IMG/VR virus record: IMGVR_UViG_3300009506_000117
Coordinates: 1 to 35,126 of that record
Origin: a virus
DNA: 35,126 nucleotides
Direction: 5' to 3' (one strand)
A model generated the notes under the pieces. That model was not told where the DNA came from. It ran no database searches and was given only the letters and a program-made list of their open reading frames with translations. This document shows positions 1 through 35,126 of this stretch, piece after piece. Numbering within the stretch: position 1 is the stretch's first letter; each line of letters opens with the position of its first letter. The translations under genes were made by a program, and so were the position numbers.

Positions 1-260
1 ACCTGATCGCCGTCATATCCCTTGGTCCGCTTGATGTAGCCATAATCCTCAAGCATCTTAGATGCCCAAGGCTGTCCATCTTCTCTGGTTCCGCGACGAA
101 TTGATCCCTTGGGATTCTCGATGCTTATTGGAATCCCCTGGAATACAATGTGCTTCATCTTGTAGTTGCCAGCTTCCTTTTGGCCATCGGACGGATTGGT
201 ATTAACGGCACGATTGCCGTACCGCTTGGCAGTTCTTAATGCTGATTGAAGCTCTGCCAT
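1..260 (-). CDS. Inorganic pyrophosphatase-like domain protein, 3' end cut by window
   Basis: The ATG is at 260 and the reading frame runs off the window at base 1, so only about 86 N-terminal residues are visible. After a polar leader the protein reads HIVFQGIPISIENPKGS, then RRGTREDGQPW, then DYGYIKRTKGYDGDQV. This pattern (IENPxGSxRxGTxxDGxxW, then YGYIxxTxGxDGDxV) is characteristic of the pyrophosphatase-like domain found in phage polyvalent proteins and small phage proteins. The acidic DGD lies where metal-binding residues are expected. It is the last gene of the minus-strand virion operon seen here, and its start abuts the stop of the preceding gene. Whether it is enzymatically active or structural cannot be judged from the fragment. 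Confidence 0.7.
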   Translation of the reverse strand, partial: MAELQSALRTAKRYGNRAVNTNPSDGQKEAGNYKMKHIVFQGIPISIENPKGSIRRGTREDGQPWASKMLEDYGYIKRTKGYDGDQ

Positions 261-482
261 TTAACTACTCGGTAGCAAGGCGATTCTATAAGTGCCGCCT
301 GAGCTTGTGGTAACTAAACCAAACGCCGTAACCAATGAAGATGAATAGCTTATCGCCCCGGCGGTTGGGGTTGCGGTTGATGGATTGGTGAGCGGCGGGA
401 ATGCGTTGACGAGGGACAAACGAAGTTCGTTTACGGCTTGTACGCCAGTCTGCAAAATTCCCAAAAGTTGGACAGTGGACAA
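261..482 (-). CDS. Small virion-associated hypothetical protein (73 aa)
   Basis: This is a short Ser/Thr/Ala-rich protein without recognised domains, starting MSTVQLLGILQTGVQAVNEL. The first 25 residues look helical and the rest is a low-complexity, beta-prone region with SSS and TTSSGG. It sits three bases after the large tail gene and ends exactly where the pyrophosphatase-like gene begins, so it is inside the tail operon. An overlapping reading frame at 286-507 is a shadow: this frame keeps the tight junctions on both sides. A structural or tail-assembly role is inferred from position only. Confidence 0.55.
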   Translation of the reverse strand: MSTVQLLGILQTGVQAVNELRLSLVNAFPPLTNPSTATPTAGAISYSSSLVTAFGLVTTSSGGTYRIALLPSS

Positions 483-484
483 TT

Positions 485-2515
485 TTATCTCCTGCCAGAT
501 GTAGCATAACGGAATCTTACTCTACCTAGTCGCCAAAACGATGATGCACCGTTTGCAGATACAGTCATAGATATAAGTCTAGCTCTAATTCTTACAGAGA
601 TATAGTTATGCAGAGAGCCTGTGGCATTGCATGTAAATGGACCATAAGTAACCGGAGTATCTGTTGGATATGTTAATGCAGAGAACGATACGCTTACCTG
701 TCCGGTAGATTTGCCATACAAGCTCCAGATAAAGTCAGGTATTATGTAATCAATAAATGCCAATTCATTGCCATCGGCTATGCTAAAGTACCCTGTAGTA
801 AATGTAGATATGATAGATCCTGGGGTGCTAGTTCCTGCATCCATTTGATAGATAGCCCCGGAACTTGTTCCGCTGATTGCCCCGTTTGTACCCCATGAAT
901 TTACATCAACCCACGCAGTAGAGGAGAATGTTCCGTAGTCCCATGCTTTTTCTACTACATTATATTTAATATATGAATCATTCTCCGTTGCCGTGTTTGC
1001 TGGGAAAAACCAACTTATTTCGTTATATGCACTATTAGGAGCACACACTACTTTATTTTGTTGAGCAGGGTTTAATTGCTGGAACATATAATCCCACACT
1101 GTGCATGGGAGAGGCTGTATGCCTCCTTGCGGAGATAATACAAACAACCCAGTGTAGCTTGCCCAATATACCTCACCGCCAAGAATGCCAGCGGCGTGAG
1201 ATCCAAGAAGTCCACACCCACCGCCAATTCTTGTAAAATTAAATATTATGTCGCCACCGACATATGACATCATCCATGCGTCAACATCAGTCCAAATAAC
1301 ACCGAAGTTGGGGGCCTGCATTCCGCCAACGATTACTGATCCTGTCGGAATGTGAAAGCTGCCAGCCGTCGTAGATCCGGTAACTTCCCAATTTGTATAG
1401 TCTCCACTATCGCTCCACCTAACTATAAGGTTATCAGGAGAGCCAGTGCTTTGAGTAGATCTCCAGCAAACAAGAATTTGTAATGGCTGAGATGTAAATA
1501 TGCCACCATTAAAGAACGGGGCCTGACCAACAACCTGCATCGAATTGAAACCGGCGTGTGGCTGCCATGAATAAACAGGGCCTCCATATGGACATGCCAA
1601 TAGAATTTCACCCCAGCTATCCTGGGTCCACGCCGACGAATTTGTTATTGCAGAGCCAAGAGTTCCCGTATTGGATGACCAGTTTGTTGTGTAATATACA
1701 TACTGCGCTGTTCCATTATTCATATACTTAGATGTTGATCCAATTGTTGCTTCCAATCTTATGACGTAAGATGTGGAATCAACAACGCTATCAACATTAT
1801 ATGATCCCTGAATTGTTTTACCGCCAAGAAGAGTTGCCGCTCCAAAGTATTGCTGTAATCCAGGAGCAGCTATTGCGTTATTATTTGGCTGGATCACCGT
1901 AATCAGCGGCGTGGCTGCACCAAAGCTTGAACCAACGGCGGTTGACGTAAAGAACGGCAATACACCGCTTCCGGCCACCGTTGTAGTTGCAACGGCGCTC
2001 GCACTAATCGTATATGAACCTGTGCTAACCACACTTTGTATTGGGTAGCCATTTGAAAGAAGAAGATTACCGATTGATATTGGCGTATTGAAATAAACAG
2101 AATCTTTTAAGTTAAGATTGCTGTTTACATCAACGATAGTAACAATGGAGCTTCCAGAAGATATAGATACATTCGGGGCAACAGATGATGTTCTTACTAA
2201 TGGCATAATATTGTAAGAACTGATAAATGTTGGCTGAGTTGAAGATTGGGCCAACACGGCTGAAGATGTACATGCGGTTAACCACAATACTTCATTGGAA
2301 TCCCGCCAAATATGTATATCCCTTGGTACTCCTACGGAGGATATATTTGTTCCTCCGCTGGTTGTTATTCCTATGGCATTTGTTGAGAATGCGTTCGATT
2401 GTACCAATCCATCGCGGAACCTTATCCATTGCGATTGGTCAATAGCAGCCTCGTTGAGAGATTGAGTGCGCTCAACATTAACGCCTGGGTGCAATATTAC
2501 TGATTTCATAGGCAT
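485..2515 (-). CDS. Large tail/head-completion structural protein (676 aa)
   Basis: This is a large Ser/Thr/Gly-rich, beta-strand-rich protein. Its N-terminus (KSVILHPGVNVERTQSLNE, then SQWIRFRDGLVQ) matches a widespread phage family that begins with a PGVxxExTxxLNE...QSQxIRFRDGLxE pattern and is encoded next to tail adaptor genes. Near residues 340-440 it has CWRSTQSTGSPDNLIVRWSD and GDYTNWEV, also typical of that family. By position it may play the role of tail-completion or DNA-stabilisation proteins such as P22 gp10, but that equivalence is inferred, not shown. The first ATG (2515) is preferred because GAGGG lies eight bases upstream. A second ATG is two codons later. Confidence 0.65.
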   Translation of the reverse strand: MPMKSVILHPGVNVERTQSLNEAAIDQSQWIRFRDGLVQSNAFSTNAIGITTSGGTNISSVGVPRDIHIWRDSNEVLWLTACTSSAVLAQSSTQPTFISSYNIMPLVRTSSVAPNVSISSGSSIVTIVDVNSNLNLKDSVYFNTPISIGNLLLSNGYPIQSVVSTGSYTISASAVATTTVAGSGVLPFFTSTAVGSSFGAATPLITVIQPNNNAIAAPGLQQYFGAATLLGGKTIQGSYNVDSVVDSTSYVIRLEATIGSTSKYMNNGTAQYVYYTTNWSSNTGTLGSAITNSSAWTQDSWGEILLACPYGGPVYSWQPHAGFNSMQVVGQAPFFNGGIFTSQPLQILVCWRSTQSTGSPDNLIVRWSDSGDYTNWEVTGSTTAGSFHIPTGSVIVGGMQAPNFGVIWTDVDAWMMSYVGGDIIFNFTRIGGGCGLLGSHAAGILGGEVYWASYTGLFVLSPQGGIQPLPCTVWDYMFQQLNPAQQNKVVCAPNSAYNEISWFFPANTATENDSYIKYNVVEKAWDYGTFSSTAWVDVNSWGTNGAISGTSSGAIYQMDAGTSTPGSIISTFTTGYFSIADGNELAFIDYIIPDFIWSLYGKSTGQVSVSFSALTYPTDTPVTYGPFTCNATGSLHNYISVRIRARLISMTVSANGASSFWRLGRVRFRYATSGRR

Positions 2516-2518
2516 TTG

Positions 2519-3250
2519 TTATACCCTCGGCGGCGTAGCTATTGGTGACGGCTGCTCGCTTGTCCACGCCTCGCTGGCAAACTTAGAGCGTAGCTGCTCA
2601 ACAGATGCCGACTTCATAAGGAGTTGATATTGGTTCTCCCAAGACTGACCCATCTTTGGGTCATCCGCCATAGGACCAAAATCTCTCATATATCCAGAAA
2701 CATACACCATGGCGGCAACCCTAAATAAATCCGGCAAATATCTTGTAAGGAATGTTGATGAATTACTTGCTGACAGCGCTGCCGGTCTTTGTATGCCAAT
2801 TATTTCGGTAGTATAGGAAGCATCTGGCGCTGGACCCAGAATGATTGTATCCAGTGAACGCATTGCATAATATTCAGGAACGCCAAGAGCGGATGAGTTT
2901 GATGGATAAAAGTTATCAATAAACTCTGGCGATGTAGGAACAAGCGGGACGCGAGATCCATTAGACGATGTTGCGCTTGCTGGAATGATGATATTAAAAT
3001 TATCAACCGTAATGAATGTCCCAGGATTACCGATTACCGTCGAACCAGTAATGGTAAAGTTTCTATCACCGCTAGATACCGTCATGCTGCTGACGGTTGT
3101 TTGGGTATAGAGAAGATCTAGGTCACGATAAATTCTCTGCTCAGCGTAGTCGATTGCTCCAGGAAGCATCGTGGCATAATTAGAATCGCTAGTTGAGACA
3201 GGCATCAAGTTGGCTATCTCTGTGTAGAAGGTGGTGTAGTTAAGTGCCAT
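2519..3250 (-). CDS. Tail adaptor protein, SU10-type (243 aa)
   Basis: The N-terminus MALNYTTFYTEIANLMPVST and the helical stretch LPGAIDYAEQRIYRDLDL match head-tail adaptor proteins of short-tailed phages, which start with a small helical bundle. Residues around 170-215 (LTRYLPDLFRVAAMVYVSGYM, then WENQYQLLMKSA) are the C-terminal helical region seen in these adaptors. The role would be to connect the portal to the tail or nozzle. The gene is three bases from its neighbours on both sides and lies two genes from another adaptor-like gene (4059-4760), consistent with a multi-ring connector. The family call rests on pattern recognition. Confidence 0.6.
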   Translation of the reverse strand: MALNYTTFYTEIANLMPVSTSDSNYATMLPGAIDYAEQRIYRDLDLLYTQTTVSSMTVSSGDRNFTITGSTVIGNPGTFITVDNFNIIIPASATSSNGSRVPLVPTSPEFIDNFYPSNSSALGVPEYYAMRSLDTIILGPAPDASYTTEIIGIQRPAALSASNSSTFLTRYLPDLFRVAAMVYVSGYMRDFGPMADDPKMGQSWENQYQLLMKSASVEQLRSKFASEAWTSEQPSPIATPPRV

Positions 3251-3252
3251 GG

Positions 3253-4059
3253 CTACTGCTCATTTTGGCCCGTATCAGCAACACTAAACTGAACCTGGGA
3301 AACCGAAATCTGACTCGCTCCGTCACCTTGGATGACAATCTGGTGGTATTGGTAATTGCCGGTGGTCAGATTGCTGCTCACGCTAGTTAGCTGTTCACCA
3401 TTTGTTCCTGCGGTGGTGGTGCTATAGAGTGTTGTCCATATCACCCCGTCGTTAGATCCCTGTAACCATACTCCGGTTGTCCCTCCTGATAAAATCGGCA
3501 GGTCAAGTGGGGCGTAGAGAGAAAAGGCAGTTACGCTATAGGTTATAGCTGTGGGGATGATCTCAGTAGGTATTCCAGGTGCCACCAAACCGCCGTTCCA
3601 GTTCTTGCCGATGTTGTTCTGGTAGCTGGAATTGGAGACTCCCAATGTTGCGCTGCGCCAAGACTGTTTGTTGATGTTGGCATCAAATACTGAGTTGACC
3701 CCTGCATTACCGGTGATATTCCCAAAATTGACACCATAGGTGGAAGCATTGGTAACTGGGGAAAGATCGACCGGCTGAAATCCAATACCTGAAATCGGAT
3801 TATCTGTGGCTGTATAGACTTCAGGTGAAGGGAACTCGATAGGAACCGGGTCTGGGGGCAGCAGGATCGTCCTAAGCTGAATCTGAGGGGTATCGTAGCA
3901 AGTCTCACATACCAGGATGCGCTCGTTAATGAGCCGCATGCCACCATACTCGAACTGCCATCGTAGCTGATCGCGGTTGTACATAAACCCGCAACGCTGG
4001 CATACCGCTAATGCCCTCGGCCTATCCTGGCTTACGCTGGCCCTTCCGTGCGGACGCAT
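3253..4059 (-). CDS. Zinc-ribbon protein with discoidin/F5-8C-like C-terminal domain (268 aa)
   Basis: The N-terminal part has two CxxC knuckles, CQRCGFMYNRDQL at about residues 20-32 and CETCYD at about 51-56, forming a predicted zinc ribbon. After a proline-rich linker, the C-terminal region from about residue 125 is beta-rich. It contains SWRSATLGVSNSSYQNNIG, then TAITYSVTAFSLYAP, and VWLQGSNDGVIWTTLYS. That last pattern (xLQGSNDGxxWTxL) is a hallmark of F5/8 type C or discoidin-like galactose-binding folds. It is probably a virion protein that binds a connector through the zinc ribbon and carbohydrate through the lectin-like fold. The start overlaps the upstream stop as TGATG, with GGAGA just upstream. 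Confidence 0.65.
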   Translation of the reverse strand: MRPHGRASVSQDRPRALAVCQRCGFMYNRDQLRWQFEYGGMRLINERILVCETCYDTPQIQLRTILLPPDPVPIEFPSPEVYTATDNPISGIGFQPVDLSPVTNASTYGVNFGNITGNAGVNSVFDANINKQSWRSATLGVSNSSYQNNIGKNWNGGLVAPGIPTEIIPTAITYSVTAFSLYAPLDLPILSGGTTGVWLQGSNDGVIWTTLYSTTTAGTNGEQLTSVSSNLTTGNYQYHQIVIQGDGASQISVSQVQFSVADTGQNEQ

Positions 4060-4760
4060 CAGCTTCTCCAGTATCCGCCCAATCCAGGCGTTAACATAAG
4101 AGGAACATTCTCAACGTCCTGCGTTGCGGCAATGTTCCACGCTTGTTCTGCGTCGGCCTTCCTTAGTTGTTCAAGATCGGGAGCATAAATTCTGGACAGC
4201 CGATGAGCTAAACCGGCGATAATGGCATCTATCCAGCGGTTGGGGATCTCAGGAACGTCGGCCCCAGTTATGATCGAGTCCTGGATTTGCCTGAACCGGT
4301 AATAATAGGCCACATACGGCCCATTGCCGTCAGGCGTTAGATAAAACGTAATGGTTGGTGAAATGGTGCGGTCAAACCAGAATTGGCTAGGGAATCCTTG
4401 CGTGGTCTTATTGGAGAGGCTCGCATACTCGGTACGGCTGAGCGGATAGAGGATTCTGTCTGTAGTTGGCGATCCATAACGCACGAACACATCAAGAACC
4501 ATGATGGTTTCAGCCGGGACTGAATATGTCGCTGAACCCTGGATAAGAGGAATGCTTTGTAGATCCACTGTCCAGAGATTAGGACCAAGGTTATTAAGGG
4601 CAGAAAATAGAGCATTTAGCTCAAGTATGGCGTCCTGGATGTGCTGGGTAAGAATTTCAGGCCGTCTGACCCTTATCCTCCCAAACGCGGCAGCGATTAT
4701 CTCTGCGTTCGATGGATTAAAATTGTATGATTTTGAGGTATTTACGGCTGATGGAAAAAT
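4059..4760 (-). CDS. Tail adaptor/accessory protein with probable ATT start (233 aa)
   Basis: A start at GTG 4568 gives only 169 aa. The same frame stays open upstream to 4769 and encodes FNPSNAEIIAAAFGRI, then ILELNALFSALNNLGPNLW. These are exactly the N-terminal helices expected before the conserved VDLxSIPLxQGxATYxV stretch of this phage family. No ATG, GTG or TTG occurs in that 64-codon extension. An ATT codon at 4760-4758 lies five bases after a perfect AGGAGG (4771-4766) and is the most economical start. The C-terminus (IPNRWIDAIIAGLAHRLSRIYAPD, then QDVENVPLMLTPGLGGYWR) is typical of these adaptors. An in-frame TAG at 4772-4770 separates the ORF from an upstream ATG at 4814. Confidence 0.7.
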   Translation of the reverse strand: MFPSAVNTSKSYNFNPSNAEIIAAAFGRIRVRRPEILTQHIQDAILELNALFSALNNLGPNLWTVDLQSIPLIQGSATYSVPAETIMVLDVFVRYGSPTTDRILYPLSRTEYASLSNKTTQGFPSQFWFDRTISPTITFYLTPDGNGPYVAYYYRFRQIQDSIITGADVPEIPNRWIDAIIAGLAHRLSRIYAPDLEQLRKADAEQAWNIAATQDVENVPLMLTPGLGGYWRS

Positions 4761-4771
4761 GTTAGCCTCCT
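4758..4771 (-). promoter_or_regulatory. Shine-Dalgarno AGGAGG placed for an ATT start
   Basis: AGGAGG at 4771-4766 is a full anti-SD match. It is followed by a five-base spacer and then ATT at 4760-4758, in frame with the adaptor gene 4059-4760. Nothing else in frame could use this signal, because the next canonical start codon is 190 bases downstream, inside the conserved fold. Confidence 0.65.
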
Positions 4772-4829
4772 ATTCGCTCAAAACGCATGCCACCACCAAT
4801 TTTTCTTTTTCCATAACATGTCACACCCC

Positions 4830-5117
4830 TTACGGGTCTATGATTCTGATCTGGCCGCTGGCCGCTGGCGTAAATGTTAGGCCGGGGGCGGAAACAGACC
4901 AATTAGCAAATCCAAGCGCCGCGCCAGTGCTGCTCCAGAGAGCGGTAAAGAAGCTGCCGGATTGGGTCATGGCTATCGAAGATGACGCCGTGCTACCGCC
5001 AACAGCCGTGTAGACCACGCTGAGAGTTCCTGACGTTGGTATCGTTAGATTCCTAGAACTATCCAAGAACTCAACCGTAAACTCAGCCGTATTGCCCTGG
5101 GTTAGATTAAACGGCAT
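4830..5117 (-). CDS. Small immunoglobulin-like beta protein of the tail (95 aa)
   Basis: This is a 95-residue protein beginning MPFNLTQGNTAEFTVEFLDS, followed by alternating hydrophobic and polar strands and ending in GQIRIIDP. The LTQGNTAxFTVEF...PTSGTLSVVYT pattern is that of a single beta-sandwich domain, as found in small tail or baseplate proteins. It lies between the Trp-repeat protein and the ATT-start adaptor, with a four-base gap upstream. About 57 bases at 4773-4829 separate it from the SD of the next gene and contain only a 14-codon in-frame leader ORF (4814-4770). The function is structural by context only. Confidence 0.55.
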   Translation of the reverse strand: MPFNLTQGNTAEFTVEFLDSSRNLTIPTSGTLSVVYTAVGGSTASSSIAMTQSGSFFTALWSSTGAALGFANWSVSAPGLTFTPAASGQIRIIDP

Positions 5118-5120
5118 CAG

Positions 5121-7493
5121 CTATACCTCTCGTATGGATACCAACGCTGAAACAGATGGACCAACTACCGTTCCGGATGAGGCAGATTGGATGCTCGCCT
5201 CGATTCCCACATTAGCAGAAACCGTTGGTTTATCAAACTGAAGGCCGACGAGGGCCGATACCGGCACCAACTCTACAATACCAACATTCGCCCCTGCTAC
5301 CTGATTAAAGATGTGGCCTAGCGCGAAGAAAATATCCCCAGCCTCTGTAGCGTCGAGAATGCCGGTGATGGCACCGCCGGTAAGTACCCTTGGCGGCATC
5401 GTTGTCGTTTGCTGAAGGTAGGCTGGCAGTCGAGGACCAAGCGCCAATCGTATTGGCTCAGACCATGGCCTATGCCATTTGTCCTCTCTTACGATTTCAA
5501 TCGGTCTCAGTATTGCAGCTAGGAATTGCTGCTCAGACGCCAGCAATCCAGGCCGCCGCCTTACAGGTTCTGACCACGGATAATGCCAATCGGCTTCCGT
5601 GACCTCTCGCGGGAGCGGGAATGGGTAAAATGCAAAGAATTGTTGGGCACCAGTAATAAGCCCCGGCTTAACTCTTACTGGAACAGACCACGGTTGGTGC
5701 CACCTATCCTCTGGGACGACGACTGCGGGAACCCTAACAGGCTCATGGAGAGATGAATAAATAATGTGGTATCGGCTAAAGATCTCGAATCCGAGTAGAG
5801 AATCTCTAGACGGATAAGCATTTGGTATCGGTAACGGATTTAAAACTCCGCCGGATGCTATGAGAGCAACGGAGTATTGTGGATTTATCTTAACTCTAAC
5901 TGGTTCAGACCAACCCTGATGCCATTTATCTTCCGTTACAATTTCAATAGGACGGAGTATTGAAGCAAGGGATTGCTGTTCCGATGCCAGCAATCCAGGT
6001 CGCAGCCTTACGGGTTCTGACCAAGGATAGTGCCAATCTGCCTCTGTGGACGCCCTAGGTAGGGGGAATGGATAAAAGGCAAGGAATTGTTGGGCACCAG
6101 TAATGAGTCGTGGCCTGCTCCTTACAGGAATAGACCAGCCCTGGTGCCACTTATCTTCAAAGATCTGCTCTATAGAGCGAACAAGAACTGGTTGCTGCTG
6201 CTGTGTTGCAGCTAGACCTCGTTTAAGCCGAACAGGCTCTGACCACGGATAGTGCCAGCCTGATTCTAGCGGCGTGTATGGTAACGGATTAAGAACACCG
6301 CCAGATGCGATGAGGGCAATCGCCGCCTTCGGATCGCGCTTATGTCTGACGGGTTCAGACCAAGCAAAGTGCCATTTATCTTCTGTTATTGTTTCGGCAG
6401 CAAAGAATATCGGTTCGGCCTTAGCCTGATAGATAACCGTATGTTTGCTGAATATCTCAAATGAGATAATGGAATCTGGTGACGCGACGACTCCGCCTGT
6501 CGTTGGCAGCGGGAATGGATTCGGTATTCCACCTGAGGAAATCAGGGCGACCGACAGCTTAGGATCTCGAAGTTGCCTTACAGGCTCGGACCAGCGGTAA
6601 TGCCAGCTTGCCTCAGTAGTTTCCCCTACTCTTGGTATGGGGAATGGATCTAATGCTAGGAACTGCTGAGCGCCTGTTATTAGTCTTGGCTTGAGGCGAA
6701 CCGGGATAGATAGCGGCTGATGCCACTTGTCCTCAAATACTTGCTCTTGTGAGATTTCTGGTGTGATCGCAGCCTGTTGCAGCGCTGAGCCAAGGCCGCG
6801 CTTTAACCTGACCGGATCAGACCACGATGATGGCTCATTCCAACCAAACGAAACAGTTGGTTTGACAGGAGCAAAACTAGCATCCTGGGCACCTGTTATT
6901 AACCCTCGTTTTACCCTTACCGGGATTGACCAAGGCTGGTGCCAGTTTGATTCAAGCACCTCAACGGCGGTTACTATTGGAACCGGCGCTTGATACGATG
7001 GATAAATAATTCCCCTAGTATCAAAAATGCCAAACGGAATAGGTGAATCTATAGCATCAGTAGCGGTGCCAGGGGATGGCGCTGAAACAACAGGAACAAA
7101 TGAGCCACCAGAAGATGCCGCAAGGGCAACAAACGACCTGGGGCTTATCTTGTATCTTAGTGGCTCAGACCATCTGTGGTGCCACTTATCTTCCGTTATA
7201 GTCTCAATGACTGTTGGGACAGGCCCTTGGTAGGCCGGATAAATAATTGTCCTATTGTCAATAATTTCAAACGAAGTTGGCGAGTCTATTGAATAAGTTG
7301 CGTTCCCTGGAGATGGGACAATCGGAACAAATGTTACACCAGATGTGATAAGCGCAATTGCCAAAGCGCCGCTAATGCGGCTTCTTACTGGCTCGGACCA
7401 CGCTTGGTGCCATTTATCCTCGGTGATTGTTTCGCCGGGGACAAAAGCCGGTTCTGTTTTTCCCTGATATTGGAGAAGTTTATTGAGGGGCAT
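5121..7493 (-). CDS. Giant Trp-repeat virion protein with 14 WHxxWSxPVR modules (790 aa)
   Basis: The protein is built from about 14 copies of a module with consensus EDKWHxxWSEPVRxKxGL followed by ITGAQQ or ALIASGG. Examples occur at about residues 25-40, 99-112 and 178-200, continuing to about residue 690. A second, longer-period motif (DSxxSFEIFxxxxIIY) occurs four times, so there is a two-level repeat. The final roughly 80 residues differ (VGIVELVPVSALVGLQ, VSANVGIEASIQ) and look like a beta-strand tail. WxxPWSEPVR repeats are seen in uncharacterised phage and bacterial proteins, but I know no assigned function. Context places it among tail and decoration genes, so a fibre-like or surface role is likely. 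The near-identical repeats should permit recombination that changes repeat number. Confidence 0.7.
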   Translation of the reverse strand: MPLNKLLQYQGKTEPAFVPGETITEDKWHQAWSEPVRSRISGALAIALITSGVTFVPIVPSPGNATYSIDSPTSFEIIDNRTIIYPAYQGPVPTVIETITEDKWHHRWSEPLRYKISPRSFVALAASSGGSFVPVVSAPSPGTATDAIDSPIPFGIFDTRGIIYPSYQAPVPIVTAVEVLESNWHQPWSIPVRVKRGLITGAQDASFAPVKPTVSFGWNEPSSWSDPVRLKRGLGSALQQAAITPEISQEQVFEDKWHQPLSIPVRLKPRLITGAQQFLALDPFPIPRVGETTEASWHYRWSEPVRQLRDPKLSVALISSGGIPNPFPLPTTGGVVASPDSIISFEIFSKHTVIYQAKAEPIFFAAETITEDKWHFAWSEPVRHKRDPKAAIALIASGGVLNPLPYTPLESGWHYPWSEPVRLKRGLAATQQQQPVLVRSIEQIFEDKWHQGWSIPVRSRPRLITGAQQFLAFYPFPLPRASTEADWHYPWSEPVRLRPGLLASEQQSLASILRPIEIVTEDKWHQGWSEPVRVKINPQYSVALIASGGVLNPLPIPNAYPSRDSLLGFEIFSRYHIIYSSLHEPVRVPAVVVPEDRWHQPWSVPVRVKPGLITGAQQFFAFYPFPLPREVTEADWHYPWSEPVRRRPGLLASEQQFLAAILRPIEIVREDKWHRPWSEPIRLALGPRLPAYLQQTTTMPPRVLTGGAITGILDATEAGDIFFALGHIFNQVAGANVGIVELVPVSALVGLQFDKPTVSANVGIEASIQSASSGTVVGPSVSALVSIREV
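5410..7421 (-). repeat. Degenerate tandem repeats coding for WHxxWSxPVR modules
   Basis: Fourteen diverged copies of a roughly 45-base core (Glu-Asp-Lys-Trp-His...Trp-Ser-x-Pro-Val-Arg) are spaced irregularly at about 70-350 bases inside the gene 5121-7493. Some blocks are close to duplicates of each other, such as the pair around 5455-5700 and 5930-6180, which encode the same order of modules. The repeats are in frame, so they are protein repeats rather than a CRISPR or iteron array. Confidence 0.8.
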
Positions 7494-7495
7494 CT

Positions 7496-8218
7496 TTAAT
7501 ACCCCACAATACCAAACCTAAACTGAGGTTCCTCTAGCGGCCTTAATTGCTGATATAAATATTGGTCCTGAATGGCCTGCATAAAAATAGTAGCAGATAC
7601 CCAGGCCGCTGATGGACTAATAGCCGTCCACTGATCCGGATCAAGGGCGGATGTTGAATTCCATGTTATCCACGCCATTCCTCCTGACGCATCCAATGTA
7701 TCATTTCTTGAAATTGACAGCGCATCAAGCCAACTAGATGGGGCGGTTCCGTTAGAGTTAACTTGAGCGCCATATGTAGTTATTGCCGCGCCCTTTGAAC
7801 TTGTCGGGCTGAAGGATGGGCTATCAGGCGTAGTAGAGAATCCAGTAGTTGTAAGCTGGGATATTGGGGCTGATGCACTTTGATCTATATTATCAAAAGC
7901 AAATCCTATCATAAGCGTTGAATCTGAAGAACCGCCAGATCCGTTAAAATTGGCATCATACGATCCGTTGGTTATGTATGTTCCGGTAAAAAAGCCAACC
8001 CTTGCGTAACTGCTATTGGTGGTAGTGCCAATTTGTGTATACGCGCCACCGCTAGACGTAGTTACAGTGAGGGATGTAGCCCTGCTTGTTCCCAAAACCG
8101 CAACGATAACAGCGGCGGCATTGCTTGTTCCAGCGGTAGCAGACGAAAAAGTTATTGTAATATTGCCGCCGTTGAAGGCAGAATTGCTCTGCGATTGCAG
8201 GAATGTAATATCAGGCAT
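7496..8218 (-). CDS. Beta-rich virion surface protein (240 aa)
   Basis: It starts MPDITFLQSQSNSAFNGGNI and is rich in Ser, Thr, Gly and Ala with alternating beta-type hydrophobicity: ITITFSSATAGTSNAAAVIV, TLMIGFAFDNID, GMAWITWNS. This composition and strand pattern match phage exposed head or tail proteins with a jelly-roll or beta-sandwich fold. No catalytic motif is visible. The C-terminus FRFGIVGY resembles the end of the neighbour 8235-9074 (MPIVIGY), suggesting a shared tail or docking segment. The gene is two bases from the Trp-repeat gene and part of the same operon. Confidence 0.5.
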   Translation of the reverse strand: MPDITFLQSQSNSAFNGGNITITFSSATAGTSNAAAVIVAVLGTSRATSLTVTTSSGGAYTQIGTTTNSSYARVGFFTGTYITNGSYDANFNGSGGSSDSTLMIGFAFDNIDQSASAPISQLTTTGFSTTPDSPSFSPTSSKGAAITTYGAQVNSNGTAPSSWLDALSISRNDTLDASGGMAWITWNSTSALDPDQWTAISPSAAWVSATIFMQAIQDQYLYQQLRPLEEPQFRFGIVGY

Positions 8219-8234
8219 AGCAACCTCATATAAG

Positions 8235-9074
8235 CTAATACCCGATTACAATAGGCATTCTGCGGATGTGACCCATTGGAGAGTTAGTATACCCTATCGT
8301 TAAAGGCGCAGGGCCTGAAAGAAAAGGTAGCGGGAAGTTTATGGAAGTGACAGATGCCTTTGAGTTAACGCCAGTTCTATTTTTGCTAATTATTGGATCG
8401 GCCTGTAATTTTGTCCCTGTCGTACTAAAAGAACCAATGCGATTTGTTCTTTTCATTGGCCCAAGGTCTAACGCCGGATGAAACGGGCCGTGAAAAGGAT
8501 AATATCCGATAATAGATTGCGGGCGTATTAAATAAGGTGGGGTTCTTCCGGCCAATGCGGAAAACTCCACATCATTTAATACGACATTCCAGAAAGCCAG
8601 TTCGCAAATTATTCCATCCCAATTGCGAAGGTCGTCCTGTCTATTACCAATGTATAATGCGTTTGTAGAAGAAATGCTGCCTGCGGGGGCAGTGCTGCGG
8701 GTAAGGCCAGCGCCGACAATTTTTTTAACGCCCGCCTGCCATACAATTGCATCGTTTGACGTGCTTGAACCATCATACGAAAGCCCGAATGGCTCCCATG
8801 TGTCCGCGCTTGGGGTTGTATCTGTTGCCCAATCTACGTTTCCGCTAGTGGTCCAATATGCTCGAAAGGCATAAGAAGTTGCATTGAAAAATGCGGCGAA
8901 TCCGTTGCTTTCCGTGATTCCGTTATTTGCGAACATTCTACCAAATGTGCCACCGCCGCTGCCGTGCCTCAATATCAGAGCATGAAATGATAGCGTGGTG
9001 GGTAACGATGATATGGACGGAGTCACAACGTCAGTAGAACCAACCCCGTATGTCGTTCCGAATCCTCTTGCCAT
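8235..9074 (-). CDS. LamG/concanavalin A-like lectin domain virion protein (279 aa)
   Basis: Residues about 25-195 have the order of strands typical of LamG-like jelly-roll domains: LPTTLSFHALILRHG, a central strand pair SYAFRAYW with TWEPFGLSYDGSSTSNDAIVW, then ALYIGNRQDDLRNWDGIICE. They continue with LAFWNVVLNDVEFSALAGR, the classic end of this fold (IxELAxWNxxLxxxExxALxxG). The C-terminal 80 residues (IGYYPFHGPFHPALDLGPMKR) are a phage-specific extension. It probably binds carbohydrate or mediates virion surface contacts. It lacks a signal peptide and sits within the tail and decoration operon. Confidence 0.75.
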   Translation of the reverse strand: MARGFGTTYGVGSTDVVTPSISSLPTTLSFHALILRHGSGGGTFGRMFANNGITESNGFAAFFNATSYAFRAYWTTSGNVDWATDTTPSADTWEPFGLSYDGSSTSNDAIVWQAGVKKIVGAGLTRSTAPAGSISSTNALYIGNRQDDLRNWDGIICELAFWNVVLNDVEFSALAGRTPPYLIRPQSIIGYYPFHGPFHPALDLGPMKRTNRIGSFSTTGTKLQADPIISKNRTGVNSKASVTSINFPLPFLSGPAPLTIGYTNSPMGHIRRMPIVIGY

Positions 9075-9077
9075 TAT

Positions 9078-9527
9078 TTATCCGTTTAGGTTCACGTCAT
9101 AGGCAAGGAACTTGACTGTATTTCCGCTTGCGCCCAGGGCAACGCCAGTTTGATTATCCAAATAAACCTTGAATGTCTGCGGGGGTATAACGACATTGCG
9201 GGCCGCTACCCGCTGGGCCGTGGCCGCTGTCGTGCCAACCGGAATTACGCAAAGCAATTGGCTGCTGGCAAGCCGCATATCGGCGGCTGAGGGGGCTGGA
9301 TAATTCGTGCCGTCAACGGCTTCCGCAATATAAAGCGCGACGTATGCTCCGGTTGCCGGGGAAAGTGATGCAAGATTAACCTCGATGTCGACGTAAATAT
9401 CGAGATTGGTCTGATTGGCAACCGCCGTAGAGGCCGCCGACATAGAGCCGCTTCCGAGCGAGTTTAATTCCGTCGAAAGAATCGTGGCCGCAGCAGTCGG
9501 CGTATTCCATTTTCCGATACTAGCCAT
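9078..9527 (-). CDS. Small virion beta protein (149 aa)
   Basis: MASIGKWNTPTAAATILSTE leads into a compact beta domain with LDIYVDIEVNLASLSPATGAY, VALYIAEAVDGTNYPAPS and NVVIPPQTFKVYLDNQTGVAL. The sequence looks like a phage structural protein family found beside decoration proteins in other phages. No enzyme motif is present. It has short gaps of three bases on both sides, so it is expressed with the virion genes. The exact particle location is unknown. Confidence 0.5.
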   Translation of the reverse strand: MASIGKWNTPTAAATILSTELNSLGSGSMSAASTAVANQTNLDIYVDIEVNLASLSPATGAYVALYIAEAVDGTNYPAPSAADMRLASSQLLCVIPVGTTAATAQRVAARNVVIPPQTFKVYLDNQTGVALGASGNTVKFLAYDVNLNG

Positions 9528-9530
9528 GCG

Positions 9531-9884
9531 TTATGCTCCGGTCACTACGTTCCATGTGGTGCCATCCCACGTCGACCCGTAGTGAATCCATGGATTAAAG
9601 TTAGTAATATAGTCTTGGAATTGAGTCCACCGATTTTGCAGAAATGTCTCTATCTGTGTGAGAGTAGCCCCAATCGGGACAGATTGAGAATCAACATATT
9701 CAACAACAGAACCATTTTGTATGGCGGCAATATCTGCTGCTGTGGCACCAGACCATACGGATGACGCTCCAGGGTTTGCGTAAAAAGATTGCCTAGCTAC
9801 TGGCACATCGGCCCATAGGACATACCTGTATGAACTTGAATTATCTTTTGGCTGCTCAAGAACAATTACTCTAAATCTTGCCAT
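9531..9884 (-). CDS. Virion-associated hypothetical protein (117 aa)
   Basis: It begins MARFRVIVLEQPKDNSSSYR. The middle region (VPVARQSFYANPGASSVWSG, DIAAIQNGSVVEYVDS) and the helical segment TLTQIETFLQNRWTQFQDYI are typical of a small conserved phage protein encoded in tail gene clusters. It ends in a Trp-rich NPWIHYGSTWDGTTWNVVTG. Function is unknown. Its tight placement between two structural genes supports a virion role. Confidence 0.5.
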   Translation of the reverse strand: MARFRVIVLEQPKDNSSSYRYVLWADVPVARQSFYANPGASSVWSGATAADIAAIQNGSVVEYVDSQSVPIGATLTQIETFLQNRWTQFQDYITNFNPWIHYGSTWDGTTWNVVTGA

Positions 9885-9893
9885 TTCCGCACC

Positions 9894-10196
9894 TCAAAAC
9901 CCATATGACCTAAGGGCCATATCCCTTTTTTCTGCCATCTCAAGCTTTTTCATGAATGGGGAACATGGCCCATCGGCACAGTTTGGACAAACCATCTTCA
10001 TACAATTCCGGCACATGCTGCCGAAATTGTCTGGGCTAGATTTTGGTTTAACGTGAACTATTCTATTGCAGTGGCAGCAACTGAAGGTATCTGCCTCAAA
10101 TGTCCCGGCTGGCAAGCGTTCGCACCTGAGCCTGTCGAAGTTTACGTCAGCAGGCTCAGGTGTGGTAATGACCGCATAGCCACCAGGGTTTCTCAT
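9894..10196 (-). CDS. Zinc-finger phage protein (100 aa)
   Basis: The chosen ATG at 10196 overlaps the stop of the upstream gene (TAATG), which indicates coupled translation. A longer frame to 10301 would run backwards through that gene. The protein starts MRNPGGYAVITTPEP and has a cysteine-rich core: FSCCHCNRIVHV, CRNC, CPNCADGPC, so it likely binds one or two zinc ions. It ends KKLEMAEKRDMALRSYGF. The pattern RxPGGY...DTFxCCHCNR...MCxxCxxxxCxxC is a family I recognise from phage structural operons. Residues about 14-29 (PADVNFDRLRCERL) look like an insert produced by a repetitive DNA element (see 10123-10162). Confidence 0.7.
   Translation of the reverse strand: MRNPGGYAVITTPEPADVNFDRLRCERLPAGTFEADTFSCCHCNRIVHVKPKSSPDNFGSMCRNCMKMVCPNCADGPCSPFMKKLEMAEKRDMALRSYGF
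10123..10162. repeat. REP-like inverted repeat inside the zinc-finger gene
   Basis: Two perfect 12-base arms, CACCTGAGCCTG (10123-10134) and CAGGCTCAGGTG (10151-10162), flank a 16-base loop. The minus strand of the first arm and its flank reads CTTCGACAGGCTCAGGTGCG followed by AACG. This closely resembles the widespread proteobacterial intergenic repeat that encodes FDRLR or PEPVE peptides. Here it lies in the coding sequence as NFDRLRCER. The transcript can form a 12-bp hairpin 34 bases into the gene. Confidence 0.6.
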
Positions 10197-10738
10197 TATT
10201 CTGTAAAAAATACAGTTCCAGTTGCGGTTCCGGTATATGCGCCGGAGCGAGTGCGGAGGGTGACTCCGTTTCCGCCCGTATTGGACGAGACGGCTGGCCA
10301 CACGATTTCAGATCCTGGCGCGGCAACCCAACGGTATGAAGCGCGTTGGTTTACGCCGACATACCACACTTCGGTCGTCGCCGTGATCCCACCTTCAGCG
10401 GTTGAGTTGATAGAGATCCAGTTAAGGGCATTATTGCTGTCAGCGGGGTCAGCCGCAAAGTTGCTGGAGAGGCTGGAGATTCCAAGGGTTACAGCCGCTG
10501 GAGTGGTTCCAATCGTTGCGCGGATGACATCATACTCCATGTAATTGTCGGCTGGGGTTCCGTTTGTGCCTACTAGAATGTCGTACAGCTTTCCTCTCTT
10601 ATAGAGGCCAGCACCAACAGTTAATGGAGCAGCCGATGAGTTGGCCATCGTGATGAGTGATTTATAGGTGGTGGAGACGGCTTGCTGAGTCGCACCGCCA
10701 CCCATCGCGGTAGAGTTTGTAATCAGAAAGTTTGGCAT
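10196..10738 (-). CDS. Virion structural protein, beta-rich (180 aa)
   Basis: The sequence begins MPNFLITNSTAMGGGATQQA, followed by LTVGAGLYKRGKLYDILVGT and EYDVIRATIGTTPAAVTLGI. It contains a strand-rich second half ending YTGTATGTVFFTE. The second of two adjacent ATGs (10738) is chosen because AAGGAGG then lies five bases away, against two for the first. This is a recognisable phage family of small coat-associated proteins, and no enzyme motifs are visible. It is translationally coupled to the zinc-finger gene downstream. Confidence 0.6.
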   Translation of the reverse strand: MPNFLITNSTAMGGGATQQAVSTTYKSLITMANSSAAPLTVGAGLYKRGKLYDILVGTNGTPADNYMEYDVIRATIGTTPAAVTLGISSLSSNFAADPADSNNALNWISINSTAEGGITATTEVWYVGVNQRASYRWVAAPGSEIVWPAVSSNTGGNGVTLRTRSGAYTGTATGTVFFTE

Positions 10739-10748
10739 CATTGCCTCC

Positions 10749-11132
10749 TTAGCGACCCGTTATACTAGCCAGCGCCACCGTTACAGTCTGACCAGAACCT
10801 ATGGTCGCTGTCGGTGACAAAACGACATCATAGGCGGTTGACCCGGCTCCTACTGTAAGCCCATTTACCACTATGTTTCCAGTGAAATCTTCAATCCTGG
10901 CTTTAGCGGCTGTCCCACCGGATGCCGCAGCGGGATCTGTCCACGGCAATCCAATGAAGGTTAAAACACCGGCAGCAACCGCGCCGCTGGGGTTAGGCAG
11001 AGTCATCGAGGAAAGAATATTATTAGAAGCGTCGAGGAGACGAAAAACCCCAGGACCAGCAGCGTCGATGCTGTTGAGAACCACATTCATGCGGCCATCG
11101 AGCGTTGCGGTATCGTAAACAGGGGTTGCCAC
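10749..11132 (-). CDS. Small virion protein (127 aa)
   Basis: MATPVYDTATLDGRMNVVLN leads into GVFRLLDASNNILSSMTLPN, then LTFIGLPWTDPAAASGGTAA and a beta C-terminus TAYDVVLSPTATIGSGQTV. The LDGRMNxVxxxIDxxxxGxxxL and LPWTDPAA patterns are those of a small phage structural protein seen near decoration genes. It lies seven bases after the putative glycosyltransferase stop and ten bases before the next gene. Its specific role is unknown. Confidence 0.55.
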   Translation of the reverse strand: MATPVYDTATLDGRMNVVLNSIDAAGPGVFRLLDASNNILSSMTLPNPSGAVAAGVLTFIGLPWTDPAAASGGTAAKARIEDFTGNIVVNGLTVGAGSTAYDVVLSPTATIGSGQTVTVALASITGR

Positions 11133-11140
11133 AATGCGTC

Positions 11141-12085
11141 CTATTTATCCTGAACACCGGACCAGATGGAGAGAACATAATCTATATCTTCGTCTGCCCC
11201 CTCCAGATAAACGATATTCTGGCTGAGGCGGTCCCTCTCACCCTTCATCTGGGTGATTCGATCCTTGATTTCCTTCCGGCGAGCGTGAAGCTTTCTGGCA
11301 AACGGAAGAACATCAGAGTAACCATAAAGGCCAGGATGCATCATAATGTCCGACTCATTGGGAGCCGTGACCTTGATGCCGCGCTTTTCAGCAGCCCATT
11401 TGAAGAAATAGAATCCTGGACGCTGAAGGATGTATTCATCCCGCGAGGCCATGTCGATTCCGTAAAGGGCAATCTCGTTTGCGCCTTTGGTAATTGCAAA
11501 GGCCATCATCCACGCGAATGTGGATGTAAAGAAGTCCATGCCGAACTCCTTAACCATTTCCTCTTTTGGAAATATTACGGCATTCGGAATTAAAGAGGTG
11601 TCCTGCATGTAAACCGGGAAACTCTGCTTCTTCAGCCACTCAAGATATGGTTCTCCGTAATGCTTATGTTCAGGCCAGAGCAGATTTCCATGGATCTCGA
11701 ACCATGCGTTAACCCTTGGAATAACATTCATATTCCCAGGCGAGCATGCCCAGATTTCCCAAGACGTATCACCATACGGGGCCAGCATCCTGGAGCTTGG
11801 AGCGGTCCCAACCAGAGCGATCTTTAGCTGCTTCGGCTGGGCATCAGGAGCCACCTGTTGAGCTTGAGGGATAACGGGAGGGGTAAAAACGAATCCACCA
11901 GTAGGAACAAAGGGTTGTTCTGCTGGCGCAGGCGGAATAAATGGTTCGTCTTTTAGTGGTTCGTGAGCGGCGACGATCCGATTCGGCGGAGCCGCTCCAT
12001 TGCCACCGACAATTACAGGAATAGGCGCATTTGCTTTACGAGAACGTTTTGTCTTGTCATTGGTGGTTTCGGTTAACTTTGGCAT
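11141..12085 (-). CDS. Rossmann-like protein, putative phage glycosyltransferase (314 aa)
   Basis: After a Pro-rich N-terminal 90 residues, the core opens with KIALVGTAPSSRMLAPYGD (nucleotide-binding-like GxxPSS loop) and WEIWACSPGN. It continues with RVNAWFEIHGNLLWPEHKHY, then FFTSTFAWMMAFAITKGANE and IALYGIDMASRDEY. This layout (GxxPS, a WFEIH strand, TS...AxAxxxGxxEIxLxGID) is shared by a large phage family. It resembles the fold signature of GT42 sialyltransferases and other Rossmann-like glycosyltransferases. A C-terminal coiled coil follows (RKEIKDRITQMKGERDRLSQ). The ATG at 12085 has GGGGA six bases upstream, and the TTG before it is less well placed. If active, it could use the nonulosonic sugar made by the 23 kb operon, which is inference. 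Confidence 0.55.
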   Translation of the reverse strand: MPKLTETTNDKTKRSRKANAPIPVIVGGNGAAPPNRIVAAHEPLKDEPFIPPAPAEQPFVPTGGFVFTPPVIPQAQQVAPDAQPKQLKIALVGTAPSSRMLAPYGDTSWEIWACSPGNMNVIPRVNAWFEIHGNLLWPEHKHYGEPYLEWLKKQSFPVYMQDTSLIPNAVIFPKEEMVKEFGMDFFTSTFAWMMAFAITKGANEIALYGIDMASRDEYILQRPGFYFFKWAAEKRGIKVTAPNESDIMMHPGLYGYSDVLPFARKLHARRKEIKDRITQMKGERDRLSQNIVYLEGADEDIDYVLSIWSGVQDK

Positions 12086-12164
12086 CAATGTTCCCCATTT
12101 ATTCTATATTTGTTTTTAATTGGTACATGGGGATTGGGTGAATATGCAAGAGCGCCATTGCACA

Positions 12165-12479
12165 TCAGTATCCGTGATCTTGCAGAATACGGAGAGCAAG
12201 GGCGGCGGAGCTAAGCGCCGTGCTGCTGATTCTCAGTCCAGCAAGCGGAGCGGCGATCTGCCACTGTGATGAATTGGTAGTTAACGCGGCGCTGCTGATG
12301 GAAAACCATACCGGCGAGGCGGTAAGCTGGAGATCGTCCAGCGTACCCTCGACGGTAAAGGCAAATGTCCCGGAACTTGAGCCTGTTACTGTAAACGATG
12401 TTTTGGCACCGGAGCGCCAATCTAGGTTCACAAAACGGCTGGTTCCCAGGCTGCTTAAGGTAACAAGAATGGGGTTCAT
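12165..12479 (-). CDS. Small beta virion protein, paralog A (104 aa)
   Basis: MNPILVTLSSLGTSRFVNLD, then SFTVTGSSSGTFAFTVEGTL, then WFSISSAALTTNSSQW and PLAGLRISSTALSSAALALR. The order of elements (LSSxGxS, hydrophobic strand, xxLDD, SSAL, PLxGLRIS, alternating LxLRxLQ end) matches the proteins at 12934-13275 and 13280-13609. It therefore belongs to a local three-member family. These are probably capsid decoration or head-fibre subunits, given their position after the capsid gene. AAGGGG sits a few bases before the ATG. A 76-base gap follows it (12089-12164) with a TGCAA/TTGCA stem but no clear terminator. Confidence 0.6.
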   Translation of the reverse strand: MNPILVTLSSLGTSRFVNLDWRSGAKTSFTVTGSSSGTFAFTVEGTLDDLQLTASPVWFSISSAALTTNSSQWQIAAPLAGLRISSTALSSAALALRILQDHGY

Positions 12480-12488
12480 GTTTGCCCC

Positions 12489-12701
12489 TTAATGCGGTCT
12501 GAATTTCGCGAAGGTCAGAGCCAGCCGCGCCCTTTTACCTACCTTGCCAGGAGACCCTTTGTGCTTTCTGGCAAATTCCATTGTTGACATTCCGGCTCTA
12601 TGTGCAGCTTGCCGCAAGGCCCCAGGCTTGCTTACGGCATGCTGCATCCATTTGCCAGAGGCTCCGCCGCCGGATGCGTATTCGCCGCCGGAGCCGTCTA
12701 T
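12489..12701 (-). CDS. -1 frame extension of the basic protein (70 codons)
   Basis: This frame begins by reading IDGSGGEYASGGGASGKWMQ and then HAVSKPGALRQAAHRAG, ending GKVGKRARLALTFAKFRPH before TAA at 12491-12489. It contains the GKWxxxAxxKPGALRxxA...SPGKxxKRARLALT pattern that I recognise as a small conserved phage domain. The frame has no canonical start before ATG 12647, which would lose the linker and has only a distant SD. The frame is instead entered by a -1 slip at GGGAAAA (12707-12701), giving a 144-residue fusion with the 12698-12922 product. Independent initiation at 12647 (52 aa) is the alternative. Confidence 0.65.
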   Translation of the reverse strand: MDGSGGEYASGGGASGKWMQHAVSKPGALRQAAHRAGMSTMEFARKHKGSPGKVGKRARLALTFAKFRPH

Positions 12702-12707
12702 TTTCCC
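12660..12707 (-). promoter_or_regulatory. Programmed -1 frameshift signal
   Basis: The heptamer G-GGA-AAA at 12707-12701 fits X XXY YYZ in the zero frame of the upstream gene. It is followed immediately by the zero-frame stop TAG (12700-12698). After a five-base spacer comes a perfect 7-bp GC-rich stem, GGCTCCG (12695-12689) with CGGAGCC (12666-12660). Heptamer, spacing and stem match known bacterial and phage -1 sites, such as the GGGAAAG site of lambda G/GT. The frame entered by the slip encodes a conserved-looking domain. Confidence 0.65.
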
Positions 12708-12922
12708 ATATGGGCGCTGGAGAACGGATGCTTGTCAGATCCGACTCCGCCACCACGCGCACGTTTATCAAGGCGATGGCGAGACGATTTGCCGAAAACC
12801 TTACCACCGCGCTTCTTGTTCTCGGTGGACTTGGCTTCGCCAATGACCTTTGGGTTGCCGTATGCGACAGCCGCCCCGCCAACATTCTTGTGCTTGGCCT
12901 GCGCTTTGTGACGATTTGCCAT
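12698..12922 (-). CDS. Small basic Gly/Lys/Arg-rich head protein, zero-frame product (74 aa)
   Basis: MANRHKAQAKHKNVGGAAVA is followed by KRGGKVFGKSSRHRLDKRAR and GGGVGSDKHPFSSAHMGK. It is strongly basic and probably disordered, with the short motifs KRGGKV and RLDKxARGG. These recur in the proteins at 17592-18113 and 18286-18720, which suggests binding to a common partner such as packaged DNA or the inner capsid. The last two codons form the slippery sequence before TAG, so this is the unshifted product and a longer 144-residue form is predicted. Plus-strand ORFs in 12544-13047 are antisense shadows. Confidence 0.65.
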   Translation of the reverse strand: MANRHKAQAKHKNVGGAAVAYGNPKVIGEAKSTENKKRGGKVFGKSSRHRLDKRARGGGVGSDKHPFSSAHMGK

Positions 12923-12933
12923 CGGATTTTCCT

Positions 12934-13275
12934 TTATCCTGTGACCGATTGGAGAACCTTGAGGGTGGCTGTCGTATTGTAAGTTCCGCCAGCCGACGAT
13001 TGTGCCCCCGCCAAGCGAACTGCGCTGACAGGAGACAGGATCGTTAATAGCGACCCAAGACCGCCATCAGCAGCCGATGACGCTATGGCAGAGCTAAGAT
13101 TAGCCCACGTTAGCGCCGATGTATTTACGTTTGGTTCATCCAGGCTGCATTGAATGTAGGTTAATCCGGAAGATCCGGCGGAGACCGTGACCTGGAATAT
13201 CGTCTCTTTCGCGACGGGATTCAGATCAATGGTTGCCGAGTTTCCGGACGACGATAGCGTTACAGTTTGTGCCAT
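12934..13275 (-). CDS. Small beta virion protein, paralog B (113 aa)
   Basis: MAQTVTLSSSGNSATIDLNP, TIFQVTVSAGSSGLTYIQCS and LTWANLSSAIASSAADGGLG lead to SPVSAVRLAGAQSS and TLKVLQSVTG. It shares the block WANLSSAIASSA and the end TLKxLQxVTG with 13280-13609, so the two are clear paralogs. 12165-12479 is a more distant copy. The likely fold is a small beta sandwich. Tandem position right after the capsid region suggests a decoration or head-fibre protein. Confidence 0.65.
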   Translation of the reverse strand: MAQTVTLSSSGNSATIDLNPVAKETIFQVTVSAGSSGLTYIQCSLDEPNVNTSALTWANLSSAIASSAADGGLGSLLTILSPVSAVRLAGAQSSAGGTYNTTATLKVLQSVTG

Positions 13276-13279
13276 GCTG

Positions 13280-13609
13280 TTACCCCGTAACGGCCTGGAG
13301 TGCCTTCAGGGTTTGTGTGCCGGAGGTGTAGGTGGATGAACTGATCCTGAGGCCGCCAAGCGGCGACATAACCGAATACATCACGCCTGTATCACCGGCA
13401 GCCGAACTGGCGATGGCAGAGCTAAGATTAGCCCAGACAACGGTTGGGGCCGGAGTCGTACCAGGATCATCCAGCGTATACTGAATAAAGATGGTAGCCG
13501 ACGATGCCGCCGTAGCCGTCATCTGCACCGTTGTGGTTCGCCGTACAGGATCTAGGATCATGCCGGTAGAAACCCCAGCGGATGAGAGTGTGGTGGTTCT
13601 GACTGGCAT
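13280..13609 (-). CDS. Small beta virion protein, paralog C (109 aa)
   Basis: MPVRTTTLSSAGVSTGMILD, then VQMTATAASSATIFIQYTLD, then VVWANLSSAIASSAAGDTGV, SPLGGLRISSSTYTSG and TLKALQAVTG. It is the closest relative of 12934-13275 and lies four bases upstream of it, which points to tandem duplication. An SPxxxxR block followed by an alternating C-terminal strand is common to all three paralogs. It has no enzyme motifs. It follows the 43-residue gene with a 15-base gap. Confidence 0.65.
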   Translation of the reverse strand: MPVRTTTLSSAGVSTGMILDPVRRTTTVQMTATAASSATIFIQYTLDDPGTTPAPTVVWANLSSAIASSAAGDTGVMYSVMSPLGGLRISSSTYTSGTQTLKALQAVTG

Positions 13610-13624
13610 AGGAGTCTTTCCTTG

Positions 13625-13756
13625 TTAGTTCAGGATAAGCCACTCGATGGTATTCGTTACCTCAGCCGCCGCTGTTGCGGCCCTGCCATTCACCGGATTT
13701 ACCGATCCAAGGGTAGGGCCGAGTTGCATAGGAAGCTGAAAGAACACGACAATCAT
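13625..13756 (-). CDS. Very small protein after the capsid gene (43 aa)
   Basis: An ATG at 13756 with AGGAG six bases upstream opens a 43-codon frame ending TAA (13627-13625). It reads MIVVFFQLPMQLGPTLGSVN and then NGRAATAAAEVTNTIEWLIL. The SD overlaps the TAG stop of the capsid gene, suggesting coupling, and the frame fills the only gap between capsid and paralog C. The first ten residues are hydrophobic and the second half is a likely amphipathic helix. It could be a small capsid cement or membrane-active peptide. No homolog is recognised. Confidence 0.6.
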   Translation of the reverse strand: MIVVFFQLPMQLGPTLGSVNPVNGRAATAAAEVTNTIEWLILN

Positions 13757-13765
13757 GGCCGACTC

Positions 13766-14686
13766 CTAGCTGGTCGGATAGGTTCCCCAAACCGAACGCC
13801 AATCGTAGTAGGACGGAACATACCGCTGATAGCCCTTTACCAGCAGGTTGTCGGTGGTGAACTCGACCGACATATCCATCTCGAACGGCTTACGGTTAAA
13901 GAACACAAGACCATCATGGTTGGTCTGGATGAACCACGCATAGGAAGAGGTGAGGTAGTCCCACACCATGAAGCCTTCCTTGAGCGATTCGCCCATTCCC
14001 AAGATGGCGTTCACATCGTTCGTCGCTGTTCCTGGGCGTAGCTCGGAGCGGAACAGGCGAAGAGCGATTGGCTCAAGATTCGGCGGGACAAGAACCTTCT
14101 TGCCGCGCGCATGGATCTTGAGGCCAGCGTTGTCGCGCCATGTCGAACGAATCGAAATGAGAGCATTCAGAAGCGATGTCTCATTCAGGTCAACGTCCGG
14201 TGATGGCTGATTGGCGATGTTGGCATTCGGCGCGTCGATTGGGTGGGCTGTGCTGAACAGGGACACACCATCGCCACCTACGGCGGCGTTGTAGACGTTA
14301 CCGCTGTTGAACACGCTCGCCGCGTAGATTTCCTCTGTTTCCTTGAAGGATTCCATGAGGCCATCGTTCGACGGGCCAAACTCCGATTTATACAGGTTAT
14401 CGTCAATGGCCTTGCGAGTGATCGCGTAGCCAAGGCCGATTTCCAGATGCTCGGCGTTGTAGACGTACCGTTGACCAGCTTGGTTGTCGAAGCTGGTAGG
14501 CGCACCTTCCTGCTTCAACTGAGCAAGACCCAAGTAGCGAACCGCAGCGCGGCGCTCCAGAGCCATGACAGAGTTGGTCTGACGGAAAACCTTCGGCCAT
14601 TGCCGCTCGATCATGGGATATTTGCCAGAAACACCCCAGAGTCCCGGAAGGAGAAGGTCGCGGATCTGTGATAATGCGACGGGCAT
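13766..14686 (-). CDS. Major capsid protein (306 aa)
   Basis: The sequence has the order expected for an HK97-fold coat protein of the Mu gpT-like type. It starts with an N-terminal helix (MPVALSQIRDLLLPGLWGVS), followed by YNAEHLEIGLGYAITRKAID, a long spine helix (SFKETEEIYAASVFNSGNVY) and VSLFSTAHPID. Then come DVDLNETSLLNALISIRSTW and KKVLVPPNLEPIALRLFRSE (P-domain), and the terminal strands WFIQTNHDGLVFFNRKPFEM and SVEFTTDNLLVKGYQRYVPS. The HPI...ETSLLNALISIR and VPPNLEPIALRL blocks are highly characteristic. It follows the scaffold, AT-hook and capsid accessory genes. GGGAG precedes the ATG. Confidence 0.9.
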   Translation of the reverse strand: MPVALSQIRDLLLPGLWGVSGKYPMIERQWPKVFRQTNSVMALERRAAVRYLGLAQLKQEGAPTSFDNQAGQRYVYNAEHLEIGLGYAITRKAIDDNLYKSEFGPSNDGLMESFKETEEIYAASVFNSGNVYNAAVGGDGVSLFSTAHPIDAPNANIANQPSPDVDLNETSLLNALISIRSTWRDNAGLKIHARGKKVLVPPNLEPIALRLFRSELRPGTATNDVNAILGMGESLKEGFMVWDYLTSSYAWFIQTNHDGLVFFNRKPFEMDMSVEFTTDNLLVKGYQRYVPSYYDWRSVWGTYPTS

Positions 14687-14701
14687 TGTTGCTTCTCCCT
14701 A

Positions 14702-15352
14702 TTACGTCGAAGGTCCGGTCAAGGAGCGTCGATACTGGTTGTTGAACTGAACAACCATGATCTGGGCACCCTCGGAACCAGTTGATGTACCGTTCACGCC
14801 CGGAGGGGCGTATGCGGCATAAACATCAACAATGCGGAATGGCAGCGTAGCCGCAGCGCTTGGAGTCGATGACGCCAAGAACTCAGCAGATCTGCCGCTC
14901 TGGGTATTGCCACTGCCTTGTGAGGTAGAGGCGAATCCGATGTTTTGGCCGATGTTCGATGTGCCCAACACAGCATTGGTCGAACCCATCACAAGGAATT
15001 TCTGTTCCGGGTCGTCAATGATGTAGGCGAAGCCTGGGGCACTCGATCCGACGTTACCGGGAGACTGTGCGCTCCATACCACGCGACCGACATTCGGCTG
15101 GAGGATTTCGCAGCCAGCGAAGATACCGGCGATGGGATCTGTGCCGCCTGTCGAGCCGATGACCGAACCAGATGATGGTAGCGAGATAGAGCCAAAGCCT
15201 GAAGCTGCGCTACTGATACGGACGACATCACCTGTGAAATAGGTGTTTGCGTCACTTGCGAACAGCGTGAGCTTCGTAAGACCGGCGGTGGGTGAAGCAC
15301 CCTCCAGCCGACCGAAGGCTTGGAATCCAAACGGTGAGAAAGTGTTTGCCAT
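14702..15352 (-). CDS. Capsid accessory/decoration protein (216 aa)
   Basis: MANTFSPFGFQAFGRLEGAS opens a Gly/Ser-rich beta protein with LTLFASDANTYFTGDVVRIS, IAGIFAGCEILQPNVGRVVW, FAYIIDDPEQKFLVMGST and IVDVYAAYAP. The DPxAGIFxGCE and DPExxFxVQ-like patterns are found in proteins encoded directly upstream of phage capsid genes. A small beta-barrel is likely, so a capsid vertex or decoration role fits. AAGGGG sits five bases before the ATG. Ordinary spacing to the capsid gene suggests stoichiometric co-expression. Confidence 0.65.
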   Translation of the reverse strand: MANTFSPFGFQAFGRLEGASPTAGLTKLTLFASDANTYFTGDVVRISSAASGFGSISLPSSGSVIGSTGGTDPIAGIFAGCEILQPNVGRVVWSAQSPGNVGSSAPGFAYIIDDPEQKFLVMGSTNAVLGTSNIGQNIGFASTSQGSGNTQSGRSAEFLASSTPSAAATLPFRIVDVYAAYAPPGVNGTSTGSEGAQIMVVQFNNQYRRSLTGPST

Positions 15353-15369
15353 GATGGCCCCTTTCGGTT

Positions 15370-15392
15370 TTGACCATGCGTGTCACGGTCAA
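15370..15392. promoter_or_regulatory. Inverted repeat TTGACC/GGTCAA upstream of the capsid accessory gene
   Basis: TTGACC (15370-15375) and GGTCAA (15387-15392) form a perfect 6-bp dyad with an 11-base centre. On the minus strand the TTGACC resembles a -35 element, but no convincing -10 lies at the right distance. It could be an operator or a weak hairpin in the 109-base gap before 14702-15352. Confidence 0.3.
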
Positions 15393-15431
15393 TCCGCGCG
15401 AGTAACCATCAAGCGCTGATGGGGTAAGCTT

Positions 15432-15465
15432 TGGGAGGCGCTCCCAGAGTCCTATACAGGACTCT
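15432..15465 (-). terminator. Two back-to-back hairpins after the AT-hook gene
   Basis: In the minus direction the TAG stop (15466-15464) runs into AGAGTCCT-loop-AGGACTCT (15465-15446), a perfect 8-bp stem with a 4-base loop. Next to it is TGGGAG-loop-CTCCCA (15446-15432), a 6-bp stem with a 3-base loop. No U-tract follows, so it is either a weak terminator, a pause or an RNA processing/stability element ahead of the highly expressed capsid genes. Confidence 0.5.
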
Positions 15466-16024
15466 ACTTATCAGGAACCTCAATCCGTTCGTAGGATTTT
15501 GAGATCCTATTAGTATTTACAGCCGTTGGATGTCTGGAGTCAAGACTTACTGGAATATCACCGCCTCGCAGAGCCTGCTCCTTAATCATAACCTGCTCGG
15601 TCGCACGGCGACGATCCAATTTTCTGGCTCGCTCACTAAATTCAAGCGGCCTAGCCATTAAAACAAGACCATGAACTGTTATTTCGCCGGGGGCATTTTT
15701 GGGCATAAACATGCCGTTGAACTGGCCGTTAAAGTCATCCTGATGAACCGGAGTCCATCCCTTCTTCTCAAAATCGGCGCGGTGCTGTGGATCCGGCTGG
15801 CCAAATACCTCAGACGTAACCCATTGAAGATCCATGCCCTCAGGAATCAGAGACCGATCAATTCTGAGGCGGTCAGGGGTATCCTCGGTCGTCGCATCGT
15901 AGGTTTCCCAATTTGGCTTTGCCCTCATTTTATATTGCGTTTTAGCCTCGACCTTCGGCTCTACCTTAGGAGGAAGAGGGTTTTTCCGTGGGCGGCCAGG
16001 GCCGCGCTTAACTGGCTGTTCCAT
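15464..16024 (-). CDS. AT-hook phage protein (186 aa)
   Basis: The N-terminus carries KRGPGRPRKNP, a canonical AT-hook (GRP core flanked by basic residues), within a Pro/Lys-rich tail. The rest matches a phage family with DRLRIDRSLIPEGMDLQWVT, VFGQPDPQHRADFEKKGWTP and FMPKNAPGEITVHGLVLMAR. It continues with LRGGDIPVSLDSRHPTAVNT and ends in RISKSYERIEVPD. It lies between the scaffold and capsid genes and may bind packaged DNA or assist assembly. The start overlaps the scaffold stop as TAATG, indicating coupled translation. Function of the family is not established as far as I know. Confidence 0.7.
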   Translation of the reverse strand: MEQPVKRGPGRPRKNPLPPKVEPKVEAKTQYKMRAKPNWETYDATTEDTPDRLRIDRSLIPEGMDLQWVTSEVFGQPDPQHRADFEKKGWTPVHQDDFNGQFNGMFMPKNAPGEITVHGLVLMARPLEFSERARKLDRRRATEQVMIKEQALRGGDIPVSLDSRHPTAVNTNRISKSYERIEVPDK

Positions 16025-16986
16025 TATTGCCCTCCATAAGTTCCATTGGCCTTGGCTTCCGCCAAACGCTGCTTCTGTTTTGCGTATTCAACCTCTGTAA
16101 TACCTGACACCCTGGCCATTTCTTTCTCTTCCCTGGTCAGGGTAATTTTAGTTCCTGGGCGGCTGCCACCAGACGCTGGAACATCACGGCTTACCGGTGC
16201 ACTCATAATAGAGGCCCTCTCGTTCGTCTTTTGTTCTCTCTTATTTTCGCCTGTAATACCAAGCATTTCCTCTATTCTGCCGATTTGTTCGACGGAATAT
16301 GGCTTATACCCCTCGCGCACTGATTCGTGGAAAAAGTAGTTTATCCTGGAATTTTCATACGGATCATTTTTGAATTGAGGATGGGCATTTAGCCATTCGA
16401 CAACATGGGGAGGGAGTTGAGGCTGCTGTTCCTGAGTAGCTCTTTCTGCTGCCTTTTCCTGCCGCCTTAGCTCTTTTTTGTATTCCTTGCGTTTGATGTC
16501 GAGTTCTTCGCGACCACGCCTAAGAACACTAATGTTAGCTTTCGCGTCGGTCAGCCGATCAGTGGCCTGAATTTCTGCCTCGATGTCGCCTTCTGTTTTG
16601 GCCGTCCGAATATCAGATATAGCCTTTTCGGCCTCGGCCTTAGCTGCCGCAATGGCTGCTTTGAGAGCGGTATCTTCCTGATCGAAGGATTCCCGTTCAT
16701 ATTTGGTTATCTTTTTTTCTGCTTTTGCTGCTTTTCGTAGGGCCTCCTCGCGATCACGCATTAACTGCTGACGCTGCAATTCCTCAGAACGCCTAATTTC
16801 CTCGATCTGTTTACGCAATGCCTCATCGGCATCACCATCTGCGGCAACCGGCTTTTCAGGCTCCGCTATCTCTATTTCTGGTTCCTCAACAGGCTCTGGA
16901 GATGCTGATTTTAACTCATCATCTTCCACCTCTGGTGAGGTGGCCTGGACTTGGGGCTTTTCCTGAACTGGGCGCAATCTTGGCAT
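16024..16986 (-). CDS. Capsid scaffolding-like coiled-coil protein (320 aa)
   Basis: The protein is acidic and Pro/Glu-rich up to about residue 55. A long predicted coiled coil then runs to about residue 185 (DEALRKQIEEIRRSEELQRQ, ALKAAIAAAKAEAEKAISDI, RQEKAAERATQEQQ). A compact domain follows (PPHVVEWLNAHPQFKNDPYE, INYFFHESVREGYKPYSVEQ, IGRIEEMLGIT), and then a disordered tail with EKEMARVSGITEVEYAKQKQ. The VVEWLNAHPQF...INYFFHESVREGYKP pattern is common in phage proteins encoded just upstream of capsid genes. Shape and position argue for a scaffold. Confidence 0.7.
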   Translation of the reverse strand: MPRLRPVQEKPQVQATSPEVEDDELKSASPEPVEEPEIEIAEPEKPVAADGDADEALRKQIEEIRRSEELQRQQLMRDREEALRKAAKAEKKITKYERESFDQEDTALKAAIAAAKAEAEKAISDIRTAKTEGDIEAEIQATDRLTDAKANISVLRRGREELDIKRKEYKKELRRQEKAAERATQEQQPQLPPHVVEWLNAHPQFKNDPYENSRINYFFHESVREGYKPYSVEQIGRIEEMLGITGENKREQKTNERASIMSAPVSRDVPASGGSRPGTKITLTREEKEMARVSGITEVEYAKQKQRLAEAKANGTYGGQ

Positions 16987-16996
16987 TTATGCCTCC

Positions 16997-17410
16997 CTAA
17001 AACACAATATTCGGGTTATCGACCACCATGCGGATATTAACATCTCGTACTATCCGACACGGGCAACCATTAACCTGAACACTCCAGGCATCACCGACCT
17101 TGTACACACACCAATCTCCTGGAGCGGCTACGTTTCCATGAAAGCTATACTCAGGAGTATCGGCAAATGCGTCCGGAGCAAGCTTGAGAACTAGGCCAAC
17201 CTTACCCTGCCACACATCTTCTTGGACATTCAGATCAGGGCGAATAATCCCGCCACTTGTCTTTTCGGGTCGAATATAGGTTCCAATAAGGACCACATCC
17301 CCCAAAAGACGGACGCCAGAAAGATCACCAGCAGCATCTAAAATCGCCTTCTTCGGGTCGGTAGAGGATGCAATCCTGCTAATTGCCGCGTGAGGAATAA
17401 CTACGCTCAT
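16997..17410 (-). CDS. GroES-like co-chaperonin (137 aa)
   Basis: Residues about 34-80 read LLGDVVLIGTYIRPEKTSGG, then IIRPDLNVQEDVWQGKVGLV. This corresponds to the Cpn10 core (VLVxxxxxExxTxGGIxxPDxxxxxxxxGxVxAVG), including the mobile-loop GGI that docks to GroEL. The second half has the barrel strands GDWCVYKVGDAWSVQVNGCP and ends RDVNIRMVVDNP. Phages such as T4 (gp31) and others encode GroES substitutes that help fold their coat protein. The location in the head operon, upstream of scaffold and capsid, fits that job. It overlaps the preceding gene by four bases. Confidence 0.75.
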   Translation of the reverse strand: MSVVIPHAAISRIASSTDPKKAILDAAGDLSGVRLLGDVVLIGTYIRPEKTSGGIIRPDLNVQEDVWQGKVGLVLKLAPDAFADTPEYSFHGNVAAPGDWCVYKVGDAWSVQVNGCPCRIVRDVNIRMVVDNPNIVF

Positions 17411-17595
17411 TCTGATTCCTTTTCTACTTCATCACATAGGCCAAGACAGGCTTTTAATCCGGCTATGTAACCAGCAGCGTATTTGTATTCCTCGTAGTTT
17501 TTCAAGGCCCCATTCGCTATTTGTTCACTGTACTTACCTATTTCCTCTCCAACCTTCTGCTCCAAGGCGGAGTGGAATCTGGTTTTTACGATCAT
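17407..17595 (-). CDS. Small helical hypothetical protein (62 aa)
   Basis: MIVKTRFHSALEQKVGEEIG, then KYSEQIANGALKNYEEYKYA and AGYIAGLKACLGLCDEVEKE form two or three predicted helices. A DYxxYKYxxGYIxGL-type pattern is seen in small phage proteins encoded near the co-chaperonin or portal genes. It overlaps both neighbours by four bases (ATGA junctions), so it is translated together with them. Function is unknown. Confidence 0.6.
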   Translation of the reverse strand: MIVKTRFHSALEQKVGEEIGKYSEQIANGALKNYEEYKYAAGYIAGLKACLGLCDEVEKESE

Positions 17596-18113
17596 TTAGA
17601 CTTGGCCCTCCTGCCATAAGCCTTGATTTTATCGAGGCGGCCTACGCCGGTCTCGCTTCCACCGCGCATTTTAACGCGGCCACCGCGCTTCATCGGGCCA
17701 CCCATTGGGAGCTTAGGCGGCAACCCTGGCGGCAACCCCGGAGGCCCCATGCCGCCACCGACGGGAGGAGCAGGCGGCATCGGAATGGAGGGGCCACCGG
17801 GCATCACGCCTTCTTCGCCGGGAGGAGTTTTGCGACTATCTGGCGTGACAATCGCAATATTAACAGTATTTCCATCTTTACGCGACCGCTTCTTTGCTAC
17901 CCCGCCGCGAGCGTATTTATCCAGCCTGCCACCGGCCTTCTTACCGTGGACACCGGTTTCCTTCTTCTCGTGTTCAGCAAGCATCTTCTTAAATAGCTTG
18001 CGATCCTCAGCCTCATCCGGATGAGCGGACCCGCCCTTCGCGTGACCGAGAATGCGGCCAACTCGCTTACTGCTGGCCGAACTAGCGCGATGTTCTTGAT
18101 ATGGGTGAGCCAT
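17592..18113 (-). CDS. Basic Gly/Pro-rich virion protein (173 aa)
   Basis: The N-terminal half is highly charged (RRVxxIL-like helix, DEAEDRKLFKKMLAEHEKKE). The middle has repeated PP and GG runs (GGGMGPPGLPPGLPPKLPMG), and the C-terminus carries KRGGRVKMRGGSETGVGRLD and ends KAYGRRAKSK. Motifs KRGGRV, GGRLDKYARGG and GRLDK recur in 12698-12922 and 18286-18720. It is probably disordered and bound to DNA or to the inner head. It lies between the 55-residue gene and 17407-17595, with a four-base overlap to the latter. Confidence 0.6.
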   Translation of the reverse strand: MAHPYQEHRASSASSKRVGRILGHAKGGSAHPDEAEDRKLFKKMLAEHEKKETGVHGKKAGGRLDKYARGGVAKKRSRKDGNTVNIAIVTPDSRKTPPGEEGVMPGGPSIPMPPAPPVGGGMGPPGLPPGLPPKLPMGGPMKRGGRVKMRGGSETGVGRLDKIKAYGRRAKSK

Positions 18114-18115
18114 GA

Positions 18116-18283
18116 CTACAACCCCTTTCCTTTTCTCCAGGCATTTCCCTTGTCAAAATCAGGGCGCTTGGTGCCATCCGATCTCAACCAGCTATCGACT
18201 GAGACATCATTATCATACTTAGGACCATGCTTGTCCTCTGGGCATTGTGGCTCAGTAGTTTCAAGAATTTTTTCCGTTGCCAT
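18116..18283 (-). CDS. Small conserved phage protein (55 aa)
   Basis: An ATG at 18283 opens a 55-codon frame ending TAG at 18118-18116. It reads MATEKILETTEPQCPEDKHG, then PKYDNDVSVDSWLRSDGTKR, ending PDFDKGNAWRKGKGL. Cys-Pro-x-Asp...GPKY and SWLRxxGTxRPxFD are typical of a small phage protein found near portal genes. The start is two bases after the upstream TAG with AAAGG nearby, and the stop is two bases from the next ATG. The frame exactly fills the gap between its neighbours. Confidence 0.6.
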   Translation of the reverse strand: MATEKILETTEPQCPEDKHGPKYDNDVSVDSWLRSDGTKRPDFDKGNAWRKGKGL

Positions 18284-18285
18284 GG

Positions 18286-18720
18286 CTATTTACCTTTCTT
18301 CACGCGCCCGCCGCGCTTGATGCCAGTTGGCGGCATGGCTCCAACAGGAGGAGTAGGACGCGCAGCTATTCTTGCCGCCCGCCTAGCCTGCATATTTTGA
18401 GCAGCATTTGCTCTCATTGCCTGCATCGCGGCTTGCCGCTGGGCTAAATTCTGCTGAATCTGAGCCGCGCCAGCCTGTTGCGCAGCCGGTGGCATCCCGG
18501 TAGGCATCACAGGATTGGATGGAAGCTGAGGTGCGCCAACGAATGTCGGCGGCCTAGCAATCGTTGGAGTGGGGAATGTCCCGCCAGCCTGCATTTGATA
18601 CTTGCCACGCAGATTCTGCCCCATGACGGAATGGCCATGCTTTGATTGCTGGTCGATATTTCCATATCGCTTCTGCGCTGTAGCGCGACCAGCCTCATCC
18701 ATCGACTGAATCTTTTTCAT
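18286..18720 (-). CDS. Pro/Gln/Ala-rich virion protein with C-terminal KRGGRV (144 aa)
   Basis: It starts MKKIQSMDEAGRATAQKRYG and has a Pro-rich central region (PTPTIARPPTFVGAPQLPSN). A Gln/Ala-rich helix follows (QIQQNLAQRQAAMQAMRANA), and it ends IKRGGRVKKGK. The terminal KRGGRV motif is shared with two other small basic proteins of this module. It overlaps the portal stop by four bases (ATGA), implying coupled synthesis with the portal. The protein is likely a head-internal or portal-associated component. Confidence 0.6.
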   Translation of the reverse strand: MKKIQSMDEAGRATAQKRYGNIDQQSKHGHSVMGQNLRGKYQMQAGGTFPTPTIARPPTFVGAPQLPSNPVMPTGMPPAAQQAGAAQIQQNLAQRQAAMQAMRANAAQNMQARRAARIAARPTPPVGAMPPTGIKRGGRVKKGK

Positions 18721-21206
18721 GGCTTTTCCTTCTTCGGTTTTGGCTTAGCCGTTTTCTTTACAGAGGCCATCTGCTTGGCTGCCTCAAGCTTGGCCTGATG
18801 AAGCTCGCGCATATGCTCCATCTTTAATCTATGTTCCTCAGCGGCGCGATCCATCTCGGCATTATGCCGCTCGCGCTCCATATTAAGCTCATGCTCTGTT
18901 TTAACCCTGCCGCCGTGCATTTCATGCTGCGTGGCAATAGCATCAGACTGTAACTTGTGAGCCTTTTCTGCCCGATCTCCTGCAACTTTATGGGCCGCGA
19001 TAAATTGTTCCTTTCGCATTTCATGTTGAGCAAGCGCGGCATCCCTAGCAGCATCATGAGCGTGAATGATTTTCTCCTGCTCTAGCCTCAGCTTCTGAAG
19101 CTCGATCTTCATTGCCTCGATTTTTTCTCTGGACTCACGATCCTTAGCTTTATCAGCAAGCTGCGCAGCAAGCTGGGCGGCCTTGATCTTGGTTTCGAGG
19201 GCGGAGATCGCATTCTCCTGCTCCTGCATCCTGGTTTTGGCACTGATAGCCTCCATGCGAGGATCTGGCGGCGGCTGCGCCGGAGTCGGCCTGAATAGAC
19301 CTTGCGGGTCGATACCGGCGATACTCAACACTCTCATATCGACAGCTACCGGATCGTAAAGATCCTGGCTCTGCTGCTGTAACGTCTTGATGATTGTTGC
19401 CTTGGCTATCCGATGAAGCATGGTTGGGTTGTTAGGATCGGCAACCGGAACCAGCGAGCAATTATCAAGTGCCTTAACGAATTGGTCTTTCTGCCATTGG
19501 ATAGATGTATTCTTATTATTGCGTAGAAATGCGTCTGGATCTTCCCTAAATCGCTCCTTGAGAAGCTTGAACTCCTCGGCTTGCGCTGCGTGTAGGCGCT
19601 TATGCGCGGAATCCAGCACTTTGCTGGCCTGCTCGATCAGAGCCAATGTAGTTCCCACTGGGGCATCCTGCTTGCCCTCGCCAACCGTAATGCTGCCGGT
19701 AGCTGCAAGCCTCTGGCCAACCTCTTCGATATGGGTGATGAAAGCTGTAAATGCTGGCCCAGGCTCCTTATATGGCAGCGGCATAACGGCATCGCGAATG
19801 CTTTGCTGAGCGCCAATATCCAGTCCCTGACCACCTGATGGCGGAATCCGGAACTGATTGGTGTTCTGTCGGCCAGCACCTTTAGCGTAGAGAAATCCTG
19901 GGAAATTTGCGAACATCCCAGCGTCGAGCATTTCCCGCCATGCTGCGGTCAACGCATTTGCTGTATTCCCAAGGAGATGGATGAATCCAAGACCATAGAA
20001 TCCAAGACCACGAATGAACGGGAATTGGACAAAGAATTGCTTGGCTAGGCAATGCTTATCATCCTCTTTCCAGTTACGCCTGACATCGAGAACTTCCCTG
20101 CTCTCTCGCGCAATAGTCACACGGTAAGGAAGCGGAAGGCCCTTTCCCTTGAGATCATTTGGGGCAAACTCATCTAGATCTAGCTCGCAGTAAACTTCGA
20201 GGATCTCGTAATCCATATCCTCTGGGCGCTGCACATTTGAGCGAATGCCCTCGACTTCTTCCTTTTTCTTGTCTACGGCGTTTTGTTGAAGCGGTACGGG
20301 TTGAGTTAAATCAACGTCTCGATACGCCCCGATAATCTGCATCCGGCGAAGAATTGATTTTCGCATACGGATGCGATGAGTAATACGTCCGCTATTCTGC
20401 AAGTCAGTCGCATGATTAGAGACGATTAGATCTTCGGCGTCGATGCTTTCTGAAACCGGCCTGCGCCGTAATGGGCAATTATATACTTTCTTAAATCCAT
20501 CTCCGCCAAAACCGACATAAAATAGCATGCGGTCGGTATCCGGAATGTATTCTGTCGCTATCGCAGTTAGATAATGATTTAGATCTTTCTCTAGTGCCTG
20601 CGCCTCAATATCAATGGATTGCAGGCTTTCCTGCAATTCTTGCTTAGCGTTTGTCTGCTGATTTACTTCAGGAGGCTTAGGTGGAGTGTCGTTTCTTACC
20701 TTTACTGGACCGGCGGCTGGCAGCAATTCAGCCCTGGCTGTAGCCTGAAATGCTACGGTTGATTCGATCAACAGCGGATGCCGAACAACGGACATGCCCT
20801 CTAGCGGGGCAGAACTATTACCGGCATCGGTTCTTGGCTGTTCAAGCTTGATTCCTAAGAGGCTTATTCCTCTCGCTCGCGTATCCAGCCACTCCTGCCG
20901 CGATTGTTCGTCGCGCTGTATTCCTTCCAATAAATCAGAAGCTATGGATGAAAGCTTCTCATCGCTCATGTGAAGGGCGAGATTCTCGCTGAATCCCTTT
21001 TCTCCTTCACTGATTTCAGGCTGTGGATTAAAATCTATAGTTACTGAACCATCGGGATGGGCGATTTTCATCGCCCCATCCTCAAATGAGACTCCTATAT
21101 TATTTTCTGTTTGTTCAGTGTTTGTTCCACCAACAAGAGACAGGCGCGGGGGAGTAGCCTGCGGGAACGGCTCGTTTAGCGGAATGCTGTTAGATCTTGG
21201 AGCCAT
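18717..21206 (-). CDS. Portal protein with long C-terminal coiled coil (829 aa)
   Basis: The central region has portal features: PLEGMSVVRHPLLIESTVAF, DTDRMLFYVGFGGDGFKKVY, ESIDAEDLIVSNHATDLQNS and a wing region with DYEILEVYCELDLDEF. The clip and stem region reads RGLGFYGLGFIHLLGNTANA with LTAAWREMLDAGMFANFPGF, then VGTTLALIEQASKVLDSAHK. SExxxAEDLIV and GTTLALIEQ are frequent in portals of short-tailed and SU10-like phages. From about residue 640 to 810 the chain is one long, charged, His-rich coiled coil, ending in a Lys/Pro tail. It forms the dodecameric DNA gate and follows terL directly, the standard order. Confidence 0.88.
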   Translation of the reverse strand: MAPRSNSIPLNEPFPQATPPRLSLVGGTNTEQTENNIGVSFEDGAMKIAHPDGSVTIDFNPQPEISEGEKGFSENLALHMSDEKLSSIASDLLEGIQRDEQSRQEWLDTRARGISLLGIKLEQPRTDAGNSSAPLEGMSVVRHPLLIESTVAFQATARAELLPAAGPVKVRNDTPPKPPEVNQQTNAKQELQESLQSIDIEAQALEKDLNHYLTAIATEYIPDTDRMLFYVGFGGDGFKKVYNCPLRRRPVSESIDAEDLIVSNHATDLQNSGRITHRIRMRKSILRRMQIIGAYRDVDLTQPVPLQQNAVDKKKEEVEGIRSNVQRPEDMDYEILEVYCELDLDEFAPNDLKGKGLPLPYRVTIARESREVLDVRRNWKEDDKHCLAKQFFVQFPFIRGLGFYGLGFIHLLGNTANALTAAWREMLDAGMFANFPGFLYAKGAGRQNTNQFRIPPSGGQGLDIGAQQSIRDAVMPLPYKEPGPAFTAFITHIEEVGQRLAATGSITVGEGKQDAPVGTTLALIEQASKVLDSAHKRLHAAQAEEFKLLKERFREDPDAFLRNNKNTSIQWQKDQFVKALDNCSLVPVADPNNPTMLHRIAKATIIKTLQQQSQDLYDPVAVDMRVLSIAGIDPQGLFRPTPAQPPPDPRMEAISAKTRMQEQENAISALETKIKAAQLAAQLADKAKDRESREKIEAMKIELQKLRLEQEKIIHAHDAARDAALAQHEMRKEQFIAAHKVAGDRAEKAHKLQSDAIATQHEMHGGRVKTEHELNMERERHNAEMDRAAEEHRLKMEHMRELHQAKLEAAKQMASVKKTAKPKPKKEKP

Positions 21207-21215
21207 TCGCTGTCA

Positions 21216-22949
21216 TCAGCACGGGTATAGAGGAGAGGACGCGTTAGGTGATTTATATCGCATTTCCTCTTCTACTTCTATCGTATACTCCGTTCTCTTC
21301 AACGCAAAGCCAGAATCCCTTAAGAAACGCAAAGCCTGGGATGTGGAATCTACAAGGTCGTCATGTGAACCGCGCGGGAAGATGGCACATTGGTTGATGA
21401 CAACATCGGCCCAAACCTTGTTGGGGGCGAAGATCATCTTATCGGAAAAGAGATGCTGGATGGCGTGAACGCGGGCAACCTTGTCGCCATACTGCTTGGG
21501 GTCGATTAGATCCACCCCAAATCTACCGGTGCCACGGAATAGACGGTGGAGTTCCTGGCCAACCGATAACCCGCTGGCCTTTGACTCGATCAGCAACCGG
21601 TCAACTGCGAATCTAGGCTCCCCAATACGGTCGCTGATACGCGGGGTGTCAACCGTGCAACTCTCTATAACCCTTTGAATTAAATCATTAAATTCTAATC
21701 TGCCTTGCCAAGCATGCATTAATACAATCCTTGGGCTACCACTAACACCTCTTGCAACCTGCGGTGTATCTCTTGGCATCCAGAGGGCTTCTGTTCCCAT
21801 TTCGTTCGCGTTTAGATCCTCTCTAAATACCCCCCAGATGGTCAGGGCGGAGGCATCGTTTTCCTCTTTCGCGGTATAGGCGGTATCCAGGGAAGCCAGA
21901 ATGAAATCGAGAGGTGGGTACTTATCCTCTTTCCAAAGCTGCCAAAAATCGCGCTTTATGATAGACCCGCCACGCGGTTCCGGATCTTGCTGATACTGAC
22001 CGGACCATGCGTATGGCCCCTTATCCCGCCGTAATTCCTCACACACCTTGATCGGGAATCGCTCCGGCCACGCGATCTGGCCATCCTCGATTCTAGGATC
22101 TTCCCAGAAATAATTATCGTCCGTTACCTCGTTAACCTCTTCACCTATAAAGGATTTTATGACCGGCTTGCCGTCATCTATGGTGTAGCCGTTAACGTGG
22201 TGGGACGGCAGGTAATACATGGGGATACAGAGGTGTGTGTATCCCATCTCCCGCGCCAGGGCGGTGCCGCTGACATCATCCTCATGAGTGCGCTGCTGGA
22301 TAACGACTATGGCAGATTCGGACTGATTGTTGAGTCGGTCAGGAATAATTTCCGTGAACCACATATTTATGGTGTCACGAACTACCTCAGATTCCATATC
22401 TTTTGGGTTATTAGGGTCGTCAATGATAACGCGGTCTGCCCGCTCGCCAGTACCGATACCGCTGACTGAGGTGGCAAGCTTCCAACCGGTTTGGTCGTTG
22501 GCGAATTTGATCTTGGTGAACTGCTCGTTCGAGATCCTAAACCGCTCCCCCCACAGCTTTTTGTAGCGGTCGCTGATAACCACGTTCCGACAGCGCATAT
22601 TATCGCGCTCAGTCAGATGGTTAGAATAGGCCGCACACATATAGCGCATCCATGGCCTATTCCTTGGCCCCCACTCCCATGCTGGCCAAAATACGTCCGT
22701 CATCAATGACTTAGTAAATCCCGGCGGGACGTTTATGAGTAAGCGGCGGATATATCCATCCGTTACCGCCTCCAGATGCTCGGCTATCGCTTCGAGTGCC
22801 CAGCCGCGAATGAATGGAATTGCCGGTTCGACTACCGGCCAAACATACTGGGCGAAATCGAGTAGGCTTGATTCGTATTTTTTCTGCTCAAGCAGCTTTC
22901 CGATCTGCCTGTACGCTTTGTACGTCTGCTTGACGATTAAATGATTCAT
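21216..22949 (-). CDS. terL: Terminase large subunit (577 aa)
   Basis: An ATPase domain is visible with a Walker A-like NVPPGFTKS at about residues 73-81, Walker B RVIIDD at about 173-178 and a GIGTGERADR stretch just before it. The C-terminal nuclease domain shows the RuvC-like acidic positions in ASLDTAYT, LIESKASG and HDDLVDSTSQAL. It pumps DNA into the capsid and cuts concatemers. The start at 22949 is chosen over 23003 because AGGA lies six bases upstream and the extra 18 residues would come from the regulatory dyad. No small terminase is adjacent. Confidence 0.92.
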   Translation of the reverse strand: MNHLIVKQTYKAYRQIGKLLEQKKYESSLLDFAQYVWPVVEPAIPFIRGWALEAIAEHLEAVTDGYIRRLLINVPPGFTKSLMTDVFWPAWEWGPRNRPWMRYMCAAYSNHLTERDNMRCRNVVISDRYKKLWGERFRISNEQFTKIKFANDQTGWKLATSVSGIGTGERADRVIIDDPNNPKDMESEVVRDTINMWFTEIIPDRLNNQSESAIVVIQQRTHEDDVSGTALAREMGYTHLCIPMYYLPSHHVNGYTIDDGKPVIKSFIGEEVNEVTDDNYFWEDPRIEDGQIAWPERFPIKVCEELRRDKGPYAWSGQYQQDPEPRGGSIIKRDFWQLWKEDKYPPLDFILASLDTAYTAKEENDASALTIWGVFREDLNANEMGTEALWMPRDTPQVARGVSGSPRIVLMHAWQGRLEFNDLIQRVIESCTVDTPRISDRIGEPRFAVDRLLIESKASGLSVGQELHRLFRGTGRFGVDLIDPKQYGDKVARVHAIQHLFSDKMIFAPNKVWADVVINQCAIFPRGSHDDLVDSTSQALRFLRDSGFALKRTEYTIEVEEEMRYKSPNASSPLYPC

Positions 22950-22950
22950 A

Positions 22951-23039
22951 AAAATTCCTGTGCAAAACTTTTCGGAATTTTCTTTGTGACCGAGCAAGAA
23001 CAAATTAAGAATGATTCAGACAATTCTCGCATCGTTCTT
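22951..23039. promoter_or_regulatory. Divergent control region between terL and the sugar operon
   Basis: Two dyads are visible. The first has arms AAAATTCC (22951-22958) and GGAATTTT (22974-22981), perfect over 8 bp. The second is nested: AAGAAC (22996-23001) with GTTCTT (23034-23039), and AGAAT (23008-23012) with ATTCT (23023-23027), with identical six-base spacers on both sides. A weak sigma70-like plus-strand promoter overlaps it: TTGTGA (22984-22989), 17 bases, AAGAAT (23007-23012). No good minus-strand promoter is seen. Confidence 0.4.
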
Positions 23040-23090
23040 TTCCACCGGAATGCCCCAAGAATTTATCACAGCTACAGATGGGAGCAAACA

Positions 23091-23264
23091 TTGACCAAAA
23101 AAGATCTCATGGAGATGGAAAGGCGTGTAGCCGAAGAGGTTCTGGCCCGCAGACGGTTAGGTGGCTACAGCGCCGACTCCAACGGCATCCTGCTCTTTGG
23201 TGAGGCAATCCTTGCCATCCTGCGACACTTGAATTTGCAGATGGACAAGGGTGGTCGCAAATGA
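23091..23264 (+). CDS. Small helical protein opening the sugar operon, TTG start (57 aa)
   Basis: The frame is open from 22941, but the upstream part crosses the control dyads. The best start is TTG at 23091, with GGGAG six bases before it. The product is MTKKDLMEMERRVAEEVLAR, then RRLGGYSADSNGILLFGEAI and LAILRHLNLQMDKGGRK, mainly helical. It overlaps the acetyltransferase gene by four bases (ATGA), so it may serve to load ribosomes into the operon. I do not recognise the family. An ATG at 23109 is an alternative start. Confidence 0.55.
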   Translation: MTKKDLMEMERRVAEEVLARRRLGGYSADSNGILLFGEAILAILRHLNLQMDKGGRK

Positions 23265-23812
23265 ACGACCCAATTCTGAGTGCCATCGTGAGGGCTAACA
23301 TAGCCCCGGTTATTTCACTGCGATCTGAGGTTGATACGACCATCGACAATATCAAGCGCATGGTCGGGTGGCTGAACGATCCTGAGGTGGTTAGGTACTC
23401 GGAACAGCGACACAAGAAGCACGATCTCCACTCCCAATTGGCCTATATCGAAAGTTTTAGACATGGAGAATTTAATGAAATTCTCCTCAACGGCGAACCA
23501 ATAGGAACCATAACCGGCAGAGTTGATGACAATAACAAGATTGCCGATATGGGAATCCTAATAGGCGAAAGGCCGGTATGGGGATGCGGATATGGGACAG
23601 TCGCGTGGAGATTGATGATGAAGCATCTGTTTCGCGATTTCAAAGTAAGAAAAATAGAAGCCGGATGCATGGAATGCAATCGAGGGATGATGGCGGTTTT
23701 CAGAAAAACTGGAATGAGTTGTGAGGGATACAGAATTGGACATTTTTTATTTAATGACGGCGATGGGGAGAAGGAACACTGCTTGGCGTATTGGATGAAA
23801 TGGAGAGAATAA
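23261..23812 (+). CDS. GNAT N-acetyltransferase, RimJ/RimL or PseH-like (183 aa)
   Basis: The chain shows the GNAT order: WLNDPEVVRYSEQRHKKHDL near residues 37-56, a typical RimL/PseH N-terminal helix. Then come the strand ILLNGEPIGTITGRVDDNNK, the acetyl-CoA loop region MGILIGERPVWGCGYGTVAW and CNRGMMAVFRKTGMSCEGYR. The loop is a variant of Q/RxxGxG/A (ERPVWGCGYG). In a nonulosonic acid pathway PseH transfers acetyl to the 4-amino group of the UDP-sugar, and the neighbours support this. Antibiotic or ribosomal protein acetylation are less likely alternatives. Confidence 0.75.
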   Translation: MNDPILSAIVRANIAPVISLRSEVDTTIDNIKRMVGWLNDPEVVRYSEQRHKKHDLHSQLAYIESFRHGEFNEILLNGEPIGTITGRVDDNNKIADMGILIGERPVWGCGYGTVAWRLMMKHLFRDFKVRKIEAGCMECNRGMMAVFRKTGMSCEGYRIGHFLFNDGDGEKEHCLAYWMKWRE

Positions 23813-23813
23813 A

Positions 23814-24416
23814 ATGAAACAGTCAGAGATATTCCTGGCTGGAGAAGCCCAGAAATGGGACGAAAGGAATCGGGATAAGTTACCGCCTGAACACGATCCA
23901 GTGTTAGAGGCCATTGCCGCAACTGATCTCAAGCCTGGGAGGGTGCTTGAGGTTGGTTGTGGTAATGGGTGGCGGTTAAGAAAACTGAAAGAGATTTATG
24001 GCTGCAATTATTGGGGCATCGACCCACTTGGAACGAATCCAAACTCAGATTGGAAGATAGTTAAGGGGGTAGCCAGCAATCTTAAGTTTTTTCCAGTTCC
24101 GAATTTTGACGTGGTGATCTACGGATTCTGCCTTTATCTCTGCGACCCGGAGGATTATTTCAAAATAGCCGCTGAAGGAGATCGCGTCCTAACCGATGGC
24201 GGCCATATTATCATCTACGATTTCTTCGCTAATCCACCTTATAAAACTCCATACAAACATAAAGACGGAGTGTTCTCACACAAGATGGATTTCTCCAGTC
24301 TATGGAAATGGCATCCTGCCTATAACGCGGTTTATCGCGCTTATGGCGCGGAAGAAGGAACTGCCGTTATTATGCTGCGTAAGAACATGAAAACATGCTT
24401 CCCGGTGAAAAAATGA
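23814..24416 (+). CDS. Class I SAM-dependent methyltransferase (200 aa)
   Basis: Motif I VLEVGCGNG is at about residues 44-52, followed by the acidic loop YWGIDPLG, then FDVVIYGFCLYLCDPEDYFK as motif IV and LTDGGHIIIYDFF as post-motif. The protein fits a small Methyltransf-type enzyme. It sits one base after the acetyltransferase stop and overlaps the oxidoreductase by four bases. It may O- or N-methylate the sugar or its precursor, since methylated nonulosonic acids are known. The substrate cannot be deduced from sequence. Homologs are common in capsule and flagellin glycosylation loci. Confidence 0.8.
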   Translation: MKQSEIFLAGEAQKWDERNRDKLPPEHDPVLEAIAATDLKPGRVLEVGCGNGWRLRKLKEIYGCNYWGIDPLGTNPNSDWKIVKGVASNLKFFPVPNFDVVIYGFCLYLCDPEDYFKIAAEGDRVLTDGGHIIIYDFFANPPYKTPYKHKDGVFSHKMDFSSLWKWHPAYNAVYRAYGAEEGTAVIMLRKNMKTCFPVKK

Positions 24417-25315
24417 AACAGAAAACAATAGGAATAGTCGGACTTGGCAGCATTGGCATGCGCCACGCAAAGAACCTAATGGATCTTGGTAAGCTTGTAG
24501 TCGGCTGCGATATTCACATATCGAGGGGAGAGCAGTTAATAGAATTAGGTGGAGATTATTATCAATCACCGGAAAAGCTAAAGGGCTGCGATGCTATCGT
24601 GATAGCAACCCCATCTGAGGCACATCAGGTTATGTACGACTATTTCAGTAAAAAACCTATTTTCATGGAAAAGCCGATAGCCACTGAATTGGACGACTCG
24701 CTTAAGGATGTGTTGATGGTTGGATATAATCTACACTTCCATCCATGCGTCATTCAGGCCCAAGAATGGATGCGACAGGATTATCTAGGAAAACCATTAT
24801 GGGCGAATCTTGTTTGTGCTCAGCGTAACCTAAGACCGGATTATCTATGCGAAGGCGTTATTCTTAATTGGTCGCATGAGATAGATCTCGCTCTCCATCT
24901 TCTTGGTCCTGGGACTTGCGTAAGTTGCGTAGCCGACAGCAAGGAGACTCTCGCTGACATAGTTGTTCTACACGACAACGGTTGCCAATCGACCATCCAC
25001 CTTGATTACTTAACTGAACCGTTTATTCGTCAGACCATCATAGTTTTCGAGCATGCAACCATCATACTGGATCTGCAAGCGCGGCAATGCTGGATACGAG
25101 ACAAGAGCGGAGACATCATTGACCATTTTGCTCCGGGCGATTCGTTCGATGACGACTATGTAAACGAAATAGAGACGTTCCTTGCGCGAGCTAATGGTGA
25201 AACCACCGTTGGCTGCACCGGAGAAGAGGGTTTGGCAACGCTTAAGGTTTGCCTGGATGCAAAAATATTTGCAGAAAATCCAGCGGTTATAGTCAAGCCG
25301 GATAAAATACAATGA
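24413..25315 (+). CDS. Gfo/Idh/MocA family sugar oxidoreductase (300 aa)
   Basis: The ATG at 24413 overlaps the previous stop (ATGA) and starts directly with the Rossmann strand MKQKTIGIVGLGSIGMRHAK, the NAD(P)-binding GxGxxG. DAIVIATPSEAH and the diagnostic FMEKPIA (Lys of EKP near residue 87) follow. The catalytic domain has NWSHEIDLALHLLG, where SHxID is a family signature. The last part is the beta-sheet of MocA proteins. Such enzymes oxidise or reduce a ring carbon of nucleotide sugars and often accompany SpsF-NeuB clusters. A longer frame from 24395 adds five residues and has no SD support. Confidence 0.88.
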   Translation: MKQKTIGIVGLGSIGMRHAKNLMDLGKLVVGCDIHISRGEQLIELGGDYYQSPEKLKGCDAIVIATPSEAHQVMYDYFSKKPIFMEKPIATELDDSLKDVLMVGYNLHFHPCVIQAQEWMRQDYLGKPLWANLVCAQRNLRPDYLCEGVILNWSHEIDLALHLLGPGTCVSCVADSKETLADIVVLHDNGCQSTIHLDYLTEPFIRQTIIVFEHATIILDLQARQCWIRDKSGDIIDHFAPGDSFDDDYVNEIETFLARANGETTVGCTGEEGLATLKVCLDAKIFAENPAVIVKPDKIQ

Positions 25316-27348
25316 AAACGGTCGCTATCGCTCAAGCCCGCATGGGTTCTACTCGCGCTCCCGGCAAAGTGATGCGCGATTTGTGCGGAAAGCCGGTGCT
25401 AAAATGGACTGTCAATGCACTAGAGGCAGCCATTGGTATTGATAAAGTGGTTGTGGCTACCTCAACGCAACTAGCAGACGTCGAGATAGCAAAATACTGC
25501 GAATATAATGGCATATTAGTTTATCGCGGCAGCGAATCTAATGTTCTTCAAAGATTCTATGAATGTGCCAAGTTACACAAAGCTGACATTATTCTGCGAC
25601 TGACATGCGACTGTCCGTTCCTTGACCCAACCGTTATAAGTGAGGTAGTCCGTCTCCGCAAAACAACGGGGGCGGCGTATGCGTCAAATACTAATCCCCC
25701 TACTTATCCTGATGGTCTTGATGTTGAGTGCTTTACCTTTGCGGCACTCCAAGAAGCCTACTCCAACGCTACCAGATCTAGTGATCTTGATTGCGTCACT
25801 CAGTATATTATTCGTAATCGTCATACTTTCCCCGCTGTTAACCTTACTTGCCCGATTCCTGGGCTGGTAAAGGAGCGCTGGGTTCTCGATACCGAGGATG
25901 ATTTTGCGTTTTGCGTTGCATTAGCTAACATTCTTAGCGGTAGCGGAAAAGACAGACCGCCATCTTATACCGAGATACTTGAAATACTCGATAAGATACC
26001 CGCCCTGAGGAAGATAAATCCGGGGGATCGCAATGAAAGATTCTATGAAGCGTTGGCTAGAGAGAAATTACCCAGAAGAACCTTCACCAGATCCAATGAT
26101 CTTTTCAAAAAGGCTATTCAATCAATACCGTTTGGAGCACAAACCTTTTCTAAATCATATCTCCAATTCCCGCTCGGCCAATCGCCGCTATTTTTGTCTC
26201 ACGGCGACGGGGCTAGGGTGTTTGATGTTGATGGGAATGATTATGTCGATCTTGTTAATGCGCTACTCCCTGTGGTTCTTGGCTATCGTGACCATGATGT
26301 TGACGCTGCCATTCGCAATCAGCTTGATAGTGGAATCTCATTCTCACTGGCGACGGAACTCGAAGAGAAACTGGCTAGTAAACTCTGCGAAATCATCCCG
26401 TGCGCTCAGATGGTCAAATTCGGAAAATCAGGAACCGATGTAACCACAGCCGCTGTGAGGCTTGCCCGTGCTTATACAGGCCGCGATCATGTCGTCTACT
26501 CTGGATACCATGGTTGGGCTGATTGGTCTCTGTCTCGCTCTGACTATAATCTTGGCATTCCAGAGGCGGTGAGATCTCTGTCACATAAGGTCAAGCATGG
26601 TGACGCAGATTGGATGGATAATTTTCCAGTTCCATCACATGAAATAGCGGCGATAGTCGTAGAGCCTGACATTGATGCCGGATACAGATACCTGCAAGAG
26701 CTAAGAAACTTCTGCGACAAGCACGGAATCGTTCTCATCTTCGATGAGATCATAACAGGATTCCGCTATGACATCGGCGGCGGCCAGAAGATGCATAAGG
26801 TGACGCCGGATTTGGCGACATTCGGTAAATCCATGGCGAATGGAATGCCGATCTCCGCGCTTGTCGGCAAGCGTGACATCATGAAGCGCATGCAGCCGCC
26901 GGATAATATCTTCTATTCAGGAACATTCTTCGGTGAAACGCTCTCTATTGCGGCTGCGCTGGCCACCATCAAGAAAATGGAAGATGAGCCAGTGATAGAT
27001 CACCTGAGGAATATTGGTGACAGCATATACGAAGGCATGATGATCCACTTAGATCGCCATGATCTATATGATTACATACAACCAATAGGCCATCCTTCGC
27101 GGCGCGTTCTTAAATTCGAGGGACCATTTAAGGAACAAGTGCAATCAACGCTGATAAGCGAGATGGCACAGAACGGCGTACTGATTATCAACGCCAATAA
27201 CATCTCATATGCCCATAAGAGGCCAGAGATGTTCCGTATATTGGATGCCTATGATGCTTCCCTGAGCGAGATTTCCAAGAAAATCAAAGACGGAAGTATC
27301 AAGGATGTGCCGGTCAAGAGCCAGATTCCTCCGCTAAGGGCTGCATAA
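25312..27348 (+). CDS. SpsF-like cytidylyltransferase fused to class III aminotransferase (678 aa)
   Basis: Residues 1-235 are an SpsF-type nucleotidyltransferase: IAQARMGSTRAPGKVMRDLC, then VVVATS, LRLTCDCPFLDP and WVLDTEDD. These enzymes are related to CMP-nonulosonate synthetases. Residues 255-660 are a glutamate-1-semialdehyde aminomutase-like PLP enzyme: DVDGNDYVDLVNALLPVVLG, KFGKSGTDVTTAAVRLARAY, FDEIITGFRYD (Asp 478) and the Schiff-base lysine in LATFGKSMANGMP (Lys 506). Two enzymes in one chain implies direct coupling of amination and activation of the sugar. Such fusions occur in bacterial surface-sugar clusters. It overlaps both neighbours (ATGA and TAATG). Confidence 0.88.
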   Translation: MKTVAIAQARMGSTRAPGKVMRDLCGKPVLKWTVNALEAAIGIDKVVVATSTQLADVEIAKYCEYNGILVYRGSESNVLQRFYECAKLHKADIILRLTCDCPFLDPTVISEVVRLRKTTGAAYASNTNPPTYPDGLDVECFTFAALQEAYSNATRSSDLDCVTQYIIRNRHTFPAVNLTCPIPGLVKERWVLDTEDDFAFCVALANILSGSGKDRPPSYTEILEILDKIPALRKINPGDRNERFYEALAREKLPRRTFTRSNDLFKKAIQSIPFGAQTFSKSYLQFPLGQSPLFLSHGDGARVFDVDGNDYVDLVNALLPVVLGYRDHDVDAAIRNQLDSGISFSLATELEEKLASKLCEIIPCAQMVKFGKSGTDVTTAAVRLARAYTGRDHVVYSGYHGWADWSLSRSDYNLGIPEAVRSLSHKVKHGDADWMDNFPVPSHEIAAIVVEPDIDAGYRYLQELRNFCDKHGIVLIFDEIITGFRYDIGGGQKMHKVTPDLATFGKSMANGMPISALVGKRDIMKRMQPPDNIFYSGTFFGETLSIAAALATIKKMEDEPVIDHLRNIGDSIYEGMMIHLDRHDLYDYIQPIGHPSRRVLKFEGPFKEQVQSTLISEMAQNGVLIINANNISYAHKRPEMFRILDAYDASLSEISKKIKDGSIKDVPVKSQIPPLRAA

Positions 27349-28205
27349 TGAAGGGAATCGTCATTACCGGCGGAACCGGAGCATTCGGCAGGGCATTTGC
27401 TAGGCACCTGCTTACCCCTATTGGGGAGAGAACTTGGTATGATCGCATAGTTATCTACTCACGCGGCGAGTATCAACAGCATCTTATGGCCAAGGAATTG
27501 GCCGGAATGGATAGTTTACAGCGCCTAAGGTTCTTTGTTGGTGATATTCGTGATGAGGCCAGATTCAAACGCGCTTTGCATGGTTGCAGCACTGTGGTTC
27601 ACGCCGCCGCGCTGAAACGCATCGAAGTTGGTCACTACAATCCCGATGAAATGATTAAAACCAACATCGGCGGATCGCAGAATGTTGTAGAAGCCTGCCT
27701 GGATTCCAAGGTTAAGAAGGTTGTTTTTCTGTCTAGCGACAAAGCTTACCAGCCGGTCAGCCCTTACGGCTTGAGTAAGGCTATGGCCGAGTCGCTGTTC
27801 ATCAACGCCAACAACATGCGCGGCTGGAGCGGGCCGATGTTCTCGGTTTGCCGCTACGGGAATGTCTGGAAATCGACCGGATCGGTGGTTCCGACATGGC
27901 TGGCCATGAAAGAGCGCGGAGAGACAACGGTTAACGTAACAGATCCGGACTGCACCCGCTTCTTCATGCGGATGGAAGAAGCCATCAAACTGGTAATGGA
28001 CACACTGGAGAGTATGCGCGGGCGCGAAATAAACATACCCACACTACCTGCGTACCGCTTGGGCGATTTGGCAGAGGCCATGAGTGTTGAATACAAGGTA
28101 ACAGGGCTGCCGTCGTGGGAAAAGAAGCATGAAAGCATGGGTGACGGCAACAGCAGCGATTTAGCTCGGAGAATGTCAATAGAGGAACTTAGGAGTGAGC
28201 TATGA
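27348..28205 (+). CDS. PseB-like UDP-GlcNAc 4,6-dehydratase/SDR (285 aa)
   Basis: It is an extended SDR with GGTGAFG at residues 8-14 and GDIRDE at about 65-70. HAAALKRIEVGHYNPDEMIK follows, then SSDKA at 129-133, YGLSK with Tyr140 and Lys144, and FSVCRYGNVWKSTGSVVPTW. This matches PseB (HAAALK..., STDKA, YGxxK, RYGNVxxSxGSV...). The catalytic Ser/Thr position is a Ser instead of the usual Thr. PseB removes water and inverts C5 of UDP-GlcNAc, the first step to pseudaminic acid. It is coupled to the upstream gene by TAATG. Confidence 0.85.
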   Translation: MKGIVITGGTGAFGRAFARHLLTPIGERTWYDRIVIYSRGEYQQHLMAKELAGMDSLQRLRFFVGDIRDEARFKRALHGCSTVVHAAALKRIEVGHYNPDEMIKTNIGGSQNVVEACLDSKVKKVVFLSSDKAYQPVSPYGLSKAMAESLFINANNMRGWSGPMFSVCRYGNVWKSTGSVVPTWLAMKERGETTVNVTDPDCTRFFMRMEEAIKLVMDTLESMRGREINIPTLPAYRLGDLAEAMSVEYKVTGLPSWEKKHESMGDGNSSDLARRMSIEELRSEL

Positions 28206-28510
28206 TTAACTGCCCCTATTGCGGAACCCAACTATCCAGCGAGCCTTATATTCCAACAATGTCTAAGCGGAAGCGCCGGATTTACGATTCCATAAGCGCA
28301 GCCGGAGCGGATGGAATGACGGCAGACGATATAATCGGTGTGGTATTCGAGAGTAGCGGCATCCCACGATCTGCGTATGGAATGGTGAGGGTTCAAATCT
28401 GCGAAATCAATAAAATAATAAGCGAAAATGGACAGAAGATTTCCGGAATACCTAAAGGATCATACAAGTTAATCTCACTGGGAGGGAGATATGGCCAAAC
28501 GCAAGAATAA
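28202..28510 (+). CDS. Phage zinc-knuckle/winged-helix protein (102 aa)
   Basis: MINCPYCGTQLSSEP carries one CxxC. From residue 20 the chain reads SKRKRRIYDSISAAGADGMT and ADDIIGVVFESSGIPRSAYG, then MVRVQICEINKIISENGQKI and SGIPKGSYKLISL, a winged-helix layout. Such small proteins are frequent in phages and probably bind DNA. It overlaps the dehydratase by four bases, so a regulator-like phage gene is embedded in the sugar operon. Target and role are unknown. Confidence 0.65.
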   Translation: MINCPYCGTQLSSEPYIPTMSKRKRRIYDSISAAGADGMTADDIIGVVFESSGIPRSAYGMVRVQICEINKIISENGQKISGIPKGSYKLISLGGRYGQTQE

Positions 28511-28682
28511 GATGCCGAAAGAGGTTTTTGTCTATGTGTTTGACGAAGAGAATGGCGTACCACTTTATGCCGTCACCACAGACATAGACGATATTACGGA
28601 GGGCGAAACATATGTTGGTGTTTATAAGCTGAAGAGAACAGATAAGTTTGTAGTTAAAAAAGAACTGCAAAGGGGAAAATAA
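28491..28682 (+). CDS. Small hypothetical protein (63 aa)
   Basis: MAKRKNKMPKEVFVYVFDEE, then NGVPLYAVTTDIDDITEGET and YVGVYKLKRTDKFVVKKELQ suggest a small beta-rich domain. The pattern (FVYVxxDEENGxPLYxVTxDxxDIxEGExVGVYxLxR) is of a kind seen in small phage proteins. It overlaps the previous gene by 20 bases and has GGAGGG shortly upstream, so it is actively translated. Function is unknown. Confidence 0.6.
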   Translation: MAKRKNKMPKEVFVYVFDEENGVPLYAVTTDIDDITEGETYVGVYKLKRTDKFVVKKELQRGK

Positions 28683-28876
28683 TGGCTCGACCACTAAAGA
28701 AGATGAAGCCGGATCAGATCATTTCTGCTGTCACGCGGATTCGTGGGCGGAATAATCGTCTCTGGATGTCTCTGCTCAGGCTGTCTGTGAAAGCCAAGCC
28801 GAGAAAGGCCAAGGCCATCATCAGGCAGATAGTGAAGAACGATCAGGACGTATCCAAATGGATGGGCCGCGTCTAG
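28682..28876 (+). CDS. Small basic helical protein (64 aa)
   Basis: MARPLKKMKPDQIISAVTRI, RGRNNRLWMSLLRLSVKAKP and RKAKAIIRQIVKNDQDVSKW form a basic helical protein. The RxRxxNNxLWMxLLRLAxxxxPxxAKxIxxxI arrangement is found in small proteins of sugar (NeuB-containing) clusters. It may therefore be an accessory protein of the pathway rather than a pure phage gene. Its start overlaps the previous stop (TAATG), and its end overlaps the aminotransferase start by 19 bases. Confidence 0.6.
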   Translation: MARPLKKMKPDQIISAVTRIRGRNNRLWMSLLRLSVKAKPRKAKAIIRQIVKNDQDVSKWMGRV

Positions 28877-29970
28877 GGCCTCTGCCTAGATTCTTTACTA
28901 TCGACCTAGCAGAGCGAATCAACTTAAAGACGGCGATGAAGAATCCCCTCTCCGGTTATATTGGAGGGGTGAACTCAGCCGGATATTGGGTTACAAAGCT
29001 ACAGAACGATTGGTGTGATACGTTTGGGTGCAAGCATGCGGTAGCCTGTAATTCTGCAACATCTGGATTGCTGGCTGCCTGCATGGCCATAGGGATAGGT
29101 CCGGGAGACACGGTATGGACCACCGCCTACAGCATGTCTGCTACGGCTGCCTGTGCGAAGGTATTAGGAGCGCGTATTGTGTTCATAGACATCGAGACGA
29201 CGCGATTCTCGATCAATATGAATCTTCTCCGTGGACCTATTCCCAAGTGTATTATTGTGACGAACTTATTCGGGCATCCAGCATATTTGGAAACCATGCG
29301 TTCCTGGTGCGACTCCAATAGAGTCTGGATGATCGAGGATAACGCTCAAGCCCCGTTTGCAAAGGAGAATGGTCGCTATGCTGGCACTATCGGCCATATT
29401 GGTGTTTTTTCGCTCAACGTACATAAGCATATTCAGGCTGGCGAAGGTGGCATTGTTGCTTGTGACGGCGAAGATAGTCATCAAGCTATTGCGGATGCTA
29501 TCAACCATGGCGAGTTGGCTAAGGGTAAAATTAAAGCAGGTCTAAATCTGCGAATGACGGAGCCAATAGCGGCCATTGCCTGTGCTCAACTTGCCAGAGG
29601 GAAGAGAATCATAGCCAATAGAAGGTGGCTGGCCCACAAACTAACTGAGATGTTCAGCGGGATAGATTGGTTGATCCCGCCCAAGGAAGATGATGGATGC
29701 GAGCATGTCTATTACGTTTGGGCTGCCCGCATTGAAAACGGCAAACGCAAACAATTCGTAGAATTGCTGAATGGTTGCGGATTTCCCATGCGAGAAGGGT
29801 ACTCCACTCCGCTGCCATTCATCTTCGATAGAGACCAGGAGTGCCCGACGACTAACAGAATAGAGCTTCACGAACTTATAACATTCGAGGTGTGCGCATA
29901 TGATCCGGTTCAAAGGCAACTTAGAACTATGTCAGACATTGCTAAATGGGCGGCAGACAGGGTGCAATAA
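28858..29970 (+). CDS. DegT/DnrJ/EryC1/StrS sugar aminotransferase, PseC-like (370 aa)
   Basis: This is a fold type I PLP enzyme with the DegT family sequence marks. They are CNSATSGLLAACMAIGIGPG near residues 64-83, TAYSMSATAACAKVLGA, IVTNLFGHPAYLETM, EDNAQA (Asp161) and the PLP lysine in VFSLNVHKHIQAGEGGI (Lys190). NLRMTEPIAAIACAQLARGK follows, as in PseC and related NDP-4-keto-sugar aminotransferases. It would place an amino group at C4 of the keto-sugar made by the dehydratase. It is coupled to the synthase gene by TAATG. Confidence 0.88.
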   Translation: MDGPRLGPLPRFFTIDLAERINLKTAMKNPLSGYIGGVNSAGYWVTKLQNDWCDTFGCKHAVACNSATSGLLAACMAIGIGPGDTVWTTAYSMSATAACAKVLGARIVFIDIETTRFSINMNLLRGPIPKCIIVTNLFGHPAYLETMRSWCDSNRVWMIEDNAQAPFAKENGRYAGTIGHIGVFSLNVHKHIQAGEGGIVACDGEDSHQAIADAINHGELAKGKIKAGLNLRMTEPIAAIACAQLARGKRIIANRRWLAHKLTEMFSGIDWLIPPKEDDGCEHVYYVWAARIENGKRKQFVELLNGCGFPMREGYSTPLPFIFDRDQECPTTNRIELHELITFEVCAYDPVQRQLRTMSDIAKWAADRVQ

Positions 29971-30989
29971 TGAAGATTCATGGGAGGGAGATTTCACCAA
30001 CAAGACCACCATACATTGTGGCGGAGATTTCCGGGAATCATTGCGGATCGTTGGAACGCGCCCTGCGGCTGGTGCGGCGTGCCAAGCGGGCTGGGGCAAA
30101 CGCGGTAAAAACTCAATGCTATGAGGCTGACACACTCACATTACCGCTGAGCAAGCCTGATTTTGTCGTGCAGAACGGGCTGTGGATGGGTCGCACCCTG
30201 TATGAGATCTATGACAAGAGCAAGACGCCGTTTCACTGGCACAAGGATCTCTACAAGGTTGCCAGGGATGAGGATATTACGATCTTCTCATCCGTATTCG
30301 ATTTCAGGGGTGTCGATTATCTGGAGACGCTTGGTTGCCCTGCCTACAAGATAGCGTCATTCGAGATAGTCGATATTCCACTGATCGAATATGCGGCCAA
30401 GACCGGCAAGCCGATCATCATCTCCACCGGATTGGCATCAGATCCGGAGATCATCGAGGCGTATGATTGTGCAAACAAGATCAATTTTGGCAATGTCTGC
30501 ATGCTTCATTGCACGTCAGACTATCCGGGAACGGTGGCCGCCGCAGATCTTGGCAGGATAGATCATCTCAGGGTGATGCTGGATAGTGCCCTGATTGGCA
30601 TATCGGACCACACCCTTGGTTCTACCGTTCCGGTAGCTGCCACAGTTATGGGTGCATGCATCATCGAGAAGCATCTCAAGCTGGCCGACAATGATGGGCA
30701 CGTCTCCGAGGATGACAAATTCAGCACCGCGCCCATTGCTTTCAGCATGATGGCTATGGATGTTAGGGACATATGGCTTGGCATGAAGCCGCAGAAGCAT
30801 ACCGACAAGCCATCACGGCAGTTCAGGCGGTCGCTCTATGCGGTGCGCGACATCAAGAAAGGCGATCTGTTCACAACATCGAACATCAGGTCGATTCGTC
30901 CAGGCTATGGCCTACCGCCGAAACTGTTGCCGAAGCTTCTGGGAACCAAGGCTAAACGTGACTGGAAGATGGGAGAGAAGCTATCATGA
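29970..30989 (+). CDS. Pseudaminic/nonulosonic acid synthase, NeuB family, PseI-like (339 aa)
   Basis: The barrel domain shows PYIVAEISGNHCGSLERALR, ANAVKTQCYEADTLTL and GLWMGRTLYEIYDKSKTPFH. It continues with YKIASFEIVDIPLIEY, GKPIIISTGLAS, LHCTSDYP, IGISDHTLGS and CIIEKHLKL. The GLWxGxTLYELY block and the spacing are those of PseI rather than sialic NeuB. The last 60 residues are a SAF (antifreeze-like) domain: RRSLYAVRDIKKGDLFTTSN, IRSIRPGYGLPPK. The enzyme condenses PEP with a six-carbon diamino sugar. The start at 29970 shares its A with the TAA of the aminotransferase gene, so the 29946 frame extension is rejected. Confidence 0.92.
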   Translation: MKIHGREISPTRPPYIVAEISGNHCGSLERALRLVRRAKRAGANAVKTQCYEADTLTLPLSKPDFVVQNGLWMGRTLYEIYDKSKTPFHWHKDLYKVARDEDITIFSSVFDFRGVDYLETLGCPAYKIASFEIVDIPLIEYAAKTGKPIIISTGLASDPEIIEAYDCANKINFGNVCMLHCTSDYPGTVAAADLGRIDHLRVMLDSALIGISDHTLGSTVPVAATVMGACIIEKHLKLADNDGHVSEDDKFSTAPIAFSMMAMDVRDIWLGMKPQKHTDKPSRQFRRSLYAVRDIKKGDLFTTSNIRSIRPGYGLPPKLLPKLLGTKAKRDWKMGEKLS

Positions 30990-31246
30990 AGCCGCATATG
31001 ACGGAGCCTAATCCGGAGTTAGCCAAGCTGGTGCGTAATACCTTTCATGGCATGGCACATTGGGCAGGATCAGGACCGCAAGGAAAGACCTGTGCTACCT
31101 GCCAGCATTTTGGCACCGTTTACCAATACGAAGGTGCAAAACCGAAGAAAGATCGGTGCAAATTATATTTTAAGATGATGGAAGGTAAGATAGGGAATCA
31201 GATTCCAGCCAATACGATGTCCTGCAAGCACTACTCTGAAATCTAA
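30986..31246 (+). CDS. Cys-rich phage protein at the end of the sugar operon (86 aa)
   Basis: MKPHMTEPNPELAKLVRNTF, then QGKTCATCQHFGTVYQYEGA, DRCKLYFKMMEGKIGNQIPA and MSCKHYSEI. Four cysteines in CxxC...C...C spacing suggest a zinc or iron-sulphur cluster site of the type found in small phage proteins (TCxxCxHF...RCxLYxxM...AxACKxF). It overlaps the synthase by four bases (ATGA). Its stop overlaps the stop of the convergent gene 31243-31473 by four bases, leaving no room for a terminator. Confidence 0.7.
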   Translation: MKPHMTEPNPELAKLVRNTFHGMAHWAGSGPQGKTCATCQHFGTVYQYEGAKPKKDRCKLYFKMMEGKIGNQIPANTMSCKHYSEI

Positions 31247-31473
31247 CCGGTTACATACGGAGGAGTGGTTGTCGTTGTAAAATAAGCACCCCTTTGCATC
31301 TGACGCGGACACATAGGGCTACAGCAGGTCCTTTCCGATCCAGGCGGACAGACACATCCAGGCGCATGGCCGCTAAAATGCGGGATTAGATACTGGTTAG
31401 TCTCCAGGATCTCTATCCTGCGATTGAGATCTCTCAGTTCCTTCCTAAGACTCGCTATGGTGTCTTTTGCCAT
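31243..31473 (-). CDS. Coiled-coil/Cys-rich small phage protein (76 aa)
   Basis: MAKDTIASLRKELRDLNRRI, EILETNQYLIPHFSGHAPGC and VCPPGSERTCCSPMCPRQMQ. A short N-terminal coiled coil is followed by a compact cysteine-rich segment (six Cys between about residues 40 and 58) and a Thr-rich tail. It lies at the end of the minus-strand operon of small genes, ten bases after the 35-residue membrane protein. GGGGG precedes its ATG. Function is unknown. Confidence 0.6.
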   Translation of the reverse strand: MAKDTIASLRKELRDLNRRIEILETNQYLIPHFSGHAPGCVCPPGSERTCCSPMCPRQMQRGAYFTTTTTPPYVTG

Positions 31474-31483
31474 TGGAACCCCC

Positions 31484-31591
31484 CTAATTGCTCACCACGA
31501 TAGAAACCGTAAAATGAGGATTGGTCACGATCATGGTCAATTCGCAGGCTATCAGTATCACAAGCAAAATAATCACTATCCAGGTTTTCAT
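31484..31591 (-). CDS. Tiny membrane or lipoprotein-like peptide (35 aa)
   Basis: The ATG at 31591 overlaps the previous stop (ATGA) and the frame ends TAG at 31486-31484. It reads MKTWIVIILLVILIACELTM and then IVTNPHFTVSIVVSN. One hydrophobic segment follows a lysine near the N-terminus. LIAC resembles a lipobox, so it could be processed to a small outer-membrane lipoprotein as in Rz1-type spanins. It is equally possible that it is only a single-span membrane peptide. Its place after another tiny membrane gene favours a membrane or lysis function. Confidence 0.55.
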   Translation of the reverse strand: MKTWIVIILLVILIACELTMIVTNPHFTVSIVVSN

Positions 31592-31701
31592 GGCAGAAAG
31601 CACCTACTGATCGCTATGATGAACAAGGCGGTAATCCAGGCAGACAGGAAGATGCTGTCGGCCAGGGGCGATTCCTCGGGGGATATGATGTCTCCGCTCA
31701 A
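31588..31701 (-). CDS. Tiny single-span membrane protein, TTG start (37 aa)
   Basis: A TTG at 31701, two bases after the upstream TGA and with AGG about nine bases before it, opens a 37-codon frame. It reads MSGDIISPEESPLADSIFLS, then AWITALFIIAISRCFLP. Residues about 16-34 form one membrane span after an acidic N-terminus. It ends within the ATG of the 35-residue gene. It has the size of a phage holin-like or accessory peptide, but no family is recognised. A plus-strand ORF at 31424-31765 in this stretch is a shadow. Confidence 0.5.
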   Translation of the reverse strand: MSGDIISPEESPLADSIFLSAWITALFIIAISRCFLP

Positions 31702-31703
31702 TT

Positions 31704-32012
31704 TCACTTACCTAGTTCTATTTTACGGTCACGCGCATTCTTTAGTTTCACGCTATACTCATTGAGCCGGTCATCAATGAGCGCCTTGGTGGTTGGATCA
31801 GACACCTGGGCCTTTAGGATTGTGTCGTCCCGTATGGCCTTGGTGTAAACGTCGATGGCCTCATCGGCTTGACGGGCATCCAGTTTGCGAAGGTCGCTCG
31901 ACCATGCCGGGGTGTCGATTCCAAACAGGTGCCAAACCCCGGCGGTAAAGCCACCAAACGAAACAAGCGCCGCCGTCAGGATTCCTATTCTCTTGACCCA
32001 GACCCAAAACAT
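31704..32012 (-). CDS. N-terminally anchored helical membrane protein (102 aa)
   Basis: MFWVWVKRIGILTAALVSFG and GFTAGVWHLFGID form one membrane span with short positive residues before it (N-in). The rest is a charged, helical chain: DLRKLDARQADEAIDVYTKA, TTKALIDDRLNEYSVKLKNA. The layout (short cytoplasmic start, one span, helical periplasmic part) is that of inner-membrane spanins, although no Rz homology is recognised. The start overlaps the winged-helix gene by 28 bases and has GAGGG four bases upstream. A spanin or holin-associated role is inference. Confidence 0.55.
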   Translation of the reverse strand: MFWVWVKRIGILTAALVSFGGFTAGVWHLFGIDTPAWSSDLRKLDARQADEAIDVYTKAIRDDTILKAQVSDPTTKALIDDRLNEYSVKLKNARDRKIELGK

Positions 32013-32332
32013 TGCGCCCTCATAACCCGTTGGTTTCTCTTACTCCTACCCTTGCGCTTATCAGGCCCGCAGGCAATCAGGCACTTTTCCTGAAGGGCGG
32101 AGAATCTGGCGGTAACGCTGGAATATGGCAGGCCGGGGAATCTCTCCCTCACCTGATCCGAGATGCAGCCGTTTGGGCCGAATGACTTGATGGCCTCATA
32201 GACCATCCTCTCAAGCTTTGATGTATCGACCGAATTAGCCGCCTCGACGCTGGTATCCGGTGAAACCCTCCGGTGCAGCTTATACGGCTCCGTCCCGAAT
32301 AGATCCCCGTAATGCCAAAGCATCTTAACCAT
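31985..32332 (-). CDS. Winged-helix phage regulator-like protein (115 aa)
   Basis: The core (LERMVYEAIKSFGPNGCISD, QVRERFPGLPYSSVTARFSA, LQEKCLIACGPDKRKGR) is a MarR-like winged-helix arrangement common in small phage proteins. The second helix pair has the recognition-like SSVTARFSAL. The ATG at 32332 shares a base with the upstream TGA, and a GTG one codon earlier is an alternative. It is followed by a basic tail (RSKRNQRVMR). It may regulate the operon controlled by the three operators near 32800, which is inference. Confidence 0.7.
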   Translation of the reverse strand: MVKMLWHYGDLFGTEPYKLHRRVSPDTSVEAANSVDTSKLERMVYEAIKSFGPNGCISDQVRERFPGLPYSSVTARFSALQEKCLIACGPDKRKGRSKRNQRVMRAQCFGSGSRE

Positions 32333-32529
32333 CACCCCTGCTCCCTGCCACGCTCCAGGCGATGAATACGATCCCAGCTATCATGGGCTGGCCGCTCTGT
32401 AATCATTCCACAGCGTGGGCACCAAGCTATGTCGCAATACTCATCGGCGTCGTATTCCACCTTCCGCTCATGCCCGAATACGGCGCAGAGCAGATTCTTG
32501 AATCTCATCTCGATATAGGCTCGGTTCAT
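32332..32529 (-). CDS. Small zinc-binding protein (65 aa)
   Basis: MNRAYIEMRFKNLLCAVFGH, then ERKVEYDADEYCDIAWCPRC and GMITERPAHDSWDRIHRLER. The order LLCxVFGHxxx...C...CxRCG resembles the small prophage zinc-finger family (DUF1660-like), with Cys and His as likely metal ligands. It overlaps both neighbours (ATGA and TGATG). Function is unknown. Confidence 0.65.
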   Translation of the reverse strand: MNRAYIEMRFKNLLCAVFGHERKVEYDADEYCDIAWCPRCGMITERPAHDSWDRIHRLERGREQG

Positions 32530-32780
32530 TTCTCTTCACGCTTTCTTTTCCTATACGCCCGCATATACTCACGCTGGTAAGCCACACGGTCGAATTTGGC
32601 TTCTGGTGGGCTGGACGCTACCCCAGCTTGGCCTTCCCCGGTATTTCCTTCGGGCATCAAAGCCCCGGTAGGGCGCGATGCATCGCTGGCCTTTGCCCCG
32701 GTTGCGGGTCTGCTTTCCCCGCCTCCACCAGAACTGAATCTGGATTCCCTCAACGCTCTAATCTGATCTAGCTTGCTCAT
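32526..32780 (-). CDS. First gene of the rightmost minus-strand operon (84 aa)
   Basis: MSKLDQIRALRESRFSSGGG is followed by a low-complexity Gly/Ala/Pro linker and a C-terminal basic helix (FDRVAYQREYMRAYRKRKRE). The YQREYMRAYRxR box is frequent at the end of small phage DNA-associated proteins. The ATG at 32780 is only 28 bases from the end of a consensus TTGACA and no good SD is present, so a leaderless or near-leaderless transcript is possible. The operon reads on through five coupled or closely spaced genes. Confidence 0.65.
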   Translation of the reverse strand: MSKLDQIRALRESRFSSGGGGESRPATGAKASDASRPTGALMPEGNTGEGQAGVASSPPEAKFDRVAYQREYMRAYRKRKREEK

Positions 32781-32783
32781 GAT

Positions 32784-32827
32784 GTTAGTCTTACCGTTAG
32801 TCTAACTGTGTCAAGTGTTAGTCTAAC
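32784..32827 (-). promoter_or_regulatory. Promoter/operator with three 11-bp palindromes
   Basis: Three copies of GTTAGTCTAAC occur at 32784-32794 (one mismatch, CTTAC), 32796-32806 and 32817-32827. The half-sites GTTAG and CTAAC are perfect inverted repeats about a central base. A consensus -35 TTGACA on the minus strand (32814-32809) lies between copies two and three, and the 32780 ATG follows at once. A convincing -10 is not visible: TAAGAC at 15-base spacing is the best match. This has the form of a repressor-controlled early promoter. Confidence 0.65.
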
Positions 32828-32953
32828 ATGCGAACGATTTTTTTGTGAAATTTTTTTTGGAGTTAGTTTGGGGGTTTTGGTCTCATAAGACTGGAGGCAC
32901 AGTATAATTTCCGTAGCCGAAGCCTAGCCCGCGCGCCCCCGCCGTATGCACCG

Positions 32954-32975
32954 GACCCAGTTGGTAAACTGGGTC
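32954..32975. other. Perfect 9-bp hairpin in the leader/intergenic region
   Basis: GACCCAGTT (32954-32962) and AACTGGGTC (32967-32975) flank the loop GGTA. No U-tract follows on either strand. It is not a tRNA part: no cloverleaf can be formed around it. Confidence 0.5.
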
Positions 32976-33178
32976 TCACGCGCTCGCGCTCCCGACCCAG
33001 GCCCTGTCTGTTCCCTATTCGTTCTCGATCTGTTCGCTGTTCGTTCACGGTCTAGCCCTTGGCGGAGCGGCGCATGACGCGCGAGCGAGCGCGGTATTAT
33101 AACGCGAGCGCGAGGCAAACCGATTGGAATGTCAATGCGTTAGCATTGAAAGGGCGGCAGGCCGAAAGTTGGTGTGTA

Positions 33179-33208
33179 GCAGACCCTGAGTTCTTACGAA
33201 GGGTCTGC
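33179..33208 (+). other. Hairpin upstream of the first early gene
   Basis: GCAGACCCT (33179-33187) pairs perfectly with AGGGTCTGC (33200-33208) around a 12-base loop, 27 bases before the ATG at 33236. The SD GGAG (33225-33228) remains single-stranded between the hairpin and the ATG. Confidence 0.5.
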
Positions 33209-33235
33209 GTAACACCACCACACCGGAGCCGACCG

Positions 33236-33439
33236 ATGGCAAAGCCGACGAAGCGACCGACGACGCTAAACCCCCGATTTCGGGGTTCTCGGAATAAACG
33301 GCTGGAAGCCGTTGCGAACCGGATTTTAGGCAAGTCCGGTTACTTCGACAAAGGCGAGCGCGCTCAATGGGAAGCGTGGGAAGCCGAGCAGATCGGCCAG
33401 AATGGCCGATTGAAGGCCACTTGGATTGGCCGACCCTGA
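33236..33439 (+). CDS. Small early protein (67 aa)
   Basis: The ATG at 33236 has GGAG seven bases before it. The long frame from 33059 is rejected because its start crosses low-complexity DNA and a hairpin. The product is MAKPTKRPTTLNPRFRGSRN, KRLEAVANRILGKSGYFDKG and ERAQWEAWEAEQIGQNGRLK, basic at the N-terminus with a Trp-containing helix. It ends TWIGRP and its TGA is followed at once by a strong hairpin. Function is unknown. It is first in the plus-strand early series. Confidence 0.6.
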   Translation: MAKPTKRPTTLNPRFRGSRNKRLEAVANRILGKSGYFDKGERAQWEAWEAEQIGQNGRLKATWIGRP

Positions 33440-33440
33440 G

Positions 33441-33496
33441 GGAGTTTCTATCTCTCTCCCCCATCACGAAGTGAGGGGAGAGAGAGTAGAAACCCC
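33441..33496 (+). terminator. Very long hairpin after 33236-33439
   Basis: GTTTCTA (33444-33450) pairs with TAGAAAC (33487-33493). The adjoining TCTCTCTCCCC and TCAC segments pair with GTGA and GGGGAGAGAGA around a GAA loop, giving about 22 bp with two small bulges. It begins two bases after the stop codon. No U-tract follows, so it may be a processing or stability element as well as an attenuator. Its core recurs at 34401-34433. Confidence 0.55.
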
Positions 33497-33524
33497 TCTC
33501 ACCACAAACCAACGGAGACTGACG

Positions 33525-33851
33525 ATGACGAAGATCGAGTTCGAGACTGCGATTGCTCAGGCTGTTGCGAAAGCCCTTGCAAATCAGGGCGTTTCTCAGC
33601 CGAAGGCTGCGACCAAGGCTGAGGACAAGAACTCGGCTTTTGCCGAGAAGGATAAGAAGCTGGTTCGCGGTTTTAACCGCAAGGGCTTCAAGAACGTGCA
33701 GTTGCTGGATCGGAACGATCCCAGCAAGCCGTTTAACGTCAAGACTTTCGACGGCTGGCTTAAGGAAGGCCGCCGAGTAAAGAAAGGTCAGCATGGCATC
33801 CGTAGGATGTTCCACGTTGACCAGACCGAGGTGGTTTCCACCTCTGCCTGA
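33525..33851 (+). CDS. Small protein with ArdC-N-like segment (108 aa)
   Basis: The ATG 33525 follows AACGGAGACTGACG. The product is MTKIEFETAIAQAVAKALAN, then a Lys/Ala linker, LVRGFNRKGFKNVQLLDRND and PSKPFNVKTFDGWLKEGRRV, ending KKGQHGIRRMFHVDQTEVVS. The TFDGWLKEGRRVKKGQHGI pattern resembles the TxxQxxxLGxxVRKGExG element at the N-terminus of ArdC-type antirestriction/ssDNA-binding proteins. The metallopeptidase part of ArdC is absent. The similarity is short, and DNA binding is inference. Related small proteins seem common on alphaproteobacterial mobile elements. Confidence 0.6.
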   Translation: MTKIEFETAIAQAVAKALANQGVSQPKAATKAEDKNSAFAEKDKKLVRGFNRKGFKNVQLLDRNDPSKPFNVKTFDGWLKEGRRVKKGQHGIRRMFHVDQTEVVSTSA

Positions 33852-33859
33852 GGCCTCAA

Positions 33860-33895
33860 ATAAGGGGGCGTTATCTCCGGATAACGCTCCCTTAT
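33860..33895 (+). terminator. 16-bp hairpin after 33525-33851
   Basis: Arms 33860-33875 and 33880-33895 pair over 16 bp with one G-T wobble, closing on a TCCG loop (core GCGTTATC with GATAACGC, outer ATAAGGG with CCCTTAT). It starts nine bases after the stop codon. The outer CCTC and GAGG add a few pairs beyond an AA bulge. No U-tract follows. Confidence 0.55.
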
Positions 33896-33959
33896 GAGGT
33901 TTATGAGGGTTAACATTTTGTTCTAAGGCTGAATACAGCCCAAGCCACGGAGAAAGCTC

Positions 33960-34205
33960 ATGATTACGGTCGTAGATCGCAATAAAACCGCCGATGGCGT
34001 GGCCATTGTCCAAAAGGTCACGAATCCGTCCAGTGGACGGCTCATTCGCTACCAGTACGCCTTTGAGGCCAAGCTGGGCGACTACAGCGCCATTACGGTG
34101 GCTTCCACACTTGAGGAAGCCCGTAAGGCCATTGGGAAAACCCAAGGCGGCAAAATCCAAGTCGCGGCTGATAAGCCGACCCTCAAGCTGGCATTGGGGG
34201 CTTAA
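33960..34205 (+). CDS. Small early hypothetical protein (81 aa)
   Basis: MITVVDRNKTADGVAIVQKV, then TNPSSGRLIRYQYAFEAKLG, DYSAITVASTLEEARKAIGK and IQVAADKPTLKLALGA form a small alpha/beta domain. The RBS is CCACGGAGAAAGCTC. It ends one base before the ATG of the next gene (TAAATG), so they form one unit. Function is unknown. Confidence 0.65.
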   Translation: MITVVDRNKTADGVAIVQKVTNPSSGRLIRYQYAFEAKLGDYSAITVASTLEEARKAIGKTQGGKIQVAADKPTLKLALGA

Positions 34206-34376
34206 ATGGACCAGTTTGCCGTCGCATTGGGAAATGCCTTTAAGGGTATTTCCCTCTATGGGCCGTTTGAATCCAAGGAAAAAGCCCATGAGTGGGGAGA
34301 ACAATACGTTCGCGACCATCACCAATGGCCGCCGACCGAATGGGAAGTCATTAGCCTTAACGACCCAGACTTCTAG
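34206..34376 (+). CDS. Small early protein (56 aa)
   Basis: An ATG directly after the previous TAA opens a 56-codon frame ending TAG at 34374-34376. The product is MDQFAVALGNAFKGISLYGP, FESKEKAHEWGEQYVRDHHQ and WPPTEWEVISLNDPDF. The pattern FxVxLGNxFxGIxLYGPFxxxExAxxWxExxxxxxEWxVIxL is that of a small phage/plasmid protein family of unknown function. Its tight start and aromatic-rich core support it as real. It is followed by a gap containing the hairpin 34401-34433. Confidence 0.65.
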   Translation: MDQFAVALGNAFKGISLYGPFESKEKAHEWGEQYVRDHHQWPPTEWEVISLNDPDF

Positions 34377-34400
34377 GCCAAATAGACCACCGACCCATCT

Positions 34401-34433
34401 ACTTGTCCCCCTCACGATAGTGAGGGGACAAGT
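34401..34433 (+). terminator. Hairpin after 34206-34376
   Basis: ACTTGTCCCC (34401-34410) pairs with GGGGACAAGT (34424-34433), and TCAC (34412-34415) pairs with GTGA (34420-34423) around GATA, with one bulged C. The core CCCC-TCAC-GA-GTGA-GGGG is shared with the hairpin 33441-33496, so the two belong to one structural family. No U-tract follows. Confidence 0.55.
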
Positions 34434-34466
34434 TGATGCCCCTCGAAAACCACGGAGAAACGGCCA

Positions 34467-34706
34467 ATGTGCTTTAGCACAGACGAAATCCACGATCTCA
34501 TGGCAGAGACCATCGAGCAACTTACGATAGCCTCTAGCTGCCGCAGCAAGCCCCATCCCCACCTTGATGAAGGGGATGACGACTACGATTTCGTTAATGC
34601 CAACCTTGAGCGGTGTGCTGACCGCCGAGATCGCCGTTGCCTGATTGAGTCCAGCAGCCATGTTAGGCTCGAACGAGAGGCCGACAGATTGTTGGGTCTT
34701 AACTAA
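34467..34706 (+). CDS. Small acidic early protein (79 aa)
   Basis: MCFSTDEIHDLMAETIEQLT, IASSCRSKPHPHLDEGDDDY and DFVNANLERCADRRDRRCLI, ending RLEREADRLLGLN. Three Cys and three His occur, but with no clear finger spacing. The RBS is CCACGGAGAAACGGCC. The gene ends shortly before a strong terminator. A large antisense frame (33132-34661) over this region is a shadow of the small plus-strand genes. Confidence 0.6.
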   Translation: MCFSTDEIHDLMAETIEQLTIASSCRSKPHPHLDEGDDDYDFVNANLERCADRRDRRCLIESSSHVRLEREADRLLGLN

Positions 34707-34714
34707 AGCACCAC

Positions 34715-34743
34715 AGGGTAGGGGAGAAATCCCCTACCCTTTT
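34715..34743 (+). terminator. Rho-independent terminator
   Basis: AGGGTAGGGGA (34715-34725) pairs perfectly with TCCCCTACCCT (34730-34740) around a GAAA tetraloop and is followed by TTT, giving a run of four T from 34740. An 11-bp stem with a GNRA loop and U-run after the stop at 34706 is a standard intrinsic terminator. Confidence 0.75.
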
Positions 34744-34790
34744 GTCGCATGATTTGGCTGGAATGTCAAAAGGTTAAGGGAGTTTTGCAC

Positions 34791-35024
34791 ATGGCTCAAT
34801 TCGATAAAAATGGCCGGGAATACGCCAAACTGGATCAGCTAAAGGCTGGCGATCATGTCGAAATTGATGACGGATTTACCTGTATGTCAGCAGGGACAAC
34901 CATCGTTCACGAAGGAGCAGGCGGAGAATTATACATTCCCTGCTCATGCGGTCGCCATTTCTTAAGCGGTCAACATGATGGAGATAATTGGCTTGTCGGT
35001 ATTTATCCAATGGAGGTGAAATAA
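34791..35024 (+). CDS. Small early protein with CxC motif (77 aa)
   Basis: The ATG 34791 with AAGGGAG eight bases upstream is preferred over the earlier in-frame ATG at 34749, which lies near the terminator. The product is MAQFDKNGREYAKLDQLKAG, DHVEIDDGFTCMSAGTTIVH, EGAGGELYIPCSCGRHFLSG and QHDGDNWLVGIYPMEVK. The AGDxVExDxGFxC...VxxxxxGxLYxxCxxGxHxL pattern marks a small beta-barrel-like phage protein. It ends overlapping the next ATG (TAATG). Confidence 0.65.
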   Translation: MAQFDKNGREYAKLDQLKAGDHVEIDDGFTCMSAGTTIVHEGAGGELYIPCSCGRHFLSGQHDGDNWLVGIYPMEVK

Positions 35025-35126
35025 TGCTGGAGTTTACGATTAAGCTGCAAAAGGGCAGCGTTTTGGTAATGAAGCCTGAGTCCACGAAATCCAATAGCGT
35101 CTGCGTTACGATTAAAGACGCCAAGG
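35024..35126 (+). CDS. Partial early protein, 3' end beyond window
   Basis: An ATG overlapping the previous TAA (35022-35024) opens a frame without stops to the window edge, reading MLEFTIKLQKGSVLVMKPES and then TKSNSVCVTIKDAK. It is coupled to the upstream gene. Only 34 residues are visible, and no family can be assigned. Confidence 0.45.
   Translation, partial: MLEFTIKLQKGSVLVMKPESTKSNSVCVTIKDAK

Follow-up and report, generated by a model that had tools for sequence, protein, structure and literature searches.

The window analysed here, a 35,126-nucleotide stretch of viral DNA, contains a gap-free operon on the plus strand (23091-31246) that diverges from terL, the gene for the large terminase subunit (21216..23003, minus strand; PHROG 38, E 5e-78). 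Genes on both flanks run on the minus strand: terL lies to the left of the operon, and small ORFs follow to its right, from 31243 onwards. On the terL side is a virion module that encodes, besides TerL, an SU10-type portal protein (18717..21206, minus strand; PF23899, 49 bits against a cut-off of 30; PHROG 1216), a major head protein (13766..14686, minus strand; PHROG 371) and an SU10-type adaptor protein (2519..3250, minus strand; PF24175, 76 bits against 27). Portal and adaptor are common to this phage and the SU10-like phages, which have the C3 elongated-head podovirus form, whereas the phage described here is known from its genes alone. Relatives of 71-77 kb were found, and the 35-kb window is probably a fragment of a genome of that size. 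GcrA scored above its cut-off in 13 of the 17 phage records, and the presence of GcrA genes in the relatives therefore indicates that the hosts are probably Alphaproteobacteria.

An earlier note on this DNA had described a coupled plus-strand operon of seven genes between minus-strand phage genes, and the coordinates, overlaps and family matches agree with that description, all seven named genes lying on the plus strand at the expected places. Adjoining genes overlap or abut (end of one gene/start of the next: 23264/23261, 23812/23814, 24416/24395, 25315/25312, 27348/27348, 28205/28202, 28510/28491, 28682/28682, 28876/28858, 29970/29946 and 30989/30986). The GC content of the operon (0.45-0.53) is the same as that of its flanks, and a scan for promoters and terminators gave no excess relative to shuffled sequences. 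The right-hand side had been called an early module, a label that gained no support, as the ORFs tested there had no Pfam match.

Nine-carbon acidic sugars of the nonulosonic type are displayed by bacteria on flagella and cell surfaces, and CMP-pseudaminic acid is made in Campylobacter and Helicobacter by the PseB-PseC-PseH-PseG-PseI-PseF pathway. The best-supported member of this pathway in the operon is a PseI-type nonulosonic (pseudaminic) acid synthase with a C-terminal SAF domain (29946..30989, plus strand), which scored 383.7 bits with TIGR03586, over the NCBI cut-off of 340.25, and matched the PseI structure 8h2c (E 4e-75). Loss of the NeuB/PseI active-site residues had been named as fatal to the proposal; instead, 13 of the 15 residues compared are retained, one of them as a T to S change, and the other two positions (N74 to G and N184 to S) are identical across all phage relatives. 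The dehydratase (27348..28205, plus strand) is a PseB/FlaA1-like UDP-GlcNAc 4,6-dehydratase for which TIGR03589 was by far the best family, at 289 bits against a cut-off of 407.75, and FlaA1 2gn4 the best PDB match (E 2e-62); the SDK...Y...K residues are kept at 130-144. The DegT/DnrJ/EryC1 sugar aminotransferase (28858..29970, plus strand; PF01041), presumed to carry out the PseC step, has its lysine, Lys190, in VHKHIQAGEGG. It is not a canonical PseC, as its position in the tree is outside the PseC clade and its score with the PseC model is far below cut-off (133 against 423.5 bits); the tree places it with a second DegT that adjoins a lone SpsF in clusters of bacteria. The GNAT N-acyltransferase (23261..23812, plus strand; PF13302, 58 bits) probably has the PseH role; its PseH score (TIGR03585) is 27.5 bits against a cut-off of 93, similar to the 25 bits of a bacterial GNAT domain fused to PseG. 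With a DegT that is not a PseC orthologue and a GNAT far under the PseH cut-off, a different sugar may enter the early steps, which tells against the reading we favour below.

A further gene (25312..27348, plus strand) encodes a fusion of an SpsF-type cytidylyltransferase (PF02348; aa 1 to about 240, ARMGSTRAPGK at 9-19) and a class-III, GSAM-like PLP aminotransferase (PF00202; aa about 255-660, with PLP Lys506 in FGKSMANGMP). Its cytidylyltransferase domain is of the SpsF-type CTP_transf_3 family, and the PseF model was absent among the best 25 matches. Full-length homologues occur in phages (51-61% identity) and in bacteria (up to about 50%), and the bacterial relatives sit in Pse clusters with PseB, PseC, PseG and PseI. 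The set is completed by a SAM-dependent methyltransferase (23814..24416, plus strand; Methyltransf_11/23/25) and a Gfo/Idh/MocA oxidoreductase (24395..25315, plus strand; PF01408) with weak matches to UDP-GlcNAc 3-dehydrogenase and inositol dehydrogenase. Models of the legionaminic and sialic acid pathways stayed below cut-off (LegB 66/475, LegC 135/420 and NeuB (NnaB) 231/400 bits), and NeuC gave no match in 18 viral records. Profile searches recovered every enzyme family that the earlier note had assigned. Its pseudaminic pathway stood in part: PseI passes its cut-off, while the dehydratase and the GNAT fall under those for PseB and PseH, the DegT is not PseC, and PseG is absent.

Five further small ORFs are part of the operon, all on the plus strand. 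The first (23091..23264; 57 aa, TTG start) encodes a conserved small protein with tblastn matches at the equivalent position in L009, L012/L083, L014, L024, L084 and L090, and the 102-aa ORF (28202..28510) has tblastn matches in L003 and L006. The 63-aa ORF (28491..28682) and the last ORF (30986..31246; 86 aa, a CxxC protein) are recognised as coupled ORFs. Among the small ORFs, the 64-aa one (orf64; 28682..28876) is conserved widely and encodes a predicted two-helix hairpin protein (RxxNNxxWM...D), an acyltransferase-associated module of nonulosonate clusters.

The same gene order occurs in other phages: all seven genes lie divergent from terL in 19 other IMG/VR contigs, at roughly 30-65% amino-acid identity. 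Among relatives with a TerL identity of at least 59%, all those whose upstream sequence extends for 1.2 kb or more have the start of the operon, which is absent in all relatives at a TerL identity of 42-48%. Since 19 further contigs share the arrangement and it is universal in the TerL clade of at least 59% identity wherever that length of upstream sequence exists, it is beyond chance. The operon is thus a core trait of the lineage and not the insertion that had been proposed; it is neither recently inserted nor a chimera. The dN/dS values of the SpsF-aminotransferase, PseB, DegT, PseI and Gfo/Idh genes were 0.06-0.16 where measurable, near those of TerL and portal (0.05-0.10), and the operon enzymes are under purifying selection. 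When viral contigs were queried for PseI, a single sequence found none and an alignment query was needed. In the PseI tree, 17 of the 18 terL-linked PseI rows fall in one 30-row all-viral clade (SH-aLRT 94); the PseI clade is mostly viral.

Two components of a complete system were not found. PseG had no match in 17 phage records, in terL-linked loci searched with a local model, in the window or in the 71-77 kb relatives. No recognised glycosyltransferase was detected in the window or in these relatives. A Pfam scan of most ORFs of at least 100 aa in two full-size relatives, covering ORFs that lie within single 20-kb pieces, likewise gave no glycosyltransferase above cut-off among all matched families for one relative and among 25 of the 42 matched families for the other. 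GT2 and Maf models found nothing above cut-off in 12 records. A transferase of an undescribed kind among the many uncharacterised phage ORFs is possible.

The operon encodes together a dehydratase, a sugar aminotransferase, an N-acyltransferase, a PseI synthase and a cytidylyltransferase, plus a tailoring set of dehydrogenase, class-III aminotransferase and methyltransferase, and from this gene content we infer its function and product. On balance, we consider it likely that this is a lineage-core pseudaminic-type nonulosonate operon of SU10-like alphaproteobacterial phages, which would make a modified CMP-nonulosonate with the help of host PseG and a host glycosyltransferase and so remodel the host surface. 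In such a pathway, UDP-GlcNAc would be converted by the PseB-like dehydratase, aminated by DegT and N-acylated by the GNAT, or N-formylated in some relatives. Because no phage PseG was found, host PseG is proposed to hydrolyse the UDP-sugar. Condensation with PEP by PseI and CMP activation by the SpsF domain would follow, and the dehydrogenase, class-III aminotransferase and methyltransferase may introduce one amino and one methyl substituent, yielding a CMP-nonulosonate that differs from the host's own. The earlier suggestion of a product other than standard pseudaminic acid is reasonable, given that these three tailoring enzymes are conserved and formyltransferase variants occur. As no phage glycosyltransferase was found, attachment is assigned to a host transferase, for example one of the FlmG type for flagellin or a surface-polysaccharide transferase, and the altered glycan of infected cells could then block further adsorption. 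Of all the steps, use of the sugar at the host surface is the one we are least sure of, and for the same reason the choice between surface and virion is one that we can only infer.

The main rival is that the nonulosonate is placed on capsid or tail proteins, by an unrecognised phage glycosyltransferase or by a host cytoplasmic flagellin transferase, changing adsorption or shielding the particle. We regard virion decoration as a serious possibility, although a less probable one than host-surface remodelling. The universal retention in the clade, purifying selection near that of virion genes, a position adjoining the virion module and the many structural-module ORFs without assigned function all fit this idea, but the one relative for which all matched families were listed has no glycosyltransferase family, and the lack of GT2 and Maf matches in the 12 records also speaks against it. 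We find it rather improbable that the product is some sugar other than Pse, or that the operon only tailors the host's CMP-nonulosonate while PseB and PseI provide precursor flux (a role proposed for viral pseI under the name "motility augmentation"; PMC6359870). The alliance of DegT with the second DegT beside lone SpsF would suit such a role, as would the known cytidylyltransferase and oxidoreductase tailoring modules (EpaA/EpaB; PMC12053666); however, a complete set of PseB, aminotransferase, acyltransferase and PseI under selection exceeds what tailoring needs.

It is similarly doubtful that the operon is biochemically complete, with PseG replaced by the hairpin protein orf64 or by some other product of the phage, for instance within the acyltransferase complex or by passing the intermediate to a hydrolase of another kind. 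Orf64 is fused to a formyltransferase in L222/L223/L229 and to GNAT/PseH in bacteria, it never occurs together with PseG in the sampled loci, and the two genomes of Alphaproteobacteria in which GNAT and orf64 are fused carry an otherwise complete flagellar Pse locus with no PseG match. Yet both genes are absent from 29 viral loci, which makes the exclusion partly a lineage effect and orf64 at most a putative strict substitute for PseG; gaps in the two bacterial genomes may account for their lack of PseG, and a confidently predicted hairpin whose fold matches are only generic Rop-like and designed proteins is an unlikely hydrolase. It is just as doubtful that nonulosonate synthesis proceeds independently of PseG in phages and in a small number of bacteria, in a variant marked by a 50-residue RxxNNxxWM hairpin domain, by which the SU10-like lineage would make an undescribed nonulosonic acid with an added amino and methyl group. 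DNA hypermodification was dropped, as the listed families contained no recognisable hydroxymethylpyrimidine or base-glycosylation gene and the enzymes of the operon are of the PseB/PseI type. Joining of a bacterial Pse cluster to a phage contig, an error the earlier note had allowed for, would explain genes typical of bacterial surface-glycan clusters but is practically inconceivable and was rejected, as the identical junction and order recur in many independent contigs, GC is even with the flanks and the PseI clade is mostly viral.

Host-surface remodelling remains the reading we prefer. The uncultured viruses of this lineage are thus probably able to alter the glycan coat either of the cells they infect or of their virions. 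Isolated pseI genes in viruses, and phage or prophage enzymes that modify pseudaminic acid, are already known, and we found no report in the literature of a clade-wide biosynthetic nonulosonate operon in phages. That an entire phage lineage keeps a near-complete operon of this kind in its core, with strong purifying selection on it and a mostly viral PseI clade, suggests that the sugar matters to the phage itself. The operon offers a tractable means of learning if infecting phages remodel the surface glycans of their hosts, and raises the biochemical question of how phage operons that repeatedly omit PseG complete the pathway.

Compared to the canonical CMP-pseudaminic acid pathway, the phage operon likewise combines a PseI-type synthase, a PseB-like dehydratase, a DegT aminotransferase, a GNAT and a cytidylyltransferase domain, but it is phage-borne, lacks PseG, has a DegT outside the PseC clade and a cytidylyltransferase of the SpsF and not the PseF type, joined to a class-III aminotransferase, and adds Gfo/Idh and methyltransferase genes, with no glycosyltransferase found. 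The same fusion, at up to about 50% identity, occurs in alphaproteobacterial pse clusters (for example in Magnetospirillum, Rhodospirillaceae and Nitrobacteraceae; L113-L128, L192), where Gfo/Idh, PseB and PseI are often close by, as in the phage; these clusters have PseC and, in most cases, a protein in which PseG and PseH are fused, whereas the phage set has neither. Aeromonas flagellar glycosylation islands of groups I and III also mix pse genes with class-III aminotransferase, methyltransferase and Gfo/Idh genes, and subgroups ID and IE are without pseG (PMC7874193), but these islands are chromosomal and lie beside flagellar genes and a Maf transferase, none of which the phage has. EpaA and EpaB of Acinetobacter prophages are similarly phage genes that alter a nonulosonic acid, with CTP_transf_3 fused to a tailoring enzyme. 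EpaA, a fused cytidylyltransferase-reductase that changes Pse in prophage-bearing Acinetobacter (PMC12053666), is an aldo/keto reductase fusion with an SDR partner and acts on host-made Pse; that architecture does not occur in the operon, where the fusion partner is a class-III aminotransferase and aldo/keto reductase is absent, and the phage described here also carries the synthase and early steps, conserved across its clade. Finally, PseI/NeuB-family genes have been seen in viral sequences before, viral pseI and neuB being listed as auxiliary metabolic genes (PMC6359870) and neuB hits occurring in viromes (PMC3877843); those reports concern single genes, whereas the present case is a full operon whose neighbours are known and which is retained throughout a phage lineage.

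The window is an IMG/VR virus record of 35,126 bp. Its left two thirds hold SU10-type virion genes on the minus strand, encoding the terminase, an SU10 portal, the major head protein, and an SU10 adaptor. Divergent from terL (21216-23003), the plus strand carries at 23091-31246 an operon in which every gene overlaps or abuts its neighbor. The gene coordinates and the Pfam and NCBIfam matches bore out the earlier note, which had claimed a coupled plus-strand operon with seven named enzymes: a GNAT, a methyltransferase, a Gfo/Idh oxidoreductase, a fusion of an SpsF-type cytidylyltransferase with a class-III aminotransferase (SpsF-AT; 25312-27348), a PseB-like dehydratase, a DegT aminotransferase, and PseI. 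Among the operon proteins, only PseI exceeded its equivalog cut-off (383.7 versus 340 bits). The GC content of the operon, 0.45-0.53, is not distinct from that of its flanks. At the right end (31.2-35.1 kb), the translation of a 509-aa minus-strand ORF (33132-34661) resembles a shadow of plus-strand coding.

The assignment of a PseI-type synthase also held at its active site. Mapped onto 15 active-site positions of the Neisseria NeuB structure, the window PseI was identical or showed a T-to-S change at 13; the remaining 2 substitutions (N74 to G and N184 to S) are invariant in 12 phage sequences. PseB retains the FlaA1-type D-K...Y...K residues, the class-III aminotransferase domain its PLP lysine (K506), and DegT K190. 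By these residues, the operon enzymes look intact.

Operon-bearing contigs were located by scans with TerL, the fusion, and a PseI alignment. All seven genes, divergent from terL, were found in 19 contigs beyond the window, a count that treats near-identical contigs as separate. In a set of 80 TerL relatives, the operon start was seen in every one with TerL identity of at least 59% and at least about 1.2 kb of upstream sequence, and at least six operon genes in all those with at least about 6.7 kb. The operon start was not seen in any relative with 42-48% identity, among them about 20 with 6-10 kb of upstream sequence; the operon was also present in more distant members (contigs L204-L206, L221, and L231; TerL 40-45%). 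Where synonymous change was unsaturated, dN/dS between relatives was 0.06-0.16 for SpsF-AT, PseB, DegT, PseI, and Gfo/Idh, near the values for TerL and portal, although these estimates are rough because many synonymous distances are high. In the PseI tree, 17 of 18 terL-linked rows fell within one all-viral clade of 30 rows (SH-aLRT 94). The exception, L221, was sister to a Nitrobacteraceae sequence outside the viral clade, probably through gene replacement from a host. These sequence comparisons indicate that the operon is a lineage-core trait.

PMC6359870 lists viral pseI among auxiliary metabolic genes, and neuB has been reported in viromes (PMC3877843). The open-access literature searched yielded no description of a clade-wide nonulosonate operon. 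Among 50,697 annotated phage records, only 3 had a PseI/NeuB match, all below 30% identity, and in none did a match to the fusion cover 80% of its length. Some phage records, such as OR847202 and OR844993 ("Listeria phage", "Staphylococcus phage"), match the aminotransferase domain in long stretches that carry no annotation; these records resemble host contigs that were deposited under phage names.

In a different phage group, contigs L222, L229, and L223 encode PseB, PseC, PseF, and PseI, which score at or close to the curated cut-offs, together with a formyltransferase and without PseG. L222 (7281-11751) scored 461 bits for PseB (cut-off 408), 366 for PseI (340), 223 for PseF (206), and 419 for PseC, just under its cut-off of 423.5; it also encodes the formyltransferase, and no PseG was found in the stretch examined. 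Another contig, L230, has PseB-PseC-SpsF-GNAT-orf64-PseI (888-5495) directly before phage structural genes. The gene sets of L222 and L230 therefore imply that several phage groups have seen nonulosonate operons arise or be reshuffled, and that most of these operons lack PseG. Formyltransferase genes in or beside the operon of relatives of the window phage (L082, 19-588; L013, 7959-8573; L204; L201/L202; L014; L221) suggest N-formyl product variants.

GcrA is an alphaproteobacterial cell-cycle regulator. A GcrA gene, which points to hosts among the Alphaproteobacteria, scored above cut-off in 13 of 17 phage records of the window phage's group (G000-G016), and none was found in the window, a fragment of the genome. 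On 14 control genomes, the model matched in Caulobacter and, unexpectedly, in Sulfolobus. The nearest cellular relatives of the fusion are 43-52% identical and mostly from Alphaproteobacteria. The GcrA-like genes of this group, which stand beside DnaA-type HTH genes in the two records screened by Pfam, suggest a possible takeover of host cell-cycle control.

Bacterial clusters that share the fusion encode PseB, PseC, and PseI, and in most cases a protein in which PseG and PseH are fused. In the phages, PseG had no match in the 17 records, eight of them 71-77 kb, and a locally built PseG model matched no terL-linked locus. NeuC was absent from the viral records searched by family model. No glycosyltransferase appeared in the full set of families matched in one 76-kb relative or among 25 of 42 matched families listed for a second, and with GT2 and Maf models no match in 12 records rose above cut-off. 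At a minimum, the hydrolysis and transfer steps must therefore be supplied by the host or by undescribed proteins. The phage DegT lies outside the PseC clade and groups with a second DegT adjoining a lone SpsF gene in Alphaproteobacteria; we infer that it carries out the PseC step.

The 64-aa product of orf64 (28682-28876, plus strand) is confidently predicted to be a two-helix hairpin (pLDDT 89) with the motif RxxNNxxWM; residues R, N, N, W, and D are invariant, and the protein matches no Pfam, NCBIfam, or PHROG model. The domain occurs singly in phages and is joined to formyltransferases in the group of L222, L223, and L229; in the rare bacteria that have it, it is joined to a GNAT of PseH type, as seen in two genomes of Alphaproteobacteria and on a plasmid of Allofrancisella. 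Those two genomes carry flagellar loci, L253 (genome G191) and L254 (G339), with the order flagellin, TPR protein (FlmG-like), PseB, PseC, PseF, PseI, GNAT/orf64, and PseG had no match anywhere in either whole genome. In the sampled loci orf64 and PseG never co-occurred, but 29 viral loci had neither, so that functional replacement of PseG by orf64 is offered only as a hypothesis.

The best-supported reading is that the phage operon would synthesize a modified CMP-nonulosonate de novo and feed it to the glycosylation machinery of the host, whose surface would thereby be remodeled. The main rival, that the nonulosonate decorates the virion, is less favored for two reasons: the searches revealed no transferase of the phage itself, and host-surface remodeling has a precedent in prophages that tailor the pseudaminic acid of their host (PMC12053666). 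Sequence does not predict the exact product; oxidation, amination, and methylation are suggested by the Gfo/Idh oxidoreductase, class-III aminotransferase, and methyltransferase.
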